In this document: positions 1 through 64,000 of the stretch, piece after piece
Position numbering within the stretch: the first letter of the stretch is position 1
Layout: each line of letters starts with the position of its first letter
Assembly (NCBI GenBank): GCA_963575745.1
Contig: CAUYUJ010020748.1
Coordinates: 62,001 to 126,000, forward strand
Direction of reading: 5' to 3'
Source of the DNA: Prorocentrum cordatum
Taxonomy: Eukaryota; Sar; Dinophyceae; Prorocentrales; Prorocentraceae
DNA length: 64,000 nucleotides
The notes under the pieces: model-generated
The model's database searches: none
The model's input: the letters and a program-made list of their open reading frames with translations, nothing else
What the model was told of the DNA's origin: nothing
Position numbers and translations under genes: made by a program

Positions 1-1207
1 TTCTTACCGCCGGGGGACCCGTAGAGCTTCCTGACAATATATATAATGAGGAAAAAATTGCAGAGGACGAATAGCTTTTCAGCCCAAACGATTTCAGACC
101 TCTTGATGCAACTGCCGAACGCCCCCGATGCTTCTGGATTGTCTTTTGTGCGAGCTCTGCTCTCCTAGCCCGAGTTACGTGCGTAAATCGACATCGCCTC
201 TCAAGATAACTCGAACAATACGAATAGTTTCGCAAACCTAGCTCGAGTATCAGACCGAGTTCAGACCTCTGAATGCGACAGGCGGACTCGTCTGATGTCG
301 CTGAATGGATTCCTGTGATTACCAGCCCTGCAGCCCTCCTACAGCCCGAGCTAAGTGCAGAAAACCGACAGCACCTCCATGACTCGAACAACACGAATAG
401 TTTCGCGGACCTAGTTCAGGCAGCAGACCGAGTTTCGAGCTCTGGACTTAACAGACGACGCGCTTGATGTCTCTGAATCGATTCCTGTGACTACCAGCAC
501 TGTAGCCGCCCTACAGCCCGAGTCAAGTACAGAAAACCGACAGCACTTCTCAAGATGATTCGAACAATACGAATAGTTCTGTTATTCTAGATCGGGCAGC
601 AAACCGAGTTCAGAGCTCTGGATTGAACAGACGAACGCGACTAATCATTTTGAATCAGTTTCTTTAAGTATCAGCTTTGTAGTTCTCATATAGCTCGATT
701 TAAGCACAGAAAACCAAGAGCGCCTGTCAAGATGACTCGAATAATACGAATAGGTTTGCGGACCTACCTCGGCTAGCAGCCCGAGTTCAAACCTCTGGGT
801 GCAACAGACGAACGCGCCTGATTATTCTGAATCGATGGGGTGTGCTTACCAGCTCTGTAGCTGTCCTCTATCTCGAGTTAAAGTCCAATATACCGAGGGC
901 GCGTATGAAGATGACTCGAAACGGCCGATCCCGCCAGCGTGCTCGAGTTATCTTCAGAAAACCGTCATCGCGTGTCAAGATGCCTTGAAACGGCCGATCC
1001 CGCCTGCCTGCTTTTTGGCCGTAAAACGTATCCAATCGAGCTGAGATCAAGATGGCGAGCGGGAATAAGATCGAATATCACGGGAAACCATACTAGAGCT
1101 CAAACGAATTAAGGAATTTCGAGAACAAAAATTTTCAACCGACCAAAAGTCACCAAAAGGTCCGTCGAGATTTTTCTTGCCAACTAGCTGTCCAGCGCCC
1201 CGGAACT
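1..1207 (+). repeat. M1 copy 1 with M2-M3 linkers, cut by window start
   Basis: The window opens inside the 3' arm of the M1 head hairpin (TTACCGCC at about 4-11). M1 runs to the ATACT at 1094, then M2 (1095-1185, with the GGTTGAA-like/TTCAACC type foldback) and M3 (1186-1207). No gene is visible; the short ORFs here are repeat-derived. Confidence 0.85.
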
Positions 1208-1511
1208 GGGAACTGGCGGTAAACCGTCAACCAGGTTACCGCTGGGGCCCTCGTCGAGCTCTTTCCTCGCACGACGCTTCTCGGTAGACAAGCAGGAAGA
1301 GTCTGGAGCAAGACCCAAAAAACTCGAAAAATCACGTTTTTATGTTTCTATTCAAGGACGGTTCCGCCAAGTGTTTTGATAGTAATACTGCACCTACAGA
1401 CCTGAGAATTTGACTGGCGAACGCGGAATAACCCACTACGGGTGCGAAAAATACCGGTTCTGAAAACGCATGTTCAAATCTCTCACAAAGTTCGTCGAAC
1501 CGACCCAAACT
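1208..1511 (+). repeat. M6 module copy 1
   Basis: An approximately 300 bp copy of the 340 bp M6 module, bounded by ACT on both sides. Its head carries GGCGGTAA / TTACCGC hairpin arms, then the CTCGTcGAGCT variant of a core shared by all hairpin modules. It ends in a scrap of the tail that other M6 copies have (CCAACT). Confidence 0.8.
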
Positions 1512-2764
1512 GGGCGCCGGCGGTAAACCGTCAACCTTTCTTACCGCCGGGGGACTCGTAGAGCTTCCTGACCATATAATGTCGAATAAAACTGCAGAGA
1601 ACGAGTAGTTTTTCATCCTAAGCGATTTCAGACCTCTCGATGCAACAGCCGAACGCCCCTCATGCTTCTGGATCGTTTTCTGTGCGCACGAGCTCCGTAG
1701 CTCTCCTACAGCCCGAGTTACGTGCGAAAATCGACAGCACCTCTCAAGATCACTCGAACAATAGAAATAGTTTCGCAAATCAAGCTCGAGTATCAGCGGA
1801 GTTCAGACCTCTGAATGCAACAGGCGGACGCGCCTGATGTCTCCGAATCGATTCCTGTGATTACCAGCCCTGCACCCCCCTCACAGCCCGAGTTAAGTGC
1901 AGAAAACCGACAGCACCTCTGAAGATGACTCGAACAGTACGAATAGTTTCGCGGACTTAGCTCGGGCAACAGACCGAGTTCAGAGCTCTGAATGCGACAG
2001 GCGGACGCGACTGATGTCTTCGAATCGATTCCAATGATTTCCAGCACTGCAACCCCCTTACAGCTCGACCTAAGTTCAGAAAACGGACAGCACCTCTCAG
2101 GATGACTCGAAGAATACGAATGGTTTTGCGGACCTAGCTTGGGCAGCACACCGAGTTCTGAGCTCTGGATTTGGCAGGCGGACGCGCCTGCTGTCTCCGA
2201 ATCAATTCCAGTGAGCACGAGCTGTGTAGCCCCCCTACATCCCGAGTTGAGTGCAGAAAACTGACAGCACCTCTCAAGATGACTCGAACAATACGTATAG
2301 GTTTGCGAACCTAGTTCAGGCAACAGACCGAGTTCATACCTCTAGATGGAACAGACGAACGCGCCTCATGATTCGCAATCGATTGCTGTGAGAATGAGCT
2401 CTGTAACTGCCCTACAGCTCGAGTTAAGTACAAAATACCGACAACGCGTATCAAGATGACTCGAAACAGCCGATCCCGCCGCGACGCTTTTTTGCAGAAA
2501 TATTTACCCGATCGAGCTGAGATTGAGATGGCGAGCGGGAATAAGATCGAATATGGTCAGAAAAAATACTAGAGCTCAAACGAATTGTTGAATTTCGAGA
2601 ACAAAATTTTCAACCGACCAAAAGTCACCAAAAGGTCCGTCGAGATTTTTCTTGCCAACTAGCTCTCCAGCGCGCCGGAATTACTCTTAAGCTTCCAGCA
2701 ACTAGCTAAGGGAAGCTCTACGAGTTAGTTCGCACATTGTCCGTCGGGGCCGGGTCCGCCAACT
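1512..2764 (+). repeat. M1 copy 2 with M2, M3, M4 scrap and M6/M7 tail scrap
   Basis: M1 is 1512-2570 (1,059 bp), M2 2571-2660, M3 2661-2685, a short M4 to about 2730, then about 35 bp identical in type to the end of M6/M7 modules. All but one joint fall on ACT. Confidence 0.85.
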
Positions 2765-3841
2765 GGGCGCCGGCGGTAAACCGTCATACTTTCTTACCAC
2801 CGGGGGACTCGTAGAGCTTCCTGACCATATATAATGTCGGAAAAATTGCAGAGAACGAATAGTTTTTCAGCCTAAGCGATTTCAGACCTCTCGATGCAAC
2901 AGCCGAACGCCCCTCATGTTTCTGGATCGTTTTCTGTGCGCACGAGCTCCGTAGCTCTCCTACAGCCCGAGCTACGTGCGAAAATCGACAGCACCTCTCA
3001 AGATCCCTCGAACAATACAAATAGTTTCGCGAATCTAGCTCGAGTATCAGACCGAGTTCAGACCTCTGAATGCAACAGGCGGACGCACCTGATGTCTCCG
3101 AATCGATTTCTGTGATTACCGGCCCTGCAGCCCCTACGGCCCGAGTTAAGTGCAGAAAACCGACAGCACCTCTTCATATGACTCGAACAATACGAATAGT
3201 TTCGCGGACCTAGCTCGGGCAGCAGACCGAGTTCAGAGCTCTGAATGCGACAGCCGGCCGCGACTGATGTCTCCGATTCCAGTGATTACCAGCCCTGCAA
3301 CCCCCTTACACCTCGATTTAAGTACAGAAAACGGACAGCACCTCTCAAGATGACTCGAAGGATACGAAAAGTCTTGCGGACCTAGCTCGGGCAGCACACC
3401 GGGTTCTGAGCTCTGGATTTGGCAGACGGACGCGCCTGATGTCTCCGAATCGATGCCTGTGAGTACGAGCCCTGTAGCCCCCCCTAGAGCTCGAGTTAAA
3501 TGCAGAAAACTGATAGCATCTCTCAAGATGACTCGAAGAATACGAATAGTTTCGCAAACCTAGCTCGGGCAGCAAACCGAGTTCAGACCTCCAGCTGGAA
3601 CAGACGAACGCGCCTGATGATTCGCAATCGATTTCTGTAATAATGATCTCTGTAGCTGCTCTACAGCTTGAGTTAAGTACAAAATACCGACAACGCGTAT
3701 CAAGATGACTCGAAACAGCCGATCCCGCCGCGACGCTTTTTTGCAGAAATATTGAACCGATCGAGCTGAGATTTAAGAAGGCGAGCGGGAATAAGATCGA
3801 ATATGGTCAAAAAAAATAGAGCTCAAACGACTTGTTGAACT
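2765..3841 (+). repeat. M1 copy 3 with M2 remnant
   Basis: M1 copy whose head hairpin has decayed: the loop reads GTCATACTTTC and the 3' arm TTACCACC. The tail runs directly into a 24 bp M2 remnant ending in ACT. Confidence 0.85.
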
Positions 3842-4178
3842 GGCGCCGGCGGTGAACCGTCAACCTCGTCACCGCCGGGAATCTCGTAGAGCTCCTTCCA
3901 CGCGCGAGAGTGCTTAGAATCGACAGAGAGAGCTTCTGGAAGCAGTTCGCGAAAAAAGCAAAATTGATTTTTTGCATGTCGATATGAAGTTGGTTCCGCC
4001 AAGTGTTTTGATGGTACATCTGCGTCTCCAGAGCTCATATTAAGACGCAGAGGCCCTCATAATCGTTGACAGGTGCGAAAAATCTGCTTTATCACAATGA
4101 ATTGTCAAATATCTTTCAAATATTCGTAAAACTACCCAAAAATTAACACTTTGCCCTTTCAGGCCGGGTCGACCAACT
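3842..4178 (+). repeat. M7 module copy 1
   Basis: A 337 bp module. The head is GGCGGTGA...TCACCGCC, that is, both arms differ from M1/M6 by a paired change that keeps the stem. It is followed by CTCGTAGAGCTCC and ends GACCAACT. No coding potential was recognised. Confidence 0.85.
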
Positions 4179-4327
4179 AGCTCCACCCCGCGCCGGAATT
4201 CCTCTAGCTCATCGATGCCGAAGAGCTCTACGAGGTATTTCGAGAACAAAATTTTCAACCGACCAAAAGTCAGCAAAAGGTCCGTCGAGATTTTTCTTGC
4301 CGACTAGCCCTCCAGCGCGCCGGAACT
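4179..4327 (+). repeat. M5 fused to M2 fragment, then M3
   Basis: M5 (GAATTCCTCTAGCTC ... GAGCTCTACGAGGTA foldback) runs without an ACT joint into the second half of M2 at about 4239, then M3 4306-4327. The same M5-M2 fusion occurs at 20518-20630. Confidence 0.75.
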
Positions 4328-4660
4328 GGGAACCGGCGGTAAACCGTCAACCAGGTTACCGCCGGAGCCCTCGTAGAGCTCTTTTCTCGCACGGCGCTTC
4401 TCGATACACGTGCAGGAAGAGTCTGGAGCAAGACCCAACAAACTCGAACACATTTGATGTTTTTATCGAAAGACGGTTCCGCCAAGTGTTTTGACAGCAC
4501 TACTGAACCTACGGATATGAGAATTTGGCTGGGGAACGCGGAAAACCCACTACAGGTGCGAAAAATACCGCTTCTCAAAATGAATGTTCAAATCTCTCAC
4601 AAAGTTTGTCCGACCGATCCAAAGTTCGCACATTGTCCGTCGGGGCCGGCTCGGCCAACT
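4328..4660 (+). repeat. M6 module copy 2
   Basis: Full M6 with GGCGGTAA / TTACCGCC hairpin and loop CAACCAGG, ending TCGGCCAACT. It directly abuts another M6. Confidence 0.85.
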
Positions 4661-5002
4661 GGAACCGGCGGTAAACCGTCAACCTGGTTACCGCCGGGAA
4701 CCTCGTAGAGCTCTTTTCTTGCACGGCGATCGTCGGAACACATGGAGAAAGCTTCTGGAGCGAGAAACAAAAAACTCGAAAAGTCACGTTTTTCTGTTTT
4801 CATCCAAAGACGGTTCCGCAAAGTGTGTTGATAGCAATACTGCACCTACAGACCTGGAAATTTGCTGGCAGACGCGGCATAACCCACTACAGGTGCGAAA
4901 AATCTGCTTTCTCAAAATGAATTGTCAAATATCTTTCAAATATTCGCAAAAAAAAAAACCCAAAAGTTATCACTTTGTCCTTTCTGGCCGGATCGGCCAA
5001 CT
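4661..5002 (+). repeat. M6 module copy 3
   Basis: 342 bp, tandem with copy 2, ACT at both ends. It shows the usual M6 order: hairpin, CTCGTAGAGCTC core, AT-rich middle, and the TGGCC/GGCCA foldback just before the end. Confidence 0.85.
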
Positions 5003-6166
5003 GGGCGCCGGTGGTAAACCGTCAACCTTCCTTACCGCCGGGGGACTCGTAGAGCTTCCTGACAATATATGATGTGGAAAAAATGCAGAGAACAAATAGT
5101 TGTTCAGCCCATGCGATTTCAGACCTCTCGATGCAACAGCCGAACGCCCCCGATGCTTCTGCATTGTCTTCTGCACGAGCTCTGTAGCTCTCCAGCAGCC
5201 CGAGTTACGCGCGTAAATCGACAGCACTCCCAAGATGACTCGAAACATACAAATAGTTTGGCAAACCTAGCTCGAGTATCAGACCGAGCTCAACCTCTGA
5301 ATGCGGTATGCAGAACCGTCTGATGTCTGCGAATCGACTCCTGTGATTACCAGCCCTGCAGCCCCCCTACAGCCCGAGTTCAGTGCAGAAAACCGACAGC
5401 ACCTCCCAGGATGACTCGAACAATGCAATAGTTTCGCGGACCTCGTTCGCGCAGCAGGCCGAGTTCCGAGCTCTGGATTCAACAGGCGGACGCGCCTGAT
5501 GTCTTCAAATCGATCCCTGTGACCACCAGCACTGTAGCCCCCCCCAGCCCGAGTTGAGTGCAGAAAACCAAAAGCACTTCTCAAGATGACTCGAACAGTA
5601 CGAATAGTTTCGCGATTCTAGATCGGGCAGCAGACCGAGTTCAGAGCTCTGGATTCAACAGACAAATGCGACTGATGATTCTGAATCGGTTTCTGTAAGC
5701 ATCAGCTCTGTAGCTGTCCTATAGCTCGAGTTAAGTACAGAAAACCGAGAGCGTCTGTTAAGATAACTCGAATAATACGAATAGGTGTGCGGACCTAGCT
5801 CGGCTAGCAGACCGAGTTCAGACCTCTAGATTTAACAGGCGAACGCGCCTGATTATTCTGAATCGATTAGCTGTGCTTAACAGCTCTGTAGCTGTCCTGA
5901 AGCTCGAGATGTTCAGAAAACCATTATCGCGTGTCAGGATGACTTGAAGCGGCCGATCCCGCCTGCCTACTTTTTGGCAGTAAAAGCTACCCGATCGAGC
6001 TGAGATCAAGATGGCGAGCGGGAATAAGATCGAATATCATGGGAAAAAGACTGAGCTCAAACGAATTGTTGAATTTCGAGAACAAAATTTTCAACCGACC
6101 AAAAGTCACCAAAAGGTCCGTCGAGATTTTTCTTGCCAACTAGCTCTCCAGCGCCCCGGAATTACT
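5003..6166 (+). repeat. M1 copy 4 with M2-M3
   Basis: M1 5003-6052 (1,050 bp, slightly altered end GACT), M2 6053-6141, M3 6142-6166. Head hairpin intact except GGTGGTAA in the 5' arm. Confidence 0.85.
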
Positions 6167-7282
6167 GGGCGCCGGCGGTAAACCGTCAACCTTTCTTACC
6201 GCCGGGGGACTCGTAGAGCTTCCTGACAACATCTAATGTCGAAAAAAGAATTGCAGAGAACGAACAGTTTAGCCCAAGCGATTTCAGACCTCTCGATGAA
6301 ACAGCCGAACGCACCCAATGCTTCTGGATTGTCTTCTGTACGAGCTCTGTAGCTCTCCTACAGCCCGAGTTACGTGCGTAAATCGACAGCACCTCTCAAG
6401 ATGACTCGAACAAAACGAATAGTTTGGCAAACCCAGCTCGAGTATCAGACCGAGTTCAGACCTCTGAATGCGACAGGCGGACGCGTCTGATGTCTCCGAA
6501 TCGATTCCTGTGATTACCAGCCCTGCAGCCCCCTACAGCCCGAGTTGAGTGCAGAAAACCGAGAGCACCTCTCAGGATGACTCGAACAATACGAATAGCT
6601 TCGCGGACCTAGTTCGGGCAGCAGACCGAGTTCCGAGCTCTGGATTCGACAGAGGGACGCGCCTGATGTCTTCAAATCGATTCCTGTGACCACCAGCCCT
6701 GCAGCCCCCCCCACAGCTCGAGTTGAGTGCAGAAAACCGAGAGCACCTCTCAGGATGACTCGAACAATACGAATAGTTTCGCGGACCTAGATCGAACAGC
6801 AGACCGAGTTCAGAGCTCTGCATTCAACAGACAAACGCGACTGATGATTCTGAATCGGTTTCTGCAAGTATCAGCTCTGTAGCTGTCCTATAGCTCGAGT
6901 TTGGTACAGAAAACCGAGAGCGCCTGTCAAGATGACTCGAATAATACGAAGAGGTTTGCGGACCTAGCTCGGCCAGCAGACCGATTTCAGACCTCTAGAT
7001 GCAAGAGACGAACACGCCTGATCATTCTCAATCAATAAGGTGTGCTCACCAGCTGTGTAGCGGTCCTGCATCTCGAGTTAAGTCGAATATACTGACAGCG
7101 CGTATCAAGATGACTCGGAACGGCCGATCCCGCCTGGACGCTTTTTGGCAGTAAAAGCTACCCCATCGAGCTGAGATCAAGATGGCGAGCGGGAATGAGA
7201 TCGAATACCACGGGAAAAAATACCAGAGCTCCAACGAATGGTTGAATTTCGAGAACAAAATTTTCAACCGACGAAAAGTCAC
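6167..7282 (+). repeat. M1 copy 5 with truncated M2
   Basis: M1 6167-7224 followed by M2 that breaks off at 7282 and joins the middle of the first monomer of the next M1. This is one of the few joints that does not fall on ACT and looks like an ordinary deletion or recombination junction. Confidence 0.8.
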
Positions 7283-8310
7283 CGCCGAACGCCCCCGATG
7301 CTTCTGGATTGTCCTGTGCGAGCTCTGTAGCTCTCCTACAGCCCGAGCTACGTGCGTAAATCGACAGCAACCCTGAAGATGACTCGAACAATACGAATAG
7401 TTTGGCAAACCTAGCTCGAGTATCAGACCAAGTTCAGGCCTCTGAGTGCGACAGGCGGACGCGCATGATGTCTCTGAATCGATTCCTGTGATTACCCTGA
7501 AGCCTCCCCTACAGCCAGAGTTCAGTGCAGAAAACCGACAGCACCTCTGAGGATGACTCAAACAGTACGAATAGTTTCGCGGACCTCGTTCGGGCAGCAG
7601 ACAGATATCCGAGCTATAGATTCGACAGGCGGACGCGCCTGATGTCTTCAAATCGATTCCTGTGTCTACCAGCACTGTAGCCCCCCACAACCCGAGTTAA
7701 GCACAGAAAACGGACAGGACCTCTCAAGATGACTCGAATAATACGAATAGTTTTGCGATTCTAGAGTGGGCAACAGACCGAGTTCAGAGCTCTGGATTCA
7801 ACAGACAAACGCGACTGATGACTCTGAATCAGTTTCTGTAAGTATCAGCTCTATAGCTGTTATATAGCTCGAGTTAAGTACAGAAAACCGAGAGCGCCTG
7901 TCAAGATCACTCGAATAATACGAGTAGGTTTGCGGACCTAGCTCGGCTAGCAGACCGGGTTCAGACCTCTGGATGCAACAGACGAACGCGCCTGATGATT
8001 CTGAAACGATAAGGTGTGCTTACCAGCTCTGTAGCTGTCCTGTATCTCGAGTTAAGTCCAATATACCGACAGCGCGTATCAAGATGACTCGAAACGGCCG
8101 ATCCCGCCTGAGCGATTTTTGGAAGTAAAAGGTACCCGATCGAGCTGAGATCAAGATGGCGAGCGCGAATAAGATCGAATATCACGGGAAAAAATACTAG
8201 AGCTCTAACGAATGGTTGAATTTCGAGAACAAATTTTTCAACCGACCAAAAGTCACCAAAAGGTCCGTCGAGATTTTTCTTGCCAACTAGCTCTCCAGCG
8301 CCCCGGAACT
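7283..8310 (+). repeat. M1 copy 6, head missing, with M2-M3
   Basis: M1 lacking its hairpin head (starts at GCCGAACGCC inside monomer 1) and ending at 8198. M2 is 8199-8288 and M3 8289-8310. Confidence 0.8.
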
Positions 8311-8650
8311 GGGAACCGGCGATAAACCGTCAACCAGGTTACCGCCGGACAGCTCGTAGAGCTCTTTTATTGCACAGCGCTCCTCGAAACACATGAAGGA
8401 AGTTTCTGAAGCGAGAGCCGAAAAACTCGAAAAATCACGATTTTTCGGTTTTCATCCAAAGCCGGTTCCCCCAAGTGTTTCAATAGTAATACTGCACCTA
8501 CGGGCCTGAAAATTTACTGGCGGACGCGCCGTAACCCACTACAGGTGCGAAAAATCTGCTTCCTCAAAATGAATTGTCAAATATTCTTCAATTTTTCCCA
8601 AAACCACCCAAAAGTTACCACTTTGTCCTTTCTGGCCGGGTCGGCCAACT
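8311..8650 (+). repeat. M6 module copy 4
   Basis: 340 bp, ACT-bounded. The 5' stem arm carries one substitution (GGCGATAA). Confidence 0.85.
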
Positions 8651-8714
8651 AGCCCCATCTCGCGCCGGAATTCCTCTAGCTCATCGATGCCGGAGAGCTC
8701 TACGAGGCATTACT
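8651..8714 (+). repeat. M5 foldback module
   Basis: 64 bp M5 between two M6 copies, ending GCATTACT. Its right end (GAGCTCTACGAGG) is the reverse complement of the core at the head of the following M6. Confidence 0.8.
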
Positions 8715-9054
8715 GGGAACCGGCGGTAAACCGTCAACCAGGTTACCGCCGGGACCCTCGTAGAGCTCTTTTCTCACATCGCGCTTCTCGGAACACATGA
8801 AGAAAGCTTCTGGAGCGAGAAACGAAAAATCGAAAAATTACGTTTTTCTGTTTTTTATCCAACGTCGGTTCCCCCAAGTGTTTCATTAGTAATACTGCAC
8901 CTACGGACCTGAAAATTTTACAGGCAGACGCGTCTTAACCCACTACAGGTGCGAAAAATCTGCTTTCTCAAAATGAATTGTCAAATACCTTTCAAATATT
9001 CGCAAAACCACCCAAAAATTACCACATTGTCCTTTCTGGCCGGGTCGACCAACT
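8715..9054 (+). repeat. M6 module copy 5
   Basis: 340 bp, ACT-bounded, intact hairpin with loop CAACCAGG. Confidence 0.85.
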
Positions 9055-10169
9055 GGGCGCCGGCGGTAAACCGTCAACCTTTCTTACCGCCGGGGGACTC
9101 GTAGAGCTTCCTGACAATGTATAATGTGGGAAAACACTTGTTCTGCAGCTCTCCTCCAGCCCGAGTACCGTGCGTAAATCGACAGCACCTTTCAAGATGA
9201 ATCGAACAATACGAATAGTTTGGCAAACCTAGCTCGAGTGTCAGACCGATTCCAGACCTCTGAATCCGACAGGCGGGCGCGTCTGACGAATCGATTCCTG
9301 TGATTACAAGCCCTGCAGCCCCTCTACAGCCTCAGTTAAGTGCAGAAAACCGACAGCACCTCTCAGGATGACTCGAACAATACGAATAGTTTTGCGGATC
9401 TAGTTCGGGCAGCAGACCGAGTTCCGAGCTCTGGATTCGACAGGCGGACGCGCCTGATGTCTCGATTCCAGTGACTGCCAGCACTGTAGTTCCCCTACAG
9501 CCCCAGTTGAGTACAGAGACCCGACGGCACCTCTCAAGCTCACTCGAACAATACGAATAGTTCGCGATTCTAGATCCGGCAGCAGACCGAGTTCAGAGCT
9601 CTGGATTCAATAGGCGAACGCGACTGATGATCCTCAATCGTTTTCTGTAAATATAAGCTCTGCATCTGTTGTATAGCTCGAGTTAAGTACAGAAAATCGA
9701 GATCGTCTGTCAAGATGACTTGAATAATACGAATAGGTTTCGGGATCTAGCTCGGCTAGCAGACCGAGGTCAGACCTCTGGATTTAACAGACGAACGCGC
9801 CTGATGATTCTGAATGGAATACGTGTGCTTACCAGCTCTGTAGCTGCCCCACAGCTCGAGTTAAGTACAACATACCGACAAAGCGTGTGAAGATGACTCC
9901 AAACAGCCGATCCCGCCGGTGTGCATTTTGGCAGTAAAAGGTACCCGATCGAGCTGAGATGAAGATGGCGAGCGGGAATAAGATCAAATATCACGGGAAA
10001 AAATACTAGAGCTCAAAACGAATTGAGGAATTTCGAGAACAAAATTTTCAACCGACCAAAGTCACCAAAAGGTCCGTCGAGATTTTTCTTGCCAACTAGC
10101 TCTCCAGCGCGCCAGAATTACTCTAAAGCTTCCAGCAGTAACTTGCTAAGGGAAGCTCTACGAGTTACT
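9055..10169 (+). repeat. M1 copy 7 with M2, M3, M4
   Basis: M1 9055-10007 (953 bp; part of the first monomer is deleted near 9135), M2 to 10097, M3 to 10122, M4 10123-10169. M4 folds as AGCTTCC-AGCA / TTGCT-AAG-GGAAGCT. Confidence 0.85.
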
Positions 10170-11344
10170 GGGCGCCGGCGGTAAACCGTCAACCTTCCTT
10201 ACCGCCGGGGGACTCGTAGAGCTTCCTGAGCATATATAATGTCGAAAAAAATTGCAGAGAACGAATAGTTTTTCAGCCTAAACGATTTCAGACCTCTCGA
10301 TGCAACAGCCAAACGCCCCTCATGCTTCTGGATCGTTTTCTGTGCGCACGAGCTCCGTAGCTCTCCTACAGCCCGAGCTACGTGCGAAAATCGACAGCAC
10401 CTCTCAAGATCACTCGAACAATACAAATAGTTTCGCGAATCTAGCTCGAGTATCAGACCGAGTTCAGACATCTGAATGCAACAGGCGGACGCGCCTGATG
10501 TCTCCGAATCGATTCCTGTGATTACCAGCCCTGCAGCCCCCTTACAGCCCGAGTTAAGTGCAGAAAACCGACAGCACCTCTGAAGACGACTCGAACAATA
10601 CGAGTAGTTTCGCGGACCTAGCTCGCAGCAGGCCGAGTTCAGGGCTCTGAATGCGACAGGTGGACGCGACTGATGTCTCCGAATCGATTCCAGTGATTAC
10701 CAGCCCTGCAGCCCCCTTACAGCTCGAGTTAAGTGCAGAAAACGGACAGCACCTCTCAAGATGACTCGACGAATACGAATAGTTTTGCGAACCTAGCTCG
10801 GGCAGCACACCGAGTTCCGAGCTCTGGATTCGGCAGGCGGACGCGTCTGATGTCTCCGAATCGATTCCTGTGAGTACGAGCCCTGTAGCCCCCCTACAGC
10901 CCGAGTTCAGTGCAGAAAACTGTCAGCACCTCTCAAGATGACTCCAACAACACGAATAGTTTCGCGAACCTAGCTCGGGCAGCAGACCGAGTTCAGACCT
11001 CTAGATGCAACAGACGAACGCGCCTGATGATTCGCAATCGATTTCTGTGAGAATGAGCTCTGTAGCTGCCCTACAGCTCGAGCTAAGTACAAAATACCGA
11101 CAACGCGTATCAAGATGACTCGAAACAGCCGATCCCGCCGAGATGCTTTTTTGCAGAAATATTTACCCGATCGAGCTGAGATTAAGAAGGCGAGCGGGAA
11201 TAAGATCGAATACGGTCAGAAAAAATACAAGAGCTCCAACGAATTGTTGAATTTCGAGAACAAAATTTTCAACCGACCAAAAGTCACCACAAGGTCCGTC
11301 GAGATTCTTCTTGCCAACTAGCTCTCCAGCGCGCCGGAATTACT
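10170..11344 (+). repeat. M1 copy 8 with M2-M3
   Basis: M1 10170-11229 (1,060 bp). Because M4 sits just upstream, GGAAGCTCTACGAGT (M4 end) and ACTCGTAGAGCTTCC (M1 head) form perfect 15 bp inverted arms around the head hairpin. Confidence 0.85.
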
Positions 11345-11852
11345 CTTAAGCTTCCAGCAACTAGCTAAGGGAAGCTCTACGAGTTACTAGCTTCACCCCG
11401 CGCCGGAATTCCTCTAGCTCATCGATGACGAAGAGCTCGATGCCGAAGAGCTCTACGAGGTATTACTCTTAAGCTTCCAGCAATAACTTGCCAAGGGAAG
11501 CTCTACGAGTTATTACTCTTGAGCTTCCAGCAACAAGTTGCTGAGGGAAGCTCTACGAGTTACTCTTAAGCTTCCAGCAATAACTTGCTGGGGGAAGCTC
11601 TACGAGTTACTAGCTCCACCCCGCGCCGGAATTCCTCAAGCTCATCGATGTCGAAGAGCTCTACGAGGTATTACTCTTAAGCTTCCAGCAACTAGCTAAG
11701 GGAAGCTCTACGAGTTACTACCTCCACCCCGCGCCGGAATTCCTCTAGCTCATCGATGCCGAAGAGCTCTACGAGGTATTATTCTTAAGCTTCCAGCAGT
11801 AACTTGCTAAGGGAAGCTCTACGAGTTACTAGCTCCACCCCGCGCCGGAACT
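11345..11852 (+). repeat. Tandem cluster of M4 and M5 foldback modules
   Basis: About ten small modules in a row (M4, M5, M4, M4, M4, M5, M4, M5, M4, partial M5), each about 44-78 bp and nearly all joined at ACT. M4 copies carry the AGCTTCC...GGAAGCT stem; their loop half varies (AGCAATAACTTGCT, AGCAACAAGTTGCT, AGCAACTAGCT), mostly keeping self-complementarity. No gene. Confidence 0.85.
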
Positions 11853-13001
11853 GGGCGCCGGCGGTAAACCGTCAACCTTCCTTACCGCCGGGGGACTCGT
11901 AGAGCTTCCTGAGCATACATAATGTCGAAAAAATTGCAGAGAACGAATAGTTTTTCAGCCTAAACGATTTCAGACCTCTCGATGCAACAGCCAAACGCCC
12001 CTCATGCTTCTGGATCGTTTTCTGTGCGCACGAGCTCCGTAGCTCTCCTACAGCCCGAGTTACGTGCGAAAATCGACAGCACCTCTCAAGATCACTCGAA
12101 CAATACAAACAGTTTCGCGAATCTAGCTCGAGTAGCAGACCGAGTTCAGACATCTGAATGCAACAGGTGGACGCGCCTGATGTCTCCGAATCGATTCCTG
12201 TGATTACCAGCCCTGCAGCCCCCTTACAGCCCGAGTTAAATGCAGAAAATCGACAGCACATCTGAAGATGACTCGAACAATACGAATAGTTTCGCGGACC
12301 TAGCTCGGGCAGCAGGCCGAGTTCAGGGCTCTGAATGCGACAGGTGAACGCGACTGATGTCTCCGAATCGATTCCAGTGATCACCAGCCCTGCAGCCCCC
12401 CTACAGCTCGAGTTAAGTGCAGGAAACGGACAGCACCTCTCAAGATCACTCGACGAATACGAATAGTTTTGCGAACCTAGTTCGGGCAGCACACCGAGTT
12501 CCGAGCTCTGGATTTGGCAGGCGGACGCGCCTGATGTCTCCGAATCGATTCCTGTGAGCACGAGCCCTGTAGCCCCCCTACAGCCCGAGTTCAGTGCAGA
12601 AAACTGTCAGCACCTCTCAAGATGACTCCAACAACACGAATAGTTTCGCGAACCTAGCTCGGGCAGCAGACCGAGTTCAGACCTCTAGATGCAACAGACG
12701 AACGCGCCTGATGATTCGCAATCGATTTCTGTGAGAATGAGCTCTGTAGCTGCCCTACAGCTCGAGTTAAATACAAAATACCGACAACGCGTATCAAGAT
12801 GACTCGAAACAGCCGATCCCGCCGCGATGCTTTTTTGCAGAAATATTTACCCGATCGAGCTGAGATTAAGACGGCGAGCGGGAATAAGATCGAATATGGT
12901 CAGAAAAATACTAGAGCTCTAACGAATGGTTGAATTTCGAGAACAAAATTTTCAACCGACCAAAAGTCAGCAAAGGTCCGTCGAGATTTGTCTTGCCAAC
13001 T
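11853..13001 (+). repeat. M1 copy 9 with M2
   Basis: M1 11853-12912 (1,060 bp) and M2 12913-13001, with M3 skipped so that M2's CCAACT joins the next M1 head directly. Confidence 0.85.
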
Positions 13002-14064
13002 GGGCGCCGGCGGTAAACCGTCAACCTTCCTTACCGCCGGGGGACTCGTAGAGCTTCCTGAGCATATATAATGTCTGAAAAAAATTGCAGAGAACGAATA
13101 GTTTTTCAGCCTAAACGATTTCAGACCTCTCGATGCAACAGCCAAACGCCCCTCATGCTTCTGGATCGTTTTCTGTGCGCACGAGCTCCGTAGCTCTCCT
13201 ACAGCCCGAGTTACGTGCGAAAATCGACAGCACCTCTCAAGATCACTCGAACAATACAAATAGTTTCGCGAATCTAGCTCGAGTATCAGACCGAGTTCAG
13301 ACATCTGAATGCAACAGGCGGACGCGCCTGATGTCTCCGAATCGATTCCTGTGATTACCAGCCCTGCAGCCCCCTTACAGCCCGAGTTAAGTGCAGAAAA
13401 TCGACAGCACCTCTGAAGATGACTCGAACAATACGAATAGTTTCGCGGACCTAGCTCGGGCAGCAGGCCGAGTTCAGGGCTCTGAATGCGACAGGTGGAC
13501 GCGACTGATGTCTCCGAATCGATTCCAGTGATTACCAGCCCTGCAGCCCCCTTACAGCTCGAGTTAAGTGCAGAAAACGGACAGCACCTCTCAAGATGAC
13601 TCGACGAATACGAACAGTTTTGCGAACCTAGCTCGGGCAGCACACCGAGTTCCGAGCTCTGGATTCGGCAGGCGGACGCGCCTGATGTCTCCGAATCGAT
13701 TCCTGTGAGCACGAGCCCTGTAGCCCCCCTACAGCCCGAGTTAAGTGCAGAAAACTGTCAGCACCTCTCAAGATGACTCCAACAACACGAATAGTTTCGC
13801 GAACCTAGCTCGGGCAGCAGACCGAGTTCAGACCTCTAGATGGAACAGACGAACGCGCCTGATGATTCGCAATCGATTTCTGTGAGAATGAGCTCTGTAG
13901 CTGCCCTACAGCTCGAGTTAAGTACAAAATACCGACAACGCGTATCAAGATGACTCGAAACAGCCGATCCCGCCGCGATGCTTTTTTGCAGAAATATTTA
14001 CCCGATCGAGCTGAGGTTAAGACGGCGAGCGGGAATGAGATCGAATATGGTCAGGAAAAATACT
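13002..14064 (+). repeat. M1 copy 10 (reference copy)
   Basis: 1,063 bp, the clearest copy. The head hairpin GGCGGTAA / TTACCGCC (loop with GTCAACC) is followed by ACTCGTAGAGCTTCC, then about five monomers. Equivalent points fall at 13131, 13307, 13484, 13661 and 13838, a period of 176-177 bp. Monomers contain CTGTAG-CTCTC-CTACAG type foldbacks. Since 177 is divisible by 3, minus-strand frames stay open across monomers and yield Cys-rich 59-residue repeats, which I take as a by-product. The copy joins the next M1 directly at TACT. Confidence 0.9.
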
Positions 14065-15483
14065 GGGCGTCGGCGGTAAACCGTCAACCTTTCTTACCGC
14101 CGGGGGACTCGTAGAGCTTCCTGACAATATATAATGTCGGAAAAAATTGCAGAGAACGAGTAGCTTTTCAGCCCAAGCGATTTCAGACCTCGCGGATGCA
14201 ATAGCCGAACGCCCCCGATGCTTCTAGAATGTCTTCTGTACGAGCTCTGTAGCTCTCCTACAGCCCGAGTTACGTGCGTAAATCGACAGCAACCCTGAAG
14301 ATGACTCGAACAATACGAATAGTTTGGCAAACCTAGCTCGAGTATCAGACCAAGTTCAGGCCTCTGAATGCGACAGGCGGACGCGTCTGATGTCTCCGAA
14401 TCGATGTGTGTGATTACCAGCCCTGCAGCCTCCCTACAGCCCGAGTTAAGTGCAGAAAACCGACAGCATCTCAAGATGACTCGAACAATACGAATAGTTT
14501 CGCGGACAGTTCGGGCAGCAGACCGATTCCTGAGCTCTGGAGTCGACAGGCAGACGCGCCTGATGTCTCCAAATCGATTCCTGTGACTACCAGCACTGTA
14601 GCCCCCCCCCCCCCCCCCCGCACAACCCGAGTTGAGTACAGAAAACCGACAGCACCTTTCAAGATGACTCGAACAATACGAATAGTTTCGCGATTCTAGA
14701 GCGGGCAGCAGACCGAGTTCCGAGCTCTGGATTCAACAGACAAACGCGACTGATGACTCTGAATCGGTTTCTGTAAGCTTCAGCTCTGTAGCTGTCATAT
14801 AGCTCGAGTTAAGTACATAAAAAACCGAGAGCGCTGTCAAGATGACTCGAATAATACGAATAGGTTTCCGGACCTAGCTCGGCTAGCAGACCGAGTTCAG
14901 ACCTCTGGATGCAACAGACGAACGCGCCTGATCATTCTGAATCGATAAGGTGTGCTTACCAGCTCTGTAGCTGTCCTGTATCTCAAGTTAAGTCCAATAT
15001 ACCGACAGCGCGTATCAAGATGACTCGAAACGGCCGATCCCGCCTGGACGCTTTTTGGCAGTAAAAGCTACCCGATCGAGCTGAGATCAAGATGGCGAGC
15101 GGGAATAAGATCGAATATCACGGAAAAAAATACTAGAGCTCTAACGAATGTTCGAATTTCGAGAACGAAATTTTCAACCGAGCAAAAATCACCAAAAGGT
15201 CCGTCGAGATTGTTCTTGCCAACTAGCTCTCCAGCGACCCGGAATTACTCTTAAGCTTCCAGCAATAACTTGCTAAGGGAAGCTCTACGAGTTACTAGAG
15301 CTCTAACGAATGGTTGAATTTCGAGAACAAAATTTTCAGCCGACAAAAAGTCAGCAAAAGGTCCGTCGAGATTTTTCTTGCCAACTAGCTCTCCAGCGCC
15401 CCGGGATTACTCTTAAGCTTCCAGCAACAACTTGCTAAGGGAAGCTCTACGAGTTACTAGCTCTCCAGCGCCCCGGAATTACT
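14065..15483 (+). repeat. M1 copy 11 with linker series M2-M3-M4-M2-M3-M4-M3
   Basis: M1 14065-15134, containing an uninterrupted run of 18 C at 14602-14619. Then M2 15135-15224, M3 to 15249, M4 to 15296, M2 to 15386, M3 to 15411, M4 to 15458, M3 to 15483, every joint on ACT. This is the clearest stretch showing modules repeated as whole units. Confidence 0.85.
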
Positions 15484-16653
15484 GGGCGCCGGCGGTAAAC
15501 CGTCAACCTTCCTTACCGCCGGGGGACTCGTAGAGCTTCCTGACAATATATAATGTAGAAAAAAATACAGAGAACGAATAGTTTTTCAGCCTAAACGATT
15601 TCAGACCTCTCGACCCAACAGCCGAACGCCCCCAATGCTTCTCGATTGTCTTCTTTGCGAGCTCTGTAGCTCTCCTACAGCCCGAGTTACGTGCGTAAAT
15701 CGACAGCAACTCTCAAGATGACTCTAACAAAACGAACAGTTTGGCAACCCAGCTCGAGTATCAAACCGAGTTCAGACCTCTGAATGCGACAGGCGGACGC
15801 GTTTGATGTCTGCGAATCGACTCCTGTGATCACCAGCCCTGCAGCCCCCCTACAGCCCGAGTTAAGTGCAGGAAACCGACAGCACCTCTCAGGATGACTC
15901 GAACAATACGAATAGTTTCGCGAACCTAGCTCGGGCAGCAGACCGAGTTCCGAGCTCTGGATTCGACAGGCGGACGCGTCTCATGTCTTCGAATCGATTC
16001 CTGTGACCACCAGCACTGTAGCCCCCCCCAGCCCGAGTTGAGTGCAGAAAAAACCGAGAGCACATCTGAAGAGGACTCGAACAATACGAATAGTTTCGCG
16101 ATTCTAGATCGGGCAGCAGACCGAGTTCAGAGCTCTGGATTCAACAGACAAATGCGACTGATGATTCTGAATCGGTTTCTGTAAGTATCAGCTCTGTAGC
16201 TGTCCTATAGCTCGAGTTAAGTACAGCAAACCGAGAGCATCTGTCAAGATAACTCGAATAATGCGAATTAGTTTGCGGACCTAGCTCGGCTAGCAGACCG
16301 AGTTCAGACCTCTGGATTCAACAGGCGAACGCGCCTGATCATTCTGAATCGATTAGCTGTGCTTACCAGCTCTGTAGCTGTTCTAAAGCTCGAGTTATGT
16401 TCAGAAAACCGTCATCTCGTATCAAGATGACTCGAAACGGCCGATCCCGCCTGGACGCTTTTTGGCAGTAAAAGCTACCCGATCGAGCTGAGATCAAGAT
16501 GGCGAGCGGGAATAAGATCGAATATCACGGAAAAAAATATTAAAGCTCTAACGAATGTTCAAATTTCGAGAACAATATTTTCAACCGACCAAAAGTCACC
16601 AAAAGGTCCGTCGAGATTTTTCTTGCCAACTAGCTCTCCAGCGCCCCGGAACT
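15484..16653 (+). repeat. M1 copy 12 with M2-M3
   Basis: M1 15484-16541 (end altered to TATT), M2 to 16631, M3 to 16653. Confidence 0.85.
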
Positions 16654-17817
16654 GGGCGCCGGCGGTAAACCGTCAACCTTTCTTACCGCCGGGGGACTCG
16701 TAGAGCTTCCTGACAATATATAATGTCCAAAAAAATTGCAGAGAACGAATAGTTTTTCAGCCCAAGCGATTTCAGACCTCTCGATGCAACAGCCGAACGC
16801 CCCCGATGCTCGCTCGATTCTCTTCTGCACGAGCTCTGTAGATCTCCTACAGCCCGAGTTACGTGCGTAAATCGACAGCACATCTCAAGAGGACTCGAAC
16901 AATAGGAACAGTTGGCAAACCTAGCTCGAGTATCAGACCGAGTTCAGACCTCTGAAGGCGACAGACGGACGCGTCTGAAGTCTCCGAATCGATTCCTGTC
17001 ATTGCCAGCCCTGCAGCCCCCTACAGCCTCATTTAAGTGCAGAAAACCGACAGCACCTCTCAGGATGACTCGAACAATACAAACAGTTGCGCGGACCTAG
17101 TTCGGGCAGCAGACCGAGTTCTGAGCTCTCGATTCGATAGGCAGACGCCAATAATGTCTTCAAATCGATTCCTGTGACTACCAGCACTGTAGCTCCCATA
17201 CAGCCCAGTTAAGTATAGAAAACCAACAACACCTCTCAAGATGACTCAAACAATACGATAGTTTCGCGAGTCTAGATCGGACAGACCGAGTTGAGGCTTC
17301 TGGATTCAACAGACGCACGCGACTGATGATTTAGAACCGGTTTCTCTAAATATCAGCTCTGTAGCTGTGATATAGTTCGAGTTAAGTACAGAAAACCGAG
17401 AGCGCCTGTCAAGATGACTCGAATAATACAAGCAGGTTTGCGGACCTAGCTCAGCTAGCAGACCGAGTTCAGACCTCTGGATGCAACAGACAAACGCGCC
17501 TGATCATTCTGACTCGACAAGATGTGCTTGCCAGCTCTGTAGCTATCCTCTATCTCGACTTAAGTACAAAATACCAACACCGCGTATCGAGATGACTCGA
17601 AACGGCCGATCCCGCCAGTGTGCTTTTTGGCAGTAAAAGGTACCCGATCGAGCTGAGATGAAGATGGCGAGCGGGAATAAGATCGAATATCACGGAAAAA
17701 ATACTAGAGCTCAAACGAATTGAGGAATTTCGAAAACAAAATTTTCAACCGACCAAAAGTCAGCAAAAGGTCCGTCGAGATTTCTCTTGCCAACTAGCTC
17801 TCCAGCGCCCCGGAACT
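16654..17817 (+). repeat. M1 copy 13 with M2-M3
   Basis: M1 16654-17705 (1,052 bp), M2 17706-17795, M3 17796-17817; intact head hairpin. Confidence 0.85.
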
Positions 17818-19085
17818 GGGCGCCGGCGGTAAACCGTCAACCTTTCTTACCGCCGGGGGACTCGTAGAGCTTCCTGACAACATATAATGTCGGAAAAAAA
17901 CTGCAGAGAACGTATAAGTCTTCAGCCCCAGCGATTTGAGACCTCGATGCAACAGCCAAACGCCCCCCGCTGCTCCTGGATTGTCTTCTGTACGAGCTCT
18001 GTAGCTCTCCTACAGCCCGAGTTACGTGCGTAAATCGACAGCACCTCTCAAGATGACTCGAACAATAGGAACAGTTGGCGAACCTAGCTCGAGTATCAGA
18101 CCGAGTTCAGACCTCTGAATGCGACAGGCGGGCGCGTCTGATGTCTCCGAGTCGATTCCTGTCGTTACCAGCCCTGCAGCCCCCTAGAGCCTCAGTTAAG
18201 TGCAGAAAACCGACAGCATCTCTCAGACTGGCTCGAACAATACGAATAGTTTCGCGGACCTAGTTCGGGCAGCAGACCGAGTTCCGAGCTCTGGATTCGA
18301 CAGGCGGACGCCCCTGATGTCTCTGAATCGATTCCTGTGCCTACCAGCACTGTAGCCCCCATCGAGCCCGAGTTAAGTACAGAAAACCGACAGCACCTCT
18401 CAAGATGACTCGAACAATACGATAGTTTCGCGATTCTAGATCGGGCAGCAGACCGAGTTCAGAGCTCTGGATTCAACAGACGAACGCAGCTGATGATTTA
18501 GAACCGGTTTCTCGAAATATCAGCTCTGTAGCTGTCATATACCTCGAGTTAAGTACAGAAAACCGAGAGCGTCTGTCAAGATGACTCGAATAATACAAGC
18601 AGGTTTGCGGACCTAGCTCGGCTAGCAGACCGAGTTCAGACCTCTGGCTGCAACAGACGAACGCGCCTCATCATTCTGAATCGTCAAGGTGTACTTACCA
18701 GCTCTGTAGCTGTCCTCTATCTCGAGTTAAGTACAAAATACCGACAACGCGTATCAAGATGACTCGAAACGGCCGATCCCGCCAGTGTGCTTTTTGGCAT
18801 TAAAATATACCCGATCGAGCTGAGATCAAGATGGCGAGCGGGGATAAGATCGAATATCACGGAAAAAATACTAGAGCTCAAACGAATTGAGGAGTTACGA
18901 GAACAAAATTTTCAACCGACCAAAAGTCAGCAAAAGGTCCGTCGAGATTTTTCTTGCCAACTAGCTCTCCAGCGCCCCGGAATTACTCTTAAGCTTCCAG
19001 CAATAACTTGCTAGGGGGAAGCTCTACGAGCTATTACTCTTAAGCTTCCAGCAATAACTTGCTAAGGGAAGCTCTACGAGTTACT
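17818..19085 (+). repeat. M1 copy 14 with M2, M3 and two M4
   Basis: M1 17818-18872, M2 to 18962, M3 to 18987, then two M4 copies (18988-19037 and 19038-19085). The last M4 again forms 15 bp inverted arms with the next M1 head. Confidence 0.85.
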
Positions 19086-20179
19086 GGGCGCCGGCGGTAA
19101 ACCGTCAACCTTCCTTACCGCCGGGGGACTCGTAGAGCTTCCTGACAATATATAATGTAGAAAAAATGCAGAGGACGAATGGTTTTTCAGCCCAAGTGAT
19201 TTCAGACCTCTCGATGCAACAGCCGAACGCCCCCGATGCTTCTGAATTGTCTTCTTTGCGAGCTCTGTAGCTTTCCTACAGCCGTAGTTACGTGCGTAAA
19301 TCGACAGCACCTCTCAAGATGACTCTAACAAAACCAATAGTTTGGCAACCCAGCTCGAGTATCAAACCGAGTTCAGACCTCTGAATGCGACAGGCGGACG
19401 CGTCTGATGTCTGCGAATCGACTCCTGTGATTACCAGCCCTGCAGCCCCCCTACAGCCCGAGTTAAGTGCAGAAAACCGACAGCACCTCTCAGGATGACT
19501 CGAGCAATACAATAGTTTCGCGGACCTAGTACGGGCAGCAGACCAAGTTCCGAGCTCTGGATTCGAAAAGCGGACGCGCCTGATGTCTTCAAATCGATTC
19601 CTGTGACCACCAGCACTGTATCCCCCCCCCCAGCCCAAGTTCAGTGCAGCAAACCGAGAGCACCTCTCAAGATGACCAAACAATACGAATAGTTTCGCAA
19701 TTCTAGATCGGGCAGCAGACCGAGTTCAGAGCTCTGGATTTAACAGAGAAATGCGACTGACGATTCTGAATCGGTGTCTGTAAGGATCAGCTCTGTAGCT
19801 GTCCTATAAGTCGAGTTAAGTACAGAAAACCGAGAGCGTCTGTCAAGATGACTTGAATAATACGAATAGATTTGCGGACATAGCTCGGCTAGCGGACCGA
19901 GTTCAGGACCTCTAGACTCAACAGGCGAACGCGCCTGATCATTCTGAATGGATTAGCTGTGCTCACCAGCTCTGTAGCTGTCCTAAAGCTCGAACTATGT
20001 TCAGAAAACCATCATCGCGTGTCAAGATGACCCGAAACGGCCGATCCCGCCTGCCTGCTTTTTGACAATAAAAGGTACCCGATCAAGCTGAAATCAAGAT
20101 GGCGAGCGGGAATAAAATCAAATATCATGGGAAAAAATACTAGAGCTCTGACGAATGTTCAAATTTTCAGAACAGAACT
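19086..20179 (+). repeat. M1 copy 15 with M2 remnant
   Basis: M1 19086-20141 (1,056 bp), then a 38 bp M2 remnant ending AACT in front of an M7. Confidence 0.85.
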
Positions 20180-20517
20180 GGCGCCGGCGGTGAACCGTCA
20201 ACCTGGTCACCGCCAGGAACCTCGTAGAGCTCCTTGCACGCGTAAGAGTGCTCAGAATCGAAGCAGGGAGCTTCTCGGAGTATTTATAGAAACACGTCAA
20301 ATTAGGATTTTGTGGTGTCAACTTTATGTCGGTGGCTCCTAATTTTCTAATGGTAAAACTGCCTCTACACAAATGAGCTGCTCAGACAACAAAGTTTATA
20401 TGCAAATGCTCGGCGTAAAAATCTGCTTTCCAAAAATGAATTGTCAAATATCTTTCAAATCTTAGCAAAACCGACCCAAATGTGCCACATTGTCTCTTTT
20501 GATCGGGTCGGCCAACT
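20180..20517 (+). repeat. M7 module copy 2
   Basis: 338 bp, head GGCGGTGA with 3' arm TCACCGCC, then CTCGTAGAGCTCC, ending GGCCAACT. Confidence 0.85.
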
Positions 20518-20651
20518 AGCTCCACCCCGCGCCGGAATTCCTCTAGCTCATCGATGCCGAAGAGCTCTACGAGGTATTTTCAACCGACCAAAAGTCACCA
20601 AAAGGTCCGTCGAGATTTTTCTTGCCAACTAGCTTTCCAGCGCCCCGGAAC
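20518..20651 (+). repeat. M5 fused to M2 fragment, then M3
   Basis: Same M5-M2 fusion type as at 4179, entering M2 at CAACCGACC; M3 ends GGAAC, an ACT joint lacking its T. Confidence 0.75.
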
Positions 20652-20989
20652 AGGCGCCGGCGGTGAACCCTCAACCTGGTCACCGCCGGGAACCTCGTAG
20701 AGCTCCTTGCACGCGTAAGAGTGATCAGGATCGAAGCAGGGAGCTTCTCGGGGTATTTCTAGAAAAAATCGAATTCACATTTTTCCGTGTCAATTTCATG
20801 TTGGTTGCTCCAAATTTTCCGATAGTAAAACTGGTTCTAGAGAGCTGAGCTGCTCAGAGAACAAAGTTTAAATACCAATGCTCGGCGTAAAATTATGCTT
20901 TCTCAAAATGAACTGTCAAATATCTTTGAAATTTTAGCAAAACCAACCCAAAGTTGCCACATTGTCTCTTTTCATCGGGTCGACCAACT
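20652..20989 (+). repeat. M7 module copy 3
   Basis: 338 bp with a fully paired GGCGGTGA / TCACCGCC stem and core CTCGTAGAGCTCC. Confidence 0.85.
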
Positions 20990-22189
20990 GGGCGCCGGCG
21001 GTAAACCGTCAACCTTTGTTACCGCCGGGGGACTCGTAGAGCTTCCTGGCAACATATAATGTCGGAAAAAAATACACAGAAAAAACAATTTTTCAGCCCA
21101 AGCAATTTCAGACCTCTCGGATGCAACAGCCGAACGCCCCCGATGCTTCTGGATTGTCTTCTGTACGAGCTCTGTAGCTCTCCTACAGCCCGAGTTACGT
21201 GCGTAAATCGACAGCACCTCTCAAGATGACTCGAACAATACGAATAGTTTGGCAAACCGAGCTCGAGTATCAGACCGAGTTCAGACCTCTGCATGCGACA
21301 GGCGGACGCGTCTGATGTCTCTGAATCGATTCCTGTGATTACCAGCCCTGCAGCCCCCCCTACAGCCCGAGTTAAGTGCAGGAAACCGACAGCACCTCTC
21401 AGGATGACTCGAACAATACGAATAGTTTCGCGGACCTAGTTCGGGCAGCAGACAGAGTTCGGAGCTCTGGATTCGAAAGGCGGACGCGCCTGATGTCTCC
21501 GAATCGATTCCAGTGATTACCAGCCATGCAGCCCCCCTACAGCCCGAGTTAAGTGCAGAGAACCGACAGCATCTCTCAAGATGACTCGAACAATACGAAT
21601 AGTTTCGCGATTCTAGATCGGGCAGCAGACCGAGTTCAGAGCTCTGGATTCAACAGACAACGACCACTGATGATTCTGAATCAGATTCTGTACGTATCAG
21701 CTCTGTAGCTGTCCTGTAGCTCGAGTTAAGTACAGAAAACCGAGAGCGTCTGTCAACATGACTCGAATAATACGAATAGGTTTGCGGACCTAGCTCGGCT
21801 AGCAGACCGAGTCCAGACCTCTGGGTTCAACAGGCAAACGCGCCTGATCATTCTGAATCGATTAGCTGTGCTTATCAGCTCTGTAGCTGTCCTGAAGCTC
21901 AAGTTATCTTGATTGAGAAAACCGACAGCGCGTATCAAGATGACTCGAAACGGCCAATCCCGCCCGTGTGCTTTTTGGCAGTAAAAAGGTACCCGATCGA
22001 GCTGAGATCAAGATGGCGAGCGGGAATAAGATCGAATATCACGGGAAAAAATACTAGAGCTCTAACGAATGGTTGGAATTTCGAGAACAAAATTTTCAAC
22101 CGACCAAAAGTCAGCAAAAGTTCCGTCGAGATTTTTCTTGCCAACTAGCTCTCCAGCGCCCCGGAATTACTCTTAAGCTTCCAGCAACT
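20990..22189 (+). repeat. M1 copy 16 with M2, M3, M4 stub
   Basis: M1 20990-22055 (loop CAACCTTTGTT, the loop type later used as target by element B), M2 to 22146, M3 to 22171, and an 18 bp M4 stub. Confidence 0.85.
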
Positions 22190-23238
22190 GGGCGCCGGCG
22201 GTAAACCGTCAACCTTCCTTACCGCCGGGGGACTCGTAGAGCTTCCTGAGCATATATAATGTCGTAAAACATTGCAGAGAACGAATAGTTTTTCAGCCTA
22301 AACGCTTTCAGACCTCTCGATGCAACAGCCAAACGCCCCTCATGCTTCTGGATCGTTTTCTGTGCGCACGAGCTCCGTACCTCTCCTCCAGCCCGAGTTA
22401 GGTGCGAAAATCGACAGCACCTCTCCAGATCACTCGAACAATACAAATAGCTTCGCGAATCTAGCTCGAGTATCAGACCGAGTTCAGACATCTGAATGCA
22501 ACAGGCGACGCGCCTGATGTCTCCGAATCGATTCCTGTGGTAACCAGCCCTGCAGCCCCCTTACAGCCCGAGTTAAGTGCAGAAAATCGACAGCACCTCT
22601 GAAGATAACTCGAACAATACGAATAGCTTCGCGGACCTAGCTCGGGCAGCAGGCCGAGTTCAGGGCTCTAAATGCGACAGGTGAACGCGACTGATGTCTC
22701 TGAATCGATTCCAGTGATTACCAGTCCTCTAACCCCCCTACAGCCCGAGTTAAGTGCAGAAAACGGACAGCACCTCTCAAGATGACTGGGACGAATACGA
22801 ATAGTTTTGCGAATCTAGCTCGGGCAGTAGGGCGATCGATTTCCGAGCTCTGGATTCGGCAGGCGGACGCGCCTGATGTCTTTGAATCGATTCCTGTGAG
22901 CACGAGCTCTGTAGCCCCCCTACAGCCCGAGTTAAGTGCAGAGAACTGTCAGCACCTCTCAAGATGACTTCAACAACACGAATAGTTTCGCGAATCTAGC
23001 TCGGGCAGCAGACCGAGTTCAGACCTCTAGATGGAACAGGCGAACGCGCCTAATGATTCGCAATCGATTTCTGCCAGAATGACCTCTATGGCTGCCCTAC
23101 AGCTCGAGTTAAGTGCAAAAAACCGACAACGCGTATCACGATGACTCGAAACAGCCGATCCCGCCGCGATGCTTTTTGGCAGAAAAAGGTACCCGATCGA
23201 GCTGAGATCAAGATGGCGAGCGGGAATAAGATCAAACT
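22190..23238 (+). repeat. M1 copy 17, tail shortened
   Basis: M1 that ends early at ATCAAACT inside the normal tail and joins the next M1 directly. Confidence 0.85.
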
Positions 23239-24277
23239 GGGCGCCGGCGGTAAACCGTCAACCTTTCTTACCGCCGGGGGACTCGTAGAGCTTGCTGAGA
23301 ATCTATAATAGCGAAAGAAAATTGCAGAGAACTAATACTTTTTCAGCCTAAGCGATTACACACCTGTCGATGCAACAGCCGAACGCCCCTCGATTCAGAC
23401 CTCTGAATGCGACAGGCGGACGCGTTTGATTTCTCTGAATCGATTCCTGTGATTACCAGCCCTGCAGCCCCCCTACAGCCCGAGTTAAGTGCAGAAAACC
23501 GACAGCATCTCAGGATGACTCGAACAATACGAATAGTTTCGCGGACCTAGTTCGGGCAGCAGACCGAGTTCCGAGCTCTGGATTCGACAGGCGGACGCGC
23601 CTGATGTCTGCAAATCGATTCCTGTGACTACCAGCACTGTAGCCCACCCCACAATCCGAGTTAAGTACCAAAAACCGACAGCACCTCTCAAGATGACTCG
23701 AACAATACAAATAGTTTCGCGATTCTAGAGCGGGCAGCCGACAGAGTTCATAGCTCTGGATTCAACAGACGAACGCGACTGATGACTCTGAATCGGTTTC
23801 TGTAAGTATCAGCTCTGTAGCTGTCATATAGCTCGAGTTAAGTACAGAAAACCGAGAGCGCCTGTCAAGATGACTCGAATAATACGAACAGGTTTGCGGA
23901 CCTAGCTCGGCTAGCAGACTGGGTTCAGACCTCTGGATGCAACAGACGAACACGCCTGATCATTCTGAATCGATAAGGTGTGCTTATCAGCTCTATAGCT
24001 GTCCTGTATCTCGAGTTGAGTCCTATATACCGACAGTGCGTATCAAGATGACTCGAAACGGCCGATCCCGCCTGGACGCTTTTTGGCAGTAAAAGATACC
24101 CGATCGAGCTGAGATCAAGATGGCGAGCGGGAATAACATCGAATATCATGGGAAAAAATACTAGAGCTCAAACGCATTGAGGAATTTCGAAACCAAAATG
24201 TTCAACCGACCAAAAATAACCAAAAGGTCCGTCGAGATTTTTCTTGCCAACTAGCTCTCCAGCGCCCCGGAATTACT
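23239..24277 (+). repeat. M1 copy 18 with M2-M3
   Basis: M1 23239-24162 (924 bp) with part of the first monomer deleted near 23394, then M2 to 24252 and M3 to 24277. Confidence 0.85.
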
Positions 24278-24572
24278 CTTAAGCTTCCAGCAATAACTTG
24301 CTAAAGGAAGCTCTACGAGTTATATGGTGGGAAAAAATACTAAAGCTCAAACGACTTGTTGAATTTCGAGAACAAAATTTTCCACCGACCGAAAGTCAGC
24401 AAAAGGTCCGTCGAGATTTTTCTTGCCAACTAGCTCACCAGCGCGCCAGAATTACTCTTAAGCTTCCAGCAACTAGCTAAGGGAAGCTCTACGAGTTACA
24501 ACTTGCCAAGGGAAGCTCTACGAGTTACTAGCTACACCCCGCGCCGGAAGGAATTCCTCTAGCTCATCGACT
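24278..24572 (+). repeat. Mixed M4, M1-tail, M2, M3, M4, M5 fragments
   Basis: M4 to about 24322, about 20 bp of M1 tail, M2 24342-24431, M3 to 24456, one and a half M4, and a partial M5 ending ATCGACT. Confidence 0.8.
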
Positions 24573-24912
24573 GGGAACCGGCGGTAAACCGTCAACCAGG
24601 TTACCGCCGGGTCCCTCGTAGAGCTCTTTGCTCACACGGCGCTTCTCGGTAAGCACGGAGAAAGCGTCCAGAGCAAGACCTGAGAAACTCGAAAAATCAC
24701 GTTTTTCTGTTTTTATCGAACGTCGGTTCCTCCAAGTGTTTGGATAGTAATACTGCAGCTACAGACCTGAAAATTTTACTGGCAGACGCGTCTCAATCCA
24801 CTAAAGGTGCGGAAAATCTGCTTCCTCAAAATGAATTGTCAAATATCTTTCAAATATTCGCAAAACCACCCAAAAGTTACCACATTGTCCTCTCTCGCCG
24901 GATCGACCAACT
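24573..24912 (+). repeat. M6 module copy 6
   Basis: 340 bp, ACT-bounded, intact hairpin. Confidence 0.85.
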
Positions 24913-24931
24913 GGCACCGGCAGTGAACCGT

Positions 24932-24941
24932 CAACCTGGTC
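24932..24941 (+). repeat. Target-site duplication of element A, left copy
   Basis: CAACCTGGTC directly abuts the 3' end of element A and is repeated exactly at 30991-31000. Confidence 0.85.
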
Positions 24942-25173
24942 TGCGGTCTGCGGGGCCCGATTCGAGCCCCCTTAGGGGGCAGGGCCAGCGGTAGGATTAC
25001 CTACAGGCAACCTAAGCACTAACAGCGGAGCTGTGCGAATATACAAGTCAGCGTAGCTGTGCAGATATGATACAACAGCGTAGCTGCACAGGAATATACA
25101 CACATCGAAGAAACAGTGGGGCTAAGCATGTATCTTACAACAGCGGATCTGTGCAGATATAGTACACAAACAA
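24942..25173 (-). other. 3' untranslated region of element A
   Basis: Contains a terminal hairpin (GCCCCC-TTA-GGGGGC, about 24966-24981) and four copies or near copies of the hyphenated palindrome CAGCGTAGCTG at 25023, 25049, 25076 and 25141. Similar motifs recur in elements C and E. In non-LTR elements, 3' structures can be what the reverse transcriptase recognises; that role is inferred here. Confidence 0.65.
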
Positions 25174-26484
25174 TCACCGACCAAGCTGTACGTGTATACA
25201 CATCTCGGCAATGCCATTGAGAAGCGAATGTGCAGCTGCCAACTCAGCCTGTGTGATCGTGCAGTGGCTAGGGACCATGAAACCTCTGCGGCCAACTCCA
25301 GGGTGCCATCCGCCCTGCACAAGTCCAGGGGGAAGCTGGTGAGGAGGAAGAGAGGGAACAAGATAAGCATCCATAACCCAGCCACACGAATTGCCACGTT
25401 CACACCGCCCACCATCGAAAGCTCCTCTAAGTGCACGAACAATATAATGACCCGATCTAATATGATAAAGAGTGTTATGATTCCAACGAACATCAGAAGT
25501 TACTTTACCCTCACGTGCAAGATGTGTCTCATGGTCCACCTCATCGTTGCCCTCCCTATACACCCATTTCCACATATCCCTTCCCACTTCAGCCGTGACA
25601 AGATGATGGTCCTCACTCATTATGTGAAGGCGGTTCTGCATACCCTTGATCGTGCGGCGATCTACTTCATTGTGACAGCGATATCGTCCATTAAGCCAGC
25701 GCACAACACACTGGCTATCCCCACGGAGCTCCAAGCCATATCCACCCCCTTCCCCACGCCAAGTGGTTTCATCATCATTTATCGCGGCCAGTCGTTTCGC
25801 CACCCGTTTATTTTCCCGTCGTTGCTGCTCCTCTGACTTCTCCTCCCCCTCCTCCTCCTGCTTGAACTCACCCGTGAAAGGATCCCGAAGAAGGCAGATG
25901 TCGAGAAGATCATCCGAGTCCAGGGCGGCCAGGGTACCCACCAGGAAAGAACGCCAGCCAGTTTCATTCCAGACCATCGTGCGATCCCAATGAACCCCGC
26001 GCGTGTGCTCGAAGACCTCGAACCAAGGCCTAAGTCCCGTCAAGACTCGATGACGACAGGCTCTAGTAAACCGTCGGCCCCCAGGGAGAGCTCTAACATG
26101 TACGTCACGCTGCTCAGTCCACTCCCCCGACGCGTGCATCATCGTCAAGGCGCTCTGCATACTGGCAGTGGGCAATCCTCCTTCCTCCTCCCGTGCATAG
26201 GTATGGCGTACCCGCTTACGAACAGGCTCATGTACATGTTGTGAATCATGATGCTCATGTGCCGTGTTCTCCGATATACGTCTGCGAACTGACCTATTCT
26301 CCAAGGAAGATGCGCTCTGTGCCTTTCTCCTACACGAACTGTCAAGCTGTCTGGCATTCGGGGTAGGCGAGGGAACCGATAACTCCAAGGAGCGCTGCGA
26401 ACCACCAAAAATCAGGATCTCGTGGCTCATGATAAAGAATGCCCTGACTGAGTGCGTCCTCATCCACCCGACTATGCTCCTCAT
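25174..26484 (-). CDS. Element A RNase H-like domain, circularly permuted
   Basis: 436 codons from an ATG at 26484, overlapping the end of the RT frame by 143 nt in the +1 frame, so it is probably made by frameshift or was separated by a recent indel. Residues 115-125 hold the conserved block MMHASGEW; a basic/acidic linker follows to 228; RVAKRLAAINDDET lies at 227-240. The RNase H motifs are then met in unusual order: GDSQCVVRWLNG (D256), REGNDEVD (D317), LRGAFDGG (D357) and TQAELAAA (E414). In ordinary RNase H the DG-containing strand and the Glu helix come first. All four metal-binding acids have candidates. The product would remove RNA from the RNA:cDNA hybrid during retrotransposition. 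The permutation is read directly; activity is inferred. Confidence 0.8.
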   Translation of the reverse strand: MRSIVGWMRTHSVRAFFIMSHEILIFGGSQRSLELSVPSPTPNARQLDSSCRRKAQSASSLENRSVRRRISENTAHEHHDSQHVHEPVRKRVRHTYAREEEGGLPTASMQSALTMMHASGEWTEQRDVHVRALPGGRRFTRACRHRVLTGLRPWFEVFEHTRGVHWDRTMVWNETGWRSFLVGTLAALDSDDLLDICLLRDPFTGEFKQEEEGEEKSEEQQRRENKRVAKRLAAINDDETTWRGEGGGYGLELRGDSQCVVRWLNGRYRCHNEVDRRTIKGMQNRLHIMSEDHHLVTAEVGRDMWKWVYREGNDEVDHETHLAREGKVTSDVRWNHNTLYHIRSGHYIVRALRGAFDGGRCERGNSCGWVMDAYLVPSLPPHQLPPGLVQGGWHPGVGRRGFMVPSHCTITQAELAAAHSLLNGIAEMCIHVQLGR

Positions 26485-29440
26485 GGATCGTGCTCACAAC
26501 ATGTTTGGCGAAGAGCCACTGGCGATGAAGGGCGAGCTGGACCATCGAAGGCTTACGGGCCCACTTCAATAAGCGACGACCACCTTTAATCCTCCTGCCC
26601 CAGTACTCTCCCCAGGACTCCGTGATCTTCTTTTTGAGACGTCTCATGGTGGACAAGAAGTTGCCTTCAGCTGCATGTATCTGTTGGAGACTACCCGAAT
26701 CCAAAGTCGTACCCTCCAAACCGTACAGAAAGCAACTTCTGACCCTGCTATCATAACGCTGAAACTTACAACGAAGCGGAACCACGGGCGACGAGTAAAA
26801 AGAAATCTCACTCATAAAGACCCGCCGTGCCTTCTCCAGTCGGTGCTTAATGTCTTCATGATCCTGAAATCGTACGTCCAATATCGTGCCAAGAACCTCC
26901 ATCCTCTCCACCTGCCTCACTATCATCTCCTCCGAAGGGCCTGCGGCGCTCTGGGAAGCCCCACGAGAACGCTTCCTACCCACCTCAGCAGACAGGAGCC
27001 CCGGCACAGGCAGGCGGATATCCTGCAACGGACCTTGGACGCCACAAGCCAAGAACTCCATCGAAGATGCTTTCCAGTTGAAACCGAAGCGGTGGAGGAC
27101 CCCAGTCAAGTCCTCGAGTATATGGGTCAATTCTCGCCTGGAAGCTGCTGCCAGCAAAAAATTGTCTGCCCACAACCAGTGGTTGACCAAGAGATTGGAT
27201 GCCTCATCAGTGAGCCTGACGCCGTATCCAGACTGCCTCCAACCTGCCGTCACTGGTGCAAGCATACGAAGAGTCTGGGCAACAAATAGCAAAGGCGCCT
27301 CCAAGGAACCTGTACGAATGCAAGTATCCCACGAGATGGTCGTAGAACACTGTTGGAAGCTGATCTCTGCCGTATTACAAGCATAACTCTCAAAGACAGC
27401 ATACACAAGGGAAGGATGGACATGATGGAATAAAAGCGCCTCTGCTGCACATCTCACCGTGAAATTATCAAACGCCTTTTCAATATCAGCACTTGCAAGA
27501 TAAAGACTCTCCTCCTTCCCCCACACAACGCCGTGTTGAGCAAGACGTTCGAGGGGGGCCGTGACCTCATAACATTTGTGACCCGCGATAAAGCCATATA
27601 AGTTGCAACCTGGCGGTGCAGCCTGCCGAACGCGGTGTTCTAGAAGTATACATAGACAACTGCTATACCATTTACCAAAATGAGAAAGAAGTGAAAGGGC
27701 CCGCGTTTCTTCAAAACCACGAGCCCTGGGATTCTTAGGCATCAAGCATACCAAGATCTCCCTCCAGGACGTCAGTGAAACATGTTTCTGATCATACAGC
27801 AAACGGAATAAGGTAAGTATGTGTCGGAGGGCTTCCCATGGCAATGCTTTGAGCACCGATGACGACACCCCGTCTGCACCTGTTGCCCGTCCTTCCCTGA
27901 GTCTAGACCGTGCCTCCAGCAAGAGACCCATGTTGATCGGGTTGCGGTGGGGCTCTCCAGAGTCTCGCAGGGCCTTAAACTGGTTCTTAAGCTCATCCAA
28001 GCACGCGTTGGTGTCCTGTCGGTGGGGATCGCTAGAGTATCTCAGGAGCCCATGACGCCGAAGGCCCTCAATCCACTTCTCCTGGTCACGCGTGAGGACC
28101 CCGTCCACATACATGTGCGTAATAACAGGCCTACGACGGACACCGTCACGAATACGATAAAGCTCACATGCACGATCATGACGCTTACGAACTCGACGCC
28201 ACCGCTTAGCTGTCCCCTTATACTCCTCCTGGACTCTCTCGTACTCCTCCTGTCCCACGTTAGCCCCGCCATATCGTGCCACCCTCCACCTCTTCCTGAC
28301 CTTAAAGAACTCCTCCTTAATCAGTAAATCCTCCTCCGAATATCTGGGATAATCTGAAACAGGCTGACCACGAGAACGGGAGATATCCAAAGTCTCACTG
28401 GCACCCTCAAGTATACTCTGTGTCATGACCTCAAAACCTACGTCCGTGTGGATCTGATTCACGAGCTCGGGCTGGCAGATCGCTCTCTCCAAGCCGGCTG
28501 TCTGCTGGAGCTCGAACCCTGGCTGAAGCTTCCAGGTCTTGAGCTGAGGCCGACGTCGATACCTCAACTGAGCATGCTGGGCGGGCATCTCGGCACACAA
28601 GAGCTTGTGATCGCTAAACGTCCTTTCCGTCGCCTCCGACCGTGGGACCTGGGACGGCACAACCCAAGAACAAGTCACCTCTGGAGTCATCCAAGAAGCT
28701 GGGACCGCAAGATAATCATAGACGTGCTCGTATGTGCTTGAATTGTGTCTCCAAGTAGGCTGACGATTCCCAAAAGTGTTAGCTAGCTGCAACTTGAGGG
28801 CCCCCATGGTCTTCAGAAAGGCCCCCGAGTACATCTCCCGCATCCTGTTGGCTCTACTTTCGTCACCTCCACTAGACCTCCCCCTCTTACGTATAGGCCC
28901 ATTCACCGCCTCCCCCGTAACCTCCACCCCATTGATCCTGTGGTGCGGGAAAACCTCCACGTTGGCGTCAGCCGAAATAACAACCTCCTCAATGTGAAAT
29001 CGCTTTTTGGCCGCAGAGACATGTGCAACAAGATCCGATAACGCGTCCGTATAGAGCTTGAAACTAGCGAGAAACCCTTCAGGAGAACGGCGTGCTTCAC
29101 CCTGTGCACCCCGCTCAGACTCCTTATGAGGGAGATAGACAGAAACGAAGATGAGCTCGCGAAAGATCGCAATGACCCAGCGACGACCACACACAACATC
29201 GATAAGCAGATGTCTCCATACACCTCGGCACAAGATGGCAGCCCGTCTCCCCACGTTCTCCCCCTCATCTGCCGAGCGATGTATATCCCAACCCGCATCT
29301 GCAAGATCCAAGTCGTGCAAGAACTGGCTCTCTTGGACCCCGACGATGGAAATCTTTAATTCGGCAATGTGATTCATGCACTCGGAGGTGTATCTTCCCA
29401 ACCTCCGAACGTTCCAACCTCCAACAGAAGCTGGGCACCG
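26342..29440 (-). CDS. Element A ORF2: APE endonuclease and reverse transcriptase
   Basis: The open frame begins immediately after the ORF1 TGA (29441-29443) and reads GGWNVRRLGRY, the usual N-terminal WN motif of APE-type endonucleases. Counting from the TTG codon at 29401: endonuclease residues E24 (VQES), D146/N148 (ADAN) and D264-H265 (SDHK). RT: fingers GATGADGVSS (507-515), motif A ADIEKAFD (D639), motif B-like RTGSLEAPL (696-704, Gln replaced), motif C LWADN (743-747), thumb and a C-terminal QWLFAK block near 961. The endonuclease nicks target DNA and the RT copies the RNA from the nick. WADN replaces the standard YxDD, yet the ORF is over 1,000 codons without a stop, so decay is not the simple explanation. 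The frame ends just before the RNase H region. Confidence 0.9.
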   Translation of the reverse strand, partial: RCPASVGGWNVRRLGRYTSECMNHIAELKISIVGVQESQFLHDLDLADAGWDIHRSADEGENVGRRAAILCRGVWRHLLIDVVCGRRWVIAIFRELIFVSVYLPHKESERGAQGEARRSPEGFLASFKLYTDALSDLVAHVSAAKKRFHIEEVVISADANVEVFPHHRINGVEVTGEAVNGPIRKRGRSSGGDESRANRMREMYSGAFLKTMGALKLQLANTFGNRQPTWRHNSSTYEHVYDYLAVPASWMTPEVTCSWVVPSQVPRSEATERTFSDHKLLCAEMPAQHAQLRYRRRPQLKTWKLQPGFELQQTAGLERAICQPELVNQIHTDVGFEVMTQSILEGASETLDISRSRGQPVSDYPRYSEEDLLIKEEFFKVRKRWRVARYGGANVGQEEYERVQEEYKGTAKRWRRVRKRHDRACELYRIRDGVRRRPVITHMYVDGVLTRDQEKWIEGLRRHGLLRYSSDPHRQDTNACLDELKNQFKALRDSGEPHRNPINMGLLLEARSRLREGRATGADGVSSSVLKALPWEALRHILTLFRLLYDQKHVSLTSWREILVCLMPKNPRARGFEETRALSLLSHFGKWYSSCLCILLEHRVRQAAPPGCNLYGFIAGHKCYEVTAPLERLAQHGVVWGKEESLYLASADIEKAFDNFTVRCAAEALLFHHVHPSLVYAVFESYACNTAEISFQQCSTTISWDTCIRTGSLEAPLLFVAQTLRMLAPVTAGWRQSGYGVRLTDEASNLLVNHWLWADNFLLAAASRRELTHILEDLTGVLHRFGFNWKASSMEFLACGVQGPLQDIRLPVPGLLSAEVGRKRSRGASQSAAGPSEEMIVRQVERMEVLGTILDVRFQDHEDIKHRLEKARRVFMSEISFYSSPVVPLRCKFQRYDSRVRSCFLYGLEGTTLDSGSLQQIHAAEGNFLSTMRRLKKKITESWGEYWGRRIKGGRRLLKWARKPSMVQLALHRQWLFAKHVVSTIHEEHSRVDEDALSQGILYHEPRDPDFWWFAALLGVIGSLAYPECQTA

Positions 29441-30990
29441 TCACGAGCTGCTGTTCACCTGCCTCTCCCAAGTCTTGCAGTCCAGACCTGAATCGATGTG
29501 CTGGACCCGCTCGGCCACGAACTTCCATCCCACGGTATCCGTCCACGTACCTACACACACTTTATCACTCTGACTATCCTTCTGCAGATATGCCCAAGCC
29601 TTCGCAGGCCCTTCAGGCTCAAAAGTGATGAGAGCGGTGGCAACCGTCTTGAGTTTATGAAAGATCGCAGTCGCCTTGCGAGTCTCCCCAACTCGACGCC
29701 GGTCCTGTGGTGCAGGTTGGACAAACCAACAGAGGTGTCGATCTTTATATGGTCCAAAACTGTTCTGGCAACCGACCAGATCAGGGCAAGAACTGGACCA
29801 GGCTGAGGCCCACTCGTTGCGTACTTCCCAGACCGTCTCTTTCGAAGTCCCTGGCATGAAGTATATGCGAAACTTGGTCACACCAAATCGATTGGAAGCG
29901 ATATCCCCGTCCGTCCTACCCCTGTCGAAGATCTTCGTAACGTCACTCTCCCGTGCTTGCGATAGTGTGTACAACTTACCTATCATGTTCCTAACCGTGG
30001 CGACCTGGATCTTGGCCTTATCTCGAGTTTCTACCTTTCGGGGGTCCTCTTGCGCGAAGCCGCTCACCTGGATCCAAGTCGGGACATGTGGTACAAAGGG
30101 CCTCTGGAAGTCAGCAATACGAGAGTCACGAGTAGACGCGCCTCCCAGAGATGATGAATCTGCCCAGGGATCCCTAGAGTTCATCTGAGCCTGAAGTGCT
30201 TTGATCTCCTTCGCCTGGGCCTCCTGAGCTGAACGAATCTCCTGCACCGACGAAGCAATAGGGGCAACCTGCTCTGATACCCTCGTTTGAATCTGCTCTT
30301 TGATGTCAACAGAGTTCTGCATAAGCATCCTCTGCATATCTTCACGCATGGCATCGAACTGTGCACGGAGCATAGTGGCCAGATCTCCAGCTTCACCTCC
30401 TCCTCCTCCACTACTACCACTTCCATTCCCACTACCTGCCCCTCCTCCACCACCCTCGGCATCACCAAGAAGACGTCTATCTTCCAGGAGCTTCCTCTGT
30501 CGCTTCTCTCCGTTGCCCTCAGTTCCCATATCATCATCAGAAGTCGGAACCATCTTCCTCTTAAGATCACACTGCCCACAACTGGAAGTAGAATACCGAT
30601 AAGCTCGACAAGTAGGGCACCTACTAGCCTCCAGATCACGATAGTGTTCGTCCTCGAGTTCTTCAAGAAACTTATCCCAACCCCGTGAAGGTGAATGTCG
30701 GTACGTGATGAGATCTGCTGCAACAAAAACGGTCAAAGTGTCCTTCTCAACTGCCAGAGCAAAACTGGTAAGTGCTGGGCTCCCAAGAGTATCACAAGCA
30801 AACAGCAGAGATACAAGTGCAACAGGTAGCGGCCTTGCGCCTCCAGCGGCACGTGTGGGCTCACCCACTAACACAAGCAGAGAACAAATGCAGCGACCTA
30901 TGCGCAGCACGTCCAGGAGGTTGCAGCCGGCGAAGTACACGAACTTATGGGCCAGCGCGCACCCACGCGCGCCCACGGCCGCCCAGGGGG
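29441..30990 (-). CDS. Element A ORF1 protein, 5' end probably missing
   Basis: About 516 codons inside the element; the frame continues past the boundary into satellite DNA, where an ATG at 31168 would add about 56 satellite-derived residues. The first in-element ATG is at 30553. Visible parts: a C-x2-C-x9-C-x2-C cluster (30569-30619), possibly zinc binding; a Gly/Ser-rich acidic stretch; a likely coiled coil (LRAQFDAMREDMQ to KALQAQM, about 30180-30370); and a C-terminal region alignable by eye to ORF1 of C and D (FRIYFMPGT, then CWFVQPAPQD). By analogy with LINE ORF1 proteins it should bind element RNA and multimerise. It ends in TGA followed by C, in frame with ORF2. Confidence 0.75.
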
Positions 30991-31000
30991 CAACCTGGTC
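30991..31000 (+). repeat. Target-site duplication of element A, right copy
   Basis: CAACCTGGTC abuts the 5' side of element A; the next bases (ACCGCC) are the 3' arm of the M7 hairpin. Confidence 0.85.
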
Positions 31001-31329
31001 ACCGCCGGGAACCTCGTAGAGCTCCTTCCACGCGCGAGAGTGGTCAGAGTCGGAGGAGAGAGCTTCTGGAGGCATTTCTCGAAAAATTGAATCTTTCATT
31101 TTTTCACGTCGATATAAAGATGGTTTCGCCAAGTGTTTTGACAGTAAAACTGCGCCTACAAGGCTCATATTGAAACGCAGAGGCCCTTAGAGTCGTTTAC
31201 AGGTGCGAGAAAATCTGCTTTCTCAAAATGAATTGTGAAATATCTTTCAGATCTTCGCAAAACCGACCAAAAATTATCACATCTTCTTTTCTGGTCGGAT
31301 CGACCAACTGGGCGCCAGCGGTAAACCGT

Positions 31330-31340
31330 CAACCTTTGTT
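31330..31340 (+). repeat. Target-site duplication of element B, left copy
   Basis: CAACCTTTGTT, repeated exactly at 32523-32533. Confidence 0.85.
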
Positions 31341-32522
31341 TTTTGTTTGCGGTTTGCGGTCCGCCACTAGAATCCGAATCCGAATCGGCGGAGCAGTGCA
31401 ACTGAGCCCCCACCATCTTAGGTAGGTCGTAGCAGAGCGCACGCCACCTTAGCAGCAGCTCTCGTCAGGGCAGCGCAGGCAGCTAGTTCACAGCAGGTTA
31501 CCGTGCTACCAGGAGGCAAGCTCATCGCCTCCTCGGCCACATCGTGCCAATGGAAGCTGCGCGAGCTGGCGCAGGAGGAAGAGGAGGAGGAGGAGGAGGA
31601 GGAGGAGGAGATGGGAAAATCAACCTGCACGCTGGAACCCCTACCTACAACGCCAATCTGAAGCCACCACCCACCTCCACATCCTTCATTACTGACACCC
31701 CCATCGAATGCACCACGGAGAGCAGTCTTACGAGTACTGAGGAACTTATCATATGCAAACCAGCGAGTAATAGTTTGGCCACCTCTGGCCTCCCACGACA
31801 ATTTATCCGCACGCTCATTACCCTCACGAAAGAAATGCTTATACAGATTCTGTCCCGATGCAGGTGAGGTCAGTCCCCATCCAGACAGCATCGATACCGT
31901 ATTTTGTAGTGTTCCCACCAGTCGTACATACTGCTTGTTGCGAATCTGCCACTCACCACACATCCAGTTTACAACAGTCTTACTATCTCCCAAGATCTCC
32001 ATCCCAAGACGCTCAATATTCTCACACCTCCACTCCGTTTCATTCTCAAAATTTGCGGCAATACGTTTGCTCATCCTCTCATTCATATCACTCTCCTCCT
32101 CCTCCTCTGCCTTCACATGTCTCACACCAGGCGGCCTGGGTAGAACAAACAAGTCGAACAAGTGTTGCATACCAATCACAGTCAGCAAATGCTTCCAGTA
32201 TTTCTCACGGGACCCAGCGGAACTGTCGAATGAGAGGTACCACTCACAACCAAAGAGATCGCACAAGCACCAGTCCCACGCAGTATGTCCACGGGGGCGG
32301 CCGCCTATGTTCATGCGTGTCAGCTGCTTCCTATCTTTTACAGGCACTGCTAGAATACATGTGTCACGATGTTCCGTCCACTTCCCCCTTCCATGTAACA
32401 TGGCCAGCCTAGATATCATCCATTCACGTGACATGTCCGACTCCTCAGAATGGCAGGCTGATCATCTGGTATGGCAGGTATGGCAGGCAGGATGACATGT
32501 CTGACTCCTCAGGTATGGCAGG
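31341..32522 (-). mobile_element. Non-LTR retrotransposon B, 5'-truncated
   Basis: 1,182 bp copy with an 11 bp target-site duplication, retaining only the C-terminal RNase H region and the 3' end (tail GCGG-TTT-GCGG type; CCGCC/GGCGG foldback). The 5' junction contains a near-duplicate of about 28 bp (32430-32457 and 32494-32522), filler of the kind often seen at truncated 5' junctions of target-primed insertions. Confidence 0.88.
31418..32434 (-). pseudogene. Element B RNase H-like domain, circularly permuted (fragment)
   Basis: 338 codons of the 3' part of the polyprotein; the frame is blocked upstream at 32462, so no RT is present. Motifs in order: AMLHGRGKWTEHRD (11-24), SKRIAANFENETEW (122-135), EILGDSKTVVNWM (D150), FREGNERAD (D210), LRGAFDGG (D244), GCGGGWW, and STVTCCELAA (E316). 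The order and spacing match A, C and D. A run of about 12 Ser (276-287), encoded by an AGG/CCT-type microsatellite, interrupts the stretch between the Asp and Glu motifs. As a truncated copy it is not expected to move on its own. Confidence 0.82.
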
Positions 32523-32533
32523 CAACCTTTGTT
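32523..32533 (+). repeat. Target-site duplication of element B, right copy
   Basis: CAACCTTTGTT followed by ACCGCC, the 3' arm of the M1 hairpin. Confidence 0.85.
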
Positions 32534-33081
32534 ACCGCCGGGGGACTCGTAGAGCTTCCTGACAACATATAATGTCGAAACAAATTACACAGAAAAAATA
32601 CTTTTTCAGCCCAAGCAATTTCAGACCTCTCGGATGCAACAGCCGAACGCCCCCGATGCTTCTGGATTGTCTTCCGTACGAGCTCTGTAGCTCTCCTACA
32701 GCCCGAGATACCGTCATCGCGTGTCAAGATGACTTGAACCGGCCGATCCCGCCTGTCTGCTTCTTGGCAGTAAAAGGTATCCGATCGAGCTGAGATCAAG
32801 CCGGCGAGCGGGAATAAGATCGAATAGCATGGGAAAGAATACTAGAGATCAAATGAATTGTTGAATTTCGAGAACCAAATTTTCAACCGACCAAAAGTCA
32901 CCAAAAGGTCCGTCGAGATTTTTCTTGCCAACTAGCTCTCCTGCGCCCCGGAATTACTCTTAAGCTTCCAGCAACTGGCGCCGGCGGTAAACCGTCAACC
33001 AGGTTTTTGCGGGCTTTGCGGTGGGGTCCTCCAGCACATGCAAGCAGCGGTGCTCCCCGCGGCCACCAGGCGCAAGTGGCT

Positions 33082-34503
33082 CTACCGAGCGTGTGAGACG
33101 CTATCTATAACAGACGCAATCTGCGAGATTGCGTGAATTAGCTTCGAGGCGGCCGTTAACTCACAGACCGTCACGGTTGACTCCCTATCGAGGCCAAACG
33201 CCTCCTCGGCAATCACGTGACACTGTATAGCATTTTTATGTTCTACAAAAGCCTGCAGCCACCAGCCTCCCCCAGCCCCAATATCCGAGGTGCCTCCGTC
33301 GAAGTAACCCCTCAATCCTAAAACTTTCGAAGTATATAAAGGGGCAAGATACTCGTTTCTCTTCGATGTGTGTGGGCAAGCTCTGCAAGCCCACGTGAGT
33401 TCATCAGCATAACTGTTACCCTCCCTATAAAGATGTTTGATTGGGTCAGCCCCCGCACACGCAGTTCTCAAACAGGTGTCCGTTATAGCATCAAGAGTGT
33501 TTTGTGCCGCCTCCAAGGTGTTATCATAGCCCATGTTCGTGCACCTCCAGTGCCCTCTTATCCATTGGACCACACACAAGCTGTCACCCAGTATTTCAAA
33601 TGGAATCTTATCCGACTCATAGTCAAAGATAGTCTCATTTTCAAAGTTATGAGCAATGCGACGCGCAATCCTATCATTATTAACTTTCGTCTCCTCCTCC
33701 TCCGTACGGGCAACCGAAACTCTAGGTTTGGCCAGATAGTCAAGAATGGCGGGCAGGTGCAATCTTTTGAGCAACTTCTCAACGAAAATCGACCAAACTT
33801 CTTTCCCAAACATCATAGTCTCCCACCACTTAGTATTGCCATTTTGATCCGCAATGAAGACATCTTCCCATTTTCTCAAACCGACGTATTTAGTACCACC
33901 ACGCCATCCAAGAAGAGCAGCCTGAGAATCCCTCGAGCGTGCAGCGAACGCGCGACGATGAGCGGCCCAGTCACCTGACGCATGCATCATGCCCAACCGC
34001 GCCTGAAAGTAGGCGTTGAGTTTGAAGACATTCACGTTTGCGCCAGAGGGTCGTGCCTCTCGCGGCTCACTATCATGATTAGAAGAGGGGGGGTCCCGTG
34101 GTCGCTTACTTCCCTGCGGGGCAGCAGACAGACTATCGGCGGAAGCGATGGGGTCATCATTCACCTGAGCAATACACCGTCTCTTTTGACTGCCCCTCGG
34201 CGAACATATTTCATCCCGATCTCTTTTGTCGCATGGGCGCTGGGGCTGTCTGACACGCTTGGCGAGCTCCTCCTGGCTCGCAGTGAGACTCGGGCCAGGG
34301 CACCGCTTCTCTCCCCTGGCGGCCAGACGGGTCTCCACAATCTGCCTGCGACGATTCTTGGCCGCGGGCGTGGGTTCGCTCTCGCCGTCGACTGGGGGGG
34401 GCTGTGGCCACAGGACTGACAGCGCCTTGGGATTCGCGCTGGCTGCTCCTTTCTTCCAGGAGCCTGGCGCACTCAAACAGATGCGCCACCTGTAGCGGGT
34501 CAC
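33082..34503 (-). CDS. Element C RNase H-like domain, circularly permuted
   Basis: 473 codons overlapping the RT frame by 293 nt in the +1 frame, the same frame relation as in element A. The first about 155 residues are basic and low in complexity. Then GMMHASGDWAAHRR (171-184), RIARRIAHNFENET (278-291), FEILGDSLCVVQW (D307), YREGNSYADEL (D367), LRGYFDGGTS (D402), GAGGGWWLQ and TVTVCELTAA (E448), with a stop about 25 residues later. The FDGG strand and Glu helix therefore lie C-terminal to the GDS and GNxxAD motifs. Likely role: degradation of template RNA after first-strand synthesis. All key residues are kept, so this may be an active domain. Confidence 0.82.
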   Translation of the reverse strand: MTRYRWRICLSAPGSWKKGAASANPKALSVLWPQPPPVDGESEPTPAAKNRRRQIVETRLAARGEKRCPGPSLTASQEELAKRVRQPQRPCDKRDRDEICSPRGSQKRRCIAQVNDDPIASADSLSAAPQGSKRPRDPPSSNHDSEPREARPSGANVNVFKLNAYFQARLGMMHASGDWAAHRRAFAARSRDSQAALLGWRGGTKYVGLRKWEDVFIADQNGNTKWWETMMFGKEVWSIFVEKLLKRLHLPAILDYLAKPRVSVARTEEEETKVNNDRIARRIAHNFENETIFDYESDKIPFEILGDSLCVVQWIRGHWRCTNMGYDNTLEAAQNTLDAITDTCLRTACAGADPIKHLYREGNSYADELTWACRACPHTSKRNEYLAPLYTSKVLGLRGYFDGGTSDIGAGGGWWLQAFVEHKNAIQCHVIAEEAFGLDRESTVTVCELTAASKLIHAISQIASVIDSVSHAR

Positions 34504-37189
34504 TCAAAGGAACTCTTATTCTGGACGCAGACGACGCACGACCAGAAGAACAATGAGCATCCTTGTTGTTCGGCTCCAAAGAAACTCTAATACTGGACGC
34601 AGACGACACACGACCAGAAGAACGTTGACAATCTTTTTTGTGCTCCGTCAGTCCCCCACGGCTACCAAACATAGCCGCAGGTCTCTGGGGCTCAGGCGAA
34701 ACACTCTGAGGCAAAGCACGAGGCGGACAATGAGCATGAATAAAGTGTGTACTGTGTGTGTGCAGCGTAGCTGTCGGAATATAACAAGGCAACTGATCGA
34801 AAGAACTTCCTCTCTCAGCCTGCGGCACAGAAGACATCGAACGAAGGTGTGTATGCTCTCCACTGTTCGTGTGCAGCGTAGCTGTCTGAATATAACTGGG
34901 CAACGTGTCGAAAGAACGGTCATCAACCTGCGGCACAGGCAACAAAGAATGGACATGTGTTGTATCATCACTGTGAGTGTGCAGCGTAGCTGTCTGAATA
35001 AAGCTGGGCGCGGACTCCAAAGAACGTTGGCCAGACAACTGAGGCACAGGCAAAGACGAATGGACATGTGTGTGAGCCTGACTGTACGTGTGCAGCGAAG
35101 CTGTCGGATCAACATGTACTCTGTCCGTGTGCAGCGCAGCTGTCGGGATATTTTGACACGCAAAGCCTCTGGCAAAGCAAGCGATATCTTTCGCCCAGAG
35201 CCAGTTCTTGTGAATGAAGAGTTCCACCGCCGACAGAAATCCAAGGTTGGCGAACTGGTCGCGAGCATACTTGAACCTCCTCTTTTGGTAGACCGTCCAA
35301 TCTTCAGTCACTCCTTTCCTCCTTCCTCCGATGATAGCTAATAGCTTTCCTTCCCAGGAGAATATTTTTTGTGCCGTGATGTTGTCAATCGTCATCCCCT
35401 CAATTGCGAAAAGTAGCTTACTCTGGATACGGAGTCGGTATCGCTGGAATCGTCTCTCAATCGGGATGCGATGACTTCTATAATATTCGATGTCGGCAAA
35501 GAAGGCACCACGGGCACGATCCAAGTTGAACTGCAGATCGCTATGCTGTGTCCAATATCTGTCCAACCTGTAACCCAGGATGTCCAAAGTGTTAACGCAT
35601 TCAAGTTTATACGTGTGGGTCTGGATATGAAGAACTACATCATTCGAGCCATTGACGCCAAAGGGGATGAGCTTGAGAGAGGATGGTTTCCAATTGAGGC
35701 CGGCCTGGAGCAGGGGGAGAGTGAGCTCAGTCACCATGGTCCTGAGCTGCCGTTCATCTCTAGCGTACAGCAACAAATTGTCCGCCCAGAGGGCATGTGA
35801 AATCGTCGATCTAGTGGGCATGGGAACGGGGGACTCGACTACATAACCCAGATCACGCCCTGGCCAGGTCCCGACGATATCATTCCACAAGGCCACACTC
35901 ACCACTTTGAATATAAATGGTCCGTCCACCCCGCCCGTCCTGATACTCCGATCCCAACCAATCCAATCCAAATTCTGGGTCCCTTCGAAGGTGGCTTTAC
36001 ACGTGTTTTCGGTCATAGGACAAAGAAGGGCATAAATCAAAGCGGGGTCAAAACCAAGCTTCTCCATACTTTGTAACGCTAGCTTGATAGTAACGTGGTC
36101 AAACGCCTGGAGTACATCGAGGCTGGCCAGATAGAGCTTCTCCCCTTTTCCCCATTGTGCAGCATGTTGGCAAAGATGTTTGGTAAACGATGTGACCTCA
36201 GAAACCTTCCTGAACTGCACAAACCCATACATGTTAAGAGAGTGTTTGATATTCACCAGATGTTGTTCCCCTTTAATGACTAGGACATGGTTGTACCACT
36301 TCTGGACCAGGCTCAGGAGGCAGATCGCCCTAGTCTCTGAAAGCTCCTGAATGGACGGCGCCTTCGGGATGAGAGTTACCAGAAACCTCTTCCAATCCGA
36401 GGGGACCTGTTGGCGACGATTGGCGATCAGGCTGAAATGATGTCGGATTGTCTTGAGGCTGGCAAAGGGGATGAGCTGCAGCATCTCCCGTGTCACTTGG
36501 TCAGGTCCAGCCGCCCCACTCTTGAGGCGAGCCCTCGCTCGCAAGATGTCATGCATGGTGATGCTCACGCACTGGGACTGGTTGAGCTTCGATGCCAGAC
36601 CTTCCAGAATCGACTGCACCTCCCTCCTCGCCCCGTAGTCCTCCACCCTGTCTTTCAAGTACCTCCCAATTTCCACCTGTTTGGCCTCGACATCGTAAGT
36701 AAGTTCCCACTCCCCCGTCATCTTTTTGACTTTAAGTACCTGTGCTTGTGTACGTAATTTACGCTGTTCAACTTTGTGTTTGTATTCGAGCATGTCGGCA
36801 TCATATTGTTTTCGCAGTGGTTTGATCAATCTCCGAAGACTCCTGACTTCATTCTGGCATCGAAGTTCTCTGGGCCAAAGAGCACGCCGTAACAGCCGTT
36901 CGAGCGTCCAAAGACGTTCCGGCCTCACAGGTGCACGAAGTGCGGCCACCTGGCGGCTAGGGATACTTGCCGCCGTATCTGCGATGATCTGGCTGAGTGT
37001 GCCCCTGCCCTGCCTCCTCTGCTCGCCCTCCTCCTCCTTCACGGGTCTCACGTCCCTTTTGATGTCCTCCTCCTCCTCCTCTTCAACCAAAGACTGTAAT
37101 GGGCGATACCGAGAGCCTGCATCTTGAAACTGCCGTGACAGGGCACGGTCGAAGCTAGCGGCAGCCGCAGCAGGGTCCACGGGTTCCCA
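34211..37189 (-). CDS. Element C reverse transcriptase
   Basis: About 990 codons, open directly after the TAA at 37190-37192 and in frame with the endonuclease; no early ATG is needed if that stop is a mutation or is read through (the codon at 37180 is GTG). Counting from there: fingers SGAAGPDQVT (221-230), motif A LDVLQAFD (D355), motif B-like IRTGGVDGPF (413-422), motif C LWADN (464-468), and NWLWAKD near 659. From about residue 678 to 835 the chain is a run of 36-37-residue repeats encoded by a minisatellite, absent from A and D; after it the frame wanders through Ser/Arg-rich sequence to a stop. WADN is shared with A and D. Confidence 0.85.
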   Translation of the reverse strand, partial: WEPVDPAAAAASFDRALSRQFQDAGSRYRPLQSLVEEEEEEDIKRDVRPVKEEEGEQRRQGRGTLSQIIADTAASIPSRQVAALRAPVRPERLWTLERLLRRALWPRELRCQNEVRSLRRLIKPLRKQYDADMLEYKHKVEQRKLRTQAQVLKVKKMTGEWELTYDVEAKQVEIGRYLKDRVEDYGARREVQSILEGLASKLNQSQCVSITMHDILRARARLKSGAAGPDQVTREMLQLIPFASLKTIRHHFSLIANRRQQVPSDWKRFLVTLIPKAPSIQELSETRAICLLSLVQKWYNHVLVIKGEQHLVNIKHSLNMYGFVQFRKVSEVTSFTKHLCQHAAQWGKGEKLYLASLDVLQAFDHVTIKLALQSMEKLGFDPALIYALLCPMTENTCKATFEGTQNLDWIGWDRSIRTGGVDGPFIFKVVSVALWNDIVGTWPGRDLGYVVESPVPMPTRSTISHALWADNLLLYARDERQLRTMVTELTLPLLQAGLNWKPSSLKLIPFGVNGSNDVVLHIQTHTYKLECVNTLDILGYRLDRYWTQHSDLQFNLDRARGAFFADIEYYRSHRIPIERRFQRYRLRIQSKLLFAIEGMTIDNITAQKIFSWEGKLLAIIGGRRKGVTEDWTVYQKRRFKYARDQFANLGFLSAVELFIHKNWLWAKDIACFARGFACQNIPTAALHTDRVHVDPTASLHTYSQAHTHVHSSLPVPQLSGQRSLESAPSFIQTATLHTHSDDTTHVHSLLPVPQVDDRSFDTLPSYIQTATLHTNSGEHTHLRSMSSVPQAERGSSFDQLPCYIPTATLHTHSTHFIHAHCPPRALPQSVSPEPQRPAAMFGSRGGLTEHKKDCQRSSGRVSSASSIRVSLEPNNKDAHCSSGRASSASRIRVPLSDPLQVAHLFECARLLEERSSQRESQGAVSPVATAPPSRRRERTHARGQESSQADCGDPSGRQGREAVPWPESHCEPGGARQACQTAPAPMRQKRSG
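34763..35142 (-). repeat. In-frame coding minisatellite in element C
   Basis: Units marked by CAGCGTAGCTG-like palindromes at 34763, 34874, 34982, 35093 and 35132, so spacing is 111, 108, 111 and 39 bp, all multiples of 3. Each unit encodes a stretch like TATLHTHSDDTTHVHS. It lies between the RT thumb and the RNase H region. Confidence 0.85.
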
Positions 37190-38038
37190 TTAATGCAAGG
37201 CAGCTCGCTTCCTATTCTTGCAGCGTCGCCGCCTTCCCACAGCAACCGCAAGATGTACTAGTTTGTGGTCGCTGATCTCCTGGATTGTGGCCGATCTCCC
37301 TGGGGCCCGAATCCACTCAGCAGTAGTCCCCGAGTCGAATTGATCAGAAGCACTGATGCCTATATAGTCGAGCACCGCCTCCCCTCGGGGTGCTGCCCTA
37401 CCTCGCCAAGTCGCACAGCGAGGGCCAAACGTGTTTGCCAGTCGTAAACGATGCACACTGCAAAATTCTGTCAATAGGAACCTCATCTCCTCCAATTGTT
37501 TCTTCCTCACACCCTCCCTTCCTCCTCTGAATAGTACCTCCTTCACTCCCATACCAGTGATAGCACGGCCGTTGGCGATAATATTGGGAGCCATCTCAAC
37601 GTCGGCATCCGTAAACAAGATAAGCATGTCTGGCTGCTCGGGGTGACGTCTGCGATACTCTCTGATCCTCCTCTTCACCTCCTCCAACACTTGACTGAAT
37701 TCCCTCACCTCCTCATCCTTATCATCTGCATATGGCAAATACAAGCAAACAATAGCGGCTGGCCTGAACCATGCAATGACGAACCTTGGTCCGCGCTCAA
37801 TGTCACGTAGCAGAGCCTTCCATGGGCCCTTCCACAAAATAGCTGCTTTCTTACACGAAGAGCGTTCCATGTGCCACCCATCCCCAGCAAGAATCTTTCG
37901 ACTGTCCGTGAAAAACTGTGCCTCCTGGAGTCCCAACAAGAAAATGCCTCTGTCGTTGGCAGCATCCAGGATAGCTTTGGAAAACTGTGGGCCTCTTTTC
38001 TCGATATTCCATGTGCCCACTCTGGCAATCCACTCATG
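37190..38038 (-). CDS. Element C APE-type endonuclease
   Basis: Open from the codon after the ORF1 TGA; it reads HEWIARVGTWNIEKRG, so the WN motif lies 9 codons past the stop. Counting from the GTG at 38020: E33 (GLQEAQ), then D138-A-D140 where A and D have D-A-N, and SDHKL near the end. The Asn-to-Asp change touches a residue that binds the scissile phosphate in APE enzymes and may weaken cutting, although this copy arose from a transposition-competent RNA. The frame ends in TAA (37190-37192), four codons before the RT ORF; in A and D the same boundary is open. Confidence 0.85.
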   Translation of the reverse strand, partial: HEWIARVGTWNIEKRGPQFSKAILDAANDRGIFLLGLQEAQFFTDSRKILAGDGWHMERSSCKKAAILWKGPWKALLRDIERGPRFVIAWFRPAAIVCLYLPYADDKDEEVREFSQVLEEVKRRIREYRRRHPEQPDMLILFTDADVEMAPNIIANGRAITGMGVKEVLFRGGREGVRKKQLEEMRFLLTEFCSVHRLRLANTFGPRCATWRGRAAPRGEAVLDYIGISASDQFDSGTTAEWIRAPGRSATIQEISDHKLVHLAVAVGRRRRCKNRKRAALH

Positions 38039-39163
38039 TCATTCAGCCCTCAGATCAGCCTGGAGCTGTGCCGTATTGATGGCAGGGTCCAAGACGGCCA
38101 GAGCGGGCAGGATCTCATAGGTCGTTGCTGTGTTAAAAACAGCGATGACCTTGCCATTTGTGGTGTCGTTGGGGAGCTTGCCCCAGAAGCGTGTCGTAGG
38201 TGGTCCCAGCTCCGCTCGAACAATAATTCCCAGGGCCGCATTGACATGGCGCCTGAAGGTGTTCTGAAACTTACCTGCGCAATTAACATGTGGTTGTTTG
38301 TGTGGGGCCGCCTCAACAATAACTTTGATACTACCCTGTGCCTCTGTAGCCTGTCTGGCCACATCAGTCAGTGTGTTACTGGTTCCACTGTGCACTGCCG
38401 CGAGGAGTCTTTGGCGCATATCCCACAATATTCTGGAGTCGGTCCCCATGGTGAAAAAGATTCTGATGCGACTGTATCCGAATGTGCGACCATCATTTTC
38501 TTCTTGAGTACGTGGTGTGTCAATCCTGCCTTCCGCCGAAGTGCTGGCGACGATCGGAGAAAGAACAATATCATTGAGGATATCATTTACCTGTGATTGT
38601 GTCAGCATCTGGCGGCCTCGTTGCTCATAGTTTTTCCAGTCCGTCACCCAGCCCTTGATTTCAATGAAAGACGGGTTCCAGGTCGCACGAGCAAAGGCCC
38701 CAGACATCCGAGAAGACACCCCATTGCTGGACCCTGACTCCGATCTAGTTTGAAGCGCGTTGAATTCTGTTCTCAGTGCTGACAAGGATGCTGCATTATC
38801 AGTAATCTCGCGTCTCATTGAGGCAATTGACGCCGTGTGCGTCGCCAGTGTCGCCTCCATGGGGGCAAGGCGTGCAGTGAGGGTCTCGTTCAGCTGTATC
38901 CTCTGGGCATCGATCATCGCACTCTGAGCGCCGGCCCACCAAGCAGGGGGCTTGTCATCCGTTCTGTCACCACTGCGGCTCCTCTGGTCCCCACCTCTTC
39001 GCCTGCTGTCGACCAGGCCCGAGACAGGTGGCTGTGCCCGCTGGGGGCCGAAGGGTCCAGCCGCTGTGTTCTCCTCCATCCTGAGATCTGGGAAATCAAG
39101 GGAAGATAGAGCACTGTCTCCGTCGATACTGTGGAACTCACCTACAGCTGATTCTGATAGCAC
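38039..39163 (-). CDS. Element C ORF1 protein
   Basis: Up to 374 codons; the first codon at 39163 is GTG and the first ATG is at 39079, so the start is uncertain. An acidic N-terminus and an Arg/Asp-rich patch (53-70) precede a likely coiled coil (about 83-140, LNETLTARLAPMEATLATHT). A conserved block WNPSFIEIKGWV (162-173) is matched by WKPEFLEIKGWV in element D. Further shared stretches are SRIRIFFTMGT and KVIVEAAPHKQPH. Likely an RNA-binding, multimerising nucleoprotein like other LINE ORF1 products. Ends TGA-C, in frame with the endonuclease. Confidence 0.75.
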   Translation of the reverse strand: MLSESAVGEFHSIDGDSALSSLDFPDLRMEENTAAGPFGPQRAQPPVSGLVDSRRRGGDQRSRSGDRTDDKPPAWWAGAQSAMIDAQRIQLNETLTARLAPMEATLATHTASIASMRREITDNAASLSALRTEFNALQTRSESGSSNGVSSRMSGAFARATWNPSFIEIKGWVTDWKNYEQRGRQMLTQSQVNDILNDIVLSPIVASTSAEGRIDTPRTQEENDGRTFGYSRIRIFFTMGTDSRILWDMRQRLLAAVHSGTSNTLTDVARQATEAQGSIKVIVEAAPHKQPHVNCAGKFQNTFRRHVNAALGIIVRAELGPPTTRFWGKLPNDTTNGKVIAVFNTATTYEILPALAVLDPAINTAQLQADLRAE

Positions 39164-39297
39164 ACTGGGGGGTAGCTTTCTACTCTCCCACGAGGGACTT
39201 CTCTGAGTATTCCACGCCGTCTTTGCAAATGAAAAGAAAGGATGTGTACTCCGACAATCAAGGAATGATAGTGTCCTCCAGCAAACTCGACCTCCAA

Positions 39298-39399
39298 AGA
39301 GTGTGTACGGTACTCAGGCAAAAGACACTCTGCAGCACGCGTACGGGAATCTGAATCAAACAAAGAATGAGTGTGTACGGTACTCAGGCAAAATACACT
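39298..39399 (-). repeat. Tandem repeat in the 5' region of element C
   Basis: GTGTACGGTACTCAGGCAAA occurs twice, about 70 bp apart, each followed by a near-identical short segment, just downstream (in element orientation) of the spliced leader. No promoter motif is recognised. Confidence 0.7.
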
Positions 39400-39436
39400 C
39401 TTGAGCCAAAATGGCTTGAGCCAAAATGGCTACGGG
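39400..39436 (-). other. Dinoflagellate spliced leader followed by relict leader at element C 5' end
   Basis: On the minus strand, 39435-39415 reads CCGTAGCCATTTTGG then CTCAAG, matching the conserved 22-nt dinoflagellate spliced leader except its variable first base. Immediately after, 39414-39400 repeats CCATTTTGGCTCAAG, a leader lacking its first bases. Tandem full plus relict leaders are the known signature of mRNAs that were trans-spliced, reverse transcribed into the genome, expressed and trans-spliced again. Confidence 0.92.
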
Positions 39437-39696
39437 AACCTCGTAGAGCTCCGTACTGCTGGGAATGGAGTAGAATCAAAAACTAAAGACTTTTTGAAAA
39501 TCTTCATTTTTGATTTTTTCGATGTTGATATTTGCTCAGTTTCGGGAAGTCAACTCATAAGAAAATGCATTGGGAGAGCTGAGCTGCTGTCAGAGAGCAG
39601 TTTATATGTCAATGAGACGCGCAAGAATCTGCTTTCTCAAAATAAATGGTTCCATATCTTTCAACTTTTCGCAAAACCGATCAAAAGTCATAAACC

Positions 39697-40697
39697 GGGC
39701 GCGGGCGGTAAACCGTCAACCTTGGTTACCGCGGGGAGACTCGTAGAGCTTCCTAGCTCGACTTAAGTTGAGAAAACCGACAGCACCCACCAACATTCCG
39801 ACTCATAGTGAATATCTTTTGACCTCTGAATGCGACAGGCGGACGCGTCTGATGTCTGCGAATCGACTCCTGTCATTACCAGCCCTGCAGCCCGCCTACA
39901 GCCCGAGTTAAGTGCAGAAAACCGACAGCACCTCTCAGGATGACTCGAACAATACAATAGTTTCGCAGACCTAATTCGGGCAGCCGACCGAGTTCCGAGC
40001 TCTGGATTCGACAGGCGGACGCGCCTGATGTCTTCAAATCGATTCCTGTGACCACCAGCACTGTAGCCCCCCTCAGCGCGAGTTGAGTGAAGAAAACCTA
40101 GAGCACTTCTCAAGATGACTCGACCAATACGAATAGTTTCGCGATTCTAGATCGGGCAGCAGACCGAGTTCAGAGCTCTGGATTCGACAGACAAACAACT
40201 GATGATTCTGAATCGGTTTCTGTAAATATAAGCTCTGTAGCTGTCCTACAGCTCGAGTTAAGTGCACAAAAACCGAGAGTTCCTGTCAAGATGACTCGAA
40301 TAATACGAATAGGTTTGCGGACCTAGCTCGGCTAACAGACCGAGTTCAGACCTCTGGATTCAACAGGCGAACGCGCCTAATCATTCTACATCGATTAGCT
40401 GTGCTTACCAGCTCTGTAGCTGTCCTAAAGCTCGAGTTATGTTCAGAAAACCGTCAGCGCGTATCAAGATGACTCGAAACGGCCGATCCCGCATAGTGCT
40501 TTTCGATAGTAATATTCACCCAATCGAGCTAAGATCGAGATAGCGAGCGGGAATAAGATCGAATATCACGGAAAAAAATTCTAGAGCTCTAACGAATGGT
40601 TGAATTTTGAGAACAAAATTTTCAACCGACCAAAAGTCACCAAAAGTTCCGTCGAGATTTTTTGGGCCAACTAGCCCGCCAGTGCGTCCGAATTACT
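39697..40697 (+). repeat. M1b copy (M1 copy 20) with M2-M3
   Basis: A subtype: loop CAACCTTGGTT, head GGGAGACTCGTAGAGCTTCC, then an altered first segment (TAGCTCGACTTAAGTTGAG and a short unique stretch) before normal monomers. M1b is 39697-40582, exactly 886 bp by my boundaries, as are the copies at 44194 and 48022. M2 40583-40672, M3 to 40697. Confidence 0.85.
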
Positions 40698-41850
40698 GGG
40701 CGCCGTCGGTAAACCGTCAACCTTCCTTACCGCCGGGGGACTCGTAGAGCTTCCTGACAATATAAAATGTCGATAAAAAATCCAGAGAACGAAGAGTTTT
40801 CAGGCCAAGCTATTTCAGACCTCTCGATGCAACAGCCGAACGCCTCCGATCTGGATTGTCTTCTTTGCGAGCTCTGTAGCTCTCCTACAGCTCGAGTTAG
40901 GTGCGTAAATCGACAGCATCTCTCAAAATGACTGTAACAAAATGAATAGTTTGACAACCCAGCTCGAGTATCAATCCGAATTCAGACCTCTAAATGCGAC
41001 AGGCGGACGCGTTTGACGGCTGCGAATCGACTTCTGTGATGACCAGCCCTGCAGCCCCCCTACGGCCTGCGTTAAGTGCAGAAAACCGACCACACCTCTG
41101 AAGATGACTCGAACAGTAGAATCGTTTCGCGGACCAGCAGACGAGTTCCGAGCTCTGGATTCGACAAACGCACGCGCCTGATGTCTTCAAATCGATTTCT
41201 GTGACCACCAGCACTATAAGCCTCGCAGCCCAAGTTGAATGGAGAAAAAGGAGAGCACTTCTCTAGATGACTCGAAACAATACGAATAGTTTCGCGATTC
41301 TAGATCAGACAGTAGACCGAGTTTAGGGCTCTGGATTCAACAGACGAACGCGACTGATGATTTTGAATCGTTGTCTGTAAGTATGAGCTATGTAGCTGTT
41401 CTATAGCTCGAGTTAAGTGCAGAAAACCGACAACGCCTGTCACGATGACTCGAATAATACGAATAGGTTTGCGGACCTAGCTCGGCTAATAGACCGAGTT
41501 CAGACCTCTGGATTCAACAGGCGAACGCGCCTGATCATTCTGAATCGATTAGCTGTGCTTACCAGCTCTGTAGCTGTCCTGAAGCTCGAGTTATATTCAG
41601 AAACCGTCATCGCGTGTCAAGATGACTCGAAATGGCCGATCCCGCCTGCCTGCTTTTTGGCCATAAAAGGTACCCGATCGAGCTGAGATCAAGATGGCGA
41701 GCGGGAATAAGATCGAATATCATGGGAAAACATACTAGAGCTCAAACGAATTGTTCAATTTCGAGAACAAAATTTTCAACCGACCAAAAGTCACCAAAAG
41801 GTCCGTGGAGATTTTTCTTCCCAATGGCTCTTCAGCGCCCCGGAATTACT
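40698..41850 (+). repeat. M1 copy 21 with M2-M3
   Basis: M1 40698-41736, M2 to about 41824, M3 to 41850. The head has GGGCGCCGTCGGTAA, one mismatch in the hairpin. Confidence 0.85.
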
Positions 41851-44193
41851 GGGCGCCGGCGGTAAACCGTCAACCTTTCTTACCGCCGGGGGACTCGTAG
41901 AGCTTCCTGACAACATATAATGTCAGGAGAAAAAAAAAGTTCTTCAGCCACGGAACTTTTGGTGACTTTTGGTCGGTTGAAAATTTTGTTCTCGAAATTT
42001 GAACATTCGTTAGAGCTCTAGTATTTTTCCCGTGATATTCGATCTTATTACCGCTCGCCATCTTGATCTCAGCTCGATCGGGTGAATACTACTAGCGAAA
42101 AGCACTGTGGCGGGATCGGCCGTTTCGAGTCATCTTGATACGCGCTATCGGTATATTGACTTAACTCGGGCTTCAGGACAGCTATAGAGCTGGTAAGCAC
42201 AGCTAATCGATTCAGAATGATCAGGCGCGTTCGTCTGTTGCATTCAGAGGTCTGAACTCGGTCTGCTAGCCGAGCTAGCTCCGCAAACCTATCCGTATTA
42301 TTCGAGTCCTCTTGACAGGCGCTCTCGGTTTTTCTGTACCTCGTAGAGCTCTTCTTTATCGATGAGCTAGAGGAATTCCGGCGCGGGGTGGAGCTAGTTG
42401 GTCGACCCGACCAGAAAAGAAGATGTGATAACTTTCGGTCGGTTTCGCGAAAAATTGAAAGATATTTGACAATTCATTTTGAGAAAGCAGATTTTTACTC
42501 CGAACATCAGTATCTGAACTTCCTTCTGCGAGCAGCTCAGCTCTTTCGGGAGACTTTTACTATCCAAACATTTGGAGGAACCAACATCACGTTGAGATCG
42601 AGAAATGCAAATCTGACGTTTTTCTAGAAATGCCCCCAGAAATGTCTGCTTTCCATCTGAGCACTCTTACGCGTCCAAGGAGCTCTACGAGGTTCTCGGC
42701 GGTGACTAGGTTGACGGTTCACCGCCGGTGCCAGTACTAAACTCGAGCTATAGGACAGCTACAGAGCTGATACTTGCAGAAACCGATTCAGAATCATTAG
42801 TCGCGCTTGTCTGTTGAATCTAGAGCTCTGAACTCGGTCTGCTGCCAGATCTAGGTCCGCGAAACTATTCGTATTGTTCGAGTCATCCTGAGAGGTGCTC
42901 TCGGTTTTCTGCACTCAACTCGAGCTGTAGGGGGGCTGCAGGGCTGGTGGTCACAGGAATCGGTTTGCAGACATCAGGCGCGTCTCTCTGTCGAATCCAG
43001 AGCTCGGAACTCGGTCTGCTGCCCAAACTAGGTCCGCAAAACTATTCGTATTGTTCGAGTCATCCTGAGCGTTGCTCTCGGTTTTCTGCACTCAACTCGG
43101 GCTGCAGGGGGGCTCCAGGGTTGGTAATTACAGGAATCGATTTGGAGACATCAGACGCGTCCGCCTGTCGCATTCAGAGGTCTGAATTCAGTCAGGAAGC
43201 TCTACGAGTCCCCCGGCGGTAACAAAGGTTGACGGTTTGCCGCCGGCGCCCAGTATTGCTGGAAGCTTAAGAGTAACTCGTAGAGCTTCCCTTAGCAAGT
43301 TATTGCTGGAAGCTTAAGAGTAATTCCTGGGCGCTGGAGAGCTAGTTGGCAAGAAAAATCTCGACGGACCTTTTGCTGACTTTTGGTCGGTTGAAAATTT
43401 TGTTCTCAAAATTCCAACATTCGTCTGAGCTCTAGTATTTTTTCCAATGATATTCGATCTTATTCCCGCTCGCCATCTTGATCTCAGCTCGATCGGGTAA
43501 ATATTTCATATAGAACAGCTACAGAGCTGGTAAGCACAGCTGATCGATTCAGAATGATCAGGCGCGTTCGCCTGTCGAATCCAGAGGCTGAACTCGGTCT
43601 GCTAGCCGAGCTAGGTCCGCAAACCTATTCGTATTATCTGAGTCATCTTGACAGATGTTCTCGATTTTCTGTATTTAATTCGAGCTATAGGAGAGCTACA
43701 GGGCTGATACGTACAGAATATGATTCCAAAACATCAGTTGCCGTTGTCTGTTGAATCCAGAGCTCTGAACGCTGCCCGATCTAGAATCGCGAAACTATTC
43801 GTATTGTTCCAGTCATCTTGAGAGATGCTGTCGGTTCTCTGCACTTAACTCGGGCTGTAGGGTGGCTGCATGGCATGTTATTACTGAAATCGATTCGGAG
43901 ACATCAGGCGCGTCCGCCTCTTCGAATCCAGAGCTCCGAACTCTGTCTGCTGCCCAAACTAGGTCCGCGAAACTATTCGTATTCTTCGAGTCATCCTGAG
44001 AGGTGCTGTGGTTTCCTGCACTTAACTCGGGCTGTAGGGGGGCTGCAGGGCTGGTAATCAGAACAATCGATTCAGAGACATCAGACGCGTCCGTCTGTCT
44101 TCAGAAGCATCGGGGGGTTTGGCTGTTGCATCCGAGAGGTCTGAGATTGCTTCGAGATTTTTCTTGCCAACTAGCTCTCCAGCGCGTCCGACT
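41851..44193 (+). repeat. M1 copy 22 head, inverted block, and M2-M3 ends
   Basis: The head of M1 (41851-41949) is followed by the inverted block 41950-44150, and the original orientation resumes inside M2 at 44151 (TCGAGATTTTTCTTG), then M3 to 44193. Confidence 0.8.
41950..44150 (-). other. 2.2 kb inversion spanning several modules
   Basis: All modules inside run on the minus strand: M2 and an M1 tail (41950 to about 42338), M5 (about 42340-42403), M7 (to about 42735, TGACGGTTCACCGCC head), M1 (to about 43258), M4, M3, M2, then M1 monomers. The left joint puts M1 head sequence (TTCAGCC) next to reversed M2 (GGAACTTTTGGTG); the right joint puts reversed monomer 1 (GAGATTGCT) next to forward M2 (TCGAGATT). 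The joints are reciprocal, as expected for one inversion. Confidence 0.8.
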
Positions 44194-45189
44194 GGGCGCC
44201 GGCGGTAAACCGTCAACCTTGGTTACCGCCGGGAGACTCGTAGAGCTTCCTAGCTCGACTTAAGTTGAGAAAACCGACAGCACCTACCAACATTCCGACT
44301 TATAGTGAATGTTGTTTGAGCTTTGAATGCGACAGGCGGACGCGTCTGATGTCTGCGAATCGACTCCTGTCATTACCAGCCCTGCAGCCCCCCTACAGCC
44401 CCAGTTAAGTGCAGAAAACCGACAGCACCTCTCAGGATGACTCGAACAATACAATAGTTTCGTAGACCTAATTCGGGCAGCAGACCGAGTTCCGAGCTCT
44501 GGATTCGACAGGCGGACGCGCCTGATGTCTGCAAATCGATTCCTGTGACCATTAGCACTGTAGCCCCCCTCAGCGCGAGTTGAGTGAAGAAAACCGAGAG
44601 CACTTCTCAAGATGACTCGAACAATACGAATAGTTTCGCGATTCTAGATCGGGCAGCAGACGAGTTCAGAGCTCTGGATTCGACAGACAAACGCAACTGG
44701 TGATTCGAATCGGTTTCTGTAAATTTCAGCTCTGTAGCTGTCCTACAGCTCGAGTTAAGTACAGAAAACCGAGAGTTCCTGTCAAGATCACTCGAATAAT
44801 ACGAAGAGGTTTGCGGACCTAGCTCGGCTAACAAACCGAGTTCAGACCTCTGGATTCAACAGGCGAACGCGCCTAATCATTCTACATCGATTAGCTGTGC
44901 TTACCAGCTCTGTAGCTGGCCTAAAGCTCGAGTTATGTTCAGAAAACCGGCAGCGCGTATCAAGATGACTCGAAACGGCCGATCCCGCCACAGTGCTTTT
45001 CGATAGTAATATTCACCCGATCGAGCTGAGATCAAGATGGCGAGCGGGAATAAGATCGAATATCACGGGAAAAAGTACTAGAGCTCTAACGAATGGTTGA
45101 ATTTCGAGAACGAAATTTTCAACCGACCAAAAGTCACCAAAAGTTCCGTCGAGATTTTTCTTGCCGACTAGCTCTCCAGCGCGTCCGAA
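44194..45189 (+). repeat. M1b copy (M1 copy 23) with M2-M3
   Basis: M1b 44194-45079 (886 bp), M2 to 45169, M3 to 45189. Same altered first segment as the copies at 39697 and 48022. Confidence 0.85.
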
Positions 45190-45527
45190 GGCGCCGGCGG
45201 TGAACCGTCAACCTGGTCACCGCCGGGAACCTCGTAGAGCTCCTCGCACATGTAAGAATGCTCAGATTGAAAGCAGACCGCTTCTCAGAGCATTTCTCGA
45301 AAAACATCAAATTTACATTTTTCGGTGTCAACGTGACGTCGGTTCCTCCAAATGTTTCAATAGTAAAACTGTCTCGAAAGAGCTGAGCTGCCCACAGGAT
45401 AAAGTTCAGATTCTCATGCTCGGAGTAAAAATCTGCTTTCTCAAAATGAATTGTCAAACATCTTTCAAATCATGGCAAAACCGACCAAAAGTTACCACTT
45501 TGTCCTGTCTGGCCGGGTCGGCCAACT
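45190..45527 (+). repeat. M7 module copy 5
   Basis: 338 bp, GGCGGTGA / TCACCGCC stem, ends GGCCAACT. The preceding M3 ends CCGAAG rather than ACT. Confidence 0.85.
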
Positions 45528-46445
45528 AGGCGCCGGCGGTGAACCGTCAACCTTTGTTACCGCCGGGGAACTCGTAGAGCTTCCTGACAACATATAATGT
45601 CGAAAAAAATTACACAGAACGAATAGTTTTTCCGCCCGAGCAATGCTAGACCTCTCGGATGCAACAGCCGAACGCCCCCGATGCTTCTGGATTGTCTTCT
45701 GTACGAGCTCTGTTGCTCTCCTACAGCCCGAGCTACGTGCGAAAATCGACAGCACCTCTCAAGATGACTCGAACAATACAAATAGTTGGGCAAACCTAGC
45801 TCGAGTATCAGACCGAGTTCAGACCTCTGCATGCGACAGGCGGACGCGTCTGATGTCTCTGAATCGATTCCTGTGATTACGAGCCCTGCAGCCCCCCCCC
45901 CCTATAGCCCGAGTGAAGTGCAGGGAACCGACAGCACCTCTCAGGATGACTCGAACAATACAAATAGTTTCGCGGACCTAGTTCGGGCAGCAGACAGAGT
46001 TCGGAGCTCTGGATTCCACAGGCGGACGCGCCTGCTGTCTCCGAATCGATTCCAGTGATTACCAGCCACGCAGCCCCCCTACAGCCCGAGTTAAGTGCAG
46101 AGAACCCACAGCATCTCTCAAGATGACTCGAACAATACGAATAGTTTCGCGATTCTAGATCGGGCAGCAAACCGAGTTCAGAGCTCTGGATTCAACAGAG
46201 AACAGCCGGCAGTAAAAGGTACCCGATCGAGCTGAGATCAAGACGGCGAGCGGGAATAAGATCGAATATCACGGGAAAAATACTAGAGCTCTAACGAATG
46301 GTTGAATTTCGAGAACAAAATTTTCAACCGACAGAAGTCAGCAAAAGTTCCGTCGAGATTTGTCTTGCCAACTGGCTCCCCAGCGCCCCGGAATTACTCT
46401 TAAGCTTCCAGCAACAACTTGCTAAGGGAAGCTCTACGAGTTACT
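45528..46445 (+). repeat. M1 copy 24, internally deleted, with M2, M3, M4
   Basis: M1 45528-46284 (757 bp), deleted between about 46205 and the GGCAGTAAAAGG tail. The stem GGCGGTGA opposite TTACCGCC still pairs through a G-T (G-U) wobble. M2 to 46373, M3 to 46398, M4 to 46445. Confidence 0.82.
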
Positions 46446-46476
46446 GGGCGCCGGCGGTCAACAGTCAACCTTCGTT

Positions 46477-46901
46477 TTTTGCGGCTTTGCGAGGCTCCTA
46501 CTGGCCCTAGGGCCACGAGCAAGCACGAGGTCAGGTGTCATCAGGCAGCGAAGCTCTTATTCGAACCTAAAGTCAAGACAACCCAGAGCAGCGAAGCTGC
46601 GATGAATCATCAATCACAAAAATGAACGAACGAGCAAACGCACACAGAAATGAATCAAAGTGCAGTCAACTAAACATGCAATAGAAAAGAGAGAAGTCCC
46701 AGCGAAGCTGAGTATATAATAGTATGAGGAAGCAGCAATGAATTAAGAAAAACTGCAGCTATCAAGTCTGTGATAACCATAGAACTACCTGTGGGAGTGC
46801 AGTCACGATGCCCTCCAAAGCACTGAGTTCAGTATCAGTAACAGTTGTGGTCGGAGAAATAAGCCAAGCCCTCTCAAAAACTGACTTCCATATCAGCTGA
46901 G
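46477..46901 (-). mobile_element. Non-LTR retrotransposon E, short 5'-truncated remnant
   Basis: 425 bp holding the last about 45 codons of a permuted RNase H domain plus a 3' region. The 3' end (GCAAAGCCGCAAAAAA type) abuts CAACCTTCGTT, the same hairpin position as in A-C. The 5' side lacks the loop and 3' stem arm, so the insertion deleted part of the target. The 3' region has the palindrome GGCCCTAGGGCC and several CAGCGAAGCT motifs. Confidence 0.82.
46762..46901 (-). pseudogene. C-terminal tail of the element E RNase H domain
   Basis: About 45 codons reading IWKSVFERAWLISP, then TTTVTDTELSAL and a stop at 46762. This aligns by eye with VWEKAWLIPSESTVAQAELSA at the C-terminus of element D. 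Only the Glu-containing segment survives, and a stop follows it here too, which supports the Glu helix being the natural C-terminal end of the domain. Confidence 0.78.
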
Positions 46902-48021
46902 CGGGGTACTCGTAGAGCTTCCTGACAACATGTAATGTCGAAGAAAATGACACTGAAAAAATAGTTTTTCAGCCCAAGCAATTTCAGACCTCTCCGATGT
47001 AACAGCCGAACGCCCCCGATGCTTCTGGATTGTCTTCTGTACGAGCTCTGTAGCTCTCCTACAGCCCGAGTTACGTGCGTAAATCGACAGCACCTCTCAA
47101 TATGACTCGAACAGTATGAATAGTTTGGCAAACCTAGCTCGAGTATCAGACCGAGTTCAGACCTCTCCATGCAACAGGCGGACGCGTCTGATGTCTCTGA
47201 ATCGATTCCTGTGATTACCAGCCCTGCAGCCCCCTACAGCCCGAGTTAAGTGTAGGAAACCGACAGCACCTCAGGATGGCTCGAACAATAATAGTTTCGC
47301 GGACTCGGCAGCAGACAGAGTTCCGAGCTCTGGATTCGAAAGGCGGACGCACCTGATGTCTCCGAATCGACTCCAGTGATTACAAGCCATGCAGCCCCCC
47401 CACAGCCCGAGTTCAGTGCAGAGAACCGACAGCATCTCTCGAGATGACTCGAACAATACGAATAGTTTCGCGATTCTAGATCGGGCAGCAGACCGAGTTC
47501 AGAGCTCTGGATTCAACAGACAAACGCAATTGATGATTCGGAATCGGTTTCTGTACGTATCAGCTCTATAGCTGTCCAGTAGCTCGAGTTAAGTACAGAA
47601 AACCGAGAGCGTCTGTCAAGATGACTCGAATAATACGAATAAGTTTGCGGACCTAGCTCGGCTAGCAAACCGAGTTCAGACCTCTGGGTTCAACAGACGA
47701 ACGCGCCCGATCAATCTGAATCGATTAGCTGTGCTTACCTGCTCTGTAGCTGTCCTAAAGCTCGAGTTATCTTGAGAAAACCGACAGCGCGAATCGAGAT
47801 GACGCGAAACGGCCGATCCCGCCGCAGTGCTTTTTGGCAGTAAAAGGTACCCGATCGAGCTGAGATCAAGATGGCGAGCGGGAATAAGATCGAATATCAC
47901 GGGAAAAAATACTAGACGAATGGTTGGATTTCGAGAACCAAATTTTCAACCGAGCGAAAGTCGTCAAAACGTCCGTCGAGATTTGTCTTGCCAACTAGCT
48001 CTCCAGCGCCCCAGAATTACT

Positions 48022-49067
48022 GGGCGCCGGCGGTAAACCGTCAACCTTGGTTACCGCCGGGAGACTCGTAGAGCTTCCTAGCTCGACTTGAGTTGAGAAA
48101 ACCGACAGCACCTACCAACATTCCGACTTATAGTGATATGTTTTGACCTCTGAATGCGACAGGCGGACGCGTCTGATGTCTGCGAATCGACTCCTGTCAT
48201 AACCAGCCCTGCAGCCCCGCTACAGCCCGAGTTAAGTGCAGAAAACCGACAGCACCTCTCAGGATGACTCGAACAATATAGTAGTTTCGCAGACCTAATT
48301 CGGGCAGCAGACCGAGTTCCGAGCTCTGGATTCGACAGGCGGACGCGCCTGATGTCTTCAAATCGATTCCTGTGACCACCAGCACTCAAGCCCCCCTCAG
48401 CGCGAGTTGAGTGAAGATAACCGAGAGCACTTCTCAAGATGACCTGACTAATACGGATAGTTTCGCGATTCTAGATCGGGCAGCAGACCGAGTTCAGAGC
48501 TCTGGATTCGACAGACAAACGCAACTTGTGATTCGAATCGGTTTCTGTAAATATCAGCTCTGTAGCTGTCCTACAGCTCGAGTTAAGTACAGAAAACCGA
48601 GAGTTCCTGTCAAGATGACTCGAATAATACGAATAGGTTTGCGGACCTAGCTCGGCTAACAGACCGAGTTCAGACCTCTGGATTCAACAGGCGAACGCGC
48701 CTAATCATTCTTCATCGATTAGCTGTGCTTACCAGCTCTGTAGCGATACTAAAGCTCGAGTTATGTTCAGAAAACTGTCAGCGCGTATGAAGATGACTCA
48801 AAACGGCCGATGCCGCCACAGTGCTTTTCGACAGTAATATTCACCCGATCGAGCTGACATCAAGATGGCGTGCGGGAATAAGATCGAATATCACGGGAAA
48901 AAATACTAGAGCTCTAACGGATTGTCAAATTTCGAGAACAAAATTTTCAACCGACCAAAAGTCACCAAAAGTTCCGTCGAGATTTTTCTTGCCAACTAGC
49001 TCTCCAGCGCCCCGGAATTACTCTTAGCTTCCAGCAATAACTTGCTAAGGGAAGCTCTACGAGTTAA
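48022..49067 (+). repeat. M1b copy (M1 copy 26) with M2, M3, M4
   Basis: M1b 48022-48907 (886 bp), M2 to 48997, M3 to 49022, M4 to about 49067. Confidence 0.85.
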
Positions 49068-49338
49068 GTTTTCGGACCTAGCTCGGCTAGCAGACCGAGT
49101 TCAGACCTCTGGGTTCAACAGACGAACGCGCCTGATCATTCTGAATCGATTAGCTGTGCTTACCAGCTCTGTAGCTGTCCTACAGCTCGAGTTCTCTTGA
49201 GAAAACCAACTGCGCGAATCGAGATGACTCGAAACGGCCGATCCCGCCGCAGTGCTTTTTGGCAGTAAAAGGTACCCGATCGAGCTGAGATCAAGATGGC
49301 GACCGGGAATAGGATCGAATATCACGGGAAAAAATACT
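49068..49338 (+). repeat. M1 copy 27, last monomer and tail only
   Basis: Begins inside a monomer (TTTCGGACCTAGCTCGG) directly after M4 and ends at the usual ATACT. Confidence 0.8.
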
Positions 49339-50640
49339 GGGCGCCGGCGGTAAACCGTCAACCTTTCTTACCGCCAGGGGACTCGTAGAGCTTCCTGACA
49401 ACATATAATGTATAAAAAAATGCACAGAAACAATAAGTTTTCAGCCCAAGCAATTTCAAACCTCTCGGATGCAACAGCCGAACGCCCCCGATGCTTCTGG
49501 ATTCTCTTTTGTACGAGCTCTGTAGCTCTCCTACAGCCCGAGTTACGTGCGAAAATCGACAGCACCTCTCAAGATGACTCGAATAATACGAATAGTTTGG
49601 CAAACCTAGCTCGAGTGTCAGACCGAGTTCAAACCTCTGCATGCGACAGGTGGACGCGTCTGATGTCTGCGAATCGACTCCTGTGATTACCAGCCCAACA
49701 GCCCCCCCAACAGCCCGAGTTAAGTGCAGGAAACCGACAGCACCTGTCAGGATGACTCGAACAATGCGAATATTTTCGCAGACCTAGTTCGGGCAGCAGA
49801 CAGAGTTCGAAGCTCTGGATTCGAAGGCGGACGCGCCTGATGTCTCCGAATCGATTCTAGTGATTACCAGCCATGCAGCTGCCCTACAGCCCGAGTTAAG
49901 TGCAGAGAACCAACAGCATCTCTCAAGATAACTCGAACAATACGAATAGTTTTTGCGATTCTAGATCGGGCAGCAGACCGAGTTCAGAGCTCTGGAGTCA
50001 ACAGACAAGGGCCACTGATGATTCTGAATCAGATTCTGTACGTATCAGCTCTGTACTGTCCTTTAGCTCGACTTAAGTACAGAAAACCCAGAGCGTCTCT
50101 CAAGATAACTCGAATAATACGAATAGGTTTGCGAACCTAGCTCGGCTAGCAGACCGAGTTCAGACCTCTGGGTTAAACAGGCGAACGCGCCTGATTATTC
50201 TGAATCGATTAGCTGTGCTTACCAGCTCTGTACCTGAAGCTCGAGTTATCTTGAGAAAACCGTCACCGCGTGACAAGCTGACCCGAAACGGGCGATCCCG
50301 CCGCAGTGCTTTTTGGCAGTAAAAGGTACCGGATCGAGCTGAGATCAAGATGGCGAGCGGGAATAAGATCGAATATCACGGGAACAAATACTAGAGCTCT
50401 AACGAATGGTTGAATTTCGAGAACCGAATTTTCAACCGACCAAAAGTCATCAAAATGTCCGTCGAGATTTTTCTAGCCAACTAGCTCTCCAGCGCCCCGG
50501 AATTACAAGCTTCCAGCAATGACTTGCTAAGGGAAGCTCTACGAGTTACTAGAGCTCTAACGAATGGTTGAATTTCGAGAACAAAATTTTCAACCGAGCA
50601 AAAGTCGTCAAAACGTCTGTCGAGATTTTTCGAGCCAACT
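49339..50640 (+). repeat. M1 copy 28 with M2, M3, M4, M2
   Basis: M1 49339-50392 (1,054 bp), M2 to 50482, M3 to 50506, M4 to 50550, a second M2 to 50640. Confidence 0.85.
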
Positions 50641-51733
50641 GGGCGCCGGCGGTAAACCGTCAACCTTTGTTACTGCCAGGGGACTCGTAGAGCTTCCTGA
50701 CAACATATAATGTCGAAAAAAATTACAGAGAAAAAATATTTTTTCAGCCCAGGCAATTTCAGACCTCTCGGATGCAACAGCCAAACGCCCCCGATGCTTC
50801 TGGATTGTCTTCTGTACGAGCTCTGTAGCTCTCCTACAGCCCGAGTTACGCGTAAATCGACAGCACCTCTGAAGATGACTCAAACAATACGAATAGTTTA
50901 GCAAACCTAGCTCGAGTATCAGACCGAGTTCAGACCTCTGCATGCGACAGGCGGACGCGTTTGATGTCTCTGAATCGATTCCTGTGAATACCAGCCCTGC
51001 AGCCTCCCATACAGCCCGAGTTAAGTGCAGGAAACCGACAGCACCTCTCAGAATGACTCGAACAATACGAATAGTTTCGCGGAACTAGTTCGGGCAGTAG
51101 ACAGAGTTCGGAGCTCTGGATTCGAAAGGTGGTCGCGCCTGATCTCTCCGAATCGATTCCAGTGATTACCATCCATGCAGACCCGCTACAGCCAGAGTTA
51201 AGTGCAGAGAACCGATAGCATCTCTCAAGATGACTCGAACAATGCGAATAGTTTCACGATTCTAGGAGTTTAGAGCTCTGGATTCAACAGACAACGCCCA
51301 CTGATGATTCTGAATCAGATTCTGTACGCATGAGCTCTGTAGCTGTCCTGTAGCTCGAGTTAGTACATAAAACCGAGAGCGCCTGTCAAGATGACTCGAA
51401 TAATACGAATAGGTTTGCGGACCTAGCTCGGCTAGTAGACCGAGTTCAGACCTCTAGATTCAACAGGCGAACGCGCATGATCATTCTGCATCGATTAGCT
51501 GTGCTTACCAGCTCTGTAGCTGTCCTAAAGCTCGAGTTATCTTGAGTAAACCGTCACTGCGTATCAAGATGACTCGAAACGGCCGATCCCGCCCGTGTGC
51601 TTTTTGGCAGTAAAAGGTACCTGATCGAGCTGAGATCAAGATGGCGAGCGGGAGTAAGATCGAATATCACGGGAAAAAATACTAGAGCTCTAACGAATGG
51701 TTGAATTTCGAGGACACAATTTTCAACCGACCA
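50641..51733 (+). repeat. M1 copy 29, last copy, with M2 remnant
   Basis: M1 50641-51683, then M2 broken off in CAACCGACCA at about 51733, where the mosaic gives way to CA-rich sequence. Confidence 0.85.
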
Positions 51734-52014
51734 CTTGGAAGCGTCCAAAACCCGGATAGCAAAGAGGCACTCACACAAACGAGCCCACGCACATGAGCAC
51801 GCACGCACGGGCTCACACATACAACACGAGGACACAAACGCACGCCAGCATGCCCAGCACACACGCACACACACACGCACACACACACACACACATCCAC
51901 GCGCAGAAGTCGAAACACACGCGCGAACGCGCACACGCACACACAAACACACAGCATCTCACATACACACCCACGGACACGCACACGCACCCAAATCACA
52001 CAAGCACACACACA
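51734..52014. repeat. Irregular CA/CG-rich microsatellite
   Basis: After a short unique start, interrupted CACACG/CACGCA runs. Apparent His/Thr-rich or Cys/Val-rich ORFs on both strands are translations of the repeat. Confidence 0.85.
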
Positions 52015-52180
52015 CCACGCGCCCCCGGCCTCCCCGCCGACGCTCCGGAGGGGGGAGGCACCGGCCCATTTTGGGGCGGGACCTCCCTGCACCCCAGCCA
52101 CTCCGCCCTCGCGGAGCGCCAGAAGGAGGAGAGGAGAGGGAGGGGCAAAGCGCGGGGGTGCCAGCGCCGCGCGCGCACAC
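52015..52180. repeat. GC-rich module, copy 1
   Basis: Contains GCTCCGGAGGGGGGAGGC and CCACTCCGCCCTCGCGGAGC followed by a GA-rich run. The second stretch recurs at about 59230, and the first at about 53450. No coding function seen. Confidence 0.7.
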
Positions 52181-52790
52181 AGGCAGACACACACCCACAC
52201 ACTCACACGCATACACACGCGCACACACACAGAGACACACAGACACACAGTCACACAGAAACACAGACGCACAGACACACACAGACACAGAGACACACAC
52301 GGACACACTGACACAGTGACACACAGACACACTCACTCACAGACACAGAGACACATAGACATACAGACACACAGGTACACAGACACACAGACACACAAAC
52401 ACACAAACACACAAACACACCGACGCACAGACACACAGACACACAGACACACAGAGACGCAGACACAGACACACAGACACACAGACACACAGACACGCAT
52501 ACACACGGACACACATAACATTACACAGACACAAGGACACACGGTCACACAGACACACAGACACACAGACACACAGACACGCAGACACACTGACACACTG
52601 ACAAACACTGACACAGTGACACACTGCTCTGCCACACTGACACGCTGACACACGGACACACAGACACACAGACACAGCCACACAGACACCGAGACACACA
52701 GGCACACGACACACAGACACACATACTCACAAAACACACACAGACACACAGACACATTAACAAAAAGGAACACAGACACACGGACACGCA
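52181..52790 (+). repeat. (CAGACACA)n array
   Basis: An 8 bp unit CAGACACA with point changes. Because 8 is not divisible by 3, all frames read the same 8-residue Thr/His/Asp/Gln cycle. Confidence 0.9.
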
Positions 52791-52905
52791 GTCCTCGAAG
52801 TCGCCCAGCCTCCACCGCCCACCGACGAGGCCGGCGCCGCCATGGTCGCGCTGGCCCCCCAGAATCGTCGGCAGCGGCGGCCACTCCCGCACAAAGATGC
52901 TCACG
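52791..52905. other. Unique interruption in the CAGACACA array
   Basis: About 115 bp of GC-rich sequence between two arrays. A minus-strand frame reads FVREWPPLPTILGGQRDHGG, but there are no other coding signs and I do not recognise it. Confidence 0.5.
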
Positions 52906-53385
52906 CCCACACGCAAACACCCGCACACACACGCACGCAAACACTCACGCAGACACAGACACACGCACACGCACACACACACACACGCAAACGCACACCA
53001 GCGAACACGCATGCCAGACACAGACACACAGACACGCTGACACACAGACACACAGACCAGACACACAGAAACACGGACACACAGACGCACAGAAACACAG
53101 ACACACAGACACACAGACACACAGACACAAAGACACACAGGCACACAAGCACACAGTCACACAGACACACGGACACACGGACACACAAGCGCACGCACAC
53201 ACAGACACATATACACACAGACACACAGACACGCAGACACACAGACACACAGACACACAGACGCACCGACACACATACACACAGGCACAAAGACACACAG
53301 GCACACTGACACACGGGCACACAGACACACAGACAAAGACACAAGACACTCAAACACACAGACACACAGCCACACAGAGACCCCT
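52906..53385 (+). repeat. (CAGACACA)n array, second block
   Basis: Same 8 bp unit, more CACACG interruptions at its left. Confidence 0.9.
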
Positions 53386-53463
53386 CCCTCCCCCGCGACC
53401 CCCATGCGGCCCTCTACGCACCCCGCCCCCCGCCACTCCCGCTGGCGCTCCGGAGGGGGGAGG
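53386..53463. repeat. GC-rich module, copy 2 (partial)
   Basis: Shares GCTCCGGAGGGGGGAGGC with copy 1 and ends in GGCTGGCTGGCTGGC, next to the 3' end of element D. Confidence 0.6.
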
Positions 53464-53688
53464 CTGGCTGGCTGGCAACGACTCTCACGGGCCTGACGGC
53501 CCAGTCGCAGTGTCCGTCTCGGCAGAGACTCTTATTTGCATGATCATGCGAGTCAAAACCGTGCCAAACACACGGACAGGTGACAAGAGCGAAGCTCATG
53601 AGATATCATCCGCGTCAAACACGCAGGCAACACAACAAAGAACAAGCTCTTAGTCATCCGTGCGAGCACAATCTTTCACAATCCACGA

Positions 53689-55670
53689 TCAAGTAAAGTA
53701 AGACTCAAACTCACCAAGCAAACGAACAATGTTGTGTACCGTACACTGTGCTGCAGATAGTTCAGCCTGTGCGACTGTGCTCTCTGACGGAATCAACCAC
53801 GCTTTTTCCCAGACGAGCTGCCAGGACACGGTCGAAAACTTGCCTTCTATCCTGTCGGACCTGGATATGAACGCCGCCTCGAGCCATGCACCACATCCTA
53901 CTCCATCCTCAGACTTACCGCCATCGAAGGACCCCCTCAATGCGATAGGTGTTATATGTCCATATGTGTGTGTCATGCAAAAAGAGCGCTTCCATTCATG
54001 TGATCTGCCCTCGCGGGCATCATGTGTGAGTCGATCTGCGTGCTCATTTACTTCGCGGAACTCATGCTTAAAAGGATCCCTGCCATTCGAAGGTGCCCGA
54101 ACTCCATAGATCTCCGTCAAACTGCTCATGATGTCAATGATATAGCCTATTCTTTTTCGATACGTAAAGTCTGTTACCGCCCACTTCCCTAGGAGCCAGG
54201 ATATGATAAGAAGAGAATCCCCGCAGATCTCCACTCCAAAACCATGTGTTTTGAAATCCCATTCTGTTGCTTTCATGTTTGTTAGTGCTAGACGTCTGGC
54301 GATGATTTCATTCTGGACCTCCTCTTCCTCCTTCCTCCTCCTTTTGCGTGTTGCCTCATTTCCACCCTCCTCTTCCATATCATACACTGTGCGTCTCACT
54401 CCTGATCCTTTAACCTTTGACTGGAACAAACGGAACTTCTCCTCACCAACCGTTGGTAATGCAAACTCTCTCCAGCTTTCAGGCTGGAAATCTCTCCACC
54501 ACTGATCACCCCAATATTTTTCGAAAGGATAGTGCCATGTATGTAGACCCGTCGCGTCAATCCCTCTTTTCCTTTTGCGGTAGCTGCCCTCCTCTGCCCG
54601 TTTTCTTTTTGAATTATACCTGTGCATGATATCCCCGAAATTCTGCCGCCACTCATCATATCGGACTCCGTATGCAAGCATTGCCAACCTTGAGTCCCTC
54701 CATGCCCCGTCGCTGTGCGGCATATCATGATGTAGATATTTTGCAAATGACACCACATCTAATGCAAGCAACCACTGGCGATACAAGAATTTTTGCACCA
54801 GCGACTGATACCCGTGATCATGAAAAGCTTTCCTACATCGGCTGTACTTCCGATGTGTATACTCGTCCCACGGCCCATCAGGAAGATGTCTCGTTCTCAA
54901 TATTATGAGCAAGCATTCTCCCTCGAACACATGAAGTCTCTCAATCGAACTTTCATCTGCTGCCACTCCATCTAATCCATGCAATACTGTCGACTGAACA
55001 AGCTGCTGATATCTAGAATACTTTTCCCCCAATGGTATACACCTGCTGGTATAGAACTTAATGTCAACATAGAAAGCCTGTCTTCCTTTGTCCAATCTGT
55101 GCGCTACATCCGCATGATACCGAGGAAATATAGCAAGAATACAAACTCCTAGAAGATGAACCTCAGCCCTTCTGCGAAATCTCAACACACGTTCTGGGTC
55201 CTGAAATCCTCTGATCACCAGGTCCATGGTCGGAACGATATGTTCATTCTCATCATACTCCAGAGGTTCACCGAAAACTAAATACTCCAGAGACGCCTCT
55301 TTCCATCGCATACTGTATTTCTCAAGTGAGTGTGTCATCGCCAACATCATCTGAGCCAAATCCGACGCCGAGTTCGCCAAGACAACGATGTTATCAGCCC
55401 ATAAGGCATGATTCAAGTAAATCGACGCTGTTTCGACGCTCTCATTTCGTCTCTCGCACTCGCTCGGAACTCGACCCTATACCCCAACTTCTGTTCGTCC
55501 CATTTCTCGAACAGTTCCCCCCACATCGCCACGGCAATACAATTAAAGGCAAACGGTCCTTCAGGTCCGCCCGTACGTATACAGCGACCCCAGGACACCT
55601 TTGAGAACTGCTCGAAGTCGAGATTCTCACACGAGATCTCAACATCACTATAAACCAGGGGTTCAATCAT
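53689..55670 (-). pseudogene. Element D RT (C-terminal part) and permuted RNase H
   Basis: Two overlapping frames. 55413-55670 carries motif B (IRTGGPEGPF). 53689-55416 carries LWADN (residues 5-9), RT thumb, YRQWLLALD (212-220), SRLAMLAYGVRYDEW (242-256), EIIARRLALTN (370-380) and the RNase H motifs in permuted order: CGDSLLIISWLLG (D400), FREVNEHADRL (D461), LRGSFDGG (D498) and VAQAELSA (E552), followed by a stop 23 residues later. Unlike A and C, RT and RNase H share one frame, which suggests this is the ancestral state or an independently in-frame lineage. Confidence 0.83.
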
Positions 55671-58600
55671 CGCATGCTGGATAACATATGGTATACTACA
55701 TATGCCATGGCAGAACTGAAGTTAGCAACCGTACAATGATCAAAAGCTTGGTAAACATCAGCGAGAGCAACATGTAATTGATCATATGCGTGCTGATATT
55801 TGCTAACATGTTGACCTAAATGTTTCAATGCAGTCGTAATCTCATATGGCCTACGTCCTTCCACAAATCCATACACACCAAATCTACGAAACATCCCCAC
55901 CTCCTCCAAATAATCCTCCGCTAACTTGACCACACACATAGAATAGAGTTTAGATAACGCATTTTGGATACACAGTAGTCTCGTTTCCTTTGCATCCGTC
56001 GTGTTTTGATTTTTGGGCATCACACTCTCTATGATCTCCCTCCAACAATCAGGATACGGAATCTGTCTATGGAACACAGCCTCGAATATCCTTCGCAGCT
56101 CTCTCAACGTTTTCCCCGACAATCGAAGGGGCATCTCTGCAGGCACTCCATCAGTCCCCGTCGCGCGATTACGCTGCATTCTTCCCCTGCAGCAAAGCCT
56201 ATTCGCCAGCGTGATGGTGCACGGTGGAGCCTCCAGCTCCGCAGCCTGTCTGAGAGACTGCAGCACCTCTAGATTGGCAACACGAGTCTGGGCACACGAT
56301 ACCTTATTCATGAGCATCTGCCAGGTAACTTTGTTCCATACCTCTCTATCCTCCACTCCTTCCAAGTTATAGAGACGGTTTCTCCTCCTTCTCCTTGACG
56401 GTGGTAATTCATACTCCAAACGAAGACGGCGGTATAGACGGCGATAGCCATTCAAAACTTTTGTGATCTGTTTTCTTTCTGGCCCAGGTGGGTTTCCCCT
56501 ACGGAGTTCAATCAACCTTTGGAGTCTATAAGGGCGTACCGGTTGTTTAATACCATTGTCATCTCTTGTCTTATATTCCACCTCATCCCGAGTAAAGCTC
56601 GATTTAATCTGTCGTGCCAAACAACTGGCCCCCAGAGGATTACCACTTACTGAGGAACACCTGGCATTGTCAACAAACGAGTCCATCGAAGCTCTCGCGA
56701 TCATCTCATCCGTGAACGTGTTTGGCTCATATCCCACATAACTTTTATCACGGGGTTTAGCGGAGTAGCGAGGACAATGAACAACAGGGAAACGAACACA
56801 AACTTCCAGGAGTTTATGATCACTCAGACGGGATCGCTGAGTCTTCCCTCCTCTGTGCAAACGAAAAGATGCCTTACAGTCAATAACCTCCCAACCATGA
56901 GGAACCAGAACGTAATCTAGTACACGTGGCCGCAACTCTGGTGCTCTAACAAGGCGGCTGCGTGCTCGTGCGTAGCTCTCCCACGTCACTGCACGGTCGC
57001 CGAAAGTGTTGGCAGCATAGAGCCCATACGATTGCATAAAGCATTCCAGCGCATGCCTCATCCTCCATCTGTCGTTCTCCCTCCTCCTCTCCGCCGTGCT
57101 GTCGCCTCCTTCCTCCTTTCCATTCACACCACTTCCTGTCATAAGGTATTCTACTCCTCGATGAACTCCCGTACTCCTCCCCACCAATTCCACATTGGCA
57201 TCAACGCAGACAATGATACAAGCACCTGGCAGCTTCGTGGCAACCATCTCCCTGAGGACCATATTGAGGTTGGTCAGGGTTTGCTGCCACATAGCAAAAG
57301 CATTCGGAATCGAAACATCTGGAAGGTACATGCTAGTGATCGCCAGCCTCGAAGTAGCAGTCTTGAAGCCTCCTACGACGAAACGAGGACACGAGCATAC
57401 GAATTCTTTGATACAGCATTCCCATGCATTGTCGAATACTAGGGCAGCTTTCCCACATGATGAAACTCTCTGGTCCCAACCTAGACGTTCAATCTCTGCC
57501 TTGGGAAGAAAACCACTCTCTTGCAATGCGAGCAAGCCTCCATGGCAACTACGAAGTCGTCCCATAATCTCAGCTCCTCTACAATTCCTCACTCCTGCCT
57601 TCTGGATATTCCAAGAAATGAGAGTCAGATTTTTCCGTCGAGCACGTCCTCCGTTTTTACTTAACTCCTCTTTCATTTTCATGATCGTCACATCTTTGAT
57701 ATCATATTTATCGCACATTGTCGTCCGTTGTTCTTCGAAGATCTCCCAAGATTCGCCTTTCCAATCCGCCAGAAGAAATGGTTTGGAATCTACCGAATGT
57801 ACATAGATCGAGGAACGTGGGGGGCCCATTTCACCACGCAGAGGGACAAAGCTAGGATGGGCAAGCGTTTTGAAGATACCCTGAAATCGACTGACCTGCT
57901 TGATGTGTGGGCGTTTCCACGGTGGAGCATCCACCAAAATCTTCATTTTGCTTGGTGCGATTTGCTGGTCCATCCCAGCAAGTATTTTGTCAGCATCTGG
58001 GGAGGTGAGCAGCTCATCCAAGTGCTTCTTCCATAACCATAGAATATCACCAGTTGTGCCTGTTCGAACTCCCACCCTCCCCTGACCATACAGCGTTCGT
58101 CCAGCATTGAGCCTAATAGTACGATCTTTGTCCACACACATCTTCGCATCCTCTGGTAGGGCATCAACCATATTTGATACCAGTGTCTGAAGATCTTTCT
58201 GGCCCAACATTTCCTCACTGCGCTTCTTGGGATTACTCCAGTTTTTCACCCAACCCTTGATTTCTAAGAACTCTGGCTTCCACATTCTCCTCGCCATTTT
58301 CATGTTCTCAGAATCTCCCGAAAAACTACGCTCAGATACCTGAGAGACATTCGAGGCATTACCCGGACCCCAAAGACCAGGAGGGGGCTGTGGCGTATAC
58401 ATCATCATCTGTTCCAATGTTTGTATACGCCCATCTTGCGCCTGGACTTTTTCATCAATCTGTGCGAGCTTCTTATCTGTAGCCTCACACTGCTTGACAA
58501 GAGATACAGTTCTATCCTCATTCGTGAAACCCAATCGAAGTAGTGCAGCAAGAGATGGGTTTGTCTCTTTCGAAATCAACTCCTCCCTTGCTCTCGTTAA

Positions 58601-58738
58601 CTCATCAACTCGATGCTTTACATTCCGTTCAAAATCCCCCGTTGATACATGTCCAGAACTCGCTGCAGCCGACACTTGAGGATCAATGACCGTCGCCATT
58701 TCAGCACTCTTTGGATATTGCGTCGTCTTTTGCGCCAA
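55667..58738 (-). pseudogene. Element D ORF1-endonuclease-RT fusion, frameshifted at its end
   Basis: A 1,023-codon frame; codon 1 at 58738 is TTG, and the first ATG (58699, codon 14) is the likely start. ORF1 part: coiled coil (about 40-112), WKPEFLEIKGWV (153-164), KILVDAPPWKRPH (266-278). The endonuclease starts without any stop: LISWNIQ (WN at 376-377), E407, D513-A-N515, SDHK (D640). RT: ATGTDGVPAE (859-868), motif A ALADVYQAFD (D994). The frame is lost about 20 codons later. This copy shows that ORF1 and ORF2 can be one continuous polyprotein. Confidence 0.83.
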
Positions 58739-58740
58739 TT

Positions 58741-59060
58741 CTTACGTGCCTCACGTATACACACACGCCAATAATATTCGTCGACTTCCTCAATGAATCG
58801 ATGCCACCCTTGATCGGGCTCACCTAGATACGACGTGGTTGTGAAGAAAGAAAGACCGAACAACAATACAGAAGGTGTTCGTCCAGTAATATTCGTCGAT
58901 TTCCTCAATGACTGGTTTCCTCTCACGATCAAGCTCCGCCTGATACGACAATTGTGAAAAAAAGAAAGAACAACCAATACAGAAGATATTCGTCCAGTAA
59001 TATTCACTTCCTCAATGAATCGTGTCTCCCTCGATCAAGCTCCCCTTGATACGACACTTG
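58741..59060 (-). repeat. 5' tandem units of element D
   Basis: Three units, with TAATATTC landmarks at 58772, 58887 and 58998 (spacing 115 and 111 bp). Tandem 5' units are also present, in different sequence, in element C. In some LINEs such units carry the promoter; that role is inferred. No spliced leader is visible here. Confidence 0.75.
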
Positions 59061-59190
59061 TGAAGAAAGAACAACAATGCGAGAAGGTACCTTACACAAT
59101 CGTGATAGGTGCGGAGCAAAATTGGATAGCAGGCACACAAGGTTCGCAGAAGAGGAGGTTTCCCAGGCAGTTTTCTGCGAGCCTTTGGGC
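59061..59190. other. Unassigned stretch beside element D
   Basis: Sequence between the last D 5' unit and the GC-rich module. No motif or coding signal recognised; it may be the true 5' end of D or its flank. Confidence 0.4.
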
Positions 59191-59295
59191 GACGCCTTGA
59201 GCCCCATTTCGGGGCCAGCCCTCCCTCCACTCCAGCCACTCCGCCCTCGCGGAGCGCCAGGGGAAGGGAAGGAGGGGGAGGGGGAAAGCGCGGGG
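59191..59295. repeat. GC-rich module, copy 3
   Basis: Repeats CCACTCCGCCCTCGCGGAGC and the GA-rich run of copy 1, again followed on its right by a CAGACACA array. Confidence 0.7.
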
Positions 59296-59617
59296 CTCAC
59301 ACAGACGAGGACACGCACACACGGACACACAGACACACAGACACACAGACAGAGAGACACACGGACACACACGCACAGAGACAGACGGGAACACAGACAC
59401 ACAAACGCACAGACACAAAGACATACAGACTCACAGACACGGACACACACACAAACAGAGACACATACACACAGACACACAGACACACAGACCACAGACA
59501 CACAGACACACAGCCACACAGAAACTCAAATACACAGACACACAGACACACAGACACACAGACACACAGACACACAGACTCACAGACGCACAGACACACA
59601 GGCACACACTCAGAGAG
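59296..59617 (+). repeat. (CAGACACA)n array downstream of the helicase gene
   Basis: Ends about 20 bp from the stop codon of the minus-strand helicase/protease gene, so a transcript of that gene would contain (TGTGTCTG)n in its 3' region unless processed first. Confidence 0.9.
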
Positions 59618-59637
59618 CCGCCGTCGAGGCGCAGCAC

Positions 59638-62600
59638 TCAGAGAGCCTCCTCCGACAGCGCCACAATCGTTGGCTCGCTCACCACGTCACCTCTTTCCGG
59701 GCGCAGGCGGCGCAACGTCTGTCGCAGCTTCTCGTCAGTCCACCTGCCGATGCTGACGGGCACGTCCTCTTGGCGCAATCGGAAGGCTCCAGCGACCTGG
59801 CCGAGCAACTCCTGCCGCTCGTTGTGCTCGGCGATGCCCAAGCGCGTCCGCCGTTCTTCAGGATCCTCCTGCCGCGCGCGCTCCTCCGCGGCAGCGGCGG
59901 CGATTTCCCTCGCGGTCGCGCGCCCGCCACGCCCCCCCCGCTCGCCGCCCGAGGATGGATCCGAAGCCGCATTGGTTGCGCTAGCCCCTCCAGCACCCTC
60001 GCCGCCCCCTGTCGGCGCCCTCGCGGCGACGCCATCGCTGCCGGGCACTGCGCCAGCCTCAGCCGCGGGCGCCGCACGCGGAGCCTTCCCTGCGTTCTTC
60101 TCCTTGAACACCTTCAACTTTCCCTCCGGGATGGGCCCGTCCACACGCCCATGCCAACCATCTTTGTGCTGCTGCTTGAAATGCAGCCCGCACAGATCCC
60201 CGCATCCCTGCTTTTGCGCGCTCCGGCATTGCCCACCAGCTCCGTTCCCCCACGTCCGAGCCATGCACTTCGCGGGGTCAATGTTTTCTGGCGTAAAGCG
60301 CCGCCATTCGTCCCCCGCGAGCGACGCCCCCGCGCCTGGCTGGACTACAGCAGGCACAGGGTCCGCGGACGGAACGCCAGCGGCCCTGCCAGCGTCGTCG
60401 TCCTTGTCGCCCGCGCGGCCCGGAGCTGGCGGGGACAGCCCGCGCTTCTTGCCCCTGCGCGATGGCGGCTGCGGCTGCCCCGAAGCGCTGGGGTCCCCGT
60501 CGCCAGCGCCAGGATCCCCGCCACCCGCCCGACGCCGCTTGCCCGGTGGCTCACCGCCCGACGCCTGCTGCCCGGCGGGCGCACTCGGCGGCGCAGACGG
60601 CGCGGCAGCGGCGCTGGAAGCAGCGCCGCCGCCGCCGCTGCCGCTCCCCGCAGACCCCGCCGCGCGCCCGCCTGCATGCCCGAGAGGCGCAGTCGGCGGA
60701 GCCGGCGGCGCACCAGACGGTCCCGCACCAGCGCTGCCGCTGGCGCCCCCCGCAGACCCCGCCGCCGCGCGCCCGCCGCCTCCGCCCCGCGGACCCGCCC
60801 TGCGCACATACGCAAACACATAGGCGCCAATGTGCACCTGGTGGTTTCCGGCGATCTGCGCCCAAGTCTGGAGCTGGACAGCACTGTCGTCGAATTTGGC
60901 GTATTCGTTCACGCCCACGGATGCATACGCATAATAGTGTCCGCTTGTCGCGCTTTCGCCCTGGTGCACCACGACCCCCGAGAAATCGTACTCGCACTGG
61001 GAATCCAGAGGCCGCAGAATCTGAGGAAAGCGCACAGGGCGTCTGTCGTACCAATGGCCTATCACCCGCTCCACGATCACGAAGAGCACCGGCGGCGACC
61101 GCTCCCAGCGATTGCCTGTATATACCCTGATGCCTTGACAGACCCCGGCCGCCGCCCTCTGAGCATCATCGAGGTGAGCGTGCGCCGGACATCCTGGCCC
61201 TGGCTCACCGACATGCCTTAATCCCAGCCGGATCAAGTCCTCCAGATCGCACGGCCCCCGGTGGTCGGGGCCGAGCAATTCGGAAGGCACCACCTTCAGA
61301 AACGTCCTAATTTCCCCCTTGTCCGAACTTGCTGTGCACGCGGCGCATCGCCTCCGCTGCCGAAACGCAATGCCGCAGACGTGCTGCTGGAGCACACTGC
61401 GCTGCCCGTGAGCCCCCCTTGCGGTACAAACGGGGTGTTCGGTCTCGGTAACGGCATGGAGGGCGGCCAAGAAGAACTCTGACGCGTCGCATTGCTTCGG
61501 TCTCCCTTGCTGATCGAATTCTGTGAATTCTCGCTCACCAAAAAGCCCCGCGCGCGCGGCGGCAGCCAGCGGCGCGTCGGTGTCGACCCCCCCGCCCTGG
61601 ACAGAGAGAGCCGTGGCCTGAGCTCCGAGCGCGCACGCCGCGCAAGATGCCGCACCCAGAGGGCACCGCTGGTCGTGAACGTAGAGAAGCCGACGGAAGG
61701 GAGCCAGGCGTAGCAGCACCTGCGCGACTGCGCTCACGAAGCAAGTATTGCCGAGGTTTGCGATGCCCACGCCAGAGCCGCGGCCGCAGTGCCACTGCAG
61801 CTCCCTGGTCACCTCCTCCTGGGACACGCCGTAAGCTGCCATGCACAGATCCCGGTCCAGCGGGCGCAGCTCTGGCGGCTCTGCACCATCGCCAACAGTC
61901 GCCGCCGTGCGAAACATGTCCCCCCAAAGATCCCTCGGCACTACGGTGCCCCTACCGGCGCCGCGGCCGCCACCCGCGCGCCGTCGCCCCCGCGAAACAG
62001 CGCTCCCCGTCGACGATGCCGCCGCCGCATCTCCGGTCCCCGTCGCGTCACCGCCGCGGCCGCGGCCCCTGCCCCGCCCCGCAAGCCCTGCGTCCGGCGC
62101 AATGTATGCCGGTGGCACCGTCAGAGCCTGACCCGGGCGCAGCGCGTGCGAGGGCAGAGGCGTATGCACAGACGCCGCAGGGGCCGCCTCCCCGTCCGAA
62201 GGAACTGATCCGGCTGCTTCGTCGTCGTCGTCGTCCGCCTCACCGACGCCCGCTGAGGTCCCCGCGGCCCGAGACGGGCCCAGCGGCGACGCCCGTGGCA
62301 CCACCGGCGGCGCGGGCGCCGAGCTCGACTCCGGGGCCCTCCGCGCGGCGGGCCCATCCCCCACGTCCCAGCCGTACTCCTGCGCCTTCTGCTTGGCGAT
62401 TTCGAAACTCTCGAGCATCTTTTTTTCAAAGCGTTGGACACCGTCGCGGACGTACTGGGGCGGGCCCCGCTCCAGAATGTCCCAGGGCGGCAGGTTGTAG
62501 ACGAGCACGCGGTGGGCCACGCGAACGCGACTGAGCATGACGTACAGGTGCAGCCACCAGTCATCGGCGCCCATGTTCATGGGCTTCTGGAGCACCATGG

Positions 62601-64000
62601 TGGCCGCATCCATGCCCATGCCCTGCGCAGTCTGCACGGTACGAACTTTCTCTGGCAGCAACGGGATCTGGTACCTCGTAACCTTCACCTTCCGAAGCTT
62701 TCGCTCGCCCTCGTCTTCGTAGTGATGGTTCCACTCCCAGGACGCCCTGTGCGGCGCGATCTGCACAACCCCTTTTCCGAACCCAAAGTCCTTCTCGAGG
62801 CCATCAAACCTGACGAGGACACCGCGCGGCAAACATTTGCATCGATAATAACCGATCCGGTGGGCGTCGTGAAGCTTCTTTTCGCGCCAATCCGCGTCTG
62901 GCGTCTCGAACTCTCGCGGGTGGAACCTCACGTCCACGACTTCCCCCACGGCGTCCTGGACGATCTGGTGCTTCGCCGACAACTTCACGTTCAACCGCAC
63001 ACGCATGCCGATGTACAGCGGGCACATGCCGATGAGGTGACCAGTGTTGTTCACGTTCGGCACCTGAAGCATGGCCTTGTGATGCTCCGCACCGAATGGC
63101 CTTGGAGGCAGGTCCACGGCCTGCACGTACAGCAGCATCTGCCCTCTATCCCTGGCCTCTCGCACGGCCCGATACTGCATCTGCCTGTGCACGGCCTCCC
63201 AGGCGATGCCCATCTCGAACCCGTCCTTGACATGGGGGTCCTGCAACCGCTTGTCGTTCTTACCAGGTCGGACCACCCACTTTTGCACCATCCTTTTCTG
63301 CTCGGCCGTAAAATTTTTGCCCTGCCTCATGGTCTTCAAGAAGCCGGGCATGAAAGGGCAGGGCGCGTGCGGAGTAACGAGACGGTCCTTGAAGCGGTGC
63401 GTCTCGTACAGAAACATCGCGTGGGTGAGCCCGTCCAGGAACATGGACTGCCCATTGCGGACGTGAACCGGCGCCTCGGGCGACTCGGGCTGCAGCAAGG
63501 AAGACCTTCTGCCCTTGCCGCTCACCGGCCCCAACTGATAAAAATCCCCCAGGAACATGACAATCGGAACCTTCCCGAACGTGTGGCCCCGCGCCATGTA
63601 CAGGTTCACATCGCAATTTTACTGAGCCTTACGGGCTTTGCACATGCGAAATGATGCAGCGCCGAGAAGCTGGGGCGGCACCATGGACACCTCCTCCACG
63701 ATGACGGCCTTGAGGTCGTTCATGCGGTCCACGATGTCATCGACCTTCTGTCTAGACAGCGTTCTGATGTCCATGGCCTGTTGGCCGCTCAGCCCGAAGC
63801 CGCTGTGGATCGTCTCCCCCCCGATGACGCGCGCAGCGCTGTTCGACGAGGCCACGGCGATCTCCGATCCCGCGCCGAACACCTCGTTGAGCAGACGTCG
63901 CAGCAGTTTTACCACCTCCGTCTTCCCCGTCCCGCCCCCCCCGTGCAACAGGAGAGCCATCTGCTCCACCGGCTTAGGGCTTTTTCCGCTGTCCAGATCT
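59638..64000 (-). CDS. Pif1-like helicase fused to a ubiquitin-specific protease, partial
   Basis: The frame is open to the window end on its 5' side; about 1,450 codons are visible. Helicase part: Walker A GGGGTGKT (63919-63942), AVIVEEVSM Walker B-like (about 63685-63705), KVPIVMFLGDFYQLGPV, TVQTAQGMGMD and LYVMLSRVRV, the last two being C-terminal Pif1 motifs. After a Gly/Arg/Ala-rich linker comes a C19 protease: Cys box GIANLGNTCF (61741-61743 encodes the Cys), a CAAC pair, and His box ATSGHYYAY (His at 60937-60939) with KFDDSAV. A Pro/Gly/Ala-rich linker precedes a C-x12-C-x7-C-x3-C-x2-H cluster (about 60177-60267) and a charged helical tail. One in-frame TAA at 63619-63621 separates KARKAQ from NCDVNLY; no frameshift accompanies it. 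Roles (DNA unwinding plus removal of ubiquitin) follow from the families; the combined function is unknown. It may be one member of a multigene family and, with the TAA, a pseudogene. Confidence 0.8.

What the first reader, a model, noticed from the sequence alone, without database searches (positions are those of the whole stretch)
25174..26484. Circularly permuted RNase H domain shared by a whole retrotransposon group
In A (25174-26484), B (31418-32434), C (33082-34503) and D (53689-55416) the RNase H motifs run GDS-xVVxW, then REGNxxAD, then LRGxFDGG...G-G-W, then the Glu of xELxA, and then a stop. Canonical RNase H has DG first, Glu second, DS third and GNxxAD last. The order here is that of a protein cut between the Glu helix and the DS strand, with the old ends joined. 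Four divergent copies keep all four acids, and remnant E ends at the same point, so it is not a rearranged single copy. To my knowledge RNase H domains of known non-LTR elements have the standard order.
Basis: partly seen in the sequence, partly recalled or inferred. Interest (0 to 1): 0.92.

Follow-up and report, generated by a model that had tools for sequence, protein, structure and literature searches.

The report
Circularly permuted RNase H in retrotransposons
A group of jumping genes in a dinoflagellate and related plankton carries an RNA-cutting enzyme domain whose chain has been cut and rejoined in a different order, a natural rearrangement of a textbook enzyme that we did not find described before.

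Summary
The finding holds. In copies A-D the RNase H motifs run GDS, REGNxxAD, FDGG, xELxA, then stop. Of 23 database relatives, 13 hold all four motifs, always in this order; 10 are partial and none has FDGG before GDS. The host genome (4.13 Gb; dinoflagellate by its spliced leader) gave 96, 119, 90 and 148 matches to A, B, C and D, capped counts, many in one open frame. AlphaFold2 folds domain A well (pLDDT 85.9, pTM 0.87) with the strand and helix order of an RNase H opened between helix A and strand 4. A canonical RNase H profile aligns over 128 of 131 columns when the family is rotated (score 60.2, natural order 49.2; 0 of 200 shuffles reach 60.2). No RNase H half was found upstream. Against: doubled sequences gave no crossing Pfam match, rotation did not help local searches, and coordinates could not be superposed. 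The domain looks archaeal-like. Its activity and its route of origin are inferred. Ten literature searches gave no earlier report. New variant of a known kind.

The parts
25174..25752 (-). Element A, permuted RNase H domain (strand 4 to helix A, then stop)
   Evidence: Motifs; AlphaFold2 model
25714..25722 (-). A: GDS, counterpart of the third acid (D70 of E. coli RNase HI, numbering recalled)
   Evidence: paired with GDN of canonical domains
25534..25557 (-). A: REGNDEVD, archaeal-type Arg and last Asp
25408..25419 (-). A: FDGG, counterpart of the first Asp, on strand 1
25234..25248 (-). A: AELAA, counterpart of the Glu of helix A
26342..29401 (-). Element A, endonuclease-like part (by eye) and reverse transcriptase with WADN
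   Evidence: RVT_1 E 2.5e-7; motif; no Pfam endonuclease match
29441..31168 (-). Element A, ORF1-like frame; the element seems to start near 31010, so the upstream part of the frame is flank
31418..32020 (-). Element B (5'-truncated), permuted RNase H domain
33082..33618 (-). Element C, permuted RNase H domain
34211..37180 (-). Element C, reverse transcriptase with WADN
   Evidence: RVT_1 E 1e-8; motif
53689..54252 (-). Element D, permuted RNase H domain, in one frame with the C-terminal part of its RT (53689-55416)
39400..39435 (-). Dinoflagellate spliced leader plus a relic leader at the 5' end of element C
   Evidence: leader and relic as given in PMC12014239

Best explanation
The C-terminal domain of these retrotransposon proteins is a naturally circularly permuted type 1 RNase H of the archaeal-like kind. 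The chain starts at strand 4 (GDS), runs through helices B and D, strand 5 and helix E (Arg and last Asp), crosses a new linker to strand 1 (FDGG) and strands 2-3, and ends with helix A (Glu). The old ends are joined; the new ends lie between helix A and strand 4. The domain most likely digests the RNA strand of the RNA:cDNA hybrid made during target-primed reverse transcription. Shown: motif order, its conservation, predicted fold, profile rotation. Inferred: catalysis, role in retrotransposition, and origin by duplication and trimming of a canonical domain.
For: Same motif order in A-D and in 13 of 23 database relatives, the other 10 partial, none with FDGG before GDS. AlphaFold2 pLDDT 85.9, pTM 0.87, element order b4 aB aD b5 aE b1 b2 b3 aA; the same order in the last 200 residues of the P0002 model. 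Global hhalign: rotated 60.2 over 128 of 131 columns, natural 49.2 over 79; shuffled half mean 42.6, maximum 55.0, 0 of 200 reach 60.2; control L043 best at natural order, 89.4 against 47.1 at worst. PDB profile search: 6 of 6 hits at E up to 1 are RNase H chains, the best at 1.1e-4 (Rv2228c counted from recall). Foldseek gives one RNase H, 3aly, probability 0.98, over half the domain. Four acids and Arg invariant in alignments of 8 and of 10 sequences. Open frames in many genomic copies; dN/dS 0.16 in A and 0.25 in C. Nothing RNase H-like upstream.
Against: Doubled domains gave no crossing Pfam match in 7 of 7, and no RVT_3 match at all for D. Rotated and natural profiles do equally well in local searches. 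The FDGG-Glu half alone is weak: hhalign probability 23%, 20 columns. Foldseek rank 1-5 rows are unrelated proteins with low TM-scores, and the VIA list shows no RNase H. No superposition. No activity data. dN/dS for B is 0.53 on 48 summed differences.
Confidence: 0.9

Rival explanations
1. The domain has the permuted RNase H fold but no longer cuts RNA; it serves as a binding or connection domain.
For: No activity data exist. RT connection domains of some retroelements are RNase H-like and inactive (recalled).
Against: Four acids and the Arg are invariant in alignments of 8 and 10 sequences and all four motif strings were found in 36 of 39 fetched copies; dN/dS is 0.16 and 0.25 in two families.
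Confidence: 0.12
2. The strand 4-helix E half is a genuine RNase H remnant and the FDGG-ELxA stretch is an unrelated C-terminal extension that resembles the first half by chance.
For: In local searches only the strand 4-helix E half scores well.
Against: The second half aligns alone to canonical columns 4-24; the Asp and Glu are invariant; 0 of 200 shuffles of that half reach the rotated score; the model folds both halves as one confident domain with a three-strand meander and a helix.
Confidence: 0.05
3. A normal-order RNase H is completed by an FDGG/Glu half lying upstream of GDS, and the C-terminal stretch is a duplicate.
For: This is how a permutation by duplication would begin; a helix precedes strand 4 in the P0002 model at low confidence.
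Against: Upstream region of 9 sequences: no FDG motif (one SDGA string, in D) and no profile match to canonical RNase H or to the FDGG half; it is predicted helical, at low confidence.
Confidence: 0.03

Closest known systems
Archaeal-like type 1 RNase H (Sulfolobus tokodaii RNase HI, PDB 3aly/2ehg; RNase H 3u3g)
   Same: Best sequence relatives in the PDB; four acids; Arg in place of the active-site His (rule in PMC4640811 and PMC5348765, passages)
   Different: Chain order: the present domain starts at strand 4 and ends with helix A
Archaeal-like RNase H of plant (Ta11) and oomycete L1 elements (PMC5348765, passages)
   Same: RNase H at the C-terminal end of ORF2, archaeal-like type
   Different: No permutation is mentioned there; their CCHC motif upstream of RNase H was not looked for here
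Utopia elements of oomycetes (PMC4640811, passages)
   Same: Non-LTR element with archaeal-like RNase H and target specificity
   Different: Their RNase H is upstream of the RT and in D-E-D-R-D order; here it is downstream and permuted
Elements of the same genome with standard-order RVT_3 RNase H before the RT (L037, L047 and others)
   Same: RNase H type, RT motif ending in DN, same genome
   Different: Standard order and opposite side of the RT
Engineered circular permutants of E. coli RNase HI (recalled, no call)
   Same: Same fold with new chain ends
   Different: Made in the laboratory; the present case is natural and shared by a group

Membership tests
Type 1 RNase H, fold and active site | Four catalytic acids D, E, D, D | tested here: met
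   Motifs and alignments; all four paired with canonical domains in the rotated alignment
Type 1 RNase H, fold and active site | Five strands and helices A, B, D, E of the fold all present | tested here: met
   AlphaFold2 secondary structure; no superposition was possible
Type 1 RNase H, fold and active site | Cleaves RNA in RNA:DNA hybrids | not testable with these tools
   Needs an assay
Canonical RNase H / RVT_3 domain (PF00075, PF13456) | Linear order strand 1 to helix A before strand 4 to helix E, full-length profile match | tested here: not met
   half-length matches only, below the cut-off in natural order; order permuted
Archaeal-like RNase H | Arg at the position of the active-site His | tested here: met
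   Arg of REGN invariant and aligned with the Arg of HVRR; rule
Non-LTR retrotransposon | Reverse transcriptase domain | tested here: met
   RVT_1 above the cut-off in A and C of the window; below the cut-off in L010 and P0024
Non-LTR retrotransposon | APE-type endonuclease in ORF2 | tested here: inconclusive
   No Pfam match above cut-off (best Exo_endo_phos E 0.18 in D); PDB sequence search of the C part gave nothing credible; motifs read by eye only
Non-LTR retrotransposon | No long terminal repeats or integrase | not tested
   No dedicated search was made
Utopia | Archaeal-like RNase H upstream of the RT | tested here: not met
   RNase H is downstream of the RT in L010, P0002 and P0024

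The most novel reading that the evidence does not exclude
This is the first natural circularly permuted type 1 RNase H, fixed in the ancestor of a large, diverse and recently active group of site-specific non-LTR elements in plankton. Probable sister elements in the same genome keep the domain in standard order and on the other side of the RT, so both states of the rearrangement can be compared in one genome.
Probability: 0.7. Interest if true: 0.82.

Novelty: new variant of a known kind. Interest (0 to 1): 0.76.

Why it matters
RNase H is a model fold, and I found no retroelement in which its chain order was reported to differ. A permutation kept by a whole group shows that retroelement domains can be rewired as well as swapped. 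It explains why a standard domain search misses this RNase H (4 of 4 window ORFs have no RVT_3 or RNase_H match above the Pfam cut-off), so some elements listed as lacking RNase H may carry a permuted one. It also gives a natural test of how moving the chain ends affects the coupling of RT and RNase H.

Tried and rejected
Pfam on seven doubled domains: RVT_3 was the top family in 6 of 7 but with best stretches inside profile positions 59-119 of 123, never a crossing match; D's doubled sequence gave none. Doubling also inflates whole-protein scores. Rotated alignment A8 against natural A9: 8 of 10 members match RVT_3 in both (best E 3.2e-4 and 3.3e-4), and the best PDB E-values are 1.7e-4 and 1.1e-4, so no gain. 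Local hhalign also reports the half only. The gain appears in global profile comparison.

A leftover second strand 4 at the end of P0022, as a fossil of duplication, was not supported: 1338 of 2000 and 1302 of 2000 shuffles scored as well. Viral contigs: 87 pattern matches, no relative. A fifth remnant in the window: none. The first dN/dS for A wrongly held L014, whose domain end belongs to family C; redone with 9 copies. PF00075 in the own genome did not complete.

Papers: passages only, in PMC5408684, PMC3985635 (no 'permut' or 'circular' in its main text), PMC5348765, PMC2848206, PMC2628886, PMC7824862, PMC3710099, PMC4640811, PMC12014239, PMC11453091; everything else as listings. Searches for permutation; for dinoflagellate or archaeal-like elements and the host. 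None listed a permuted RNase H in a retroelement. Most subscription papers are not held; Repbase was not available.

Full report
OBSERVATION. On the minus strand, ORFs at 25174-26484 (A), 31418-32434 (B), 33082-34503 (C) and 53689-55416 (D) each end in a domain with the motif order GDS, RE(G/V)NxxxD, RGxFDGG, xELxA, followed by 22-25 residues and a stop. B, C and D are 30-33% identical to A in this part. In ordinary RNase H the order is first Asp, Glu, second Asp, last Asp.

NOT AN ACCIDENT OF THIS WINDOW. Three protein searches, each scoring only about 8000 best candidates, gave 23 database relatives, P0002-P0024, from metagenomes and from a EukProt set named Pyramimonas sp.. Thirteen hold all four motifs (P0002-P0006, P0008-P0011, P0013, P0022-P0024), each in the permuted order. 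Ten are partial: six of them show the last Asp before FDGG or its variant, four cover one side only. None has FDGG before GDS. Some are near-duplicates (P0002 and P0003; the ends of P0023 and P0024).

The window lies in a 4.13 Gb genome, where only the best candidates are scored: 96 matches to A (91-100% identity), 119 to B (96-100%), 90 to C (85-100%) and 148 to the last 259 residues of D, the last including fragments and further families at about 45%, 42% and 37-38%. Many copies lie in one open frame: 1422 aa (A), about 1390 (B), about 1654 (C), 1319 (D), 1334 (the 45% family). Some rows have an internal stop. In fetched loci, the window's own copies included, all four motif strings were found in 9 of 9 A copies, 10 of 10 B, 8 of 10 C and 9 of 10 D, 36 of 39; one string failed in L017, L019 and L056; L014 was set aside because its match belonged to C. 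dN/dS of the domain was 0.16 (9 A copies), 0.25 (10 C copies) and 0.53 (10 B copies, 48 summed differences). The copies were chosen by similarity to the query and the pairs are not independent, so these ratios are rough.

FOLD. AlphaFold2 on domain A with 8 sequences gave pLDDT 85.9 and pTM 0.87. Elements: strand 15-21, helix 24-30, helix 39-59, strand 71-73, helix 80-90, helix 102-109, strands 113-127, 130-143, 158-170, helix 176-201. I read this as strand 4, helices B and D, strand 5, helix E, linker, strands 1-3, helix A. A model of the 858-aa P0002 is poor overall (53.7) but repeats the order in its last 200 residues. Foldseek, which aligns in chain order, matched half of the domain to RNase H 3aly (rank 6, probability 0.98, 86 columns, 3.4 A); higher rows are unrelated with low TM-scores. 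The VIA list shows no RNase H.

PROFILE ROTATION. A profile of eight family members was compared by global hhalign with a profile of six canonical domains of the same genome plus E. coli RnhA. Natural order scored 49.2 over 79 columns. Opening the circle just before FDGG scored 60.2 over 128 of 131 columns and paired all four acids and the Arg; cuts from the REGN helix to FDGG score 59.6-63.3. With the moved half column-shuffled the mean was 42.6, the maximum 55.0, and 0 of 200 reached 60.2. A canonical domain (L043) in the same scan is best at its natural order, 89.4, and lowest at 47.1. Contrary results: none of seven doubled domains gave a crossing Pfam match; local searches do not gain from rotation, since the FDGG-Glu half alone is weak (hhalign probability 23% over 20 columns). 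The PDB profile search returned six chains at E up to 1, led by S. tokodaii RNase HI at 1.1e-4; five are RNases H by name or by the Foldseek description, the sixth, Rv2228c, by recall.

Between RT and GDS, in nine sequences, there is no FDG motif (one SDGA string in D), and the region matches neither the canonical profile nor the moved half.

WHAT KIND OF RNASE H. Archaeal-like RNases H have Arg where others have an active-site His (PMC4640811, PMC5348765; passages). Here the Arg of REGN is invariant in the 8- and 10-sequence alignments. The same genome gave 80 RVT_3 matches (150 of 610 candidates scored); of 12 fetched loci, 10 were read and show the standard order, 2 were not read. In L037 and L047 that RNase H lies before the RT in one frame; in L043, L044 and L045 the RT match is in the next frame downstream; Exo_endo_phos_2 appears below its cut-off in L043 and L045. 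Five of six such loci show an RT motif ending in SDN, against WADN in the permuted families. My reading is that the two are sister groups and that the permuted domain arose once from a standard one by tandem duplication and trimming. No rooted tree was made, so this is inference.

MECHANISM. In RNase H, two metal ions held by the four acids cleave the RNA strand of a hybrid (established, recalled). The permuted domain keeps the set, so it most likely removes template RNA after first-strand synthesis at the target. What changes is where the chain enters and leaves: strand 4 is tethered to the RT side and helix A is the free C-terminus. Whether this affects coupling is unknown.

HOST AND ELEMENT BIOLOGY. 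The 5' end of element C carries the dinoflagellate spliced leader followed by a relic leader (sequences as given in PMC12014239). With the genome size this makes the host a dinoflagellate; its name is not known. The close C relatives in the EukProt set named Pyramimonas, a green alga, are unexplained. Of six C 5' ends, two carry the leader (window, L061) and six of six follow GAGCTCTACGAGG within one edit of the 14-base motif. Of eight A 5' ends, seven follow AGCTCTACGAGGTT, one of them (L015) with a changed base before it, and the eighth, also in L015, joins the 3' end of another A copy. The motif occurs 40 times in the window with up to two mismatches, against 0.42 expected. The elements look site-specific; exact boundaries were not fixed.

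VERDICT. A real, conserved, natural circular permutation of an archaeal-like RNase H in a large group of non-LTR elements. Activity, and the route of origin, are inferred. Ten literature searches gave no earlier report.

Noticed in passing
window 39400-39435 (-); L061 649-663 (-): Spliced leader at the 5' end of retrotransposon C, in the window copy followed by a relic leader: trans-spliced element RNA seems to have served as template. Seen in 2 of 6 C 5' ends.
   Followed up: partly
window 31011-31024 and 39438-39451 (-); L010-L015, L058-L062: A and C insertions follow the same motif AGCTCTACGAGG, which is frequent in the surrounding satellite: apparent site-specific insertion.
   Followed up: partly
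window 27175, 35791, 55404 (-); L027, L036, L037, L044, L045, L047: RT catalytic motif reads WADN (permuted families) or SDN (standard-order elements of the same genome) instead of the usual xxDD: the second Asp is Asn.
   Followed up: partly
L037, L043, L044, L045, L047: Elements of the same genome with standard-order RVT_3 RNase H placed before the RT, a position called unique to oomycete Utopia in PMC4640811.
   Followed up: partly
P0014, P0017, P0018, P0019: Close relatives, three of them near family C, in a EukProt set named Pyramimonas sp., a green alga: contamination, or transfer between plankton.
   Followed up: no
L015: Two A copies joined head to tail, the 3' end of one running straight into the 5' part of the next.
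   Followed up: no
window 197-24528 and 39824-51255: Long arrays of a satellite of about 177 bp on both sides of elements A-C.
   Followed up: no
window 51858-53378 and 59317-59608: CA- and CACACAGA-type simple repeats on both sides of element D.
   Followed up: no
window 59638-63609 (-): High-GC open frame of 1323 aa with a ubiquitin carboxyl-terminal hydrolase domain (UCH, E 9.7e-20); its first part reads like a helicase by eye only.
   Followed up: partly
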